Virus record (IMG/VR): IMGVR_UViG_3300021379_001426
Span: 1 to 56,629 of that record
Origin: a virus
DNA length: 56,629 bases
Strand: one strand, 5' to 3'
Both the position numbers and the translations under genes were made by a program. Shown here one piece after another: positions 1-56,629 of this stretch. Under the pieces are notes generated by a model, which saw nothing but the letters and a program-made list of their open reading frames with translations, ran no database searches and had not been told where the DNA came from. Within the stretch, counting starts at the first letter, position 1, and each line of letters opens with the position of its first letter.

Positions 1-246
1 AATATTGTAAAATATGATATCTCACAGTTTGATTCACGTCAACACGTTAAAGTTGCCACCGTCGGATCGGTAAATTATAACACCGGTGTGATTATTCTGA
101 CTGACTTCGCAGTCTCTCAAATATATGGTGGCTTCTTAAAGATCTCTGTTGTACCACAGGACAGAGACATTGTTGGTCAGAAACGATCTATTCTACGTGT
201 ACTCGATTCTGATATTCGTATCGGAGTATCTCAGGTTAGGAACTAA
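1..246 (+). CDS. gp6: Baseplate wedge protein gp6, C-terminal end (partial)
   Basis: The frame is open from the first base and stops with TAA at 244-246, giving the last 81 residues of a longer protein; the 5' part lies outside the window. The tail is beta-rich and ends in VRN. I see no catalytic motif. The assignment as T4 gp6, a baseplate wedge component, rests mainly on position: the next two genes are recognisable gp7 and gp8 homologues, and T4 has the order 6-7-8. The stop codon shares its last A with the start codon of the next gene (TAATG), so translation is probably coupled. The fragment alone is too short for an independent family call. Confidence 0.6.
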   Translation, partial: NIVKYDISQFDSRQHVKVATVGSVNYNTGVIILTDFAVSQIYGGFLKISVVPQDRDIVGQKRSILRVLDSDIRIGVSQVRN

Positions 247-3116
247 TGTCGACAAATATTGAAAAATCTGTAAGCAATCTCGTAGAGGCTCAATTCCCAG
301 AATTTTATCGGGAAGAGGGTCAAATGTTTATTGCTTTCGTGAAGGCATACTACGAATGGATGGAATCCAGTGGTCAGCCTTTATATTGGGGTCGGCGTCT
401 AGGCGAGTTACGAGACATTGATACAACCATCGATGACTTCGTACTACGATTTAAAAATAAGTTTCTGTCAAATATTCAGTTCAACACTGAAACAAATAAG
501 AAACTCTTTATTAAGAATGCCCTCGATTTCTATCGAGCCAAAGGTACACCACGAGCCGTTGATCTCTTCTTCAAACTTGTCTATGGTCTAGAGGCGAGAG
601 TCTATAATCCCGGCGAAGATCTGTTTAAGTTATCGGATAACACATGGCAGAACGAACGTTATCTTGAGGTGATTCCTGCCGAGACCAATCTGCAATTTGT
701 AGGACAGACTGTCTTCGGATCTTACTCGGGTGCAACGGCTTTCTGTGAAAGATTAGTAAGAGTAAAGAAAGGTTCTAACTTCATTGAGGTTCTGTATCTT
801 GCTGGATTAAACGGAGACTTTCAGACATTCGAGAACGTTGAAACAAAGAACCTCGAGAATAATGTCACAACACGAATCAATGGCTCTCTGACTTCATTCG
901 AAATTCTGACATCAACAGACGGATTCAGTGTTGGTGAACAGGTATATGTTTCAGATGGTACAGGTAAGAAAGCAAGGGCGTTCGTAAAACAAACGACCGA
1001 CTATGTTGGTGTTGTAGAATTTAAATTGCTTGAAGGAGGTTGGGGTTATACTCCACAGGCAGAGATTATTGGATCAGAGCGATCCTTTACGTTCGATAAT
1101 ATTACATTCGAGAATACAGAATGGTTTTATCATACAAATCCAGAAAGACAGTTCTGTCATATTCAACAGGACTTGGCTCTCGTTGATATCGATGACAGCA
1201 ATACTGAAATCACTAACCTCGTTTATGCATTATCACCCGGCAACACAACAATCTATGCATATACGAACAATGATCCTGTCACAAATCCAACGCCTATCTT
1301 CGAAGCATTACTTGTTGATACTAACGATATCAATGACAATATTACAATTAACTATACAGATGCAAACTATCGTGACGCAAATGGCGATATCATATTAGAT
1401 GCAGTCAACGGTATTGAATTATTCGGCAATACCATTACGACATTTTATACTGGTTCTAATAATGGCTATGGTGCAGACGGTATCGAAATACCTGTTGAAA
1501 CCAGTGATCCAACTGCGATTACAGATATTAGTGCACAGGCAAACATTATTGCATGGTCAGATACCATGACAATTGCATACACCGACTCTGGTCAGAACAT
1601 GGCCAAAGGCGATGTGATATATCAGGAAGAACCAATTGCAAAGCAGCGTTACTTCTATGGAACAGTTGCAAATACTTTTGTCACGATCGCCGATGGTGTA
1701 CAGACAACTTATGCAAATATAGAAAGACAAGTAGGTTTTCCACGTACAAATAAATCGTTATTCAGAACAACAGACGACACAGAATTTACAATTACCAATT
1801 TATCGAATGTAGAAGTTGGTTGTATTGGTTTTGGATCAAGTCCAGATCTACAAGCACAACAATATTTTACAGGCTTCGGTAATGTCTACGGCTCAAATAC
1901 AGGCTTTCACTCAAGCTCACACGACAGCGCATCTTATACTGACGCAGCAATATTTCAGATCGATACGTTTGAGGAAATACAGTCGCTAACACCATGGGCA
2001 AGTAGCGAACTACTCTCGACTGAGTTAGATCAAGTGATCACTGGCTCTAGCTCACACGCCAATCTCACAACAGCAATCGATTATGTCAACGAGAATGGTC
2101 CAACATCGGTAGATTTTGCGACAACAACTTTGAATGATGCACTCTCAGTATCGAGTAATGCAGTATCGATTGGATCTATTAAGGCTATTGTTGTTACGAG
2201 TCAGGGTAGAGAATATGCGCGCGATCCATTCTTCGTTGTTTATGAACCTGATATGTATCACTTCGAAAGATATGATTTCTATATTAAGTATAAACTCGAG
2301 AACGAATTAAAATCTTTCCGTATTGGTGAGAACATTATTACATTGAACGGTAATCCTGAATCAACAGCACGAATTAAAACTCACAATCCACAAACAGGCG
2401 AGATCACAGCAGTTAGAATTCATGTATCGGCACGTTTAGATCCACCTGATGACCACATATATCTTAATGATGACTTTAGAATTGGTGACAGAATTACCGG
2501 TGTGACATCTGATGTATCGGCTGATATTGAAGTTGTAGATGAATTGAGAATGCAATCAAGAACAGGTTTAAATGCAGATATTGAATCTACAGCATTTAGT
2601 GGTGTAGGCTTTGCAACAGATATTGAAGTATTAGATTCGGGCTTCGGATATTTTGGTAAAAGATTTGTAACTGGTACATTGACTGAAGGCGAAACACTCA
2701 ATCTAATATCACAAGAGCAAGACGAAAGAACAATTCAGGCGCTTGGCTTCCTCGGTAAACAAGGTATTGCGCCGGGCATCCATCCTAATAGAAAGTCGTT
2801 TTTGAGTGAAGATAAAGTATTAGCAGATAATGATTTTTATCAGGAATATTCATATCAAGTTTTAACAGCTTTGCCGTTCGATAAATACAAGCAAGTACTC
2901 GTTGATGTATTGCACGTTGCCGGAACAAAGCCGTTCGGCGGATATGTTGGCACATCTGAAGTGTCACTTGATATACAAGCTAATACATCAATCAGCGAAT
3001 TTACTATTAAGTCGTATCCAGTATTTGTTAACGAAAATACATTCTACAATCATACAGCTGAACCAGTAAATACTTTCTATAATCAATCAACTTTCTACGC
3101 GGCGACAGCGACATAA
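246..3116 (+). CDS. gp7: Baseplate wedge protein gp7 homologue
   Basis: This is a 956-residue baseplate wedge protein; T4 gp7 has 1032 residues. Residues about 20-130 resemble a segment that lies near the C-terminus of T4 gp7: an aromatic helix region followed by FYRAKGTPRAVDLFFKLVYG, comparable with the FYSTKGIEASYKFLFKVLY stretch of T4. The C-terminal part (about 860-905) contains a YSYQVLTALPFDKYKQVLVD segment that matches the position of another T4 gp7 C-terminal stretch. Between them lie about 700 residues of beta-rich sequence with short GxGY-type repeats. The T4 N-terminal domain appears to be missing and the middle expanded. The gene starts inside the stop of gp6 and is followed by gp8, as in T4. 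No signal peptide or membrane segment is visible. Confidence 0.8.
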   Translation: MSTNIEKSVSNLVEAQFPEFYREEGQMFIAFVKAYYEWMESSGQPLYWGRRLGELRDIDTTIDDFVLRFKNKFLSNIQFNTETNKKLFIKNALDFYRAKGTPRAVDLFFKLVYGLEARVYNPGEDLFKLSDNTWQNERYLEVIPAETNLQFVGQTVFGSYSGATAFCERLVRVKKGSNFIEVLYLAGLNGDFQTFENVETKNLENNVTTRINGSLTSFEILTSTDGFSVGEQVYVSDGTGKKARAFVKQTTDYVGVVEFKLLEGGWGYTPQAEIIGSERSFTFDNITFENTEWFYHTNPERQFCHIQQDLALVDIDDSNTEITNLVYALSPGNTTIYAYTNNDPVTNPTPIFEALLVDTNDINDNITINYTDANYRDANGDIILDAVNGIELFGNTITTFYTGSNNGYGADGIEIPVETSDPTAITDISAQANIIAWSDTMTIAYTDSGQNMAKGDVIYQEEPIAKQRYFYGTVANTFVTIADGVQTTYANIERQVGFPRTNKSLFRTTDDTEFTITNLSNVEVGCIGFGSSPDLQAQQYFTGFGNVYGSNTGFHSSSHDSASYTDAAIFQIDTFEEIQSLTPWASSELLSTELDQVITGSSSHANLTTAIDYVNENGPTSVDFATTTLNDALSVSSNAVSIGSIKAIVVTSQGREYARDPFFVVYEPDMYHFERYDFYIKYKLENELKSFRIGENIITLNGNPESTARIKTHNPQTGEITAVRIHVSARLDPPDDHIYLNDDFRIGDRITGVTSDVSADIEVVDELRMQSRTGLNADIESTAFSGVGFATDIEVLDSGFGYFGKRFVTGTLTEGETLNLISQEQDERTIQALGFLGKQGIAPGIHPNRKSFLSEDKVLADNDFYQEYSYQVLTALPFDKYKQVLVDVLHVAGTKPFGGYVGTSEVSLDIQANTSISEFTIKSYPVFVNENTFYNHTAEPVNTFYNQSTFYAATAT

Positions 3117-3119
3117 ATA
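3112..3119 (+). promoter_or_regulatory. Late promoter octamer CATAAATA before gp8
   Basis: CATAAATA is a one-base variant of the T4 late promoter -10 octamer TATAAATA. It overlaps the TAA stop of gp7 (3114-3116) and lies 21 bases before the gp8 start, which is a reasonable leader length. There is no -35 element, as expected for T4-type late promoters. Confidence 0.55.
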
Positions 3120-3140
3120 GATAATTGACAGGTAAAATCC

Positions 3141-5330
3141 ATGGCTAAAACGTTAGTTCCAACAGAATTCAAAACACATATTATTGAGCAGCTTATCGAA
3201 TCAATCGATGAGCAAGCCAACACTGTGTATTATGCTTTCGTCGGAGATCATATTTCTGAAGGTTCAACTGTAGACGAAATTACTCAGCCAGTTCAAAACT
3301 ATAACACCACACAGGTTGATAGCTTTCGAAATATGATATTCGGAAAGAGACTTAATTCAGGTGACATTAAGTTTATGGTTAATCGATATGACTGGGAAGC
3401 AAATACAGTTTTCGAAATGTATGATGATCGAACCGTAGATTTATTTGACAAAAACTTCTTTACTGTGGTTGATGAAAACGCTTTTAAACATGTATATAAG
3501 TGTTTATATAATGCAGACGGTGCACCAAGTACAGCAAAGCCATTGTTTAAAGATGCAAAATATGATGCTGATTTATTTGTTGAAGGTGATGGATATTACG
3601 AAACAAATGACGGTTATCAATGGAAATACATGTATAGTATTGATTCAAAAACTTTTGATAAGTTTGCTACACAAAAATATATTCCAGTCGTTGCGAATAC
3701 CGCAGTAGAATCAAATGCAAAACCTGGCAGCATCGATGTAATCAGAGTTGCTACAGAAGGTAAAAATTACAATAATAGTTTCTCTGGTCAATTCCTTGCA
3801 GAAGATTTAAATCGTATTACACCAACGATTGCAGCTGGAGCAATTCCACCTCTGGCTGATCCACAGCTATGGTATAGAATACGAGAAGCTTCACAGGTCA
3901 CTAATTTTTATGCTAATACAGTTATGTCTTTGACATCTGGAACTGGCTCAGGCGAATTTCAGAGAGTCGTTCAGTCACGATATGTAACAGGTGTGGGTAC
4001 TGTTGTAAAGTTGGATCAACAATTTGAAGTTATTCCAGACGATACAACAACATTTAGAATTGATCCAGAAGTAAGAATTACAGGTAATGGTAACGAATCA
4101 GAAATTGCGAGAGCTCGAGCTATTATCGATCCGGCATCATCTAACAGTGTACTTAAAATTGATATGTTAGAAACTGGTCGTGATTACGTATATGCGACGG
4201 CAGAAGTTTTAGCTGGCGCACCAGCAGACGAGAATCTTGAACAAAATGGTGTTCTCATTGAAACAATATCTGCATCGATTGTACCTATTATATCTCCACA
4301 AGGTGGACACGGTGCAAATACTGCGATTGAACTTGGAGCTAAGCGCGCAGGAATGGCTGTGCTGTTTGAACGTGATGAGCAAGGTTTGGTTCCAGCTGAG
4401 AATTCTTTTGGCCAATTTGGTATTCTACGAGATCCAAAATTTGCTAACACGCAGATTTATTACGAGAATGTAAGTGGTCAGTTTGTAGAAGGCGAAGAGA
4501 TCGATCAAATTGTATTCACAGAATTACAAGGCTCGTTCGTTGCAAATACTGGTGTCTTAAGTAAATTCGTCGCACGTGATGATTCACTCACAGATCATTA
4601 CGATACATTCTTTGATGTAGGTGATAAAATCTATATTAAGGATGAACAAACTAGTCAAGTATTTTATACTGAAGTTGCAGTTGGATCTAATACATCTGCA
4701 ATTGCACTCAAAGATGAAATATCGTTTTTAGAAGCTGGTTCAGATTTCGAAGTACAGGTATATAAAGCTAAAACAATTGCATCAGGTGTAATATCAAATG
4801 TAAATCCACCACTGGCCTCAACGCCGGCTGCAGCAATACTTGTAAACGAAGCAGATCCGAACTTTGTTATTAACGAAATAATTTATGGTAGATCATCAAA
4901 AACAATTGCAACTGTAACTGGTATCGATATAAATAATAGAATAAATGATATTAATGCCACATTTAATTTCTCTGACTTCAATCAAATGATGAAGATTCAG
5001 GGAACGACATCAGATATGTTTCAAGCTGATGAAGGTGTGACACAAATATCAACACTAGAAAACGCCAATCCGGCAAAAGCTAGAATTCAATCGTATACAA
5101 GCAACCAATTGAATCTAACTCGTGTCGAAGGTGACTTCCAGTCAGGTGGTAATGCTATCACTGGCGATTCTAGTGACGGTGTCTTCGAAAGCGTTCCCGG
5201 TGATACACTAGATATCACCTACGGAGATTTAGATCCAAACTATGGTGCCATCATATATCTGCAAAATGATATTCCAGTGACACGGGAAGGCAATCAAACG
5301 GAAGAAGTAAGAGTAATCTTGGAGTTTTAA
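3141..5330 (+). CDS. gp8: Baseplate wedge protein gp8 homologue
   Basis: This 729-residue protein is about twice as long as T4 gp8 (334 residues) but shares its landmarks. The N-terminal half has a KHVYKCLYNADG stretch followed by EGDGY and WKYMYSI, which match the VYRCLD and GDGYVWEYLF region of T4 gp8. The last residues, QTEEVRVILEF, match the QTEEINILFTF end of T4 gp8. The extra length is a beta-rich insertion at about 230-690. In T4, gp8 is a dimer in the wedge that contacts gp7 and gp10. The start has an AGG-type ribosome site in the short gap after gp7, and the next gene begins three bases after the stop. Confidence 0.88.
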   Translation: MAKTLVPTEFKTHIIEQLIESIDEQANTVYYAFVGDHISEGSTVDEITQPVQNYNTTQVDSFRNMIFGKRLNSGDIKFMVNRYDWEANTVFEMYDDRTVDLFDKNFFTVVDENAFKHVYKCLYNADGAPSTAKPLFKDAKYDADLFVEGDGYYETNDGYQWKYMYSIDSKTFDKFATQKYIPVVANTAVESNAKPGSIDVIRVATEGKNYNNSFSGQFLAEDLNRITPTIAAGAIPPLADPQLWYRIREASQVTNFYANTVMSLTSGTGSGEFQRVVQSRYVTGVGTVVKLDQQFEVIPDDTTTFRIDPEVRITGNGNESEIARARAIIDPASSNSVLKIDMLETGRDYVYATAEVLAGAPADENLEQNGVLIETISASIVPIISPQGGHGANTAIELGAKRAGMAVLFERDEQGLVPAENSFGQFGILRDPKFANTQIYYENVSGQFVEGEEIDQIVFTELQGSFVANTGVLSKFVARDDSLTDHYDTFFDVGDKIYIKDEQTSQVFYTEVAVGSNTSAIALKDEISFLEAGSDFEVQVYKAKTIASGVISNVNPPLASTPAAAILVNEADPNFVINEIIYGRSSKTIATVTGIDINNRINDINATFNFSDFNQMMKIQGTTSDMFQADEGVTQISTLENANPAKARIQSYTSNQLNLTRVEGDFQSGGNAITGDSSDGVFESVPGDTLDITYGDLDPNYGAIIYLQNDIPVTREGNQTEEVRVILEF

Positions 5331-5333
5331 TCA

Positions 5334-8300
5334 ATGCCCTTATCTACAAACTTATCAGTAGCGCCTTATTTTGACGATTACGACGTCAATAGCGAATACT
5401 ATAGAATACTTTTCAAGCCAGCTACCGCGGTTCAAGTACGTGAAATGAACCAAATGCAGGCTATTCTGCAAAATCAAATCGAACAGTTCGGCGATCATAT
5501 CATCAGATCTGGTAGCATTCTCTCTGGATGCCAATTTGATTTCAATTATTCTATGCCATATGTTAAAATCCTTGATAAAGCTACACAAGGAGCTGCAGTC
5601 GACGTATTACGCTACACTGGTTATTTTGCTGAGGGCGCAACTAACGGTGTTAAAGCTAAAATTACTCACACGATTGCAGGTTTTGAAGGTTCAGATCCAG
5701 ATCTCAACACACTTTATCTAAATTATATCTCAGGCGGCACCAACGGAGACGTAGATAGCTTTGTTGAGAACGAAGTATTGCGCATTTATTCAGGCGACGA
5801 TCGCTTGCATGACATTATTGTTAACGATCCATCGTCCGGATTCTCAAACTCAGACACTGTTATCATATTATCAGCTATTGAAGTAGCAAATGCGACTAAT
5901 AGCGAAGGCGGTTTTAGCTCACCATTTATCGATGGTGAAACTCTTGTTGATAATGTCGTTTCTCCGACTGTTCGAGTGCAAATTTATGACACTCCAGAAG
6001 ATATAGACGAAGATAATAGCGTATTATTGCGCATCAAACCTCTTGATAGCGATATGGCACCATCTCCAAACGCCACATATTGGGAAAATCTCGAAGAAGC
6101 AGGTACTTTGATCGGTTTGACGAGCGGTAATGAAGCTACATTGACGAGATTTCGCGGTGAAGGCGCGACAGGTAAGATTACAACGTCACGAACCGGTTCA
6201 ATTGCTTCAGCAGACATCTCAACAGGCGGTATCGAATACGATATTTTGCCATTTGTTGGCATTTATTCAACAACGGCGACCACTTTACAAGTTGGTCAGC
6301 TTGATTTACAGGCTCAGGACTATGTAACGCAGGTTCGAGTTGGTACTGGCGCACAATTTACCGATCCGATTGGATATGGATTCGGTGTTAAGGTTAGTGA
6401 AGGTCAAATTTATCAAAAAGGTCACTTCATGGCGTCGGATGCACAATTTATTGTTGCTTCCAAGTATTCAAATACGCCTTCCGATCTTTCTGTAGGTTTT
6501 TCAACAACAGAATCAATCACAAATGTCTTTACTGACTCAACATTGTACGATAATGCGCGCGGTTTCTCAAATGAAGGTGCGCCGGGCGCTAACAGGCTAA
6601 AATTGACTCCAACGTTAGTCTCTAGAACGACTACCGAAGAAGAAAGTGACCCAGCATATTTGCCTTTAGTTAAGTTTTCCGAAGGTCGTCCATATTCATT
6701 GAACGAAATGACTCAATATGCTCAATTAGGCGAAATGATTGCTCAGAGAACGTATGAAGAGTCAGGAAACTATACACTTGATCCATTCAAGATTGTAACA
6801 AGATCGGCAAATGACTTTACAGACAGCGATGAGTCATTTACGTACGTCATTGACCCGGGTCATGCCTATGTAAATGGTTACAGAGTCAAAACAGTACAAA
6901 ACTTTGCTAAAACCGTAGCAAAAGGTACTGAAACAAAGTCAGAAACCGCGGTTGGTCAGGATTTAGACTACGGAAACTATATTATAGTCAATAATTTAGT
7001 TGGTGCGCTTAATTTTAAAAATGCTGACTCGATAGAATTACGAGATACAGCCGGTACATTCCTTGATGCCGAAACTCCAGCTCCTTCGCAGGAAGGATCA
7101 CTAGTCGGTACCGCAAGAGTGCGTTCGGTTACTTACGAGCAAGGAATTCAAGGCACAATAGAAGGTCAATATAGACTATATCTGTTTGATATTAGTATGA
7201 ATGCTGGTAAGAACTTCAAGCGTGATGTTCGATCCATTTATGCAGTCGAAGGTTCATTGGAAGCAGCTGCCGATCTTGTGTTGTCTTCAGGTAACGAATT
7301 TGTATTAAGAACATTACGCTCAGAAGCAAATCAACTTGATGAGAATGGCGACATTGTACCTCTTACATATACGCAGTTAGCCGAAGTAAAATCTCCACTT
7401 AATCAGTCATTGCTTATCTCAACAAGTAAGCCTGTTGTATATAGTGGATCTGGTTTATCAAATATAGAATACACATATCGAACTGCTTCTGACGATCTTT
7501 TAATTGGTGCTACTGGTCAAATCTCTGTAAGCGCTCAAGGTACGGCAACATTCCCATACATTGACACATTAACTACAGTTCAGCGAAGTGAAGTCATTAT
7601 CATACCTACTGATTCTGATGTTAGAGATACGGTAGCATTTGGTACTTCAGCTCTAACAGTTGATAGCGCCGGAGCTGATTCCGAGGGCAATATCAAACTT
7701 ACAGCTTCATCCGGCATCTTTGGTGGTTTAGAAGTTGGTGATTGGTTCCAAGGTGCAGCCGGTAAGAAAGCACAGATTCAAGCAATTGTTGGTGCTGACG
7801 CAGTTAAAGTAAAAGTGCGAACAAATGTTGCCGATTATCCCGGCCAATCAAGCGAAGCACTATATAGAGTACATCCTGTAAATGTACCTGTATCACGATT
7901 TACTGCAACATGTCCATCACCATATACATCTCTTGTCATTGACTTAGGTTTATCTGGTGTAAATGGCGGTCAGATTTCAAATGGTGCTACTGTAGTTTAT
8001 TTGCAAAAATACAGTAACGTTGCTGAAGTATCAATGACACCGCGACGTAGCAGATTCGTTAGATTAACGACAGCGGGTGCATTCAAAGGTAATACACCAA
8101 GAAGTCTTGGTATTCCCGGCATCTTTAGACTACGCAAAGTATATAATGGTACAACTACAAGTGATGCTGATATTACGAGTGAATTTTATGTAGATTCTGG
8201 TCAAACTGCAAACTATTGGGGTCTTGGTAAACTCTTCCGAACAGATGATGCGTCTACTACATTGGCCGGTACAATTCTTGTTGAGGTTGATTACTTCAAT

Positions 8301-11300
8301 CCAACGGCTCGTGGTGGTCTAAAGACAATTGACTCATATCCTATCGATGACGAAAAGACGCTGTCCGAATTAACATCAAATGGTACTGTTGTACACAACA
8401 TCGAAGTTCCAATCATTAGCGTTGGTTCAGGCGAAATATATGATCTACGAGAATCTTTAGACTTTAGACCATTTGTTGATCAAACTGCGGCAGATATCAC
8501 CGATCCTACTGACGCTGGCATTACAACCGATCCAAGTGACGTAGTTGCCTTTACAGGTGCAACAGGATTGCAATTCCCACGACCTGAAGGTGATGTGATA
8601 TTCGATATTACATATAATTTACCACGGCAAGATGAAATTTATGTCGATGTCGATGGTGATTTTACAATTACAAGTGGTACGACTAAAGTAGCTAATGATC
8701 CAAACTCAATCATGCTTTACCGAGCTGACGTACCAGCATATCCAAGTTTCCCTCAGGTTCAATCAACACAGCTAAAAGAGATTGCTGATGTTGGTGTAAT
8801 AAATGGTAGAGAAACAAACTCAATTCGCGAGAACAAGTATCTAGTCAAAGTAAATGCAGTTGCTAGCCAAAATGAAGGCTACACAATGCAAGAAATTTCT
8901 AGCCTTGAGCGTCGTATTGAAGCATTGGAAAACGTTCAAAATATCAGTGATCTAGAAGAGTCAGTGAAGAACCGCAAGATGCCGAGTTCAATTGATTCAT
9001 CATTGGAAAGATATAAGTTTGGTTTCTTTGTTGATAATTTCGAAGACTTTAATCTATCGAATCTATCTTCGCCAGAGTACGATGCATCTATTTACGAATA
9101 TGTACTACAGCCATCAAAAAGCACCAGTACATTACGATATAAGTTAGATAAAAATTCTCAGATCTATGCAAATGGCGGACAGGCTAAGTTCCCATATAAG
9201 CGTAAGACGATTGTGAATCAAGCGTATGCCACTTATGGTCCATATGTTCCTGAGCCTCAGTTGCCTAAAATTAGATATCGCGATAAATTTACAAATAACA
9301 GAAATATGAAGAGCATTGGTGATTCTACTGCTCCATATTCACAATTGCAAAATGTATGGGAAGAAGCAACAGTAGTTGCACCAACATTTAGCGATAATAA
9401 GCAAAGACTAATATTTGTTAGATTTTTTGTACCAACTGGTAAAGTTGGCTTTGAAATTATTCAATCAAAGACACCGCCAACAGCTGGATTTGAGAGTGGT
9501 ACTGTATTGTGGAGCTCAGCTTCATCGACGCCTACTGATATCACTCCAAACAAATATGGCGAGTTGTATCGAAAAAATTATCCTGTAAAAAATAGTAAGA
9601 ATATTGTATACAGCAGAGATATTAACCCATGGGCGCTTCCAAAGGCTTCAGCAGGTCAGCTGACATTTACAACTGATTCTGGTTCTATTACATATAACAC
9701 CTTTACTGGTGCATATCAGGCAACTGCTGCATATAATCACACACAAGGCACATATATCACCGTTAGAGCATTAAAGGGTGATGCAGTATTTAATTTCCAA
9801 ATTACATATCCGGCTATTACAAGTGCCGATCCGATATTTGATACTGGAGCCAACGAAGTAAATGTTCGACCACCAGCTAAGCCTCGTGGTACATTCTTAT
9901 ATAAGAAGTGTAGTGGTACAGACTTGATCGTTTATCGAGCAGACGGCAATTATGGATCAACAAAAGATACCGTAAGAAACTCAAAAGAGTGTGGTTATGT
10001 TGAACCAATTATTAAATTACCGCCAATATTGCCACCACCAGTAATTGGATCTCCCGGCGGTCCTCCGGCTCCACAGCCAGACCCACCACAACCAGAGCCA
10101 GAACCACCACAACCACCAGTTACGCCGGCGTGTCCTGCATCTGGTACAGTGGCTAAGACTGTTTGTAGTAAAACTCCAGATAAAACTTTGACGACGTATG
10201 TTTACACTGGTAAGCGTTCTTCAACTACTGGTAAGTGTGATATTAGAGTTTCTGAGTCCGATGTTAATAACGTCGAAGTATGCAGATATTCTCCACCGCC
10301 ACCAGTAAAACCACCGGTTTGTGTAATTTTACCGCCACCAGTAATTATTCGTCCACCACCTGTTGTGTGCGGACCAATGGATCCACCAGATAACGATGAT
10401 GGGTGCGTAATTATACCAGAACCAACGCCACCAAAAGATCCTGTTGTAGTGCACCCACCAGTGCGACCACCGGTAATTGTTATACCTGAGCCACCTGTAT
10501 TACCTCCACCGAAACCACCGGTGTTGCCGCCACCGCCTGCTAATATTACAATTAGTGATGCGGTTATTAGAGAAGGTGAAACAGGTGAAGTTGAAGTTTA
10601 CTTGAGTAGAAAGAATCGTTCAGATACTACGGTTAATTATTCTATGGGTGGTGGCACAGCTACTGCCGGCAATGATTATGTCGCCGAATCTGGAACTCTA
10701 AGAATTCCAAAAGGCCAGCAAACTGGAAAAATTTCAGTGCAAGCTTTGGCCGATGGAGTTTCAAACGAAGGTACACAAACATTCAACGTTACGATAAGTA
10801 GTGCTTCGCAAGGTACTATTACAGATTCAGTTGGTGTTGTTTCAATCACTGATACAACTAGTACACCAATTGTATCGATACCAAAATCTCGTGCGATCAA
10901 CGAAGGAGGCGGTACACTAAACGTACCAATTACTCTTTCGGGCATTTCTGCTAGTAACGTTACTATTAACTATCAAACAACAAGTGGTGGTGCTACATCT
11001 GGCAGCGACTTTACGCCGACGTCAGGTACAGCAACTATTACTGCCGGTCAGCTTACTACTAATATTTCTATACCAATTACTGATGATACAATAGATGAGA
11101 GTGCTGAAACGTTTAGACTAAATCTAACTGGAGCAACTAATGCTACCGTTGGTTCAAGTTCTTGCTTAATAACAATTCAAGATAACGATCCAACTCCAGC
11201 GCCAGTACCTCCACCGAAACCACCAGTCAAGCCACCGGTACCGCAGCCACCAGTGTTGCCGCCACCTGCGCCATCCGAGCCTATCATTAGGACTGAGCCA

Positions 11301-11951
11301 GTTGAGGCTGACGTATGGGTAAGGCCGAATGATACGATACACGCAGGTCAATCTCCGGATAAGCGACTGGATTTCATTAAGATAACTCCGCCGCCTATCG
11401 TTCCAACAGTGCCCGTAACTCCAGCAGCTGCACCACCAGTAAGCACTCCAAACAACTTTACTGGCGCTGGCTCTGGTTGTTTCCAAGCTGGAACAAAAAT
11501 TATGTTGCACGACTATAGCTACAAGAATGTAGAAGATATTGAAGTCGGCGATATAGTGATGGGTGCAGAAGGTGTACATAATACTGTTGATGAAGTATAT
11601 GATATTGCTGAAGATCTTCGACCTATGGCTAATGTCAATGGATTGCATCTTACAGATTATCACCCAATACTTACTACAGAAGGTTGGAAAGCAGTTAACC
11701 CTGTAACATCAAATGAGCATCACCCAGATCTAAATGTTGGTCAATTAGAAATAGGTGATGAAATTGTTTCTATCACAGGTCCTGAAAGTTTAGTTGCTTC
11801 TGAGATTGTGGTAAATATTGATAAGTATAATTCTACTGATAAAGTTTACAACTTCAAAGTAGACAATGACAATACTTACACAGCAAACAATTTAGTAGTA
11901 CATAACAAGTTGTTTACATTTAATCGACTCCGCTTAGGACGTTCAACGTAA
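5334..11951 (+). CDS. Giant DUF4815 baseplate/tail protein with Calx-beta repeats and C-terminal Hint domain
   Basis: This is a 2205-residue virion protein. Residues 1 to about 60 carry the DUF4815 signature (PYFDDYDV, then YRILFKPATAVQVREMNQMQ), a family typical of cyanophage structural modules; the large beta-rich body runs to about 1500. Residues about 1515-1715 hold two small Cys-containing modules (each with paired Cys and a YADG/GK-type turn) separated by Pro-rich linkers from about 1563 on. Two Calx-beta domains follow at about 1735-1955 (acidic DDTIDESAETF motif), then another Pro-rich linker. Residues 2049-2191 form a Hint domain starting at Cys2049 (CFQAGTKI), with a TDYHP block and ending in His2190-Asn2191; 14 residues remain after it. 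It sits directly after gp8, where T4 has its gp9/gp10 baseplate genes. The combined architecture suggests a peripheral baseplate or fibre-connecting protein that may be processed near its C-terminus. Confidence 0.85.
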   Translation: MPLSTNLSVAPYFDDYDVNSEYYRILFKPATAVQVREMNQMQAILQNQIEQFGDHIIRSGSILSGCQFDFNYSMPYVKILDKATQGAAVDVLRYTGYFAEGATNGVKAKITHTIAGFEGSDPDLNTLYLNYISGGTNGDVDSFVENEVLRIYSGDDRLHDIIVNDPSSGFSNSDTVIILSAIEVANATNSEGGFSSPFIDGETLVDNVVSPTVRVQIYDTPEDIDEDNSVLLRIKPLDSDMAPSPNATYWENLEEAGTLIGLTSGNEATLTRFRGEGATGKITTSRTGSIASADISTGGIEYDILPFVGIYSTTATTLQVGQLDLQAQDYVTQVRVGTGAQFTDPIGYGFGVKVSEGQIYQKGHFMASDAQFIVASKYSNTPSDLSVGFSTTESITNVFTDSTLYDNARGFSNEGAPGANRLKLTPTLVSRTTTEEESDPAYLPLVKFSEGRPYSLNEMTQYAQLGEMIAQRTYEESGNYTLDPFKIVTRSANDFTDSDESFTYVIDPGHAYVNGYRVKTVQNFAKTVAKGTETKSETAVGQDLDYGNYIIVNNLVGALNFKNADSIELRDTAGTFLDAETPAPSQEGSLVGTARVRSVTYEQGIQGTIEGQYRLYLFDISMNAGKNFKRDVRSIYAVEGSLEAAADLVLSSGNEFVLRTLRSEANQLDENGDIVPLTYTQLAEVKSPLNQSLLISTSKPVVYSGSGLSNIEYTYRTASDDLLIGATGQISVSAQGTATFPYIDTLTTVQRSEVIIIPTDSDVRDTVAFGTSALTVDSAGADSEGNIKLTASSGIFGGLEVGDWFQGAAGKKAQIQAIVGADAVKVKVRTNVADYPGQSSEALYRVHPVNVPVSRFTATCPSPYTSLVIDLGLSGVNGGQISNGATVVYLQKYSNVAEVSMTPRRSRFVRLTTAGAFKGNTPRSLGIPGIFRLRKVYNGTTTSDADITSEFYVDSGQTANYWGLGKLFRTDDASTTLAGTILVEVDYFNPTARGGLKTIDSYPIDDEKTLSELTSNGTVVHNIEVPIISVGSGEIYDLRESLDFRPFVDQTAADITDPTDAGITTDPSDVVAFTGATGLQFPRPEGDVIFDITYNLPRQDEIYVDVDGDFTITSGTTKVANDPNSIMLYRADVPAYPSFPQVQSTQLKEIADVGVINGRETNSIRENKYLVKVNAVASQNEGYTMQEISSLERRIEALENVQNISDLEESVKNRKMPSSIDSSLERYKFGFFVDNFEDFNLSNLSSPEYDASIYEYVLQPSKSTSTLRYKLDKNSQIYANGGQAKFPYKRKTIVNQAYATYGPYVPEPQLPKIRYRDKFTNNRNMKSIGDSTAPYSQLQNVWEEATVVAPTFSDNKQRLIFVRFFVPTGKVGFEIIQSKTPPTAGFESGTVLWSSASSTPTDITPNKYGELYRKNYPVKNSKNIVYSRDINPWALPKASAGQLTFTTDSGSITYNTFTGAYQATAAYNHTQGTYITVRALKGDAVFNFQITYPAITSADPIFDTGANEVNVRPPAKPRGTFLYKKCSGTDLIVYRADGNYGSTKDTVRNSKECGYVEPIIKLPPILPPPVIGSPGGPPAPQPDPPQPEPEPPQPPVTPACPASGTVAKTVCSKTPDKTLTTYVYTGKRSSTTGKCDIRVSESDVNNVEVCRYSPPPPVKPPVCVILPPPVIIRPPPVVCGPMDPPDNDDGCVIIPEPTPPKDPVVVHPPVRPPVIVIPEPPVLPPPKPPVLPPPPANITISDAVIREGETGEVEVYLSRKNRSDTTVNYSMGGGTATAGNDYVAESGTLRIPKGQQTGKISVQALADGVSNEGTQTFNVTISSASQGTITDSVGVVSITDTTSTPIVSIPKSRAINEGGGTLNVPITLSGISASNVTINYQTTSGGATSGSDFTPTSGTATITAGQLTTNISIPITDDTIDESAETFRLNLTGATNATVGSSSCLITIQDNDPTPAPVPPPKPPVKPPVPQPPVLPPPAPSEPIIRTEPVEADVWVRPNDTIHAGQSPDKRLDFIKITPPPIVPTVPVTPAAAPPVSTPNNFTGAGSGCFQAGTKIMLHDYSYKNVEDIEVGDIVMGAEGVHNTVDEVYDIAEDLRPMANVNGLHLTDYHPILTTEGWKAVNPVTSNEHHPDLNVGQLEIGDEIVSITGPESLVASEIVVNIDKYNSTDKVYNFKVDNDNTYTANNLVVHNKLFTFNRLRLGRST
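11478..11909 (+). other. Hint (intein-like) autoprocessing domain within the DUF4815 protein
   Basis: Codons 2049-2191 encode a Hint fold: an N-terminal Cys followed by FQAGTKI, a VEDIEVGDIV strand block, the TDYHPI block B-type motif (with Thr and His), and a C-terminal block ending YTANNLVVHN. The residue after the terminal Asn is Lys2192, not Cys, Ser or Thr, so canonical protein splicing is unlikely. Asn cyclisation would release only a 14-residue tail, and an N-S shift at Cys2049 could cleave or transfer the upstream chain. This is the pattern of bacterial intein-like or Hedgehog-type domains. Confidence 0.82.
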
Positions 11952-11966
11952 TTTAGAGAAATAGAT

Positions 11967-14756
11967 ATGGCCCGTAAACGCTTACGAAATAATATGGCAA
12001 GATTGAAGAGGAAGGATGATAACTTCTTCGCTCTTCCGGAAGCTGTTAGACTGCCAATGCGTCCACGACAAATGGCTATTAAAGCCCGTGGATGCAAGCC
12101 TAATACACGATACAAGGTATGCTTGGATAATTTTCCCGGCCGTGATTTTGAAGACATTCAACACACAGCCAGACCAATAGGGGAATCCATAAAAAACAAT
12201 CCAAGGCCGTTTGGTAATCGTGTATATGAGTATCTAAAGTCAGATGAAAAAGGCGAGATTGTTTTCTCCTGTTTGCCTTTCGGTTCAGACGCAATCGATA
12301 TACCAGCTAACCCACAAACTAAAAGGCCAACTCGTACTTGTTGGTCACAGTTTAAGTTGCGAACAAAAGAAAACGACGTAGGTAGAGACAGAGTCTGTTT
12401 GATTGAAGCTGGACAAATTACAAATCCGTATACAACAGACAAAATTAAACAAGTAAAGTTTGATTACGAATCATCAACGGTAGCTGATCAAGGTGTTAAT
12501 AAAGGTACAAATGCTTTACCGCCCGGTGTATTGATACCGTGTTTCTTTCCACCTATTCGTAAGAAGAAAATCAAATCGCCACAAGAAGTATCTGGTACAT
12601 TTTATCAAACATTCTATATCAATTCCAAGTCAGTTGGCGGAGCAAAGCATGTAGATATTACAGACGTAATTTTATATCTGCGTCGTAAGCCTAATAAAAG
12701 ATCCAATAAATCTGGTACAGAATTGCCCGGTATTACAGTATCACTTATGGAAACAAATGCAGATGGAAGTCCACGCGTTGGTTCAGTTTTCCAAGAAGGT
12801 GTATCAACCGTTGAATGGCGCGATGTCGATGCATCTCCACTCGCTACAACTGGTACTCGATTTGATTTTCAATCACCAGTTACAGTTGAAACAAATAAGT
12901 CTTATGCTATTGCTGTTGTTCCGGAAAGCGAAGAGTATGTATTCTGGTTTAGTCAAAAGGGTGATCTATTACTTGTAAACGGTGATAAGACTGAAAGACG
13001 ATCTTCAGGTTCTTCTAAGCGTCATCAAGGTGATTACTATCCAGCGAGAACATCTACAACGCCCGGTTCTGGCGTAACTCGTCGAGAAAAGAAATGGCAG
13101 CCAGATCAAGACTTAGATCTCAAATTTAAAGTTAACGTTGCAGAGTATTCCGTAGGCGATACTAGTATACAAATGATTAATGGCGATTACGAATTTGTAC
13201 AATTAACAGCGGCGGCTGACACAGAATGGATGCCCGGCGAAGTTGTATACAAAGAAAATACGCCATTAACAGGTACAGCTACAATTGTTGCTGGTAGAAA
13301 GTACATTGACAATGGTAATACTGGAGATTATTCTACGCTGCTTGATGGTGATGTTCTTATTGTAGAGAGTTCTGTAGATGATACACAGGTTCAAGTATTT
13401 ACAGTTGATGCGACGTCATTTACACCTACCACACGCCGTGTTTATGTCAACGAGTATGCTGAAACAAGCATGTCTGGTACTGTACGAAATACAGTCGTTG
13501 GCCAGATTGATCACTTCGATCTTGATTTTAAATTTTTAAGATTGGAACACTCATCTGTATCAATTGATCAATACCTCGCAGATAATACAATGCGATTTGC
13601 GCCCGGTGATACTATTCGAGGTGTAGAATCTCGAGATTCTGGTGTAATTGATTACTTGGACGTATTGGATGTAAGTGTATTTAGACCATCATTTGTCGGT
13701 GAGATGCCTGATGATTTTAAGATTACTACTTCACACCAATTCTCAGAGTTGGATTCAGGAAGTATCGAATCAGGTACTGGTAACTTCTCTCTAGATACGA
13801 CATCACCATTAATGTATCTAAATGGTCCTAACAAACTCGATTATGCTGGCTTAGTAATGTCAAAATCTCTTGAAGTATTAGACGCTACTGATATGCATAA
13901 TCCGTCTACTGATACGAAGTCTTCAGTATTAAAAATGAACTTCTCATACACAGGTGCAAATACAAAGGTATTCGAAGCTCCTTCATTGGATATTGGTCAG
14001 TTTCAGGTTGTTGCTCATAGATTTAAAATAAACAATGATTCTACTAATGAGCACACTAATAATGGTAACGCATTGACCAAGCATATTTCTAAGAAGTTAG
14101 ATTTTAATGGACAAGAAGCTGAAGACGTACGAGTTATATTAAGCGCATTTAAGCCTCGACAAACTGATGTCGAAGTATATGCAAAGATATTAAACTCTAG
14201 TGATTCTGCTGAGTTTGATGATAAATACTGGACAAAGCTAGAACAAATTAGTAACTTAAATGGATTTAGTGCGGCCGGTTCGCTTAACGATTACAGAGAA
14301 TATGAGTACTCATTCCCTGCATCACCACCTACATTAGACACTGCTGCCGGTGAATTTACGACAACTTTAGATAGTGCCGTGATCACAGGTTCATCTTCGT
14401 CTAACGTAGCTGCATTCTCGGTTGGTCAAACTATTAAGTTATATAGTCCATTGTTCCCGACTAATTATAGTGTTTATTCTATTCAAAATATCGATATCGG
14501 TAATGATCAAATTACTGTTAATGAAACGGTCAGTAATAATAGTATTGTTGGTACAGGTTTCAAGATCGATACTTTAGAAACTGAGCAAACAGCTTTCCAT
14601 AATCCACAGAATGACGGCATTGTTCGATACTTTGGTGCAAATGGCGAGTCATATGATAACTATAACACTGTTGCCATTAAGATTGTTTTATTGGCAGAAA
14701 ACAGAAAACTTACGCCAAGAGTTGATGATTTTAGATTGATTGGAGTTACAGCCTAA
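11967..14756 (+). CDS. Large virion structural protein (cyanophage-type baseplate/fibre protein)
   Basis: This 929-residue protein begins with a very basic N-terminus (MARKRLRNN, then RLKRK). A KPNTRYKVCLDNFPGRDF stretch near residue 45 and a segment near 700 (FNGQEAEDVRVILSAFKP, then DVEVYAKIL and DDKYW) resemble sequences I associate with T4-like cyanophage structural proteins, often linked to DUF4815. The rest is beta-rich with no enzyme motif. It starts 15 bases after the DUF4815 gene and ends in a TAATG junction with the next gene. Position suggests a baseplate or long-fibre attachment component, perhaps the functional equivalent of T4 gp10 or gp11. That role is inferred from context only. 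Confidence 0.7.
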   Translation: MARKRLRNNMARLKRKDDNFFALPEAVRLPMRPRQMAIKARGCKPNTRYKVCLDNFPGRDFEDIQHTARPIGESIKNNPRPFGNRVYEYLKSDEKGEIVFSCLPFGSDAIDIPANPQTKRPTRTCWSQFKLRTKENDVGRDRVCLIEAGQITNPYTTDKIKQVKFDYESSTVADQGVNKGTNALPPGVLIPCFFPPIRKKKIKSPQEVSGTFYQTFYINSKSVGGAKHVDITDVILYLRRKPNKRSNKSGTELPGITVSLMETNADGSPRVGSVFQEGVSTVEWRDVDASPLATTGTRFDFQSPVTVETNKSYAIAVVPESEEYVFWFSQKGDLLLVNGDKTERRSSGSSKRHQGDYYPARTSTTPGSGVTRREKKWQPDQDLDLKFKVNVAEYSVGDTSIQMINGDYEFVQLTAAADTEWMPGEVVYKENTPLTGTATIVAGRKYIDNGNTGDYSTLLDGDVLIVESSVDDTQVQVFTVDATSFTPTTRRVYVNEYAETSMSGTVRNTVVGQIDHFDLDFKFLRLEHSSVSIDQYLADNTMRFAPGDTIRGVESRDSGVIDYLDVLDVSVFRPSFVGEMPDDFKITTSHQFSELDSGSIESGTGNFSLDTTSPLMYLNGPNKLDYAGLVMSKSLEVLDATDMHNPSTDTKSSVLKMNFSYTGANTKVFEAPSLDIGQFQVVAHRFKINNDSTNEHTNNGNALTKHISKKLDFNGQEAEDVRVILSAFKPRQTDVEVYAKILNSSDSAEFDDKYWTKLEQISNLNGFSAAGSLNDYREYEYSFPASPPTLDTAAGEFTTTLDSAVITGSSSSNVAAFSVGQTIKLYSPLFPTNYSVYSIQNIDIGNDQITVNETVSNNSIVGTGFKIDTLETEQTAFHNPQNDGIVRYFGANGESYDNYNTVAIKIVLLAENRKLTPRVDDFRLIGVTA

Positions 14757-14947
14757 TGAATGATGGATTGACTAAGGTTGATCAAAATACTTATATAAAT
14801 AATTCAAGTACAGATTATCAAAAATTTAAGCAAGAACGCGAAAAACTAAAACAAGCAAGAGACATGTCGAATAGGATCACTCAATTAGAAACACAGGTGA
14901 CCAAGATTATGACCCTCATAGAAGAACTTAATGCTAGGATCAAATAA
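14756..14947 (+). CDS. Small coiled-coil protein
   Basis: This is a 63-residue protein. Residues about 20-62 are rich in Lys, Glu, Gln and Leu, with a heptad-like pattern (RITQLETQVTKIMTLIEEL) that predicts one long coiled coil. It overlaps the stop of the previous gene by one base (TAATG) and its own stop overlaps the start of the giant fibre gene, so the three are probably translated together. A small trimeric coiled coil next to a fibre gene could be a connector or assembly factor. I do not recognise a named family. Confidence 0.7.
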   Translation: MNDGLTKVDQNTYINNSSTDYQKFKQEREKLKQARDMSNRITQLETQVTKIMTLIEELNARIK

Positions 14948-17900
14948 TGGCGCTACTTTCAGGTTTCGATGAATTAAATTCAGCAAATGCAACATTTAGT
15001 GATTGGTTAACAAAAACCAATGAGCTAATCTTGCTTATGCGAGGTGCAAATACAGCGCCAAGTATTACCTCAGTCATGACGGCTAACTCGCTTCCCGGCG
15101 GTTCAATGACATTTGGAAATGCTACACTATTTGGCCAATTTACTGCTAATACGATGGTCGTATTGAACGATGGTGAAAATGATGGATCAGACGATAATGT
15201 TTTCGCCAATGGTAACTTTGGTGGATTAAGAGGTGGTGTATGGAATAATGCTTCTAATACAATCACTGCTGATACATTATACATCGTTTCCAATACCACG
15301 TACACAGATGAATCAGTTGAGGTCTATGTCGATTCTACTTATGGTCTTATTGTTGAGCAAAATATTGAAGCGCGGCATGATGTCTTATTTGTAGGTAACG
15401 GTGGTTCTAACACAAATCCAAAGATGCATTGGGAAGATGCAGACAATATTCTTAGTTTCAATAACAACGTAAGAGCTGTCTTTGGTAAGAACGCAGGCTC
15501 AGAAGTTGTAGGCGGTACAGGACAAGCAGAATTCTTATTTGTTGATGCAGATAATCGAATGTATGTCAACACGGAGAATATGAACATCCGTGCAAATACT
15601 GACGTCAACTTTATCACAGACAACTTTGAGCTGAAGTCAGATATAGGCTCAGAACTTTATATCTCAGCTGACGTTGCAGATAACAGCACAGTCAAGCTAT
15701 ACTATGAAGGTAACGAAAGACTCGCCACGAACACACATGGTATTGTAGTCACAGGCGATGCCATTGTACAAGACGATCTTGTTATGTTTGATGGTGGCCG
15801 AATCATGATGGGTAACACATATCCATATGACGGCACACAGGATATTGCATCATATAACTTTCAAATTTATACAGACGGCACTGACGGTATTATTGTATCT
15901 GGTGACAAAGATCTCAATATCTTTGTTCATGAAGGATTCAATCTTACAAATGAACCCGGCACGATAAACTTCATCACAGCTAATAACGATGGCTCAAGCG
16001 AAGTTGTTCTTTATAATAACGGTACTGCTCGCCTCGAAACAACCGGTGCACAGGCTGGTGAAGTTCCGGGTGTAGAAATCTTTGGTGAAGCGAATACGAC
16101 TACATTGCGTGTACGTCAAGATGCAAACTTTGACAACGATACTTTAAACTCGAACAGTGTTCATTGGGATGCAACAAACGAAGTATGGAATTACCGTGAT
16201 TCAGTTAAAGCCACATTCGGTGATAGCGATGACTGGGAGATGTTCTATACTGCTGCAGGTCGTGCATACTCTAATACAGATAATCAAGATATTCGAGCCA
16301 GAACTGATCTAAATGTTATTTCCAACATTGTGGAAATGAAATCAGAGACAGGCGGCGAATTGTATATCTCAGCAGATGTTGCTGACAATAGCACTGTCAA
16401 ACTTTACTACGAAGGTAACGTAAGACTATCTACAAATACACATGGTATTGAAGTTGATGGCGATGTTGTAGTAAAAGATAATACTGTCATCTTCGACAAT
16501 AACAAGCTGTTGATGGGTGGCACATATCCATATACCGGCGGCGAAGCAATCGCCGATTATAATTTCCAAATTTACACTGACGGAACCGATGGTATTATTG
16601 TTTCTGGTGATAAAGATCTAAACATCTTTGTACACGAAGGATTCAATCTTACTAACGAGCCCGGCACTGTTAGCTTTATTACTGCTAATAATGACGGATC
16701 AAGTGAAGTTGTACTATACAATAATGGTACAGCAAGATTAGAAACGACTGGTTCACAAGTCGGTGAAGTGCCCGGCGTAGAGATTCATGGTGAAGCCAAC
16801 ACTGATACACTACGTGTTGAAGGCGATGTTCGCTTCGATGGTTCTACAGACGGTATAACAACAACACTCAATGCTAACAACATCGAATGGACATCATTGT
16901 CAAATACAATGAACTTCGATGATAACACATATCTTGAGTTTGGTACATCTGGCGACTTTAAGATTCACCACGATGGATCTCACACATATATGCAAGACAC
17001 TGCCGGCGTCGGTAATGTCTACTTAGATACAAATACCTTCATTGTTAGAAATGCAGCTGGCAACGAAAATCTAATTCGTGCGATTCAAGATGATGGCGTA
17101 ACTCTTTACTTTAATAATAGTCAGCGATTAGATACTACAAACCTTGGTGTTGACATTGAAGGCGAAGCAAACACCGATACATTGCGTGTTCAAGCCAACG
17201 CAACGTTTGAGTCAGATGCAATTAGTCCAAACGAAGCTGCGTTAGAGTGGAATTCGGCATCGCGAGTACTTGATTGGAATGATAATGCTCGAGCAAGATT
17301 TGGTAATGGTGTAGATCTACAGATCTGGCATAGTAGCGCAGATAATAGTTCATATATTGCAGAATCTGGTGCTGGTAATCTGAACATATCAGGTACTAAC
17401 ATCAACATCGAAGCTCAAGACGGTAGCAATTATATTACAGCAGTCGACGATGGTAGCGTTAGTATTTTCTTTGCCGGCGACGGCGTCAGCGATAACGGTA
17501 ATATTGCACGACTGACTACAACAGACATCGGTGTTGATATTGAAGGTGAGGCCAATACTGATACACTTCGAGTACAAGGCGACGTTGCAATTGAAGATGG
17601 TACTGGTACTGTAGAAGTTACATGGGATGCATCCAATAGCAGAATGAATTTTGTGGACGAAGCAAGATTACGTTTTGGTGATAGTGCAGACCTACAAATA
17701 TGGCACAGCGGTACAGCATCATGGATAGCAGATTCAGGAACAGGCAACCTATTCATCGAAGGTACAAACTTAGTACTAAGAGCTACCGATGATACACGTT
17801 ATCTTGTAGGTACCGATGGAACTGGCGTAGAAATTTATTCACCTGACGATAGTGTTGCATTAACTGCAAATAACAATCAGATTCACATCACCGATCTCGC

Positions 17901-20835
17901 TAATACAAATACATTGCGAGTACGTGGTACGTCATTGTTTGAGAATGATATCAGTATCGAAGGTTCTGATAGTAACGAAGCGCTAGATTGGGATAAGTCA
18001 GCGAATACATTAAACTTTAATGATGATAACTATGCTACATTCGGTACAAGTAGCGATCTACAGCTTTATCACGATGGCACAAACTCGTTTATCAAAGAAC
18101 AAGGTACTGGTCAACTAAACATTGATGGTAGTGTTGTAGCGATTCGTGATGTCAGCGATGGTACAACGATTGCCAAATTTACCGATGGTGCTGGTGCTGA
18201 TATTTCTTACAACGGCACAGTACGAATGTCAACAGATGACGGCGGTATTACTGTTACAGGTAATACAGTTGCTGATGGTTTTGTTGCAGGTGATAATGAG
18301 AAGTTACAACTCGGTAATGCTCAAGATTTAGAGCTGTATCATGACGCTTCTGATTCACGAATTGATAATAAAACCGGTAATCTTGTAATTAGAAACGCTT
18401 CCAATGATGCTGACGTAATTATTCAAACAGATGATGGTTCAGGTTCCCAAGCAGTATATTTCCAAGCAGATGGTAGTACAGGATCAGTTAAACTTTTCCA
18501 TTATGGTGCAACGAAATTAACAACAACTAGTATTGGTGTTGATCTTGAAGGCCAAGCAAACACAGATACACTACGAGTGCAATCTACCTCTGACTTCGAA
18601 GGTAGTATTAACATTCAAGGTTCTAATGATACTGATACTCTCACTTGGACCAAGTCATCCAATACTCTTAACTTCGACGACAATAACTTTGCTACATTCG
18701 GCAATGATTCTGATCTTTCTATCTACCACGATGGAGATCATTCATTCATCTCCGATACCGGTACAGGCGCATTACGAGTACTTTCAAACGACATTATCTT
18801 TAAAGATTCGGCGAATACTGAAACAATGGCGCGCTTTGTACAAAATGGTGCTGTTACACTCTACTTTGATAATTCACAGAAATTTATTACTACCAATACA
18901 GGTGCTACACTTACTGGCACATTAATTGCCGATGGTGTTACTGTTGGTGACAATGAGATTATTCAACTTGGTACAACCATGCAGTTGTACAATGACGGCT
19001 CAACATCTTATATTAACGAAACTGGTAGCGGATCATTAACTGTACAAGCAAATAATCTTATTTTAGAAGATACAGGTGGCGATGATTTCGTTACAGGTGT
19101 AGCAGGTGGTACTGTTAGACTCTATTATGCTGGTGCATATAAGTTAGAAACAGATCTCGCAGGTGTAAATGTAAATGGTTCATTGGATGTATCATCGGCT
19201 CTAACAGTTGGTGGTGTTACTAGTCTCGAAAACGATATTGATATTCAAGGTTCTACGGGCGCAGACACTCTTACGTGGGATAAGTCAGCCAACACATTAA
19301 ACTTTGACGATAACAACTTTGCGACATTTGGTACCGGCGCTGACATGTCTTTGTATCACAATGGTACAAATTCATTTATTGAAAACACTACTGGTGAGTT
19401 GTTTGTAAAAGCAGATGGTCTCACATTACGAAGTACAACGAACGAAGATTATCTAACCGCTGATTTAGACGGTGGCGTTACACTGTACTTCAATAATTCG
19501 GAGAAACTTGCAACCACTAATACAGGCGCAACACTTACAGGTACATTGATTGCCGACGGTGTTACAGTTGGTGATGACGAAATCATTCAGCTTGGTACAA
19601 CCATGCAGCTGTACAATGATGGTGCTAACTCATACATTACCGAATCTGGTTCAGGCAATTTTAACTTACAGGCAAACAGTGTTGCATTAGAAAATACTGA
19701 TGGTGGTAACTACTTCACCGGTGTAGCCAATGGCGCTGCTATCATGTATCATGCCGGCACAGCGCGTGTATCAACTACATCATCTGGTGCAAGTATCACT
19801 GGAGCTCTTGGCGTAACGACAAATCTGACAGTAACAGGTTCAACATCACTCAATGGTACAGTCGATCTTGGTAATGCCGCTAGCGACAATATTGACTTCA
19901 ATGGTCGCGTAAGAACTAGTATTGTACCAAACGCGAACAATACGCGTGATCTTGGTTCGTCCACCCTCGTATGGAATGACATCTATAGTGGCGGCGCATT
20001 TAGTGGAAATAATGGTACATTTACCGGCGACCTTACAGTTTCAGGCAATACGGCAATTACCGGTAACACTTCAGCATCACACTTTATTGGCAACGGTTCA
20101 CAGCTTACTGATCTAAATGGCACCGCAATTACTACCGGCACTGTTGACGCTGCTAGAATTGATGCTGAGCTTACATCGAATACGAGTGGTACAGCTGCTA
20201 CTGCTACACAGCCGGCTGTTACCGACTCATCCACTGATACTGACTTTAGAGTAACCTTTGCATCTAATACCGGCCAATTCCGTGATTTGTATGCTGATTC
20301 TACATTCTTATATAATCCAGCTGACAATGCATTATATGTCGACAACTTAATTGTCAATACGGAGATTACTCTACCAGATAATATTACAGCGCAAACAGTA
20401 TCCGCTGTAGATTTCAGTGTATCCAATACGGCCACAATATTAAATCTTGAAGTGACCTCGCTTGAAGCGAACGGCGTGGCATTTACCGGTACGGGTGGTG
20501 ATGTTACAACAACAGCATCTACGATGATCGATAGCTTCCCAATTGAACAAACACGTGGATATAAGTATTTTGTACACGGTGAAGTCACTAACGACGATAC
20601 AAAAGGATACGCTGTTGAAATCAACGTTATTACTACTGACACTGGCGCCGATACAAAGATTTTCTACACTCGATATGGTGAAGTTGAAAATGGTATGGGC
20701 ACGGTAGAAGTTGTTCCAGAGCTAGCAAGTAATAACACGCACATTGATTTGATGGCGACATGTCCTGCAGCTACAGCTTCTGCAATTCACAGATTTAACG
20801 TACTTAAGATAGAAACTAGGGATAATGGTGTATAA
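14947..20835 (+). CDS. Giant repeat tail fibre protein
   Basis: This 1962-residue fibre protein is built from degenerate modules of about 100-150 residues. A module typically reads: duplex near LxWxxSxNTLNFDDN, then ATFGxxxDLxLYHDGTxSFI, then a VTLYFNNSxKLxTT block and GVDIEGEANTDTLRVQ. Two modules (around residues 235-390 and 475-625) are nearly identical in protein over more than 100 residues but differ at many silent sites. The C-terminal 120 residues are non-repetitive and may hold the tip or a trimerisation domain. Similar Tyr-His-Asp-Gly repeats occur in marine phage tail fibres. Likely role: long host-recognition fibre. No Cys-rich or enzymatic motif was seen. It starts and ends in one-base TAATG overlaps. 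Confidence 0.85.
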   Translation: MALLSGFDELNSANATFSDWLTKTNELILLMRGANTAPSITSVMTANSLPGGSMTFGNATLFGQFTANTMVVLNDGENDGSDDNVFANGNFGGLRGGVWNNASNTITADTLYIVSNTTYTDESVEVYVDSTYGLIVEQNIEARHDVLFVGNGGSNTNPKMHWEDADNILSFNNNVRAVFGKNAGSEVVGGTGQAEFLFVDADNRMYVNTENMNIRANTDVNFITDNFELKSDIGSELYISADVADNSTVKLYYEGNERLATNTHGIVVTGDAIVQDDLVMFDGGRIMMGNTYPYDGTQDIASYNFQIYTDGTDGIIVSGDKDLNIFVHEGFNLTNEPGTINFITANNDGSSEVVLYNNGTARLETTGAQAGEVPGVEIFGEANTTTLRVRQDANFDNDTLNSNSVHWDATNEVWNYRDSVKATFGDSDDWEMFYTAAGRAYSNTDNQDIRARTDLNVISNIVEMKSETGGELYISADVADNSTVKLYYEGNVRLSTNTHGIEVDGDVVVKDNTVIFDNNKLLMGGTYPYTGGEAIADYNFQIYTDGTDGIIVSGDKDLNIFVHEGFNLTNEPGTVSFITANNDGSSEVVLYNNGTARLETTGSQVGEVPGVEIHGEANTDTLRVEGDVRFDGSTDGITTTLNANNIEWTSLSNTMNFDDNTYLEFGTSGDFKIHHDGSHTYMQDTAGVGNVYLDTNTFIVRNAAGNENLIRAIQDDGVTLYFNNSQRLDTTNLGVDIEGEANTDTLRVQANATFESDAISPNEAALEWNSASRVLDWNDNARARFGNGVDLQIWHSSADNSSYIAESGAGNLNISGTNINIEAQDGSNYITAVDDGSVSIFFAGDGVSDNGNIARLTTTDIGVDIEGEANTDTLRVQGDVAIEDGTGTVEVTWDASNSRMNFVDEARLRFGDSADLQIWHSGTASWIADSGTGNLFIEGTNLVLRATDDTRYLVGTDGTGVEIYSPDDSVALTANNNQIHITDLANTNTLRVRGTSLFENDISIEGSDSNEALDWDKSANTLNFNDDNYATFGTSSDLQLYHDGTNSFIKEQGTGQLNIDGSVVAIRDVSDGTTIAKFTDGAGADISYNGTVRMSTDDGGITVTGNTVADGFVAGDNEKLQLGNAQDLELYHDASDSRIDNKTGNLVIRNASNDADVIIQTDDGSGSQAVYFQADGSTGSVKLFHYGATKLTTTSIGVDLEGQANTDTLRVQSTSDFEGSINIQGSNDTDTLTWTKSSNTLNFDDNNFATFGNDSDLSIYHDGDHSFISDTGTGALRVLSNDIIFKDSANTETMARFVQNGAVTLYFDNSQKFITTNTGATLTGTLIADGVTVGDNEIIQLGTTMQLYNDGSTSYINETGSGSLTVQANNLILEDTGGDDFVTGVAGGTVRLYYAGAYKLETDLAGVNVNGSLDVSSALTVGGVTSLENDIDIQGSTGADTLTWDKSANTLNFDDNNFATFGTGADMSLYHNGTNSFIENTTGELFVKADGLTLRSTTNEDYLTADLDGGVTLYFNNSEKLATTNTGATLTGTLIADGVTVGDDEIIQLGTTMQLYNDGANSYITESGSGNFNLQANSVALENTDGGNYFTGVANGAAIMYHAGTARVSTTSSGASITGALGVTTNLTVTGSTSLNGTVDLGNAASDNIDFNGRVRTSIVPNANNTRDLGSSTLVWNDIYSGGAFSGNNGTFTGDLTVSGNTAITGNTSASHFIGNGSQLTDLNGTAITTGTVDAARIDAELTSNTSGTAATATQPAVTDSSTDTDFRVTFASNTGQFRDLYADSTFLYNPADNALYVDNLIVNTEITLPDNITAQTVSAVDFSVSNTATILNLEVTSLEANGVAFTGTGGDVTTTASTMIDSFPIEQTRGYKYFVHGEVTNDDTKGYAVEINVITTDTGADTKIFYTRYGEVENGMGTVEVVPELASNNTHIDLMATCPAATASAIHRFNVLKIETRDNGV

Positions 20836-21242
20836 TGGCAAACGCAATATACGATAAATACAAAGAAGAAATATTGACGACTGCAACAAATACTAACTTG
20901 TTGACAGAAACGGTGAAAGTGTCTCTTGTAAATTCAGATATCACATTATTTGATAGTACTGACGAATTCTATAGCGACTTAAATTCTACTGGTGGTATTC
21001 TTTCAACTGTAACTCTTGCGAATAAAACACTCGTAGATGGTGTTTTAAATGCAGACGATCTTGTTTTTTCAAGCGTTACAGGTGCAGAGTCTGAAGCACT
21101 ATTGATATGGATAGATACCGGAGTCACAACTACATCGCGGCTGGTTTGTTGGTTAGACACCAATATCACTGGTTTTCCTATTACGCCTGACGGTTCTAAT
21201 ATAGATATTACATGGAGCAGTTCAGGTATTTTTAAACTATAA
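20835..21242 (+). CDS. Small conserved phage tail/structural protein
   Basis: This 135-residue protein belongs to a family I recognise from many tailed phages: the start MANAIYDKYKEEIL, the central VKVSLVNSD, then TLANKTLVDGVLNADDLVFS, and the end IDITWSSSGIFKL. Members lie among tail-fibre and baseplate genes and are thought to be virion components, but their exact role is not known to me. It begins inside the stop codon of the giant fibre gene (TAATG) and is followed 10 bases later by another fibre-associated gene, so it is part of the same transcript. No signal peptide or transmembrane segment is visible. Confidence 0.75.
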   Translation: MANAIYDKYKEEILTTATNTNLLTETVKVSLVNSDITLFDSTDEFYSDLNSTGGILSTVTLANKTLVDGVLNADDLVFSSVTGAESEALLIWIDTGVTTTSRLVCWLDTNITGFPITPDGSNIDITWSSSGIFKL

Positions 21243-21252
21243 GAGAAGATAG

Positions 21253-22407
21253 ATGGCAACTTCACAGAAATTTGATGCGTTAGATGGATTAGAAGTCACA
21301 GGTCAAATGACCGTGGGGGCAAATCTTGCCGTTGATTCAGATACTCTTTTTGTAGATAGTGTCAATGATCGTGTTGGCATCAACGATTCAACACCATCAT
21401 ATCCGCTTGATGTAAATGGCAATGCACAAGTTACAGGTGGCATATACGTTGGCACTAATATTACTCACATCGGCGACGCCGATACCACGATCGGATTTAC
21501 GACAAATCAAATTGATATTACTGCTGGTAACGTAAATGTTGCTCGAGCCAATACTACTGTGCTATCAATTCAAGCCGGCTCAGGTATTGCAGTTAGAGAT
21601 GTAACCGGCGGAGCCGCTGCTTCAGAGTTTCAATCTAATTCTAGTAAACCAAACGGCTCAATTGGGGCTAACTTCGTATATACACATGTTGTAGAAGCCG
21701 CTGGTGAGAAAGCATCCGGTGGAAGTGCAATCGTATTAGGTCAAATTGACTATACTGGTTCGGGTACTTGGTCAAATACAAGCTCAGACAATATTAAATT
21801 TGTTCTAGGTGGTGCCGATAATTATAATTTTTCGACGACCAACGCCAATTTTTACAACAATAATCTAATCAATGTTACTGATATCACTGTAGCAAATAGT
21901 ATTAGTCATGTCGGCGATAATAATACTTATTTCCAATTTAATTCTAATGATTCGGCCCGTATTGTTACTAACGGATCCCAGAGATTTGTAGCAAATAATA
22001 GTGGTGTATTCGTATCAGGCGCTTTAGATGTATCGACAGATATTACGGCTCGACGGCTTACTGTCGAAGATTATTTTATTGAAACTACTTCAACCGCTCC
22101 GGGCGGTACCGCTGTTACAATTGATTGTAACGTAGGATCAGTTGTTGAATTTACTCCATCAGGAGCATATTCAGTAGACTTTACCAACTTACCGACAAAT
22201 GGAACATCAGCATTCACATTGGTTATAAATAATAATGGAACTGCTAGAGAAGCAACATGGCCGGGCTCTGGAGAAGATGATGCAATATATTGGGCTGAAA
22301 GCGTTGAGCCACCAGCATCAGCAGGTTACGACATATATAATTTTATTGTGATTAATGGCAAAATTTATGGTTCGCTTTCAATCCGCAATGCTGGTTGGGC
22401 ACAATAA
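21253..22407 (+). CDS. Tail fibre-like structural protein with conserved C-terminal beta domain
   Basis: This 384-residue protein has an N-terminal fibre-like region (residues about 10-270) with repeated DVNGNAQVTGGIYVGTNITH-type beta strands related to the giant fibre upstream. The C-terminal 115 residues form a separate domain: VEFTPSGAYSVDFTNLP, then LVINNNGTAREATWPG, then IYWAESVEPP and a closing SLSIRNAGWAQ. A related C-terminal domain closes the protein at 34331-34969. In phages such domains often cap fibres or bind the host. A GA-rich site (AAGAGAAGAT) precedes the start. Function is inferred as a fibre or fibre-tip protein. Confidence 0.72.
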   Translation: MATSQKFDALDGLEVTGQMTVGANLAVDSDTLFVDSVNDRVGINDSTPSYPLDVNGNAQVTGGIYVGTNITHIGDADTTIGFTTNQIDITAGNVNVARANTTVLSIQAGSGIAVRDVTGGAAASEFQSNSSKPNGSIGANFVYTHVVEAAGEKASGGSAIVLGQIDYTGSGTWSNTSSDNIKFVLGGADNYNFSTTNANFYNNNLINVTDITVANSISHVGDNNTYFQFNSNDSARIVTNGSQRFVANNSGVFVSGALDVSTDITARRLTVEDYFIETTSTAPGGTAVTIDCNVGSVVEFTPSGAYSVDFTNLPTNGTSAFTLVINNNGTAREATWPGSGEDDAIYWAESVEPPASAGYDIYNFIVINGKIYGSLSIRNAGWAQ

Positions 22408-22424
22408 TATAAAGGAAATGTAGT

Positions 22425-25346
22425 ATGCCAGTAGGTGGCGGTAAGGGTTTTATTGATAAAACCTGGGCACAAACATTTGATGAAACACGATTCAAAGATG
22501 CTGCGTCAGGTACAACTGATGCAACTCCTATTTCTGTGCCTTATGGAAAGCAAGTAATTGAAATTACTGCAAGGGGTGGAGCCGCTAGCGCGCCAATACT
22601 AGATCCTGCATATTCAATTACAAAGAACGCTTATACAACGTCAAACATTACTTCGTATCCTTCGCGTACTTTCTTTAAGGATGTATATACAACTCAGATC
22701 AATACCTCGTATCCAACAAGAACATTCTTTAAAGATTCATATACGTTATCTACAATATATCCAGCTAGGAATACTTTTGAGAATGCTTATACTACTGTAG
22801 CATATACGCAGTATCCATCGCGTGTGCAAAAGAATGCATATAATACTGTACAATTCACTGCATATCCTGCTGACGTTGCGAAGAATGCCTATACCACTCA
22901 GGTAAACACTGCTTATCCTGCTGACGTTCAAAAGAATGCTTATTCTACTGTAGCATATACACAATATCCAACCAGATTTAATAAAGCCGCTTATAATACC
23001 GTACAGTATACGCAATATCCAATTAGATACGCTAAGTCAGCTTATACTACTGTAGCATATACGCAGTATCCACAGCGAAACCAAAAAAATGCTTATACGA
23101 CTGTAGCATATACGCAGTATCCTGCTCGTACTCAGAAAGCCGCATATAATACACAGGTCAATACGGCTTATGGTGCCGACGTTCAAAAGAATGCTTATAC
23201 GACTGTAGCATACACGCAATATCCTATTCGATATTCTAAGGCCGCATATACTACATCGACCATCACTAACTATCCTGCTCGTACATCAAAAGCAGCATAT
23301 TCTACAGTAACTAATACTGCATACGGCGCTGACGTGGAAAAGAATGCATATTCTACGGTAACTAATACTGCATACGGCGCTGACGTGGAAAAGAATGCAT
23401 ATAATACTGTGCAGTATACACAATATCCAGCTGATGTAGCAAAGAATGCATATAACACCGTAGCATATACACAATATCCTGCACGATTTACTAAGGCTGC
23501 ATACAATACATCGTCCACCACTAACTATCCCGCGCGGTTTAACAAGGCTGCATACAATACATCAGTCACCACTAATTATCCTGCACGGTTTAATAAAGCC
23601 GCGTATAACACATCAGCTACCACTAACTATCCTGCACGGTTTAATAAAGCTGCGTATAACACATCAGCCATTACTAACTATCCTGCTGATGTTCAAAAGA
23701 ATGCTTATTCTACTGTAACATATTTGTTCTACAACTCTGAAGTTCAGAAATTTTCATATTCGACATCTGTCGTAACGTCATATCCAGCTCGTACTCAAAA
23801 AGCTGCTTACTCTTTCCAGCAATATCAACTAAGTTCGAGTAACCAAACTTATGTTCTGACAGGATTTGTTTCAGGACCAACGCGTTGGCAAAAATCAGCA
23901 TATAATGCGACTGTCACCACACAGTATCCAGCAAGATTTAATAAAGGTAGTTATAATTTAGCAGTAAATACAGATTATCCTGCACGGTTTAATAAGGCTG
24001 CATATTCTACAGTAACCAATACCGCATATGGTGCTGATGTAGCAAAGAATGCTTATTCTACAGTAGTCAATACTGCTTATCCAGCAGCCGTAGCAAAGAA
24101 TGCTTATTCTACTGTACAAACAACAGCATATGGTGCTGATGTAGCAAAGAATGCTTATTCTACAGTAGTCAATACCGCATATACTGCCGACCAAGAGAAA
24201 GCAGCTTATACTACTCAGGTAAACACTGCTTATCCTGCTCGATTTAATAAAAGTGCGTATACAACTCAGGTTAATACGGCTTATCCTGCACGGTTTAATA
24301 AAGCCGCGTATAACACATCAGCTACCACTAACTATCCTGCACGGTTTAATAAAGCTGCGTATAACACATCACAAACAACTAACTACCCAGAACGGTTCCA
24401 AAAAGCTGCTTATTCTACTGTACAAAATACGCAATATCCAGCTGATGTACAAAAGAATGCTTATACTACTCAGGTTAATACTTCATATCCTATTCGATAT
24501 AGTAAAGCTGCTTATAATACTGTACAATATACACAGTATCCACAGAGATTTGCAAAAGGAGCATACACCACTCAGGTAAACACTGCTTATCCGCAGCGAT
24601 TCCAAAAGTCAGCGTATACAACTCAGGTCAATACTTCATATCCTCAGCGTGTGCAGAAAAATGCATACACAACTCAGGTTAATACTGCATACGGTGCTGA
24701 TGTACAAAAGAATGCCTATACTACACAGGTCAATACCTCATACCCAACAAGATTTAATAAAGCTGCTTATTCTACTGTAGCATACACACAATATCCAACC
24801 AGATTTAATAAAGCTGCTTATAATACACAGGTAAATACGGCATTTCCACAGAGATTTAATGCTGCATATACAACTCAGATCAATACCTCGTATCCAACAA
24901 GATCATTCTTTAAAGATTCATATACATTATCTACGATATATCCTGCAAGAAATACTTTCGAGAATGCATATACAACAGTAGCATATACACAATATCCATC
25001 GCGTACATTCTTTGAGAATGCATATTCTACTATACAATATACACAATATCCATCTCGTATAACTAACTATCCGGATAGAGTTACAGCTGGTACTGCTGGA
25101 ACCGATAGTGTTGTTTCATGGGTAACAGCAGACGGTTATTCTGTATCGTTTACTGCTGCCGGTGCACAACCAAATATCACAAACTATGTAATTCGCACAG
25201 CTCAGACTTCAAACAGAAAGATATTTGATCCAACTAAAGTCGATGGTGTAGATGGAACACAACTTAATGTTTCCGTAGGTAACTCGCCAGCAGGTAACAA
25301 TACAGCAGCTAATAGAGGGTTTATAAATATAAAGTACACTGGTTAA
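22425..25346 (+). CDS. Tyr-rich 16-residue-repeat virion protein (novel type)
   Basis: This 973-residue protein has about 60 unique N-terminal residues, then about 47 units (residues about 60-885) of a 16-residue repeat with consensus K-N/A-A-Y-T/N/S-T-x-x-x-T-x-Y-P-A-R/D-F/V, and a unique beta-rich C-terminal domain of about 85 residues. Each unit has two Tyr about eight residues apart; the second is usually followed by Pro, sometimes by Gly. One unit (about residue 470) is degenerate. No Cys was noticed in the repeat region. I do not recognise the family. The pattern fits a regular beta-solenoid or extended fibre, and the Tyr-Pro and Lys-Ala-Tyr composition superficially recalls mussel adhesive proteins. 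The gene lies among fibre genes and directly before the oxygenase cassette. AAAGGA precedes the start. Confidence 0.8.
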   Translation: MPVGGGKGFIDKTWAQTFDETRFKDAASGTTDATPISVPYGKQVIEITARGGAASAPILDPAYSITKNAYTTSNITSYPSRTFFKDVYTTQINTSYPTRTFFKDSYTLSTIYPARNTFENAYTTVAYTQYPSRVQKNAYNTVQFTAYPADVAKNAYTTQVNTAYPADVQKNAYSTVAYTQYPTRFNKAAYNTVQYTQYPIRYAKSAYTTVAYTQYPQRNQKNAYTTVAYTQYPARTQKAAYNTQVNTAYGADVQKNAYTTVAYTQYPIRYSKAAYTTSTITNYPARTSKAAYSTVTNTAYGADVEKNAYSTVTNTAYGADVEKNAYNTVQYTQYPADVAKNAYNTVAYTQYPARFTKAAYNTSSTTNYPARFNKAAYNTSVTTNYPARFNKAAYNTSATTNYPARFNKAAYNTSAITNYPADVQKNAYSTVTYLFYNSEVQKFSYSTSVVTSYPARTQKAAYSFQQYQLSSSNQTYVLTGFVSGPTRWQKSAYNATVTTQYPARFNKGSYNLAVNTDYPARFNKAAYSTVTNTAYGADVAKNAYSTVVNTAYPAAVAKNAYSTVQTTAYGADVAKNAYSTVVNTAYTADQEKAAYTTQVNTAYPARFNKSAYTTQVNTAYPARFNKAAYNTSATTNYPARFNKAAYNTSQTTNYPERFQKAAYSTVQNTQYPADVQKNAYTTQVNTSYPIRYSKAAYNTVQYTQYPQRFAKGAYTTQVNTAYPQRFQKSAYTTQVNTSYPQRVQKNAYTTQVNTAYGADVQKNAYTTQVNTSYPTRFNKAAYSTVAYTQYPTRFNKAAYNTQVNTAFPQRFNAAYTTQINTSYPTRSFFKDSYTLSTIYPARNTFENAYTTVAYTQYPSRTFFENAYSTIQYTQYPSRITNYPDRVTAGTAGTDSVVSWVTADGYSVSFTAAGAQPNITNYVIRTAQTSNRKIFDPTKVDGVDGTQLNVSVGNSPAGNNTAANRGFINIKYTG
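22688..22823 (+). repeat. Left copy of a 136-bp module that brackets the Tyr-rich repeat array
   Basis: This block encodes the atypical repeat units containing TFFKDSYTLSTIYPARNTFE. A second copy of the same length lies at 24869-25004 near the other end of the array. The first 60 bases of the two copies differ at one position that I could see; the later part differs mostly at silent sites. Confidence 0.8.
24869..25004 (+). repeat. Right copy of the 136-bp bracketing module
   Basis: This is the partner of 22688-22823. The encoded peptide is the same apart from Thr to Ser in the TFF/SFF segment. The two copies enclose almost the whole array of ordinary 16-residue units, so the array has similar start and end modules. 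Confidence 0.8.
25322..25329 (+). promoter_or_regulatory. Late promoter octamer TATAAATA before the oxygenase cassette
   Basis: An exact T4-type late octamer lies within the last codons of the Tyr-rich repeat gene, 39 bases before the first oxygenase start. A transcript from here would carry a GAGG ribosome site (25358-25361) seven bases before that start. Because the octamer also encodes an INIK-region peptide, chance occurrence is possible. Confidence 0.6.
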
Positions 25347-25368
25347 AACTTTATAATGAGGTTACATT

Positions 25369-25929
25369 ATGTTATTAGCTCCATCCACGGAACTTTCTCG
25401 TTTCGTAATTGTCGATAATCTTGTTGACACCGTAGATAAAATACGATTCTTTGAGAAGATTATCGGTTTTCAACCTAGAGATCCAGAAAGCGAATTTGCA
25501 TGTGATTTAGGATATCTAGAATCAGACATGAATACAAATAAAATTGTGTATGATCCCTTTCATTCTCTTATCTCTACAATAAATTATGAAGCTTTTTTGT
25601 ATGATATAGAATCTCTTGAAAAATTCATGTACGCTCGACTTACTTCAACTGCTCAAGATCATATCAAACCTCATCGTGAAATACGATTATCTGGCTATAG
25701 AAAACAAGATCGTAAGATTACGATGCTTAGCTGTCTATCAAATAATAACGAATATGAAGGTGGCGAATTAAAAATTGATATCGATGGAACTCTGCAACCG
25801 CAAATTATAAATTTAAAGGCCGGCCAAACGGTATTCTTTGATTCACATGTTACATGGGGAATAGAACCAGTGACGAGTGGCGAAGCAAGATTTCTATTGA
25901 ACAATGCATGGGGTAAATCACAACTATGA
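25369..25929 (+). CDS. 2-oxoglutarate-Fe(II) oxygenase, prolyl hydroxylase-like (PKHD type)
   Basis: This 186-residue protein has the double-stranded beta-helix core of 2OG-Fe(II) dioxygenases. Proposed iron ligands are His102 and Glu104 (PHRE) and distal His160 (FFDSHVTWGI); Arg174 (GEARF) would bind 2-oxoglutarate. EYEGGEL at 128-134 is a hallmark of the prolyl 4-hydroxylase-like PKHD family. The first motif is HxE rather than the commoner HxD. Such enzymes hydroxylate peptide, amino-acid or other substrates using 2OG and O2. The gene opens a five-gene overlapping cassette, its stop overlapping the next start (ATGA). The neighbours suggest a virion-protein substrate, but none is shown by sequence. 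Confidence 0.8.
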   Translation: MLLAPSTELSRFVIVDNLVDTVDKIRFFEKIIGFQPRDPESEFACDLGYLESDMNTNKIVYDPFHSLISTINYEAFLYDIESLEKFMYARLTSTAQDHIKPHREIRLSGYRKQDRKITMLSCLSNNNEYEGGELKIDIDGTLQPQIINLKAGQTVFFDSHVTWGIEPVTSGEARFLLNNAWGKSQL

Positions 25930-26636
25930 TTTTTAATAATGATCCCGGTCTAGAGTTTTATACATCAGAGCATTTATATGGCGCACTCATTGAACCATCT
26001 AGAATGCAAAAGCATGTGCCAGAATGGTTTAAGAAAATACCTGTTACAAAAAATATTCGTGATCAAGGTGGGTTCCCATTATTTACGGCTAAAAAATGTT
26101 TACCTATGCTAGATGCTATGACTCTTGGTTGGGTGATTCCATTACAAAGTGATGTACATGTAATTACAAATGACGATTGTTCTATAATTCAGGCTGCAGG
26201 AAGAGAAGGCAATCAAATACAAGCCGTACAAGGCCACGCGTGGGATCAAATTGCATCTGAAAAATGGCCGGGCTTTAAACAAGATCCGTTGAAGTTTATT
26301 AATCATTGGCGAATCAAAACTAAACCCGGCTGGTCATGTTTATTTCAAGCAATGCCAAATTCAGTGCAATCTGATTTTACATGTTTGAGTGGTGTTGTTG
26401 ATACCGACACATATATGAATACTATTAATTTTCCAGCTGTTTGGAATACGCCAAATGCAGATATAACTTTAAAAGCAGGTACGCCATTAGTGCAAGTTAT
26501 TCCATTCAAAAGAAATAAGATGGATGCTAAAATCAGAACAGCTACAGATCGCGAAGAAAGAAAAAGAGATATACTTGAAAAGGCGCAAGGAACAAGAACG
26601 GGCGTATACACTCAAGAATTAAGAGAAGTTAGATAA
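25926..26636 (+). CDS. DUF6065-like protein, copy 1
   Basis: This 236-residue protein resembles the DUF6065 group: an N-terminal FYTSEHL and a Pro-Glu-Trp motif (VPEWFKKIP), a middle hydrophobic LGWVIPLQ, then a core of HWRIKTKPGWSCLFQAMPN, LSGVVDTDTYMNTINFPAVW and KAGTPLVQVIPFKR. DUF6065 proteins occur in phages and bacteria, and I am not aware of a proven function; a small jelly-roll or cupin-like fold is plausible. The C-terminus is charged and probably helical. The next gene encodes a paralogue. Both are embedded between two oxygenase genes with four-base or one-base overlaps, so they probably act in the same process. Confidence 0.65.
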   Translation: MIFNNDPGLEFYTSEHLYGALIEPSRMQKHVPEWFKKIPVTKNIRDQGGFPLFTAKKCLPMLDAMTLGWVIPLQSDVHVITNDDCSIIQAAGREGNQIQAVQGHAWDQIASEKWPGFKQDPLKFINHWRIKTKPGWSCLFQAMPNSVQSDFTCLSGVVDTDTYMNTINFPAVWNTPNADITLKAGTPLVQVIPFKRNKMDAKIRTATDREERKRDILEKAQGTRTGVYTQELREVR

Positions 26637-27415
26637 TGTGGAAAAAGAATCATAATGAAGAGTTCGTCTTTAATGATATGTGGGGTTCTGTTTGGGGAAC
26701 ATGGCCGATTGTAGCAGCAAATAAATTTAAAGCGCCGTATGAAAGTTTTCAAAGAGAAAAATATGGGCGACCACATCTTGTAGATTGTCCCGGCATGTAC
26801 GACTATAAAAATCAAGGCTGGTTAATGCTAGCTTGGTGTGAAATTGAAGTGCATTGTGATGGAAAAAATACCATGATGTATTATGGCCATCGAGATAAAG
26901 GTGAATGGCCAACCCCTGTTAATCAAGAATGTCCATATAAGCTTGATCACAATAAACACATCGACGAGCAATGGATAAAAAGTGCATCTGGCATGTCAGA
27001 AAAAATAGCCCATGGTATCGCCGAGCATCGAGACAGCAATCCTACACCAATGCATATTAGTACGCCATGGGCAATAATTAATAAAGGCTGTTCGCTAATG
27101 GTTCAGCCTCCTGTATATCATAGTAATATTTCAGAAGACTTTTATGTATATCCCGGCATAGTTGATTATGAGAATGGATTTTCTACAATGAATTTTATAT
27201 TCTCATGTAAAAAAGAAGGTAAGTTTACAATTAAACCGGGTACTCCTATTTTACATATGATACCTATGATTAAAAGAGATTGGAAGGCATACTATACACA
27301 CGATAGTTTAGGTGAAACAAAATTCTATACTGGTGCGCTGTCTAATGCTAAACAATTTTATAGAAAAATGGTACATAGAAGAAACAGATTTACGATTGAT
27401 CGGTGGGATAAATGA
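26636..27415 (+). CDS. DUF6065-like protein, copy 2
   Basis: This 259-residue paralogue of the preceding protein shares the same order of motifs: a tryptophan-rich middle part, then STPWAIINKGCSLMVQPPVY, VYPGIVDYENGFSTMNFIFS and KPGTPILHMIPMIKRDW. Its N-terminal 90 residues are more divergent, and it carries extra Cys, His and Trp residues (for example HCDGKNTMMYYGHRDKGEW) that could bind a metal or ligand. The start overlaps the previous stop (TAATG) and the end overlaps the next start (ATGA). Function is unknown; its place in the oxygenase cassette suggests a partner or related enzyme. Confidence 0.6.
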   Translation: MWKKNHNEEFVFNDMWGSVWGTWPIVAANKFKAPYESFQREKYGRPHLVDCPGMYDYKNQGWLMLAWCEIEVHCDGKNTMMYYGHRDKGEWPTPVNQECPYKLDHNKHIDEQWIKSASGMSEKIAHGIAEHRDSNPTPMHISTPWAIINKGCSLMVQPPVYHSNISEDFYVYPGIVDYENGFSTMNFIFSCKKEGKFTIKPGTPILHMIPMIKRDWKAYYTHDSLGETKFYTGALSNAKQFYRKMVHRRNRFTIDRWDK

Positions 27416-28227
27416 TAAACACAGAAGCTCTAGAAGAAATTAAAATTGCTACAAGCTTTAATGATAGACCGTATCTAATTAAAAACTTTACTTCATTTCC
27501 TGACCAATTTTTAAATCATATGTATTTTTATGAATGTTTCGGTGAATGTAATTATTATGATTGTCATGTATTGCCTATTATGGAATGGGGTGATACAGCG
27601 TCGTCACTAAAGATATCATTTAATGATCTTGCTTATAAAAATAAAAAGAAAGACATAGATGAGAATGGCGTGCAAAATTATAAGTCGCGACAAAGAATGG
27701 AAGGGATGGGTAGGAAACGTCCATTAGATTATTTAAAAGATAAGAACACGCTTAGAATTTATAATTATGAAAAATATAATAATCTATCGCGTGATATGAG
27801 TAATGCTTTATTAGACACCTTTACACTCGATGTAGATATCTTTGGGGTGTGGCCGGCGTTTGTAACACCAGAAAAAGGTGCTGCGCATGCGACTTTCATA
27901 AAAGAGAATGAAATATCTGGTCATCCTCGAGGTGAAAATTATAATTCATTTTACTTACAAACAGTAGGCACATCAGAGTTTGTCATATACAAAAATCGTG
28001 TCAGTGGTTTAGTTGATAAGAATCTACCATTTGACTGGACAAAAGAAAAACGAGTAATATTTTTTGATAATCTTGAAGTCGAAGAAACCATAGAAGTAAA
28101 CCCAGGCGACTTACTATACATACCTGAAAGAAAAATGTTTTATGAAAAAGGTGTGGAAGAAAGAATGCATATTAATTTTCCTCTAATATACAAAGGACCT
28201 CAGTCGAGTTATAATCCAACATTATGA
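27412..28227 (+). CDS. Cupin-like protein of the oxygenase cassette
   Basis: This protein has 271 residues. The C-terminal half has cupin or JmjC-like features: a SGHPRGENYNSFYLQTVG strand region, an EFVIY strand, then VEETIEVNPGDLLYIPERKM and RMHINFPLIYKG. The 'PGDLLYIP' turn is typical of cupins. A complete HxD...H iron triad is not obvious, so catalytic activity is uncertain; His189-region and His-in-MHINF are candidates. The N-terminal half is helical and charged and unlike any family I know. Overlaps of four bases on both sides place it firmly inside the cassette. It could be a third oxygenase or a substrate-binding partner. Confidence 0.5.
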   Translation: MINTEALEEIKIATSFNDRPYLIKNFTSFPDQFLNHMYFYECFGECNYYDCHVLPIMEWGDTASSLKISFNDLAYKNKKKDIDENGVQNYKSRQRMEGMGRKRPLDYLKDKNTLRIYNYEKYNNLSRDMSNALLDTFTLDVDIFGVWPAFVTPEKGAAHATFIKENEISGHPRGENYNSFYLQTVGTSEFVIYKNRVSGLVDKNLPFDWTKEKRVIFFDNLEVEETIEVNPGDLLYIPERKMFYEKGVEERMHINFPLIYKGPQSSYNPTL

Positions 28228-28844
28228 TAGAAGTAGAAGACATTTTCATTGAAAGTATTTTTAAAGAAGTATATGACGATATAAATCATCAAGAAATACA
28301 CGACTATATAAACTTTCTTATGAGTAGAGAAGAGAAAGGTGTAGTCATTTCTAATAAAGGTGGGTGGCAATATCATGTTCAACGCGATGAGTGTGAAGCT
28401 ATAGATTATTTGAATGATAGACTGCATGCCACGGCCCATCAAATTTTATATGAGTATTATAGCTTTGATATGAAGAATATGGTCAGCGCTGGTATATGGA
28501 TTAATGTAAATAATTCCGGTGATTATAACGTAAATCATAATCACGCCGGCTCCGTGCTATCTAGTTGTTATTATTTACAGGCGCCTGAACCTTCAGCCCA
28601 TATTGAATTTGAACCAAATGATCAATTGTCTAGAACAATATTGAGAAACGAACTCGAAAAAGGTGGATCTGAATTTTTAGGAGATGATAATCCTCGTATT
28701 AGAATGGGCGCGGGCAAAGCACCACAAGAACGGGAAGCATACTTTTTTACAGGACATCTGTCACATCGAGTTGATATAAATAATTCAGTCGAGCCTAGAA
28801 TTTCACTCGCGGCTAATTTCTGTTCGAGCGCAGCTCGCTCTTAG
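28224..28844 (+). CDS. 2OG-Fe(II) oxygenase of the TIGR02466/2OG-FeII_Oxy_5 type
   Basis: This 206-residue protein carries the signature of this oxygenase family: WINVNNSGDYNVNHNHAGS at about 92-110, followed by SSCYYLQAP, then FTGHLSHRV (about 175-183) and EPRISLAANF (about 190-199). Candidate iron ligands are among His105, His107 and His181, with Arg192 for 2-oxoglutarate. Members are common in marine phages and bacteria; their substrates are largely unknown. The gene closes the five-gene cassette: it overlaps the previous gene by four bases and is followed directly by a late promoter. It is only distantly related to the oxygenase at the front of the cassette. Confidence 0.82.
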   Translation: MIEVEDIFIESIFKEVYDDINHQEIHDYINFLMSREEKGVVISNKGGWQYHVQRDECEAIDYLNDRLHATAHQILYEYYSFDMKNMVSAGIWINVNNSGDYNVNHNHAGSVLSSCYYLQAPEPSAHIEFEPNDQLSRTILRNELEKGGSEFLGDDNPRIRMGAGKAPQEREAYFFTGHLSHRVDINNSVEPRISLAANFCSSAARS

Positions 28845-28852
28845 TATAAATA
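28845..28852 (+). promoter_or_regulatory. Late promoter octamer TATAAATA after the oxygenase cassette
   Basis: An exact late octamer begins on the base after the TAG stop (28842-28844) of the last oxygenase gene and lies 24 bases before the next start at 28877. It would restart late transcription for the second block of fibre genes. Confidence 0.75.
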
Positions 28853-28876
28853 AAATTAAAATAATAGGGTACACCT

Positions 28877-29224
28877 ATGGCGCGCACTGAAGATCTAACC
28901 ATAGATCAAAATACCGATTTTACTATCAAGCTGAACTTGCTTGATAGTAATGATGCAGCTTTAGATTTGACTACAAAATACTTCGCAGCATCATTCAAAA
29001 AAAGATATAACGATACCGATTCTACTGATTTTACAGTCACCGTTATCGACGCTGCAGCTGGTTCTATACAACTGTCGTTATCATCTGCTATTACATCAAC
29101 ATTAGATACTAGCTTACGTTATGTATATGATGTGTTAATGTATGACAATGGAGATGTTAATATAACAAAAGTACTAGATGGAAAAATATTCGTAAAACCT
29201 AGTGCGACTTCTGTAGGAGAGTAA
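28877..29224 (+). CDS. Small beta-sandwich tail protein (BppU-N-like)
   Basis: This 115-residue protein resembles a common small phage tail protein: DLTIDQNTDFTIKLNLLDSN, then LDLTTKYFAASFKKRY, then VTVIDAAAGSIQLSLSSA, LRYVYDVLM and a KVLDGKIFVKP close. The family has an Ig-like or BppU N-terminal-like fold and is usually encoded beside receptor-binding proteins, where it may anchor them to the baseplate. The next gene starts two bases after its stop and encodes a fibre, consistent with an adaptor-fibre pair. The exact role is inferred. Confidence 0.68.
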   Translation: MARTEDLTIDQNTDFTIKLNLLDSNDAALDLTTKYFAASFKKRYNDTDSTDFTVTVIDAAAGSIQLSLSSAITSTLDTSLRYVYDVLMYDNGDVNITKVLDGKIFVKPSATSVGE

Positions 29225-29225
29225 G

Positions 29226-31403
29226 ATGTCAACAATCAACCTACGCGTAGGCAATGATGCTCTTACATTTCAAGAGTTGGATAACAACTTTACCAACCTC
29301 AATAACGATAAGTACGAATCAGGTGACAACCCAAGTTTTGTTGGTTTAACACTTACTAAAGAGGGTGATGGTTTAGCTAAAATCACTTCACCCGCTCCAT
29401 CGGGTGGCAATGACACACAATTTATCCAATTTGACGAATCGACATCGAACCAAGGCTTTGTCTGGATAGCAGTGTCAGATGATATGGATGTTGGATCATC
29501 AAATGATATTTTCTATGTTGGTGATAGCAATCTTACCGATTGGAGATTTAAAGTAGACGGCGCCGGTCAAGTTTATACATCTACCGGAAATGCAGCAGGC
29601 GCAAACTTTGTAGCACAAAGAATCTTTGCAGATAACTACCATCCAAACGCCGATAGATGGACAACAGATCGAACGTTAACAATTGGCGGCACCGGAAAAA
29701 CAGTAAACGGTACCGCAAGCGTTTCTTGGTCGTTGGCTGAAATCGGGGTCGATGCTGCTGGTACTATTAATTACGTACACCCTCAACCTACTCGTACTAA
29801 TAATACCTCTACACAAACTGCGACTGCCGGTGGCACGTTTACAGCAATCGATTCTGTAAGTTCAAATGCAAATGGTCATATTACAGCCGTAAATACTAAA
29901 ACTGTTACACTGCCGGCAGATAATAATACCGATACTCTACAAAGCATTGCAAACGATACATCATCAAGTAGTAGATATGTTACTTTTGTCAATTCAGCGA
30001 CTGGAGCCCAAACCGGTAAGAGTAGTGGATTACTTCGCTATAAACCAAATGAGGCAATTTTATCTGTAGGTAATACATCTGTTAGTGAAGTACAAACAAG
30101 CGAAGTGTCTTGTTTATCAAATCAACAATTAGTCTTAAATGCAGGTGAGTCTAGAGGTACTATTTCTTCAGCTGGTGTTGTACAAAACGCCGAAATCATT
30201 TATATGAATGCTGAAAACGGTGTGCAGATTAACTCATCATCAAACAATTGGGTTGACAGTGTAAATGGTAACTGGGCTGGTACAGTACAAACATTAACAC
30301 TCAATGACTCAAATGGCAACTCATCGTTCCCCGGCAATATAGTAGCCGGAGGAACTGTTGGTGGTTCTAATCTCAGTGGTACAAATACAGGTGACGAACC
30401 TAATGCATCTGCTACAGCTAGAGGTATTGTAGAATTAGCAACTGTAACCGAAGTTAATGCTGGAACAGATACAACCCGTGCGGTTACTCCTGCAGGTATT
30501 GCTGGATTTACTGGTTCAGCAAATGTTGTTACAGTAGGTACTATTTCATCTGGTACTTGGCAGGGCGGTATTATTAGTACAGCTTACCTAGAAAACCAAA
30601 GTGGTACAAACACTGGTGATGAACCAGATGCAACAACATCCGTAAAAGGTATTATCGAAATAGCAGGCCCTTCTGAAGTTACAGCAGGCACAGATACAAC
30701 TCGTGCTATTACACCATCCAGTCTGACTTCTATCACTAAGCTTGGTACAATTGGAACTGGTACATGGCAAGGTAGTGTTATTGCTTCTGCTTATTTGGAT
30801 GCTGATACCGCACATCTTTCTGGTTCACAAACATTTACCGGTGCTAAGACATTTAATGCAAATACTACTGTTGTCGGTATATTAGATGTACGACACACAA
30901 ATGTACAGATGCGTTTGACCGATACAACGTTTAGTAATAATTACTGGGAGCTTGATCACCAAAATGGGTTATTATCATTTAGATATAACGGCGGCACGGG
31001 TGCATTCACTTTGGCGCATGATACTAGTGATGCTACATTTGCTGCGAATGTTGATATTACTGGTACACTCACTGCAACATCTAAGTCATTTGACATTGAA
31101 CACCCAACAAAAGAAAATATGCGATTGCGCTATGGGTCTTTGGAAGGACCAGAAAATGGTGTCTATGTAAGAGGTAAATTGAGCAACACCAAAGTAATCG
31201 AGTTGCCAGACTATTGGACTGGTCTTGTCCATGAAGATACTATTACCGTGTCACTTACACCTATTGGTTCGAACGTCATTATGTGGGTAGATAAAGTAGA
31301 AGATAATAAAGTTTACATCGAAGCTATTCCATCTATATTCGAATGCTACTATCACGTATTTGCAGAGCGTAAAGACATCGATAAGCTCACGGTAGAGTAC
31401 TAA
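29226..31403 (+). CDS. Tail fibre protein with phage-fibre repeats
   Basis: This protein has 725 residues. The N-terminal region has LTFQELDNNFTNLNNDKYE, a start often seen in marine phage fibres. Two copies of the phage tail fibre repeat occur at about 390-420 and 465-500 (ARGIVELATVTEVNAGTDTT and VKGIIEIAGPSEVTAGTDTT, each followed by RAVTP or RAITP). The C-terminal 110 residues (FDIEHPTKENMRLRYGSLEG, then YVRGKL and the VIELPDYW turn) form a compact domain shared by many fibres and probably needed for trimer formation or tip folding. It follows a small adaptor-like gene and ends in a TAATG overlap with a LamG-like gene. Likely role: receptor-binding fibre. Confidence 0.82.
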   Translation: MSTINLRVGNDALTFQELDNNFTNLNNDKYESGDNPSFVGLTLTKEGDGLAKITSPAPSGGNDTQFIQFDESTSNQGFVWIAVSDDMDVGSSNDIFYVGDSNLTDWRFKVDGAGQVYTSTGNAAGANFVAQRIFADNYHPNADRWTTDRTLTIGGTGKTVNGTASVSWSLAEIGVDAAGTINYVHPQPTRTNNTSTQTATAGGTFTAIDSVSSNANGHITAVNTKTVTLPADNNTDTLQSIANDTSSSSRYVTFVNSATGAQTGKSSGLLRYKPNEAILSVGNTSVSEVQTSEVSCLSNQQLVLNAGESRGTISSAGVVQNAEIIYMNAENGVQINSSSNNWVDSVNGNWAGTVQTLTLNDSNGNSSFPGNIVAGGTVGGSNLSGTNTGDEPNASATARGIVELATVTEVNAGTDTTRAVTPAGIAGFTGSANVVTVGTISSGTWQGGIISTAYLENQSGTNTGDEPDATTSVKGIIEIAGPSEVTAGTDTTRAITPSSLTSITKLGTIGTGTWQGSVIASAYLDADTAHLSGSQTFTGAKTFNANTTVVGILDVRHTNVQMRLTDTTFSNNYWELDHQNGLLSFRYNGGTGAFTLAHDTSDATFAANVDITGTLTATSKSFDIEHPTKENMRLRYGSLEGPENGVYVRGKLSNTKVIELPDYWTGLVHEDTITVSLTPIGSNVIMWVDKVEDNKVYIEAIPSIFECYYHVFAERKDIDKLTVEY

Positions 31404-32017
31404 TGAGTACCGTATACGGTCCGAAAATACCGGATTTAGTTTATGCCTTCGATCCTCAGACAGGTAAACAAGTCGGTACAAAATCAAATGTTACGATTGG
31501 AAATTCTGTAGGCACTACTCAAAAATATTATGAATTTAATGGTACCTCGTCTATCATTCGTTTTCCATCTGTAACATTAACAGAATGGACTGTAGCATAT
31601 TGGTTTTACGATACATCAACAGGTACTAACTACAATATGACATTCGGTCAAAACGGTGGTACCAATAATCGTTTCTATCACCGTGATGATACAACTTCAT
31701 ATAGATTACGAGTGCATAATAATGCTAACGTAAGTGTTGGTGATTTAATAATGGCAAATCGACGAGGAGCTTGGACTTTTCTTGCTTACAGTATGAAGCC
31801 CGGCACAAGAAAAACATGGTTGCAAGGATCTCCAGTTGCTAACGTTGCTGAGACTGATAGCTCAGAATTCATATTCGATAGTATTGGCAATCCATATACA
31901 GGATCTAGTTTTTATTGGTTAGGATATATTGGACCAGCATATCTGTATTCACGGCAATTAGAAGATTCAGAAGTATCTGATCTATATAATTTAAATGCAT
32001 CGAGGTTTGGACAATAA
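31403..32017 (+). CDS. LamG/concanavalin-like adhesion protein 1
   Basis: This 204-residue protein has a LamG-like jelly-roll: YYEFNGTSSIIRFPSVTLTE, then WTVAYWFYD, GAWTFLAYSM, and the closing IGPAYLYSRQLEDSEVSDLY, which is the usual end of LamG_3 domains. Such domains bind sugars or other surface molecules. No signal peptide is present, as expected for a virion protein. It is joined by TAATG overlaps to the fibre gene before and the second LamG-like gene after. Confidence 0.75.
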   Translation: MSTVYGPKIPDLVYAFDPQTGKQVGTKSNVTIGNSVGTTQKYYEFNGTSSIIRFPSVTLTEWTVAYWFYDTSTGTNYNMTFGQNGGTNNRFYHRDDTTSYRLRVHNNANVSVGDLIMANRRGAWTFLAYSMKPGTRKTWLQGSPVANVAETDSSEFIFDSIGNPYTGSSFYWLGYIGPAYLYSRQLEDSEVSDLYNLNASRFGQ

Positions 32018-32925
32018 TGGCGATACCAACAAAATGGCTACGCTGCTTATTAGATGCTCGTAATACGAACAGTTACCCGGGCACTGGCACTACGTGGACA
32101 GATCTATCTGGAAATGGTAATAACTTTACTCTGTCTAATACAACATATAATGCAGGTGGTTGGCTTAGCTTTAATGGCACGACAAGCGGCGCAATAGGTA
32201 GCCCGACTACGCCAAATAATTTTACAGTCGATAATCATTCTACGACTGTGAGTATGTTAGTACGACCAACATCTAATCAAGGAAACACAAACAAAGCTTT
32301 AATCACGGATAACTTTGGACCAGAATTTGGTATCTGGTATAATGGTGCGACCTATACTGCTTATTGTTATTCATCAGCATCATATACTAAAACTTTTAAC
32401 GAGTGGGCTAACGTAACAATGGTAATACCATATGTTGCCAGACAGCCTGCAGATTTGGCCGTAACAGGTGGATCTCATACGAGTGGTACAACGACATTAT
32501 TACTCAATAACGCATCAGGTACATTTACATATGATGCATCTGGTCCGCTCAACGATAGAGTTACAGTCACAGGAAGTAATCCATCAGGCTACAATGGAAC
32601 TTATGCATTGACTGCTGCGAATACAACATCTATTTCATATGCACAAGGCAGTAATCCGGGTACATGGGTATCTGGTTCACGGGCTAAAACAAAAGTCGGT
32701 AATACGAAAACAGAAATATATGTAGATGGAGAGTTTATCACATCGGGCACTGGTACTGTGGGTAATGGTGCTAATGACTGGCCTCTTACGATTGGTTACG
32801 ATAATCAGAGTGGTACACCTACTGCATACTTTACTGGCGATATTGCATGGGTCGGTATCTGGCAAACTGCACTTAATCAAGTGGATATCAAAAATATTCA
32901 CCTCGCACTGAAGGGTAGAATGTAA
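32017..32925 (+). CDS. LamG/concanavalin-like adhesion protein 2 with inserted beta domain
   Basis: This protein has 302 residues. The LamG core starts at TWTDLSGNGNNFTLSNTTY, continues with a GGWLSFNGT strand and ends in DIAWVGIWQTALNQVDIKNI. At about 145-225 the core is interrupted by a module (GTTTLLLNNASGTFTYDA, then DRVTVTGSNPSGYNGTYALT) that resembles the repeated VGDTV/YNANGF module in the protein at 52703-54793. An inserted module of this kind would protrude from the jelly-roll and could add binding specificity. Both ends are TAATG junctions. Confidence 0.72.
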   Translation: MAIPTKWLRCLLDARNTNSYPGTGTTWTDLSGNGNNFTLSNTTYNAGGWLSFNGTTSGAIGSPTTPNNFTVDNHSTTVSMLVRPTSNQGNTNKALITDNFGPEFGIWYNGATYTAYCYSSASYTKTFNEWANVTMVIPYVARQPADLAVTGGSHTSGTTTLLLNNASGTFTYDASGPLNDRVTVTGSNPSGYNGTYALTAANTTSISYAQGSNPGTWVSGSRAKTKVGNTKTEIYVDGEFITSGTGTVGNGANDWPLTIGYDNQSGTPTAYFTGDIAWVGIWQTALNQVDIKNIHLALKGRM

Positions 32926-34322
32926 TGGCTGGCAATGCTGTAGCTACAAAAAATTGTATTCTATTCATGGATATGTGGAATGATAAGTCATTTCGTGGTG
33001 CACCTGCGACAAATATACAAGAACAATTAAACGCAGATAGAAATCCTACACAATCTGATGCATGGACAGATTATTCGAGTTCAGTATCAAGTCCCGGCAG
33101 ATGGTCAGTAAATCATCAAGATGCAATTAAAGTTTATAATCGAGTCGGCTCAAACATTTCATCTAAGAATAATACCGGCGTTCAGAACTGGAAGCAGACG
33201 TATCATGGTCATTGGATATATGATGAAGAGTTAGGATATCCCGTACAGATCATGAGAGACATTGGAGATGGTTCATGGTTGTACGCCGGCGGTGGTTTAA
33301 ACAGTGCCGTGAATACACCGACAAAATGTGGATTAGGACTCGGTGATCAATACGTGATATCATGGGATCAATGGACGACTAGTATAAGTAAGTCTGCGAA
33401 CTGTGGTTTATATGGACAGAATACTACAGGAACACAGAACGCGTTTCACGATGGCCTATCAAATCAGGCAGGTGATACGGCTTACAATACAAAAGCATAT
33501 ACATGGGAACGATGCTGGGGTATCTTTACGATCAGTGCTAATCGTGGATTAGATGCGACTTGGTCGATGTATAATTATGGCATGTATCTAGGTCGTGGTA
33601 TTTTAAAGGTCGCTAACTTTCAAATCGAAGTTGGCAATCATCCATCGAAATATGTGATACCAACTGGTGCTAAAACATATAATGCAACAAGAACAACATC
33701 AGAATCAGTAGTCGATATTACACGTAAAAACGATCTGACTGTCAGCAATCTATCATTCGAGATTGATAATCGACGAGAAGCATTTGCATTTGATAACACA
33801 TTAAATAGCAAAATAAACGGTGTCCAATCATCAGATGCTCAGATCACAGCCGGTGGAGCAATGAGTTTTGACGGATGGGTACAAGTGAATTCATCACAAA
33901 ATAACTCATTCCCTTATATTCTTCAGTATGGTGCATCATGTATTATCCATGTTAGTCAAACACCGGGCACTAATCCATATTTAGCATTTAATGCATATAC
34001 AGCAGCTGGATTAAAGCAACTTACTTTCTCATCATTTTTTAGTGGTGAGCAGGATACTAATTGGGTACATTTTGCATGCACGTGGGATGGCACGAGTGGT
34101 CAAAAAATATATAAGAACGGTGTACAAGTAGCATCGACGACTCAAACTGCAACGACTACAACCGCAACAGGTTCAGGTGGTCTTGCGATTGGTGGTAATA
34201 ATGTCGACAACAATCGAAATTTCAACGGCAAGATTGGAGCAATGAGAGCTTACAATCGAGTATTAACTGCAAAAGAAGTTTATCAAAATTACCAAGCATC
34301 TCGTGGACAATACGGAGTATAA
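32925..34322 (+). CDS. LamG-like adhesion protein 3 (two-domain)
   Basis: This protein has 465 residues. Residues about 1-250 form an aromatic, Trp-rich N-terminal domain (for example HGHWIYDEELGYPVQIMRDI and WTTSISKSANCGLYGQNTTG), probably a carbohydrate-binding jelly-roll. Residues about 280-465 form a LamG domain ending in IGAMRAYNRVLTAKEVYQNY and ASRGQYGV, a classic LamG_3 close. It is the third LamG-type gene in a row. Its TAA stop is part of a late promoter octamer. Likely a receptor-binding or capsule/polysaccharide-binding virion protein. Confidence 0.75.
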   Translation: MAGNAVATKNCILFMDMWNDKSFRGAPATNIQEQLNADRNPTQSDAWTDYSSSVSSPGRWSVNHQDAIKVYNRVGSNISSKNNTGVQNWKQTYHGHWIYDEELGYPVQIMRDIGDGSWLYAGGGLNSAVNTPTKCGLGLGDQYVISWDQWTTSISKSANCGLYGQNTTGTQNAFHDGLSNQAGDTAYNTKAYTWERCWGIFTISANRGLDATWSMYNYGMYLGRGILKVANFQIEVGNHPSKYVIPTGAKTYNATRTTSESVVDITRKNDLTVSNLSFEIDNRREAFAFDNTLNSKINGVQSSDAQITAGGAMSFDGWVQVNSSQNNSFPYILQYGASCIIHVSQTPGTNPYLAFNAYTAAGLKQLTFSSFFSGEQDTNWVHFACTWDGTSGQKIYKNGVQVASTTQTATTTTATGSGGLAIGGNNVDNNRNFNGKIGAMRAYNRVLTAKEVYQNYQASRGQYGV

Positions 34323-34325
34323 ATA
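34318..34325 (+). promoter_or_regulatory. Late promoter octamer TATAAATA overlapping a stop codon
   Basis: The octamer contains the TAA stop of the LamG gene (34320-34322) and ends only five bases before the next ATG (34331). If it fires at the usual distance, the transcript for that gene would start at or next to its start codon. A GGAG lies at 34314-34317, upstream of the expected transcript start. Confidence 0.6.
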
Positions 34326-34330
34326 AAAGC

Positions 34331-34969
34331 ATGGCTGATTCAGATAAAGACATTTTAATTACTCCACAAACTGGCACTTCTTCGGATCCATCGATACAGT
34401 TTAAGAGTGGTGCTACATCCGGTGACCCTATTACGTTGTCAGTAACAGACGATGGGACCACTTCTACTCTTGATTTTAGTGGCTCAGCTGGCCAGCTATT
34501 TTCAATAAGTAACGATTTATCTGGCACAGTTTTTAGTGCAGCAGATGGTTCAGGTATACCAGTTATTGAAGCAGATGCCGATGGCACAGTTAGATTAGCA
34601 CCGTTTGGTGGCGTTATTGAAACCGGCGGACCAACTCGAGAAAATCTAAACACAACATCTGGCACATCAGTATCGATAGACTTAGATCAAGGTTCTATGT
34701 TTTGGCATACAGCAGGAGCAGGTACAACAACTGTTACATTTAGCAATGGACCAGCTTCTGATCAAACACAGACTATCATGTTTGTACATCAACAAGATGG
34801 TACGGGTAACAGAGCTATCTCATGGCCGGGCGGCGTTTCTTGGGCTGAGAATGTAGAACCACCAGAATCTACAGGCCCTAATGATATTGACGTCTACACA
34901 ATTCAAGTCATAAATAAAGGCGGTACTACATATTATATGATAACATTGGCGGTTAGAAACGCTAGCTAA
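34331..34969 (+). CDS. Small fibre-associated protein with conserved C-terminal beta domain
   Basis: This protein has 212 residues. The N-terminal half is a short fibre-like beta region (ITLSVTDDGTTSTLDFSGSA, GSGIPVIEADADGTVRLAPF). The C-terminal half (SIDLDQGSMFWHTAGAG, then IMFVHQQDGTGNRAISWPGG, WAENVEPPES and a LAVRNAS close) is related to the end of the protein at 21253-22407. The shared domain suggests that both proteins cap or decorate fibres. The start codon lies just five bases after a late promoter octamer. Confidence 0.68.
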   Translation: MADSDKDILITPQTGTSSDPSIQFKSGATSGDPITLSVTDDGTTSTLDFSGSAGQLFSISNDLSGTVFSAADGSGIPVIEADADGTVRLAPFGGVIETGGPTRENLNTTSGTSVSIDLDQGSMFWHTAGAGTTTVTFSNGPASDQTQTIMFVHQQDGTGNRAISWPGGVSWAENVEPPESTGPNDIDVYTIQVINKGGTTYYMITLAVRNAS

Positions 34970-34977
34970 TATAAATA
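34970..34977 (+). promoter_or_regulatory. Late promoter octamer TATAAATA
   Basis: The octamer begins on the base after the TAA stop at 34967-34969. It would serve the small gene at 34990 with a very short leader, or the gene at 35117, which has a strong AGGAG (35103-35107) nine bases before its ATG. Confidence 0.65.
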
Positions 34978-34989
34978 AATGGTGAATAA

Positions 34990-35163
34990 ATGACTAAGGT
35001 GAATGATCATCAAGTAGGCACGGGCTTATCTGGTGTTTTAGAAATTAAGAAGCCTGACGGCTCAGTCGAAAAATTAGTTTTAAACGGTAAGAGAATATCA
35101 ACAGGAGATAAATCTCATGGCAACATTAAACCATCCAACAGCGGTTCGGAACGCGATCGCTGA
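34990..35163 (+). CDS. Small hypothetical protein (57 residues)
   Basis: An ATG at 34990 opens 57 codons ending in TGA at 35161-35163. The first 40 residues look protein-like (QVGTGLSGVLEIKKPDGSVE, then KLVLNGKR); the last 16 residues overlap the start of the next gene in another frame by 47 bases. It is the first start after a late promoter, but its ribosome site is weak. It may be a true small virion or accessory protein, or part of the leader of the following gene. No family recognised. Confidence 0.45.
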   Translation: MTKVNDHQVGTGLSGVLEIKKPDGSVEKLVLNGKRISTGDKSHGNIKPSNSGSERDR

Positions 35164-35512
35164 TACAGTAGTAGATCGTATCGACGCCGGTGCCGGTGCT
35201 GGTAAATTGAAGTTTTACACATCAGATGGTGGATCTCTTCTGGCGACATTGACATTTAGCGATCCTGCATTTGGAAACGCTGGTGCTTCAGTTGCTGGCC
35301 GAGCAGACGCAGCTGCTATCACTTCTGACACAAACACATCAGCCGGTACTGTTACTTTCTTCGAAGTAACTGATTCGAACGATGTTATTGTATTCGAAGG
35401 TGACGTAACATCCGATGACGTAGGTACTGGTTCTATCCAGCTTTCATCTACAACCCTCGGTACTGGCGATACTTTGTCAGTAAGCTCACTACAGTACACC
35501 GCTCCAGTATAA
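35117..35512 (+). CDS. Small virion structural protein
   Basis: This 131-residue protein starts MATLNHPTAVRNAIADTVVD and is beta-rich and Ala/Gly/Thr-rich, with LKFYTSDGGSLLATLTFSDP and FFEVTDSNDVIVFEGDVTSD. Proteins of this kind are common small structural proteins in marine phages; their role is not established. The strong AGGAG ribosome site nine bases before the ATG suggests high expression. The gene is followed by two hairpins that probably end the transcript. Confidence 0.65.
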   Translation: MATLNHPTAVRNAIADTVVDRIDAGAGAGKLKFYTSDGGSLLATLTFSDPAFGNAGASVAGRADAAAITSDTNTSAGTVTFFEVTDSNDVIVFEGDVTSDDVGTGSIQLSSTTLGTGDTLSVSSLQYTAPV

Positions 35513-35527
35513 ACTAGTGACTTTCCT

Positions 35528-35593
35528 GGGTAACTACTCTTTCAGTTACCCGAATGGTAAACTGAAAACTCGAATGGGCCTTCGTGGCCCATT
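35528..35593 (+). terminator. Tandem hairpin terminator
   Basis: Two perfect 8-bp stems follow the gene at 35117-35512. The first pairs 35528-35535 (GGGTAACT) with 35544-35551 around an 8-base loop. The second pairs 35573-35580 (AATGGGCC) with 35586-35593 around a TTCGT loop. Only a short T-rich run follows, so termination may be partial and act in either direction. Confidence 0.65.
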
Positions 35594-35614
35594 TGTTGTG
35601 CGTAGAGGTTATCA

Positions 35615-38600
35615 ATGGCATTAGTACGCACAATCTACCATGTTGACGATTATGTAGCGGTTGGCTATGTAAGAAAAACCGAAGAGCTGGAAGGTGTAGC
35701 TGGTATTGGCGCATCTTCATTATCAGGCGTCGGTGAACGTAAAGCTCCAGCTACTGGCTCACTCGTATCAGCAAATTCTAGTCTATCAAATGCTGATGGT
35801 GAACGTGAAGTTAAAGTATTATCAGGTGTACCACAGGTCACCGTTTCTCTATCTGGTTCTGGTAAAACAAATAGAATTGCTGTAGGTTCTATTGTATCTG
35901 CAAACAGTTCAATCTCTAGTGTTGGCGAAAGAACTATCAGTGGTTCTGGTTCCGTCACAAAATCTAACAACTTTATTGCGAGCACCGGTGAAAGAACTGT
36001 AGTCGGTTCTGGTTCGATGCCACAGGAGACGAATCAAGTTGTTGGTGTCGGTGAACGCAGAGTTACTAAAGTTGGCGCTGGAAATCTAGTATCTGCAAAC
36101 TCATCAATATCGAGTTCAGTAAAAAGATCAATTACAGGTACTGGATCTCTGCCACAGGAGACCAATCAGCTTGTTGGTGTTGGTGAAAGAGGTGCGTCAG
36201 GTGCAGGTTCATTACCACAGAAAACCAACACCTTGGCTGGTATCGGCGAACGAGCTTCGGTTGCTGTCGGTCAGCTACCACAAAAAACCAATACGGTATC
36301 AGGCACTGGTCAACACGGTCTAGTAGGAAATGGATCAATTGTATCAGCCAATAACAGCATTGCTGGTGCCGGCGAAAGAATAATAACCTCATCTAGTAAT
36401 ATTCAACAAGGCGATCACAGCCTATCAGGTTTAGGTGAGAAAAGCGCTTCCGGAAGTGGCAATCTACCACAAAAGACTAACACACTGGCTGGTGTTGGTG
36501 AGCGTGTTATTACGGCCAGCGGCTCATTATCATTAGCAAATAGCAGCGCTACAAGTTCTGGTATAATAGAAAGAGTTGGTACCGGTACACTTATTACAAC
36601 GGCTGCACTTTCTTCCATAGCTGAAAGAACTATATCTGGTCCCGGCCATTTACCAACTCCTGAAGTAACACTTGCAGGTATTGCTGAACGTACGATTACT
36701 GGCACGAGTTCTTTACCTCAAAAGACTAATACACTCTCAGGTATTGCAGAACGAGAAATCTCTGGTTCGGTTTCTCTTACCACATCTGCTTCACTTTCTG
36801 GTTCCGGTGAGAGATTAATTACTGGCACAGGCGAGCTGCCGGTTGAAACAAATACTCTATCAGGTATTGGCTTACGAACTGTTATATCATCAGGTTCGGT
36901 GCTATCTGCAAATTCAGCTATTAGTTCTGTTAGCGAAAGAAGCATCACTGGTTCAGGTTCGCTGCCGCAAGAAACAAATGAATTAGCCGGTGTCGGTGAA
37001 AGAATAATCACAGGTACCTCATCCGTTGTAGCTGATAATTCGTCTATAACTGGCACATCGACACGCTTGATTGACAGCGATTCAACACTTATTACCACTG
37101 CATCTACATCTGGTGTAGGTGAACGAGAAATTGTATCATCTTCGGGCAATTTAGAATCTGATGTTTCAAGTGTCTTCGGACTGGCATTTGCAGGACCAGC
37201 TTCAACATTCTCTACACTTCAAGCAGCAAATAGCTCGATATCGAGCGTCGGTGAAAGAATCGTAACAGGTTCTGCGACGTTAAATACATTCGTCTCGATA
37301 TTCAGCGAAGGTGAGAGATCTGTAACTGTAGTCGGATCACTAGATTCAGCTAATTCAAGCATATCGAGTGTAGGTGAAAGATCTATAACTGTCGCTGGTA
37401 ATCTTACTGCTACAGATGATTCTGCAGTCGGTACTGGTTTACGAACGATAGTCTCTACACCAACATTGACAACCGAAGCTAGTGTTTCTTCGACCGGTAC
37501 GCGTACCATAGTTGGTTCTGCTACACTCACAACAACAGGATCAGTACAATCACCAGTACCGGCTGAGCGCGAAGTCAAGCTTATTTCCGGTGTGCCACAA
37601 GTTGAAGTATCGATAAGCGGTGAAGGTTTACGAACAGTTGTTACTGGCACAAATAATGTTGAATCTGAAACGTCTTCACTCTTAGGTAATGGACAAGCAG
37701 GAAAGACTGCATCTGGCAATGTTGTTTCTGCTAACTCATCAATCTCCGGTGATGGTATCAGAGAGATTGTCAGTGATCCTATTTCACTGACAACTACAGG
37801 CTCTATATCAAGTAATGGTGTTCGAACTGTACCGGGTAGTGGATCACTGATCACAACCACATCAATCGATGGTATTGCTGAAAGAATAATTACGACAGGT
37901 ACAAATACATTAGTATCTGCCAACTCATCAATTGCCGGTATCGCTGAAAGAGTCATTGAAGGTAGTGGCGCATTACCACAAAATAATAGCAGCCTGACTT
38001 CAACTGACGGCGAGAGAGAAATTACCGTCGTATCTGGCATATCACCAACAAGCGCTCAAGTTGATGGTGAAGGTATAAGACAAACTGTTGGTACTGGTAG
38101 CGTTGTTGCAGCTGCCAACCTAGACGGCGTGGTCGAACGTATTATTACATCGACTGGTAACTTACCACAAAATAATTCATCGCTTCTTGGTGATGGTGCA
38201 CGCGGACCGCTAGGTACTGGTTCTATAGTATCAGGTAATTCATCCGTACAATCTCCTGTACCAGCTGAGCGTGAGGTCAAGGTTGTATCAGGTATATCAC
38301 CAACCGCAGCAAATGTAGATGGTGCTGGTTTAAGAACTATTATAAGTGATACAAATACACTTGAAACCACATCGACATTAGATGGTGCTGTTGAACGCAT
38401 AATCACCGGATTTGACTCGCTTCCACAACCTACTGCATCGCTAGCTGGTATCGGTGATAGAGATATTACTGGTACAGGCGTGCTGCCTCAAAATAATAGT
38501 AGTGTGTCTTCAACTGATGGTGAACGTGAAGTTACACTTGTATCAGGTATCTCGCCAACATCAGCTGAGTTTGCAGGTCAAGGTCTCAGAACTATTACTG

Positions 38601-39967
38601 GATCGGGTCAATTTACAGCAGTCGGAAACGAATTAACTGGCGATGCTATTCGCCAAATTGTCAGCGAATTTACAACATTACCACAAAATAATAGTAGCAT
38701 ATCTGGAGTCGGTGAAGCTGAAAAGACAGCGGAGTCTGCAGATCTTATTGCAGGTATATCTCAAGCTTCAGGTTCTGGTATACGCGAAGTTAAGTTCATA
38801 TCGCTATCACAACCTGTAGCTACATTAGATGGTCAAGGCTTAAGATCAATATCTGGTTCAGGTTCAGTAATTGGTGAATCGTCGATTGATAATGATGCTG
38901 ATCGAATTATTGTATCTGTAAGTGCAGATCTCGTACTTGATGCATCAGAAGTTTCTGGTTCGGGCGCGAAAGGACCGACAGCGATAGTATTTAATGTACA
39001 AGCTGCTCCATCTTCAGTCGTATCGCCAGCCGTTGGTGAGCGTGAAGTCAAATTAGTATCAGGTATATCTCCAACGTTTGCGTCAGTAAGTGGTGAAGGT
39101 GCTAAAAACTTCAACATATCAGCAACGTTTACTACCACGGCATCAGTATCTGGTTCAGGATTTAGATTTATTGCAGGTCCGGGCCATCTACCTGAACTCG
39201 AATCTACATTAAATGCTTCTGGCTTGCGTACTGTTATTGTTGATCCAATCGATATTACAATATCAAATTCATCTGTTGCTGGTACTGCACTTAGAGAAAT
39301 CAGATCGACGTCAACAGAATTACCTCGAAACGATTCGGTTGTACAATCACCTGCTCCTGTTGAACGCGAAGTCAAGTTAATCTCTGGTGTACCACAAATT
39401 GAGACATCGGTATCTGGTACCGCGAACAGAGGATTAACTGCAACCACTAACTTACCACAGAAAACAAACACATTATCAGGTTCTGGTGTAAGAACGATCG
39501 AGGTTACCACTAATCTTCAAGCTTCGAGCAGTCTTGCAGGTTCAGGTAGCAAAACGGTCAAGGTTATATCTGGTGCGCTTGTCTCTGGTAATAGTGCAAT
39601 CTATCCAAATGGTATTGTCGAGAGAAAAGGTACAGGTTCGCTTGTATCCGGTATCAGTATCTTTAGATCTAAAGTCGCCCGTGATATCGTAGGTGAAGGC
39701 TTCTTAGTATCGAGCAATTCGACTTTACTTTCAGACGCAGATACTGGCACCAATGAATCTGTAGTATCAGGACCATCTACTGTTGTTGGTGTTGGTTCTA
39801 TATTAAAAGTAAATCAAGTCATTACAATCAAGAACGTCGATCAAGTCGAAACAATAAGTATTGTAATAGAAGATGGACCGGGCATCATAATTAAAGATGC
39901 CGAAGCAATAAAAACCGTTAATTCGACAATGGAATCAGAATTAATCATATCGTCGAAAGTAGCATAG
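35615..39967 (+). CDS. 1450-residue repeat protein of about 21-residue G-E-R units
   Basis: After a unique N-terminus of about 35 residues (RTIYHVDDYVAVGYV), this protein consists of roughly 60-65 units of about 21 residues with the pattern G-E-R-x-I-T-G-S-G-S-L-P-Q-x-T-N-T-L-S-G-x. Two unit types alternate irregularly: LPQ(K/E)TNTLAG and LVSANSSISS. A distinct 'EREVK-SGxPQ' unit recurs about seven times, often after an Ala/Pro spacer such as SPVPAERE, and marks a longer super-repeat. The C-terminal 60 residues are non-repetitive and acidic. Proteins with similar Gly-Glu-Arg repeats occur near fibre genes in other phages; a long beta-solenoid or whisker/fibre is plausible. It lies directly before gp13, the position of wac (fibritin) in T4. 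Confidence 0.75.
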   Translation: MALVRTIYHVDDYVAVGYVRKTEELEGVAGIGASSLSGVGERKAPATGSLVSANSSLSNADGEREVKVLSGVPQVTVSLSGSGKTNRIAVGSIVSANSSISSVGERTISGSGSVTKSNNFIASTGERTVVGSGSMPQETNQVVGVGERRVTKVGAGNLVSANSSISSSVKRSITGTGSLPQETNQLVGVGERGASGAGSLPQKTNTLAGIGERASVAVGQLPQKTNTVSGTGQHGLVGNGSIVSANNSIAGAGERIITSSSNIQQGDHSLSGLGEKSASGSGNLPQKTNTLAGVGERVITASGSLSLANSSATSSGIIERVGTGTLITTAALSSIAERTISGPGHLPTPEVTLAGIAERTITGTSSLPQKTNTLSGIAEREISGSVSLTTSASLSGSGERLITGTGELPVETNTLSGIGLRTVISSGSVLSANSAISSVSERSITGSGSLPQETNELAGVGERIITGTSSVVADNSSITGTSTRLIDSDSTLITTASTSGVGEREIVSSSGNLESDVSSVFGLAFAGPASTFSTLQAANSSISSVGERIVTGSATLNTFVSIFSEGERSVTVVGSLDSANSSISSVGERSITVAGNLTATDDSAVGTGLRTIVSTPTLTTEASVSSTGTRTIVGSATLTTTGSVQSPVPAEREVKLISGVPQVEVSISGEGLRTVVTGTNNVESETSSLLGNGQAGKTASGNVVSANSSISGDGIREIVSDPISLTTTGSISSNGVRTVPGSGSLITTTSIDGIAERIITTGTNTLVSANSSIAGIAERVIEGSGALPQNNSSLTSTDGEREITVVSGISPTSAQVDGEGIRQTVGTGSVVAAANLDGVVERIITSTGNLPQNNSSLLGDGARGPLGTGSIVSGNSSVQSPVPAEREVKVVSGISPTAANVDGAGLRTIISDTNTLETTSTLDGAVERIITGFDSLPQPTASLAGIGDRDITGTGVLPQNNSSVSSTDGEREVTLVSGISPTSAEFAGQGLRTITGSGQFTAVGNELTGDAIRQIVSEFTTLPQNNSSISGVGEAEKTAESADLIAGISQASGSGIREVKFISLSQPVATLDGQGLRSISGSGSVIGESSIDNDADRIIVSVSADLVLDASEVSGSGAKGPTAIVFNVQAAPSSVVSPAVGEREVKLVSGISPTFASVSGEGAKNFNISATFTTTASVSGSGFRFIAGPGHLPELESTLNASGLRTVIVDPIDITISNSSVAGTALREIRSTSTELPRNDSVVQSPAPVEREVKLISGVPQIETSVSGTANRGLTATTNLPQKTNTLSGSGVRTIEVTTNLQASSSLAGSGSKTVKVISGALVSGNSAIYPNGIVERKGTGSLVSGISIFRSKVARDIVGEGFLVSSNSTLLSDADTGTNESVVSGPSTVVGVGSILKVNQVITIKNVDQVETISIVIEDGPGIIIKDAEAIKTVNSTMESELIISSKVA

Positions 39968-39975
39968 CATAAATA
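39968..39975 (+). promoter_or_regulatory. Late promoter octamer CATAAATA before gp13
   Basis: This variant late octamer begins on the base after the TAG stop (39965-39967) of the repeat gene and lies 28 bases before the gp13 start. A CGAGGAT ribosome site follows in the leader. Confidence 0.6.
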
Positions 39976-40003
39976 AAATAATAAAACGTTACGAGGATAT
40001 CCC

Positions 40004-40750
40004 ATGGCTGTACCAACATCTCGAGAAGAATTTAAGGAGTATTGTCTTCGTTCTCTCGGTAAGCCAGTAATCGAAATAAATGTTGATGATCTGCAAGCTG
40101 AAGATAGAATAGATCAAGCTTTACGTTTTTATTATGATTACCATTTTGATGGAACAGATAAAACATATTACAAAATTGAGATGAACGACACCATTCGCGA
40201 GCAAAAGTATTTTGACTTGCCTGATAACATCATTGGTGTTGTTCGAGCTTTTCCTATCGGTGATCCTAACACATCATCTGGCGACATCTTTAACATTCGA
40301 TACCAGATCGCACTGAATGATCTGTATACGCTAACGAATGTGGCTTTAGTAGATTACTATATGACAATGGAACATCTTGCCCTTGTCTCTGAGTTGTTAG
40401 TAGGGCGTCCACAGATTAGATTCAATCGTCACAGGAATCGTGTACACTTCGATGAAACTACCGGCGATCTTCCACCTAATGGAAATTTCATTGTTCTCGA
40501 AGCATATGAAGTCGTGAATCCGGATGCATTTACAGATGTGTGGGCAGATAGATGGCTACAATATTACACTTCGCAATTGATTAAAAGACAATGGGGAACA
40601 AACCTTACTAAGTTTGAAGGTCTGCAACTTCCCGGCGGAGTAACATTTAATGGTAGACAGATATATGACGAAGCTCAAGCTGAGATTAGTAAATTAGAAG
40701 AAGAGATGGTTACTAATTACAGCTTACCGGTTATGGATATGATCGGATAG
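40004..40750 (+). CDS. gp13: Neck protein gp13 homologue
   Basis: This 248-residue protein is a clear match to the T4-superfamily neck protein gp13: REEFKEYCLRSLGKPVIEIN near the start, then DRIDQALRFYYDYHFDGTD, DLPDNIIGVVRAFPIGD, and a C-terminal WLQYYTSQLIKRQWGTNLTK with LPGGVTFNGRQIY. In T4, gp13 and gp14 form the collar between portal and tail and complete the DNA-filled head. The length is slightly below that of T4 gp13. It is followed by gp14, gp15, gp16 and gp17 in T4 order. Confidence 0.93.
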   Translation: MAVPTSREEFKEYCLRSLGKPVIEINVDDLQAEDRIDQALRFYYDYHFDGTDKTYYKIEMNDTIREQKYFDLPDNIIGVVRAFPIGDPNTSSGDIFNIRYQIALNDLYTLTNVALVDYYMTMEHLALVSELLVGRPQIRFNRHRNRVHFDETTGDLPPNGNFIVLEAYEVVNPDAFTDVWADRWLQYYTSQLIKRQWGTNLTKFEGLQLPGGVTFNGRQIYDEAQAEISKLEEEMVTNYSLPVMDMIG

Positions 40751-40798
40751 TTGTTGGCCACAATGGCATTATAAGACATAACACAGGATTTGTACACA

Positions 40799-41530
40799 GT
40801 GGCAACGAATATATATTTCAATAATTTTACAAACACGGCTGAACAGAATCTTATAGAAGATCTGGTCATCGAGTCAATACGCATATACGGTCATGATATA
40901 TGGTATTGTCCACGTACTGTTGTGTCAAAAGATGATATACTTCATGAAGATACGCTGTCTCAATATAATGATTCGTATCAGGTAGAAATGTATATAAAGA
41001 ATGTAGAAGGTTTTGAAGGAGAAGGAGATTTCCTTTCTAAATTCAATATTCAGATTCGAGACGAGATCACATTCACCATAGCAAGAAAAGTATATCAAGA
41101 AACGATTGGAGATGTAGAAAATAGTGAACGTCCTCTTGAAGGCGACCTCATATTCATGCCTCTTACTAACAAAGTCTATGTGATCAAGTTTGTAGAGCAT
41201 GAGCCTGTCTTTTATCAGATGGGATCATTGCAGATGTATGATCTAAGATGTGAATTGTTCGAATATAGTAGCGAAGATCTAAACACCGGTGTACCGCAGA
41301 TCGATAATCTCGAAGTCGAATATACATTGGCTGTGACTGAAGCCGATGGCTTGATGCGAGATGCAAATAATAATGTCATTATAAATGAGGCAACTGGCAG
41401 ACCAGAAGGTGTAGATAGCGATTGGAATCCGGATGATCCATTCTCAACAAACTCAGAATTTCAGTTGGATGCAGATTCATTTGTGGACTTTACTGAAAGA
41501 GATCCATTCAGTGAACAAGGTAGATATTAA
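40799..41530 (+). CDS. gp14: Neck protein gp14 homologue
   Basis: The 243-residue product begins MATNIYFNNFTNTAEQNLIE and contains IYGHDIWYCPRTVVSKDDI, VEMYIKNVEGFEGEGDFLSK and FNIQIRDEITFTIARKV, all strongly conserved in T4-like gp14. I chose GTG at 40799 because AGGA (40785-40788) lies ten bases upstream and the resulting N-terminus MATN fits the family; a TTG at 40790 is in frame but lies only one base from that AGGA. gp14 joins gp13 in the neck. The stop overlaps the start of the next gene (TAATG). Confidence 0.92.
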   Translation: MATNIYFNNFTNTAEQNLIEDLVIESIRIYGHDIWYCPRTVVSKDDILHEDTLSQYNDSYQVEMYIKNVEGFEGEGDFLSKFNIQIRDEITFTIARKVYQETIGDVENSERPLEGDLIFMPLTNKVYVIKFVEHEPVFYQMGSLQMYDLRCELFEYSSEDLNTGVPQIDNLEVEYTLAVTEADGLMRDANNNVIINEATGRPEGVDSDWNPDDPFSTNSEFQLDADSFVDFTERDPFSEQGRY

Positions 41531-42627
41531 TGTTCGGACGTACTTTTTATCACGACACACTTCGTAGATATGTCATTTTATTTGGCACACTCTTCAATGA
41601 TGTGTGGATCAATCGTGAAGATGAAGATGGAAATGTCAAACAGTCTATAAAGGTACCATTAGCTTATGGTCCTCGCGAAAAGTTTTTAGCAAGAATCGAG
41701 GGCATAGAAAGTCAACGCGATCCATTACAGCAACCATTTTCTGTTGTATTACCTCGAATGGGATTTGAGATAACAGGATTTAATTATGCACCAGAAAGAA
41801 AATTACCAACTCGTAAACATTTTGTTAAGACGGCAAACGCTACTGATTCAGACAAAAATGATTACATGTACAATCCTGTACCGTATGATATCTCATTCAG
41901 TCTTTCTATCTTTGTTAAAAATACAACAGATGGTACAAGAATCATCGAGCAAATATTACCATACTTTACGCCAGAGTGGACATCTACAGTTCAATTGATT
42001 GACGATCCGGATGTCACGCTCGATGTGCCTGTTGTTTTAACTGGATCATCACAAGATGACGTATATGAAGGATCATTCGAAGAGCGCCGTGCCCTTATAT
42101 GGACACTTGATTTTACAATGAAAGGATTTTTCTTTGGTCCTGTATATAAGAAAGAAATCATCAAGCTGGCCAATACTCAAGTGTTTGATGCATCACTATA
42201 TGAAGATGCAATCGATGCCGTAGAATTGCCACCAGAATCAGCTGTTGAACGATACATAAATACTGTAGGACTCGATAGCGAAGGCAATCCAGTTACTGAA
42301 AATCCAGTACAGGCAACTGCTATCGCAACAGTAAATGAAGGCACGGTTTCTGACATAACCATTATTAATTCTGGCGCTGGCTATTCGACCGCAACTGTTA
42401 CAATTACCGAAGGCGGCGCTCCATTAATAAATGCTACGGCAACGGTAAATGTGGCAGAAAATGGCACCATTGCTAGCATCGAGATGGTTGAGGTAGGCAC
42501 TAACTATACCCAAACGCCTGTCGTTACAATTTCGGCGCCAGATATTGTAAGTGTAGCTGCTAATACAATATCAGTAGATGACAATTACGGTATAATATCG
42601 TTTACGCAGCGACAAGAATATGAGTAA
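41530..42627 (+). CDS. gp15: Tail completion and sheath stabiliser gp15 homologue
   Basis: This protein has 365 residues; T4 gp15 has 272. Residues 1 to about 240 match the family: MFGRTFYHDTLRRYVILFGT, then IKVPLAYGPREKFLARIEGI, and NPVPYDISFSLSIFVKNTTD. gp15 caps the tail tube and sheath and connects the tail to the head. The C-terminal 100 residues are an addition: two GxGYSTATVTITEG/GTNYTQTPVVTISA beta repeats of a type also seen in other phage structural proteins. It ends eight bases inside the gp16 gene. Confidence 0.88.
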   Translation: MFGRTFYHDTLRRYVILFGTLFNDVWINREDEDGNVKQSIKVPLAYGPREKFLARIEGIESQRDPLQQPFSVVLPRMGFEITGFNYAPERKLPTRKHFVKTANATDSDKNDYMYNPVPYDISFSLSIFVKNTTDGTRIIEQILPYFTPEWTSTVQLIDDPDVTLDVPVVLTGSSQDDVYEGSFEERRALIWTLDFTMKGFFFGPVYKKEIIKLANTQVFDASLYEDAIDAVELPPESAVERYINTVGLDSEGNPVTENPVQATAIATVNEGTVSDITIINSGAGYSTATVTITEGGAPLINATATVNVAENGTIASIEMVEVGTNYTQTPVVTISAPDIVSVAANTISVDDNYGIISFTQRQEYE

Positions 42628-43045
42628 AGATGACATGAAGCATGATATATTGAATGACGTTTTAAATATGAATGGTACTGAAATCGTCCAAAAAGAAGAC
42701 GCGCCATTACCTACAACTTATAGACCAAGTTTAGAATCAGATAAAGAATTCGAAAACGATACCAAGTATATCAGGCAGAATTTTTATGATCTTATAGAAA
42801 AAGGTCATAGCGCCATTGACGAATTATTGGCCGTCGCAGATCAATCACAACACCCTCGAGCATATGAAGTATTAGCAAATATGCTGAAGACAATGGGTGA
42901 CATCAATAAAGATTTGCTTGAAATGCATGCTAAGAAGCAGAAGATTACAGGCGAAACTCCTACTGAAAACACCGTAAACAACAACTTATATGTTGGAAGT
43001 ACAAGCGATCTACTAAAATTGTTGAATAAAGACGACGATGAGTGA
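42620..43045 (+). CDS. gp16: Terminase small subunit gp16 homologue
   Basis: This 141-residue protein is mostly helical, with NFYDLIEKGHSAIDELLAVA, SQHPRAYEVLANMLKTMGDI and NKDLLEMHAKKQKITG, the conserved central helices of T4-like small terminases. The flexible N- and C-termini are typical. gp16 forms a ring that recognises DNA and stimulates the gp17 motor. Eight-base overlaps with gp15 and gp17 indicate coupled translation. It is slightly shorter than T4 gp16 (164 residues). Confidence 0.88.
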   Translation: MSKDDMKHDILNDVLNMNGTEIVQKEDAPLPTTYRPSLESDKEFENDTKYIRQNFYDLIEKGHSAIDELLAVADQSQHPRAYEVLANMLKTMGDINKDLLEMHAKKQKITGETPTENTVNNNLYVGSTSDLLKLLNKDDDE

Positions 43046-44690
43046 TATTACAGATATCAAGGATTACCGAGCATATCTCGGTAATGCTAATCTAAAAAGA
43101 AAAGGCGTTGACATTGAATGGACCGAAGAAATGGTTCAAGAATTTGTCAAGTGTTCAAAAGATCCTATCTACTTCTCTCAACAATATATTCAGATTGTAC
43201 ACGTTGATCATGGTCTTATTCCTATCAAGTTGTACAAATATCAAAAAGATATTATCAGGAAAACAACTAAAAATAGGAGAACATGTGTTGTCACCTCACG
43301 TCAGGCGGGTAAGACTACTACTGCTGTATGCCTTATCCTCCACTATATACTCTTTAATGACCACAAGCTTGTTGCTCTTCTTGCTAATAAAGGAGACTCA
43401 GCAAGAGAAATTCTTGACAGAATCAAAACAGCATATGAAGCCTTACCAAAATGGCTACAGCAAGGTGTCATCGAATGGAACAAAGGTTCAGTAGAATTTG
43501 AAAATGGATCGAAGATTATAGCGGCAGCCACATCATCATCGGCTATTCGTGGTAAGTCTGTATCCTTTCTATACATCGATGAGACCGCGTTCGTTGAAGG
43601 ATGGGATGAATTCTTCGCAGCGGTATATCCAACGATATCATCTGGTAAAACAACAAAAATTCTTCTCACATCAACACCTAACGGTCTAAATCATTTTTAC
43701 AAAACATGTGAAGGCGCAAAGTCTGGTAAAAATGGATATCAGTTTGTTCAGGTTATGTGGAATGATGTGCCCGGCAGAGATGAAAAATGGAGACAAGAAA
43801 CACTAGCATCGATGGATTTCGACTCAGAAAAGTTTGCACAGGAGATGGAGTGTGAATTCTTAGGGAGTAGTGGTACATTAATCGCTGGTTGGAAACTCAA
43901 AGAATTGGTATATCATGATCCACTAAGAACGATTGGCGGAGTCACGATATACGAAGAACCTGAAGCAGAAAAAAAGTACGTCATAACCGTCGATGTTAGT
44001 CGCGGCAAAGGACTTGACTATTCAGCATTTCAAGTAATCGATACCACTAAAATGCCGTATAGACAAGTTTGTACGTACAGAAATAATATGATAACACCGG
44101 TTGATTATACTGCAGCTGTTCATAGAGCAGCTATGTTTTATAATCAAGCTTCAGTTATGGTAGAAATTAATGATATTGGTGATCAAGTAGCAGGTATATT
44201 ATTTGAAGAATATGAATATGAGAACATGCTATTAACGGAAAATAACGGCCGAGAAGGTAAAAGATTAATATCTGGTGTTGCTGGTTTTAATGGAAGGGCA
44301 GATAAAGGTATAAGGACGACTAAACCTGTGAAGGCTTTAGGCTGTTCAATGCTAAAACTGTTAATCGAACAAAATCAGCTTATAGTAAATGACTTCGAAA
44401 CGATTAAAGAGCTATCTACCTTTAGTGCGAAAGGCACATCATATGAGGCCGAACCCGGCAATCATGATGATTTAACAATGTGTTTAGTACTCTTTGGATG
44501 GCTCACAAATCAAAGATACTTCAAAGAATTGACTGATATAAATACGGTCATAAATCTGAAGGAAATGAACGAAGAGAAAGTTTTTAGTGAATTGACGCCC
44601 TTCGGTTTGATAGATTCCGGGCATGAAAACTACGAAGATAAGGTGCCTGTGACTGTGAAAGGCGACGACGACTGGGGTTGGCTGCGCTAA
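43038..44690 (+). CDS. gp17: Terminase large subunit gp17 (packaging ATPase-nuclease)
   Basis: This 550-residue DNA-packaging motor has its ATPase motifs intact: Walker A SRQAGKTT at 87-94, Walker B FLYIDE at 177-182 (catalytic Glu182), and the coupling motif LLTSTPNG at 209-216. The C-terminal RNase H-like nuclease has candidate metal ligands Asp319 (ITVDVSRG), Glu376 (VMVEINDIGD) and Asp477/Asp478 (GNHDDLTM). It is somewhat shorter than T4 gp17 (610 residues), with no visible break. With gp16 it cuts and pumps DNA into the prohead through the portal. It is the most secure gene in the window and would be a good phylogenetic marker. Confidence 0.97.
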   Translation: MSDITDIKDYRAYLGNANLKRKGVDIEWTEEMVQEFVKCSKDPIYFSQQYIQIVHVDHGLIPIKLYKYQKDIIRKTTKNRRTCVVTSRQAGKTTTAVCLILHYILFNDHKLVALLANKGDSAREILDRIKTAYEALPKWLQQGVIEWNKGSVEFENGSKIIAAATSSSAIRGKSVSFLYIDETAFVEGWDEFFAAVYPTISSGKTTKILLTSTPNGLNHFYKTCEGAKSGKNGYQFVQVMWNDVPGRDEKWRQETLASMDFDSEKFAQEMECEFLGSSGTLIAGWKLKELVYHDPLRTIGGVTIYEEPEAEKKYVITVDVSRGKGLDYSAFQVIDTTKMPYRQVCTYRNNMITPVDYTAAVHRAAMFYNQASVMVEINDIGDQVAGILFEEYEYENMLLTENNGREGKRLISGVAGFNGRADKGIRTTKPVKALGCSMLKLLIEQNQLIVNDFETIKELSTFSAKGTSYEAEPGNHDDLTMCLVLFGWLTNQRYFKELTDINTVINLKEMNEEKVFSELTPFGLIDSGHENYEDKVPVTVKGDDDWGWLR

Positions 44691-44707
44691 TTAGAAATGT
44701 TGTTTGT

Positions 44708-44715
44708 TATAAATA
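44708..44715 (+). promoter_or_regulatory. Late promoter octamer TATAAATA before the sheath gene
   Basis: An exact late octamer lies in the 73-base gap between gp17 and gp18, 48 bases before the gp18 start. A strong AGGGAGA ribosome site (about 44751-44757) follows. This is the clearest non-coding late promoter in the window. Confidence 0.85.
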
Positions 44716-44763
44716 AATGTACGATCTAGATTATATTTAAAATTTTTACAGGGAGAAACAAAT

Positions 44764-47286
44764 ATGCCTTTTCAATTAAGCCCAGGCGTTAATACTACAG
44801 AAATCGATTTGACGACTGTAATCCCTGCCGTGGCTACAACTGATGGCGCCATTGCGGGCGTATTTCAGTGGGGTCCGGTAGATAAGCCCGTACTAGTTAC
44901 AGGCGAAGACGACATGGTAGCGCAGTTTGGCAAGCCAAATGCTGGTAATTTTGAAACATTCATGACAGCCGCTAGCTTTTTGTCTTACAGTAACAGCTTG
45001 TATATTTCACGAGCTCATCACTCATTCGGTTCTGATATTCGTCTTTCAGTATTTACTGTCGACGGTGCTGACTACTTTGTAGTTGCAGATAGCGATTCAA
45101 CAGGTGTTTCGACTGGCGATGTAGTTGCTGCTCGTGGCTCTGACGTTGCTGAAGCTGTTGTCACTGTTGATGCTTCAGATCAAGTCGAAGCTATTACTCA
45201 AACCAATATCGACACAGTTGGTAATAAGATTGATCAAACTTTGACTGTTCTTCGCGAAGGCGAGAAAGTCACTGCTACATCAGATAACGCATTACCTACT
45301 GTACTTGGTGGCGGAACTGGCCCATCAGCTGAACTTTACGTCATTAACGTAAACGCTGGTGACTTCCAGTTAACTACTTCACAAGGTTCTACAGGTGATA
45401 TTGTTGTATTCGGTGATACTGGTAGCGGCACAATGACGCTAACACGCTCCGGTTCAACACGAATCACTATGACCGGCGAGACTTTCTCCGGTGGAACTGG
45501 TTCAACAATTCTCGAATTCCACGATGCCGACTATTCATTCAACGCTGTTGCTAACTCAAGCGTTCGAGCTGCTTCACTTGCATCTAACATCGTTAAGAAC
45601 GAAGACACCTACGACGGTGCTCTTGCTTCATTCGATGATAGTGTAGAGTGGATTGCTAAGTATCCCGGTTCTCTTGGAAACAGCTTACAGATTTCAGTTT
45701 GCGATTCAGCGAATGCTTTCTCATCCACCGTAACTGTCGCTCAAGGTGCTGCAACTGTACTGGCGATTGAAATTGGTGCATCAAATGGTACTATTACTAC
45801 TGACGGCGCTGATTCACTTATCACTGATGTAACTGCTCAATTGGCAGTAGGCGATAAGATTCTGGTTGGTAATACTACAATCGGCGAACAGTACCTCGAA
45901 ATCTCAGGTATCGATACTACTTCAAACACTTCATCAGGTGTACTTACATTTACTACGCCATTGACTACTACTGAAGACGTTTCAATTGCATCAACTGCAG
46001 GTGCAAATGCTACATTCACACGACTATGGCAACATTGGGATCTTGTAGATGGAGCGCCCGGCACTTCAGAGTATGTTGCAGAGAAAGGCGGAACTGGTAA
46101 AGATCAGGTTCACGTAGTTGTTCTCGATGAAGATGGATTGATTTCAGGTGTCCCCGGCACTGTACTTGAAGTATTCAACTCACTATCTCGTGCAACAGAC
46201 GCAAAAGACGAGCAAGGTTCATCTCTTTACTATAAAGATGCGATCAACAGCCGATCTCAGTATGTCTGGTGGGCGAATGATCGTACTGGCGCAGCTTCTG
46301 CTCCTGCGATTAGCGTTGCATCTTCAACCAACAATGATCCTTCAACATTGTCATTCGCTAGTGGCCGAGATAACGGTACTGAAACTTCAGCTCCTCTCGG
46401 TGATATCCTTCGCGCATACGACGTATTTAAGTCAGCCGAAGATGTTGATATCTCACTAGTCATGGCAGGTAAGGCTCGTGGCGGTGCACACGGTCAAACA
46501 CTACCCAACTACATTGTAGATAACATTGCTGAATCTCGTAAAGATTGCGTTGTATTCATCTCGCCAGAGCGTGGAGATGTGGTTGACAACGTTAGCGATA
46601 TCGCTGCAGACGTAGTTGAATTTAGAAACGCTTGCCGATCAACTTCATACGGTGTTCTAGATGGCGGATACAAGTACATGTACGACAAGTACAACGACGT
46701 ATATCGCTGGGTACCATTAAATGGTGACATTGCAGGCCTCGCAGCTTACACAGATGGCGAGCGTGATGCATGGTGGTCACCTGCTGGCTTCAACCGCGGA
46801 CAAATCCGCAATGTTGTACGCCTCGCTTGGAACCCCAAGAAAGCCCAACGTGATCTTCTATACAAGAACGGTGTGAATCCAGTAGTTAACTTCCCAGGTC
46901 AAGGTGTGGTGCTCTTCGGTGACAAGACTATGCTTGCTCGCCCATCAGCATTCGATCGAATCAATGTACGTCGATTGTTCATTGTCCTCGAGAAGGCGAT
47001 TGCGACAGCATCACAATCAACCTTGTTCGAATTTAACGATGAGTTTACAAGAGCGAGCTTTGTAAATCTTGTAACGCCATTCCTTCGCAGTGTGCAAGGA
47101 CGGCGAGGTATTACCGACTTCGTAGTCGTATGTGATGGAACAAACAATACGGGCGACGTAATTGACCGTAACGAGTTTGTTGGTGACATCTATGTCAAGC
47201 CTTCGCGAAGCATCAACTTCATTCAGTTGAATTTTGTTGCGGTTAGAAGCGGCGTAGAATTCTCCGAAGTTATTGGAAACGCATAA
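44764..47286 (+). CDS. gp18: Tail sheath protein gp18
   Basis: This 840-residue contractile sheath subunit compares with 659 residues in T4. The N-terminus (QLSPGVNTTEIDLTTVIPAV, then GAIAGVFQWGPVDKPVLVTG) and C-terminal core (GGYKYMYDKYNDVYRWVPLN, WWSPAGFNRGQIRNVVRLAW, VRRLFIVLEKAIATASQSTL, FEFNDEFTRASFVNLVTPFL) are strongly conserved. The extra length lies mainly at about residues 110-400, a Thr/Ser/Gly-rich beta region that probably forms protruding domains on the outside of the tail. It has its own late promoter and strong ribosome site and uses more C-ending codons than the fibre genes, consistent with high expression. Confidence 0.95.
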   Translation: MPFQLSPGVNTTEIDLTTVIPAVATTDGAIAGVFQWGPVDKPVLVTGEDDMVAQFGKPNAGNFETFMTAASFLSYSNSLYISRAHHSFGSDIRLSVFTVDGADYFVVADSDSTGVSTGDVVAARGSDVAEAVVTVDASDQVEAITQTNIDTVGNKIDQTLTVLREGEKVTATSDNALPTVLGGGTGPSAELYVINVNAGDFQLTTSQGSTGDIVVFGDTGSGTMTLTRSGSTRITMTGETFSGGTGSTILEFHDADYSFNAVANSSVRAASLASNIVKNEDTYDGALASFDDSVEWIAKYPGSLGNSLQISVCDSANAFSSTVTVAQGAATVLAIEIGASNGTITTDGADSLITDVTAQLAVGDKILVGNTTIGEQYLEISGIDTTSNTSSGVLTFTTPLTTTEDVSIASTAGANATFTRLWQHWDLVDGAPGTSEYVAEKGGTGKDQVHVVVLDEDGLISGVPGTVLEVFNSLSRATDAKDEQGSSLYYKDAINSRSQYVWWANDRTGAASAPAISVASSTNNDPSTLSFASGRDNGTETSAPLGDILRAYDVFKSAEDVDISLVMAGKARGGAHGQTLPNYIVDNIAESRKDCVVFISPERGDVVDNVSDIAADVVEFRNACRSTSYGVLDGGYKYMYDKYNDVYRWVPLNGDIAGLAAYTDGERDAWWSPAGFNRGQIRNVVRLAWNPKKAQRDLLYKNGVNPVVNFPGQGVVLFGDKTMLARPSAFDRINVRRLFIVLEKAIATASQSTLFEFNDEFTRASFVNLVTPFLRSVQGRRGITDFVVVCDGTNNTGDVIDRNEFVGDIYVKPSRSINFIQLNFVAVRSGVEFSEVIGNA

Positions 47287-47289
47287 ATA
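47282..47289 (+). promoter_or_regulatory. Late promoter octamer CATAAATA before the tube gene
   Basis: This variant late octamer overlaps the TAA stop of gp18 (47284-47286) and lies 25 bases before gp19. An AGGAG ribosome site (47301-47305) sits nine bases before the ATG. Confidence 0.6.
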
Positions 47290-47314
47290 GAATAAACAAT
47301 AGGAGAATAAACTA

Positions 47315-47827
47315 ATGGCTTTTAATTTACAAGAGTTCAAACAAAATGCGATCTCAGCTGGCGGGTTCCGACCCGCCCTCTTTGAGGTAAGAGCGCCTGC
47401 AGTATTGGGTGGCTCACCATTTAGTTTTCTTTGTATGTCGACACAGGTACCAGCTTTTACCCACGGTGTCATTGAAGTGCCATATTTCGGACGTAAGATC
47501 AAGATCGCTGGTGATCGAACTTACACCGAATGGACAACTACACTTATGATCGAAGAAGACTTTGGTGTACGCGACAGCCTAGAAGCTTGGGCAGATCAAA
47601 TCAATGATCCAGTTTCAGGTCAACGTACATTTGGTGCACCAGAAGATTACAAGAATGAAATGCAAGTTATCTTGTATGGAAAAACTGGTGAAGCTAAGCG
47701 CACTTATAACCTTGAAGGATGCTGGCCAACAGACGTAGGCACTATCGAGTTGGATTGGAATACAACTGACACGATTGGCACTTACACTGTAACTTGGGCG
47801 TTTGATAACATGCCTAAGGGCAGCTAA
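47315..47827 (+). CDS. gp19: Tail tube protein gp19
   Basis: This 170-residue protein is close to the 163 residues of T4 gp19. Diagnostic stretches are FEVRAPAVLGGSPFSFLCMS, TQVPAFTHGVIEVPYFGRKI, KIAGDRTYTEWTTTLMIEED and the end WNTTDTIGTYTVTWAFDNMP. It forms the inner tube through which DNA is ejected. A canonical hairpin terminator follows about 40 bases after the stop, so the sheath-tube pair forms its own late unit. Confidence 0.95.
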   Translation: MAFNLQEFKQNAISAGGFRPALFEVRAPAVLGGSPFSFLCMSTQVPAFTHGVIEVPYFGRKIKIAGDRTYTEWTTTLMIEEDFGVRDSLEAWADQINDPVSGQRTFGAPEDYKNEMQVILYGKTGEAKRTYNLEGCWPTDVGTIELDWNTTDTIGTYTVTWAFDNMPKGS

Positions 47828-47865
47828 TTTAGCTTTAAGTCAAATTAACAAAAAGTAGTACCTGA

Positions 47866-47901
47866 GGGGATTATAAATAAACTTATAATCCCCTTTTTTT
47901 T
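47866..47901 (+). terminator. Strong intrinsic terminator after gp19
   Basis: A perfect 11-bp stem, GGGGATTATAA (47866-47876) paired with 47883-47893 around the loop ATAAAC, is followed by eight T residues (47894-47901). It is the best terminator in the window and lies between tube and portal genes. The late octamer TATAAATA is embedded in its left arm and loop. Confidence 0.92.
47872..47879 (+). promoter_or_regulatory. Late promoter octamer TATAAATA inside the gp19 terminator
   Basis: The octamer covers the end of the left arm and the start of the loop of the terminator hairpin and lies 35 bases before the portal start. A transcript starting about six bases downstream would lack the left arm, so it could not form the terminator. 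A GGAG ribosome site (47905-47908) precedes the portal gene. Confidence 0.75.
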
Positions 47902-47914
47902 ATCGGAGCATTGA

Positions 47915-49621
47915 ATGGAACTTTTTGGATTTGAAATTAATCGTAAGAAGGAGCAAAAGCAGCAAGAAAAACTGCAATCATTTGTTCCTCCATCTAATGA
48001 AGATGGTGCGCTTACGGTTGCTGCCGGTGGTGTTTATGGTACGTATGTCGACTTAGATGGATCGGTAAGAACAGAAGCAGAACTCGTTAATAAGTATCGA
48101 GCGATCTCTTTTGATCCTATCATTGATCTAGCAATACAAGAAATATGCAATGAGGCCATCGTAGAAGACAGCGACGAAGAGACCGTGTCTATTGTATTAG
48201 ACGACGTAAAAACACAAGATTCTATTAAGAAAACGATTATAGCCGAATTCGAAGAGATACTTAATCTCCTCGAGTTTAATCGTTTGAGCTATGACATATT
48301 TAAACGATGGTATGTCGATGGTAGATTATACTATCATGTAATCGTTGACGAGAAAAAACCAGCACGTGGCATATTAGAACTACGTTATATCGATCCACGA
48401 AATATTAAGAAGATTCGTGAAGTTAAAAAAGAAAAAGATAGTAAGACTGGTGTCACCATTGAAAAAATCGTCAATGAATATTACATGTACAGCCCATCCG
48501 GATTTCTTAAAAGAACGGGCTCGTTAACCGGTTCTACGATGAGCTCATATGGATCTAGTAATCCATCCGCTGCCGAAGGTGTCAAGATATCTCCTGACTC
48601 TATTTGTTTCAACACAAGTGGATGTCAGAGTATGGATAATAAGCTCATATTATCTTGGCTACAAAAAGCAATACGCCCGCTGAATCAGCTTCGATCTATG
48701 GAAGATTCGATGGTTATCTATCGTATCTCACGAGCACCTGAGCGTCGTATTTTCTATGTTGATGTAGGTGGATTGCCAAAAGCTAAAGCTGAACAATATT
48801 TGTCAGACATTATGACAAAGTTTAAGAATAAGACTGTCTATGATTCTGCAACAGGCGAAATCAAAGATGATAGAAAGTTCATGACCATGCTCGAAGATTT
48901 TTGGTTACCTCGTCGAGAAGGTGGTCGTGGTACAGAAATCACTACGCTGCCTGGCGGTCAGAATCTCGGTGATATTGAAGATGTTCAATATTTCCAAAGC
49001 AATTTGTATCGGTCGTTGAATGTACCGATTACTCGTTTGCAACCAGAAAACACTTATAGTTTAGGCCGTGCAACAGAAATTACGAGAGACGAAGTAAAGT
49101 TTGGTAAGTTTATTACTCGACTACGCCAAAAATTCTCTGAATTATTCCTTAAGTTGCTTGAGCGCCAGCTAATTCTAAAAGGTGTATGTACAGTAGAAGA
49201 TTGGGATGAATGGAAATCTAAAATTAATTTCGACTTTGCTGTAGATAACTACTTCGAAGAATTAAAGATGCTAGAAATGAATCGCGATAGAGTTGGTCTA
49301 TTGCGTGAAATGGAAGAGTGGGTTGGTAAATACTATTCGCATGAGTATATCAGACGCTATGTTTTGCAACAGTCTGAAGCTGAAATGAAAGATTTAGATA
49401 AGCAAATAACTGATGAAGCAAACGATCCTCGCTATAATGAAGTCGAAGAGGAACCACCTGAAGAAGAAGCACCACCACCTGTACCACAACAATCATTTAA
49501 GTTGGTACCTGACGACTCTGCAGAAAAGGAAGGAGAGGATAAAGCTGATAAGAAAGAAGAGTATGATGCTCTTCAAATGAATTTGCTTGAATCTATGACA
49601 AGATATTTAGACGATGAATAA
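47915..49621 (+). CDS. gp20: Portal protein gp20
   Basis: This 568-residue protein compares with 524 residues in T4. Conserved stretches include VNKYRAISFDPIIDLAIQEI, WYVDGRLYYHVIVDEKKPAR, LRYIDPRNIKKIREVKKEK, DSMVIYRISRAPERRIFYVD, NKTVYDSATGEIKDDRKFM and LPGGQNLGDIEDVQYFQ. It forms the dodecameric ring at the head vertex through which DNA is packaged and where the neck attaches. The last 65 residues are acidic and Pro-rich (EVEEEPPEEEAPPPVPQQ), a likely disordered tail. It overlaps the collagen-like gene by eight bases, and that gene is not a gp21 protease. Confidence 0.95.
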   Translation: MELFGFEINRKKEQKQQEKLQSFVPPSNEDGALTVAAGGVYGTYVDLDGSVRTEAELVNKYRAISFDPIIDLAIQEICNEAIVEDSDEETVSIVLDDVKTQDSIKKTIIAEFEEILNLLEFNRLSYDIFKRWYVDGRLYYHVIVDEKKPARGILELRYIDPRNIKKIREVKKEKDSKTGVTIEKIVNEYYMYSPSGFLKRTGSLTGSTMSSYGSSNPSAAEGVKISPDSICFNTSGCQSMDNKLILSWLQKAIRPLNQLRSMEDSMVIYRISRAPERRIFYVDVGGLPKAKAEQYLSDIMTKFKNKTVYDSATGEIKDDRKFMTMLEDFWLPRREGGRGTEITTLPGGQNLGDIEDVQYFQSNLYRSLNVPITRLQPENTYSLGRATEITRDEVKFGKFITRLRQKFSELFLKLLERQLILKGVCTVEDWDEWKSKINFDFAVDNYFEELKMLEMNRDRVGLLREMEEWVGKYYSHEYIRRYVLQQSEAEMKDLDKQITDEANDPRYNEVEEEPPEEEAPPPVPQQSFKLVPDDSAEKEGEDKADKKEEYDALQMNLLESMTRYLDDE

Positions 49622-50753
49622 AATTGATCCTATTGTAACATCTTTTGCGATTGCTGCAGCCAAGAAAGAAGCTCAAAAAGTAAAAGATGCTATTAAAGAA
49701 GAAGTACAAATAATAGAAGGACCTCGAGGCGAAGTCGGTCAACAAGGTCCTATCGGTGAACAAGGTCCGAGAGGCTATATAGGTCCTATTGGAGACACAG
49801 GCGCGCAAGGACCACAAGGAGAAAAAGGACCACAAGGTGAAAAAGGACCACAAGGTGAAACTGGAGAAACAGGTTTACAAGGTGAAGCTGGCCCTCAAGG
49901 CGTTCAAGGAGAACGTGGTGAGAAAGGCGAAAAAGGCGATCAAGGTTTATCTGGACCTGCTGGTGCTGCAGGCAGGATGGGTCCCCAAGGACCTGCCGGC
50001 GAACAAGGTAAAGAAGGACCTCAAGGACTTCGAGGAGCTGATGGGCCACGTGGCGAGAAAGGGGACAAAGGAGATACAGGACCCGCAGGACCACAAGGAG
50101 AGAAAGGCGAGAAGGGCGATACTGGAGCGCAAGGTCCGCAAGGCGAGACTGGCAAAGATGGCCGAGACGCAGACTCGCAAGAAATAAAGGAGCAAATCAA
50201 TACTTTATTTGAAGATGCCAAGACTTATCTCGACTCGCAACAGAAAAATTTACAAGAGCAGTTAGATGCAACGCAATTACAAGATCTCACAGAGTTTAAA
50301 TCTAAGCTAACAAAAGAAGTATCAGAAACGATTGAGAAACATAAGAAGTTTATTGATTCTCAAATATCAAACAAATGGGCATCATCAGCAGGTGGTGGTT
50401 CAGTAAATATCCTACAGATGGATGACGTCAAATTTCAGAAACGTCATGAAGTCGAAGGTGATGCTATTCTTATCTTCGATTCTGTTTCAAAGAAGTTTCA
50501 ATCAGAATCATTCAACGATATCATAGAAAGGTTACAGGTAGGCATGGAAAAACAATACGATAGACTCGTTGATACAGATGGCGATTATGTTTATATTGGT
50601 GAAGCAAACCCAGGCACGGCACGTGATGCAGCTGGCTGGCGTATTAAGCGTGTCTATGAGTTGCCCGGTGATGATGTAGAAATCATATGGGCAAACAATA
50701 CTGCCAACACTGAACTCATCTGGGATAATCGAGCAACTTACGAGTATAACTAA
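49614..50753 (+). CDS. Collagen-like virion protein
   Basis: This protein has 379 residues. A short helical N-terminus (1-35) is followed by 50 uninterrupted Gly-X-Y triplets (36-185), rich in GPQ, GEK, GPA and GDT, then a probable coiled coil (about 188-255) and a C-terminal globular domain that ends in [20 protein letters not shown]. Such collagen-like regions form trimeric triple helices in other phage fibres. X-position Pro is frequent while Y-position residues are mostly charged or Gln, so stability would come from charge pairs. The gene starts inside the portal gene. It may form whiskers or head fibres. GXY repeats are potential targets of prolyl hydroxylase-like enzymes encoded at 25369-28844, though Y-position Pro is rare. 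Confidence 0.85.
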
Positions 50754-50908
50754 TGAGCAGAAATCGAACAAGAATAACAGTTGATGGCACAGTAGTTGAG
50801 ATGCTCAAAGATGGCGTTACTATCGTAACTGATTATGACACCGAATTAGAAGCACTAGAAGCTGCTAAAGCTCTCATCGATACAGAAATTGCGGAGCAAA
50901 GTACTTAA
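50753..50908 (+). CDS. Small hypothetical protein (51 residues)
   Basis: The ATG shares the last base of the collagen-like gene's stop (TAATG) and the 51-codon frame ends in a TAATG junction with the next gene, so it fills the gap exactly. The protein begins [20 protein letters not shown] and ends in an acidic helix (ELEALEAAKALIDTEIAEQ). The exact junctions on both sides make it very likely to be real. No family is recognised. Confidence 0.75.
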   Translation: MSRNRTRITVDGTVVEMLKDGVTIVTDYDTELEALEAAKALIDTEIAEQST

Positions 50909-52653
50909 TGGCTATTACATATAGTACAAACGCTGCTGATAAACGAATGGTTCAGTGGTGGTCAGGCGACACTCTTACTGGTTGGGGTGGACCAAACGAC
51001 GGCCTAGATTCTTTCGGTGCTGAGATTGAAGGGACATCGTGCGTTGTAATTGCTGCTCGTAAAAACGAAAATCTTTCTATTACATATACGAGTACTCTCA
51101 CTAGTGTGCCGGCCGGATCACAACTTATTTTTAATACGTATACTATTATTGGTAATGTACTTACATCATTTGATATTGACGTAAATGATGGCGCAACAGG
51201 TACAGCTAATTTTGATATTCTATCAGAATTTACCGGTGCAACTCCTTCATTAAACCTAGGTTCTTTTGTTGCTATCGCAATGGATTTAGAAGCAGGCACT
51301 CTTAATGCACCTACAAATAACTTATCAGATATATCATATAATCTAAACGTTCAGAACGTAAACATTCGTTCAACTGATAATTTCTTCTTAGACGCAGCTT
51401 ATGTTGGCGATGGTGTAACACTTATCGGAACAACGGTTGGGGATAAACTCTTTACTGAGGCTCAGGCGCAAGATATTTCAAACGATATTCATAACGGTGT
51501 TTTACAGGCATTTGAGGATGTAATCTTTGCTCAGCATGATATTGATATTGATACGACCACAGGCAATAGCGATAAAGAGTCTTTGACCTTTATTGAAACA
51601 AATAACGGTGCAAACACTTACGAATTAAATGGCACTGGAACTGCGGTCTTTACTGGCACTAATATTCAGACTACCGGCACTGTGACATGCACAGTCAATA
51701 TGAGTAATATGACGTCGTTTAGTATGACTGCTGGTTCGATGAACAACATTACCACGATCACATTCGGATCAGGTCAAACTATTACAAGAGCCAATTTCAA
51801 CGATGTTACTACATTCAACACCGGCGCTTCTACATTTACGAATAATACTCTGAATACTATCACTACTGCTAATATTTCAACAGCAGCTTCAGGTTGTACA
51901 TTTAATAGTGTCACTACTCCGAATGTAACAGCTGCTTTAACAAGTTGTACATTTAATGAATCCGGCGAAGTTGATATCTCAACAGGCGGTGGTACTCTTA
52001 CAAGCTGTGCATTTACAAATACGACAGCAGCGATTGCGTTGACTATTGCTGATTTAAACGATATTGATGATCTTTCATTTACAGGCGATAACACAAGTCA
52101 TGCTGTCGATGTTGGTACAATATCAACAAACACGACACGAACTTGGAATCACACAGTTGTTAGCGGCTATGCAGGCACAAACGTAGCTGCGAATGCATCC
52201 AGCACTGCAGGAGATTCTGAAGTAATATTAGTAAACGTAGCGACTGGTGTAACACTTACAATTAATGTAGCTGCTGGAGCAACAGTTCCTACTTATCGAA
52301 ATACTGGCCCAGGAACAGTAGTTGTACAGCAAACAGTTAATTTCGATGTAACGAATATATACGGTGGTACTGAGTTGCGTTTGTTTACAGATCCTGCACT
52401 CGCAGCTCTTGGAGGTGCAGAAGATGTGGCGAACACTTCTACATATGACTCAGGATTTAGTCAGTTATCTGGTCCTGATGCTTTAGGTAGATATAATGTA
52501 AGATATCAATATAATTATACTGCCGACACTGATATATTTGTCGTAGTACATTCACTTGATTATCAATATCTTAGATTGAGCACGACGTTGGGTTCATCTG
52601 CTAGCAGTTTACAGATAAATCAAGTCTTCGACAGACAGTATGAGAATCCATAA
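50908..52653 (+). CDS. Beta-helix-like structural protein
   Basis: This 581-residue protein has an N-terminal domain (1 to about 185; WWSGDTLTGWGGPNDGLDSF) that is unlike the rest. The middle (about 200-420) has short Thr/Asn-rich rungs (NMTSFSMTAGSMNNITTITF, FNTGASTFTNNTLNTITTAN), a pattern typical of right-handed parallel beta-helices. Cys330, Cys347 and Cys367 recur in similar S/G-C-T/A-F positions and could stack in a ladder. The C-terminal part (about 480-581) is globular. Such proteins serve as fibres or decorations; no catalytic residues can be assigned. It begins inside the stop of the small gene before it. Confidence 0.68.
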   Translation: MAITYSTNAADKRMVQWWSGDTLTGWGGPNDGLDSFGAEIEGTSCVVIAARKNENLSITYTSTLTSVPAGSQLIFNTYTIIGNVLTSFDIDVNDGATGTANFDILSEFTGATPSLNLGSFVAIAMDLEAGTLNAPTNNLSDISYNLNVQNVNIRSTDNFFLDAAYVGDGVTLIGTTVGDKLFTEAQAQDISNDIHNGVLQAFEDVIFAQHDIDIDTTTGNSDKESLTFIETNNGANTYELNGTGTAVFTGTNIQTTGTVTCTVNMSNMTSFSMTAGSMNNITTITFGSGQTITRANFNDVTTFNTGASTFTNNTLNTITTANISTAASGCTFNSVTTPNVTAALTSCTFNESGEVDISTGGGTLTSCAFTNTTAAIALTIADLNDIDDLSFTGDNTSHAVDVGTISTNTTRTWNHTVVSGYAGTNVAANASSTAGDSEVILVNVATGVTLTINVAAGATVPTYRNTGPGTVVVQQTVNFDVTNIYGGTELRLFTDPALAALGGAEDVANTSTYDSGFSQLSGPDALGRYNVRYQYNYTADTDIFVVVHSLDYQYLRLSTTLGSSASSLQINQVFDRQYENP

Positions 52654-52657
52654 TTTT

Positions 52658-52665
52658 TATAAATA
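52658..52665 (+). promoter_or_regulatory. Late promoter octamer TATAAATA
   Basis: An exact late octamer lies in the 49-base gap before the gene at 52703, 37 bases from its ATG, with an AGGAG ribosome site at 52690-52694. The position, spacing and non-coding context make it one of the better promoter calls. Confidence 0.8.
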
Positions 52666-52702
52666 AAAAGAACAATAACCCCCCTTAACAGGAGATTCAA
52701 CA

Positions 52703-54793
52703 ATGGCAGTTTTCGTAGCTACAGACATTATTACTGATCCGGATGATTTGTCCGCAACAGTAAAATTGACAACTGAGACACGAGCGGCAGCTGATGAGAT
52801 TTTTATCGATACTACACCTGCAGGAACTCCTGCCGATCCTCGTACGATCGCTGTAATTATCGATGATGGTAATAATGGTATGAAAGAAGCCGGTCTGACA
52901 CTTAAGTGTCTTTATTCATTCCTCAAAGAAGAATGGCGTACTAACGCCGATCTAATCAAATTCCCTTTCCCCATGACTCCAATTACGGATGAGCAGTTTG
53001 AATTTACACAGGGATGGAACTTAGAAGCCACAACAACATCTGGTACTGGTAATGACGGTTCAGGTGTAACCACTCCCTACCTCATCCGTACAGGTGGTTG
53101 GGCTGTAAATAACGCACGTGCAGGATACTCTGGTACAGTACGTGATTCAGAGCGTTGGTTTAGTGCGATTACTCTTGGTGCTCTTGATTCAAATGACCAA
53201 GTTTACTATCGTCAGATTGATGATACTACGACTGCACCTACAGATGTATTCCTCGAAGGCACTGTAAACCAAGCAGTACAATTCTATCGCAATGACAATC
53301 CAGACGCAGACGGTGATACAGATGATACGAACGAATTTGATTATACAAACTTCTTTGAAATCTTTATTCGTACATTTGGTAAAACATATACGCAGACTAA
53401 CTTGGCGGATATCGGTGCGGGCGACGGTGTAACATATCAGGCTTATCGTTTCCCACTTGCAAACGCATCGGATCCAAAAGTTACACAATCCGAAGCAGCA
53501 GCATCTGGTGATTCAATCACTATTTCTAATATCGACGGCGATGCTACTACGATCACTGTTGATACTACAGCTGCACACGGTCTTGCTGTAGGCGATACAG
53601 TTGATATCTTTAGTACAACTAACTATAACGCGAATGGCTTCGTAATTGCTACAGTACCTGATGCAAATACATTTACGATCGCAAACACTGGATTCGATCA
53701 AGCTGCAGAAACATCAGGCAACGTTGCTGGCCAGTTCTTCCGCAATATGAGCTTGTCATGGGCTAATACCACTGTTAATACACAACAAACAGGATTTAAC
53801 GACACGTTTGATACTACAGGTGTTTCTGTACCAGAAGCTTACTTCACAGTAAATCTAGATGCTGACGTAGCTGGTAACTTGTCAACGAAAGCATCTGCAG
53901 AATACATTTACATGTGGACTCAGGCGCAGCTGCGAAAGACAACAGACATCAATGAAAATACAAGTGATACTGGTGTACGTCGTGGTGATATTACTCCTCT
54001 TAAAGTACGTTTCGTGGGTGATGACTTATTCACGATTGGTAAGAAAGATGTACCCGGTGCTGTTGATTACGAAGGTGTATACATTACTGACTTCGCAACA
54101 GGCGATCAGAACAGATTGCACTTCTTCGGTTATGGTTCAGAGCAAAATGCAGCTGCAACTATTTCAGCTGCAGCACGTGCCTCAAACATCGTAACAGTTG
54201 ATACTTCAGGTGATCACGGATTTATTGTTGGTGATTACATTACTATTGCAAACACAGACGCAACTACTGATTCGTTTAATGGTAACTTTGAGATTGCGAC
54301 AGTACCTGATGCAAATACATTCACATTTGCTCAAACTGGAGCTGATGAGTCAGCAACAGTAACTGGTTCATCAGTTGCAGAACCAGCGGAATTTGAAAAC
54401 CTCACATTCCCATTCGTATCTACGTTGATTTTAAACTTCAACTCAAACCTAACAGACGACACTGATGCTATCTTCCGTGTATTCTTTACAAATGACGACG
54501 CTGGTGATAATACCGGCCGAGACTTTGGTACAAAGGATGCATTGCTAGTACAAGATAGTTCTTCTACTGATATCTCAGGTACAGTATCTGCTGCTTCGTT
54601 AGAGTTCTCATACGCTTATGATTCAAACGTTCAGCGTGGTTCTGCATCAGCTGGTGAAGATGTACCGATTACAGTAGTTGCAATTGGTCTTAATGATGCG
54701 CAGTATGTATCAGCTTCTGCGACAATTCAACGAGCTGACTTAACAGTATCTCTTGTTGCACCGCTCGAGAGAAACTACGCTAACCCAGCTTAA
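52703..54793 (+). CDS. Large virion structural protein with duplicated beta modules
   Basis: This 696-residue protein has an N-terminal region (TIAVIIDDGNNGMKEAGLTL, then LYSFLKEEWRTNADLIKFPF) that resembles structural proteins seen in marine phages. It carries two related modules at about 270-350 and 490-560: each reads ITVDTTAAHGLAVGDTV or VTVDTSGDHGFIVGDYI, then FNGNFEIATVPDANTFTFAQ or the equivalent. A third relative is inserted in the LamG protein at 32017-32925. Its own late promoter, strong ribosome site and downstream terminator suggest abundant expression as a single unit, as for a major virion protein. Its exact location in the particle is unknown. Confidence 0.7.
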   Translation: MAVFVATDIITDPDDLSATVKLTTETRAAADEIFIDTTPAGTPADPRTIAVIIDDGNNGMKEAGLTLKCLYSFLKEEWRTNADLIKFPFPMTPITDEQFEFTQGWNLEATTTSGTGNDGSGVTTPYLIRTGGWAVNNARAGYSGTVRDSERWFSAITLGALDSNDQVYYRQIDDTTTAPTDVFLEGTVNQAVQFYRNDNPDADGDTDDTNEFDYTNFFEIFIRTFGKTYTQTNLADIGAGDGVTYQAYRFPLANASDPKVTQSEAAASGDSITISNIDGDATTITVDTTAAHGLAVGDTVDIFSTTNYNANGFVIATVPDANTFTIANTGFDQAAETSGNVAGQFFRNMSLSWANTTVNTQQTGFNDTFDTTGVSVPEAYFTVNLDADVAGNLSTKASAEYIYMWTQAQLRKTTDINENTSDTGVRRGDITPLKVRFVGDDLFTIGKKDVPGAVDYEGVYITDFATGDQNRLHFFGYGSEQNAAATISAAARASNIVTVDTSGDHGFIVGDYITIANTDATTDSFNGNFEIATVPDANTFTFAQTGADESATVTGSSVAEPAEFENLTFPFVSTLILNFNSNLTDDTDAIFRVFFTNDDAGDNTGRDFGTKDALLVQDSSSTDISGTVSAASLEFSYAYDSNVQRGSASAGEDVPITVVAIGLNDAQYVSASATIQRADLTVSLVAPLERNYANPA

Positions 54794-54808
54794 TAAATAG
54801 TTTATGAA

Positions 54809-54830
54809 GGGCCCTTCGGGGCCCATATTT
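54809..54830 (+). terminator. Hairpin terminator with TTCG tetraloop
   Basis: A 6-bp GC stem (GGGCCC at 54809-54814 with 54819-54824) closes a TTCG tetraloop, a very stable arrangement, and is followed by ATATTTT. It lies 16 bases after the stop of the structural gene. Confidence 0.75.
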
Positions 54831-54842
54831 TGAGAGGATAAT

Positions 54843-55391
54843 ATGATTACAAGACGCAATGTAAGAAATACATGCTTTAAGATGAAAAAAGGAAACACCG
54901 TGAAGTTTCCTGAAATCGTGGAAATCTTAGAACCTATGCTTGAAGAAAGAGGCTTTACATGGTTCGGCTTTTCTACGTGGTGGGATATTGCAATTGTCAA
55001 AGGTGAAATCATAATTATACGAGCTATTCATGACTTACAACAAGCTGAAATGGTTTGTGCACAAAAACAAATGGCCGAAAAAGTCGGCGCCGATCCTGAG
55101 TTTAGTGATGAGGAACTCGGTATTGTAGATTCCATCGAATCACAATTTCTAGATGATATTATGACTTGGCAAAATTATCGAGATGAGTGGGCTTTAACAC
55201 AGGATCAAGATAATAAAAGAATTTTAACTAAGCTCATAAAAAGAAAGCCGGCGCAAAAAGTAGAAATTACACAAGACGTTATCGATGAGATGATTAAGAA
55301 GCAATTAGAAGAAGCTTCAGGAGATCCGGACGTCGAAACTGCAAGACGAAATGTCACACCGGTCGAACACGTCGTAAAGATATTGGAGTAA
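54843..55391 (+). CDS. Hypothetical protein, 182 residues
   Basis: The N-terminal half is a compact domain (FPEIVEILEPMLEERGFTWF, then STWWDIAIVKGEIIIIRAI), and the C-terminal half is strongly charged and helical (DSIESQFLDDIMTWQNYRDE, KLIKRKPAQKVEITQDVIDE). I recognise no family and see no membrane segment or signal peptide. It follows a terminator and has an AGAGGA ribosome site, and its stop lies three bases before the next gene. Base composition matches the neighbours, so it is not an obvious recent insertion. A regulatory or assembly role is possible but not supported by any motif. Confidence 0.65.
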   Translation: MITRRNVRNTCFKMKKGNTVKFPEIVEILEPMLEERGFTWFGFSTWWDIAIVKGEIIIIRAIHDLQQAEMVCAQKQMAEKVGADPEFSDEELGIVDSIESQFLDDIMTWQNYRDEWALTQDQDNKRILTKLIKRKPAQKVEITQDVIDEMIKKQLEEASGDPDVETARRNVTPVEHVVKILE

Positions 55392-55394
55392 TAA

Positions 55395-56629
55395 ATGGCA
55401 CTCGGAGATAAAAGATTTACACGTATACCACCGGAAAGTACTGGCGATCGTGTATACATGATCCATACTGCCGAGATTGAGTACAAAACATTCAACTCTG
55501 TAGCTGGTGGATCGACCGATCATTCTTGGCAAATAGGTCAGATGTATATGATTGCTGGCTTCGGTGGCAATGGTATGATGCATGTTCACGGAGTTTATGA
55601 TAAAGGCGATGGCACTGGCGTTCTTGCTGTTCACTATAATAAGACTGCAAAGTATGAAAATCTTGAGCCAACAGTTGACGCTAACATCTCTTACAATGGC
55701 ACTGCAGTTGCTCAAGTAGCCGCATTCTACGATGTCTACATTCCCGCGCAAAACATCATGGGCTACGATAATCCAGAATTTGGAATGGATGTTGACATCA
55801 CAGGTTCAGCAAACATTCGATTCGCAGAAGGTCTCCCCCAATTAGACGCATGGGGCAAATTGCGTACATCAGGCGCTACTCATATCGGTGACTATGTATT
55901 TGGTCAAAAAGAAATTCTCGACAATAACTTCTCTCCTACACAATTAAATGGTGGTTCTGTTGTTTACGATAACGATAGAAACTCTGTAACAGTTAAAGTG
56001 CCGGGAGCTACTGATCCTGAACATGTAACGAACGAAGGATTTGCCTCTTGTTCAAGTAATCTATACCACCACTATGTTGCGGGTAGTTCACACCTTTACA
56101 TGGCCACCGCACGACTGAATAATACAGGCGGTGCATCGGGTTGTGTGAGAAACTGGGGTTTATTTGATGCTAACAACGGTTTCATGTTTAGGCTTGACCA
56201 AAATAACAATCTAAGTGTTGTTATTCGAAGCTCTACTTCAGGCAGTAAAGTTGATAATGTAATCGCACGATCTACTTGGAACGGCGATAAGGTTGATGGA
56301 TCTGGTGATTCACAGGCAACATTAGACTTATCAAAAGATAACATCTACTGGATTGACGTTCAGTGGCATGGTGCGGGTCGAGTACGATTTGGTACCTACA
56401 TCGACGGCGCTCGTGTTGTAATGCACTCATACTATCATGGTAACAACTATGAAGTTGCTATGTCGCAAACTGCTTCGTTGCCTACATGTTGGAGTGTAAA
56501 AGCAGTCACAGGCCCAACCGATGATACGTCTATTGAAACATGGTCTGCGTCTGTGTGGACTGAGACAACATTAGATCTTAATGAGAAAGGTCAGCAAGCA
56601 ACCTATGCAACGCCACACACAACAGTGAC
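55395..56629 (+). CDS. Virion structural protein, N-terminal part (runs off the window)
   Basis: The frame from ATG at 55395 is open to the last base (411 complete codons) with no stop, so the 3' end is missing. Conserved-looking stretches are FAEGLPQLDAWGKLRTSGAT, SVVYDNDRNSVTVKVPGATD, SNLYHHYVAGSSHLYMATAR, RNWGLFDANNGFMFRLDQNN and IYWIDVQWHGAGRVRFGTYI. This set resembles a large structural protein found in many marine phages, with a jelly-roll that could bind host glycans. It begins three bases after the stop of the preceding gene and is probably translated with it. A fibre or baseplate role is likely but unproven. Confidence 0.72.
   Translation, partial: MALGDKRFTRIPPESTGDRVYMIHTAEIEYKTFNSVAGGSTDHSWQIGQMYMIAGFGGNGMMHVHGVYDKGDGTGVLAVHYNKTAKYENLEPTVDANISYNGTAVAQVAAFYDVYIPAQNIMGYDNPEFGMDVDITGSANIRFAEGLPQLDAWGKLRTSGATHIGDYVFGQKEILDNNFSPTQLNGGSVVYDNDRNSVTVKVPGATDPEHVTNEGFASCSSNLYHHYVAGSSHLYMATARLNNTGGASGCVRNWGLFDANNGFMFRLDQNNNLSVVIRSSTSGSKVDNVIARSTWNGDKVDGSGDSQATLDLSKDNIYWIDVQWHGAGRVRFGTYIDGARVVMHSYYHGNNYEVAMSQTASLPTCWSVKAVTGPTDDTSIETWSASVWTETTLDLNEKGQQATYATPHTTV

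What the first reader, a model, noticed from the sequence alone, without database searches (positions are those of the whole stretch)
22425..25346. Tyr-rich protein made of about 47 sixteen-residue repeats
The repeat K-N/A-A-Y-T-T-x-x-x-T-x-Y-P-A-R/D-F is strikingly regular: two Tyr per unit about eight residues apart, Pro after the second, and Lys before the first. I recognise no known fibre repeat with this pattern. It could be a new beta-solenoid or extended adhesive. The Tyr-Pro/Lys composition recalls mussel foot proteins, but that is analogy only.
Basis: partly seen in the sequence, partly recalled or inferred. Interest (0 to 1): 0.85.

Follow-up and report, generated by a model that had tools for sequence, protein, structure and literature searches.

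The report
Phage fibre protein zipped like hairpin
A marine phage carries a long tyrosine-rich protein, probably part of its host-binding tail fibre, whose 46 repeats form two equal arms that appear to pair with each other in mirror order, rather like the two sides of an RNA hairpin, a layout I could not match to any known repeat protein.

Summary
The repeat is real: ORF 22425-25346 (973 aa) holds 46 full units plus two half units. The period is 17 residues, not 16. No Pfam, PDB or INPHARED match covers the repeats. IMG/VR holds eight further distinct members, all in one syntenic fibre locus, with units of 14 to 18 residues between conserved N and C caps.

The array is not a linear solenoid. 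A central irregular segment splits it into two arms of equal unit number (window 23/23, L009 20/20). Unit types covary only in mirror order, unit i with unit N+1-i. In the window 19 of 19 typed pairs are cognate, and the mutual-information z is 8.2 at mirror offset 0, against at most 2.4 at any other offset. L009 and L025 show the same. Half-length layers also sit opposite complementary half layers. There is no nucleotide inverted repeat. AlphaFold folds only the two caps, and predicts a low-confidence beta-hairpin at the array centre.

Best reading: a tail-fibre adhesin shaped as a hairpin. The caps close the base, complementary antiparallel strand layers zip the stem, and the variable centre is the tip. 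The pairing is well supported by sequence; the fold and receptor role are inferred.

The parts
22425..25346 (+). YP-repeat protein, 973 aa
   Evidence: ORF; homologous in eight further IMG/VR loci
22425..22604 (+). N cap, residues 1-60 (WAxTF..PYGKQIIEIxARGG), beta strands
   Evidence: conserved in 9 of 9 family members; AlphaFold pLDDT about 62-82 over residues 21-60
22605..22622 (+). N-side half layer PAYSIT (first half of a unit)
   Evidence: sequence; mirrors the C-side half layer ITNYPDR
22623..23792 (+). arm 1: 23 units, residues 67-456
23793..23891 (+). central irregular segment, residues 457-489, putative tip and turn
   Evidence: least repetitive point at residue 476, array centre 473; AlphaFold strands 464-471 and 474-481 at low confidence
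23892..25058 (+). arm 2: 23 units, residues 490-878, in mirror register with arm 1
25059..25079 (+). C-side half layer ITNYPDR (second half of a unit)
   Evidence: sequence
25080..25343 (+). C cap, residues 886-973, ends FINIKYTG, beta strands
   Evidence: 61% identical to L009; AlphaFold pLDDT 56-88 by ten-residue block
21253..22407 (+). short fibre-like protein directly upstream
   Evidence: phrog_18345 tail fibre and phrog_5906; a counterpart upstream in all 9 loci
20835..21242 (+). phrog_644 protein
   Evidence: a counterpart in all 9 loci
14947..20835 (+). large fibre / virion structural protein
   Evidence: phrog_19195, phrog_8745 and others
25369..25929 (+). 2OG-Fe(II) oxygenase-like protein, metal triad degenerate
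   Evidence: PF13640 1e-7; HxD is HRE and the distal His is Trp
25926..26636 (+). DUF6065 protein
   Evidence: PF19541 3e-12; phrog_7084
26636..27415 (+). second DUF6065-like protein
   Evidence: phrog_7084 1e-16
27412..28227 (+). JmjC-like protein
   Evidence: phrog_8014 3e-13; PF08007 below cut-off
28224..28844 (+). 2OG-Fe(II) oxygenase
   Evidence: PF13759 1e-15

Best explanation
It is a tail-fibre-associated adhesin built as one long hairpin. Inferred from the model: the N and C caps fold together into a beta domain that closes the base. Shown by sequence: the array is two arms of equal unit number around one central irregular segment, and unit i of arm 1 is matched in type to unit N+1-i of arm 2. 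Inferred: each unit is a beta strand with a Tyr at each end; a strand from the outgoing arm and one from the returning arm pair antiparallel to make one layer; complementary strand types zip the stem; the variable centre is the receptor-contacting tip. Equal arm lengths follow because both arms must start and end at the same base. The pairing itself I hold at about 0.85, the receptor role at about 0.6.
For: Equal arms: 23 and 23 in the window; 20 and 20 in L009, although its units are 15 residues in arm 1 and 14 in arm 2. Objective self-similarity puts the least repetitive point at 0-6% of array length from the centre in 8 of 9 members (Fisher P 7.5e-6 over seven representatives, exploratory). 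Mirror covariation: mutual information z 8.2 (window, all 23 layers), 7.6 (inner 20), 6.6 (L009) at mirror offset 0; every other mirror or direct offset is at or below 2.4. Type pairing: 19 of 19 typed window pairs cognate (VxYTQ with QxNTx; SxTTN with VxNTx), against at most 11 in any other circular shift or in direct order, and 0 of 100,000 run-preserving surrogates. L009 17 of 20 opposite, best of 40 arrangements (surrogate P 0.001). L025, with a quite different 18-aa repeat, 10 of 10 opposite (P 0.008). Half layers: AY-halves face YP-halves in L011 (16 of 16 layers in class register, P 1e-5), L022, L023 and L027. L023 has two more layers than L022 in both arms. Antiparallel register: half with complementary half, and the strongest coupled columns are 11 with 5, the register that puts Tyr4 opposite Tyr12. 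No reverse-complement signal in the DNA. AlphaFold: both caps fold with useful confidence; the only strands predicted in the stem end are 464-471 and 474-481, turning at about 473. Locus: fibre genes upstream in all 9; phages P-SSM7 and S-CAM22 have a Gly-rich protein directly after a short fibre gene sharing an N-terminal domain.
Against: AlphaFold gives no structure for the arms (pLDDT about 28; shallow alignment, monomer only). L016 has unequal arms (11 and 14 layers). L021 was too irregular to parse. In L022 the least repetitive point lies 14% off centre. L011 pairs mostly like with like, so complementarity of type is not universal. Layer tables and type classes were defined after seeing the data, though the offset scans serve as internal controls. 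No virion, binding or structural experiment exists.
Confidence: 0.66

Rival explanations
2. Linear beta-solenoid or extended repeat fibre.
For: Regular short units with alternating polar residues; low-confidence models leave it open.
Against: It predicts no mirror covariation and no equality of arms; direct-order and shifted comparisons are null.
Confidence: 0.07
3. Mussel-like adhesive: Tyr/Pro/Lys-rich disordered protein, hydroxylated by the neighbouring 2OG oxygenases, that sticks virions to cells.
For: A PF13640-like oxygenase lies directly downstream in all 9 loci; composition 11.9% Tyr.
Against: The window's own copy has lost HxD and the distal His, although a second oxygenase remains at 28224-28844. 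Disorder does not predict layer-by-layer matching of two distant arms.
Confidence: 0.06
4. Neutral tandem expansion or an mRNA stem-loop shaped the array.
For: Tandem arrays arise easily; mirror order is the order of an RNA stem.
Against: Reverse-complement pairing of mirror units is at chance (P 0.60 and 0.84). 48% of identical residues use different codons. Direct DNA duplication gives direct order, and inversion would lose the reading frame sense.
Confidence: 0.03

Closest known systems
Salmonella phage S16 gp38 tail-fibre adhesin (PDB 6F45, polyglycine sandwich)
   Same: A folded base from which segments run out and back along the fibre axis, with variable loops at the far end proposed to bind the receptor (PMC6851490).
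   Different: Stem made of ten glycine-rich PGII helices; here one single hairpin of 46 Tyr-rich units with no Gly-rich motif and no sequence match.
Cyanophage Pam3 gp24 tail fibre (TNF-like plus glycine-rich domain)
   Same: Beta-sandwich base, repetitive stem, hypervariable tip proposed to recognise the host (PMC9608196). The cap model's very weak fold hits include a RANKL/OPG complex chain of the TNF family (3urf, E 1.7).
   Different: Stem is 12 glycine-rich motifs, in a trimer; no homology detected here.
Gly-rich proteins of P-SSM7 and S-CAM22, and the hafunavirus adhesin
   Same: Gene order: directly after a short fibre gene; the DUF6065 gene lies close to the Gly-rich gene in HF1, and in that virus family the Gly-rich adhesin gene is implicated as the host-range determinant (PMC8651126).
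   Different: Caps do not match by profile (hhalign probability 0.5%).
T4 gp37 receptor-binding needle (own knowledge)
   Same: Chain runs to the tip and back as extended antiparallel strands.
   Different: Trimer with iron ions, no tandem repeat, no mirror type code; not tested here.

Membership tests
gp38-type Gly-rich adhesin (PF21722 / polyglycine sandwich) | Glycine-rich motifs forming PGII helices | tested here: not met
   28 Gly in 973 residues and no run of Gly in the arms; no PF21722 hit to any family member
gp38-type Gly-rich adhesin (PF21722 / polyglycine sandwich) | Homologous base domain | tested here: not met
   hhalign of N caps with Gly-rich N regions: probability 0.5%; shallow profiles
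gp38-type Gly-rich adhesin (PF21722 / polyglycine sandwich) | Gene at the end of the fibre locus | tested here: met
   Same position after a short fibre gene in P-SSM7 and S-CAM22; only a domain is shared
gp38-type Gly-rich adhesin (PF21722 / polyglycine sandwich) | Binds the host receptor | not testable with these tools
   needs experiment
Linear beta-solenoid repeats | Match to a known solenoid family | tested here: not met
   no Pfam or PDB match
Linear beta-solenoid repeats | Contacts only between successive units | tested here: inconclusive
   mirror covariation argues for distant contacts; no structure
Mussel foot protein-like adhesive | Hydroxyproline and DOPA modification | not testable with these tools
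   adjacent oxygenase degenerate in the window, HxD present in the others

The most novel reading that the evidence does not exclude
A protein stem-loop with a strand-pairing code: successive beta strands of one arm select their partners in the other arm by complementary types, and the stem evolves by compensatory insertion of layers in both arms, as base-paired stems do in RNA.
Probability: 0.55. Interest if true: 0.9.

Novelty: new variant of a known kind. Interest (0 to 1): 0.8.

Why it matters
Rules by which beta strands choose partners are hard to read from natural sequences. Here one protein family lays out tens of strand pairs in register, with two to four discrete types and natural compensatory changes, so a pairing code can be read and tested directly. 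It would also be a new stem design for phage adhesins, alongside polyglycine and beta-helical stems.

Tried and rejected
tblastn of the protein and two relatives against 50,697 phage records gave nothing, but BLAST masks low complexity, so this is weak evidence of absence. A genome-contig scan with L022 found none. PHROGs hits to the repeats were sub-domain chance. The S-CAM8 hit (E 8) was not a relative. MAFFT of overlapping unit windows aligned them on their overlap rather than by repeat register, so that set was not used for a model. Foldseek of the full model gave only weak jelly-roll hits, none below E 0.1. Homology of the caps to Gly-rich proteins was not supported, nor homology of the phrog_644 protein to its P-SSM7 neighbour. 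An automatic token parser for half layers failed, so those tables were parsed by hand and checked against the sequence. Literature searches found no tyrosine-rich phage tail repeat and nothing on DUF6065.

Full report
Observation. The window is a 56,629-base IMG/VR virus record with portal, terminase, tail sheath, neck and baseplate genes of a contractile-tailed phage. ORF 22425-25346 encodes 973 residues. The repeat period is 17 residues, 51 bp. Self-identity at lag 17 is 0.458; the largest value at any lag in 1000 shuffles is 0.136. The consensus is K-[NA]-A-Y-[NTS]-T-x-x-x-T-x-Y-P-x-[RD]-x-x. Units share 56% of residues on average but use different codons for 48% of the identical ones, so they are old copies kept by selection.

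Relatives. Seven scans of IMG/VR (whole protein; DNA pattern of the repeat; cap alignments; downstream oxygenase) found eight further distinct members: L009 (three contigs; L004 and L005 are the same protein), L011, L016, L021, L022, L023, L025 (and L026) and L027. The contig behind L001 is a near-identical relative of the window itself (99.95%). All nine lie in one gene order: a large fibre gene, a phrog_644-like gene, a short fibre-like gene, the repeat protein, a 2OG-Fe(II) oxygenase-like gene. The N cap and C cap are conserved (61% C-cap identity with L009), while the repeat between them has unit lengths of 14, 15, 16, 17 or 18 residues and different motifs. L025 carries QxxYSYNQPYPF and PVTxVFRLTPYPF units in place of the AY..YPxR units.

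Two equal arms. Split at the YPxR anchors, the window array is 23 units, an irregular stretch of about 31-33 residues (457-489), and 23 units, with one half unit at each outer end. L009 is 20, irregular, 20, with 15-residue units in the first arm and 14-residue units in the second. A self-similarity profile, which knows nothing of units, places the least repetitive point within 6% of the array centre in 8 of 9 members, and at 14% in L022.

Mirror pairing. I first asked whether mirror-paired units resemble each other. They do not; they are less alike than random pairs. Looking at the pairs shows why: they are complementary. In the window, VxYTQ strands face QxNTx strands (12 pairs) and SxTTN strands face VxNTx strands (7 pairs), with no violation among typed pairs. 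In L009, QNQT[ND] faces SV[VI]TN. Mutual information between arms gives z 8.2 for the window and 6.6 for L009 at mirror offset 0 and nothing comparable at other mirror or direct offsets. All circular shifts of both orders are worse (19 against at most 11; 17 against at most 15), and surrogates that keep the run structure give P below 1e-5 and 0.001. In L025, with another repeat altogether, 10 of 10 layers are opposite in type (P 0.008). In L023 the central Tyr is present on one side of 8 of 9 layers and never on both, and strands ending YEG[TA] face strands starting PD[VL]T in three layers in a row.

Half layers. Some layers hold only the first half of a unit (AYxxx) or only the second (xxxYPxR). 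In L011 the class order (full, short, half) of 16 layers is identical on both arms (P 1e-5), and each second half faces a first half, one of these pairs being somewhat irregular. L022, L023 and L027 match in 11, 13 and 11 layers. A first half naturally faces a second half if the two strands run antiparallel. The strongest coupled columns in the window, 11 with 5, fit the same register, with Tyr4 opposite Tyr12. L023 differs from L022 by two layers present in both arms. L016 is the exception, with 11 layers against 14.

Alternatives to protein pairing. Mirror order is also what an mRNA stem would give, but reverse-complement pairing between mirror units is at chance in both proteins. Direct duplication of DNA gives direct order, not mirror order. 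An antiparallel homodimer would give the same covariation and cannot be excluded by sequence; the irregular centre and its predicted turn favour the hairpin.

Structure. With nine rows AlphaFold folds the N cap (residues about 20-60) and the C cap (about 885-973) with useful confidence and leaves the arms at pLDDT about 28. That the two caps form one domain is my inference from strand content and from both being confident in one model; no inter-domain error was reported. A second run on residues 357-591 is low confidence throughout but its only strands are 464-471 and 474-481, a turn at the array centre. Foldseek finds no match below E 0.1.

Function. The position at the end of the fibre genes, the variable centre and the parallel with Gly-rich adhesins suggest a receptor-contacting tip protein. 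In P-SSM7 and S-CAM22 a Gly-rich protein follows a short fibre gene, which in P-SSM7 shares an N-terminal domain with the short fibre gene of this family. The DUF6065 gene downstream has relatives near the Gly-rich gene of halovirus HF1, and in that group the Gly-rich adhesin gene is implicated in host range (PMC8651126). Known Gly-rich adhesins share the plan of a folded base, repetitive stem and variable tip (PMC6851490, PMC9608196). Sequence homology of the caps to them was tested and not found. Function therefore rests on analogy and locus: it may work like those adhesins, but it is not filed as a member of their family.

The neighbouring oxygenase. It is next door in all nine loci, but the window copy reads HRE for HxD and Trp for the distal His. 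Modification of the repeats is possible but not shown, and this enzyme is unlikely to do it in this phage.

Limits. Types and layer tables were read after the pattern was noticed; the offset and surrogate controls partly guard against this. The nine members are few and some are close relatives (L022, L023, L027). No experiment exists.

Noticed in passing
window 25369-25929: 2OG-Fe(II) oxygenase-like protein with a degenerate metal triad (HRE for HxD, Trp for the distal His), while the three aligned relatives keep it.
   Followed up: partly
window 25926-27415: Two adjacent DUF6065 / phrog_7084 genes; relatives occur throughout the haloviruses and lie near the Gly-rich adhesin gene in HF1.
   Followed up: partly
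window 27412-28844: A JmjC-like gene and a second 2OG oxygenase follow, so the fibre locus carries up to three oxygenase-type genes.
   Followed up: no
window 49614-50753: Tail-fibre ORF with collagen-like GPQ repeats.
   Followed up: no
window 10071-10116: Short 21-bp repeat rich in Pro and Gln codons inside the ORF 5334-11951.
   Followed up: no
L016:4642-6312: Family member with unequal arms (11 and 14 layers), the only clear exception to equal arms.
   Followed up: partly
L032:493-4527: Another phage with a Gly-rich fibre protein followed by a DUF6065-like gene and several oxygenase-like genes.
   Followed up: no
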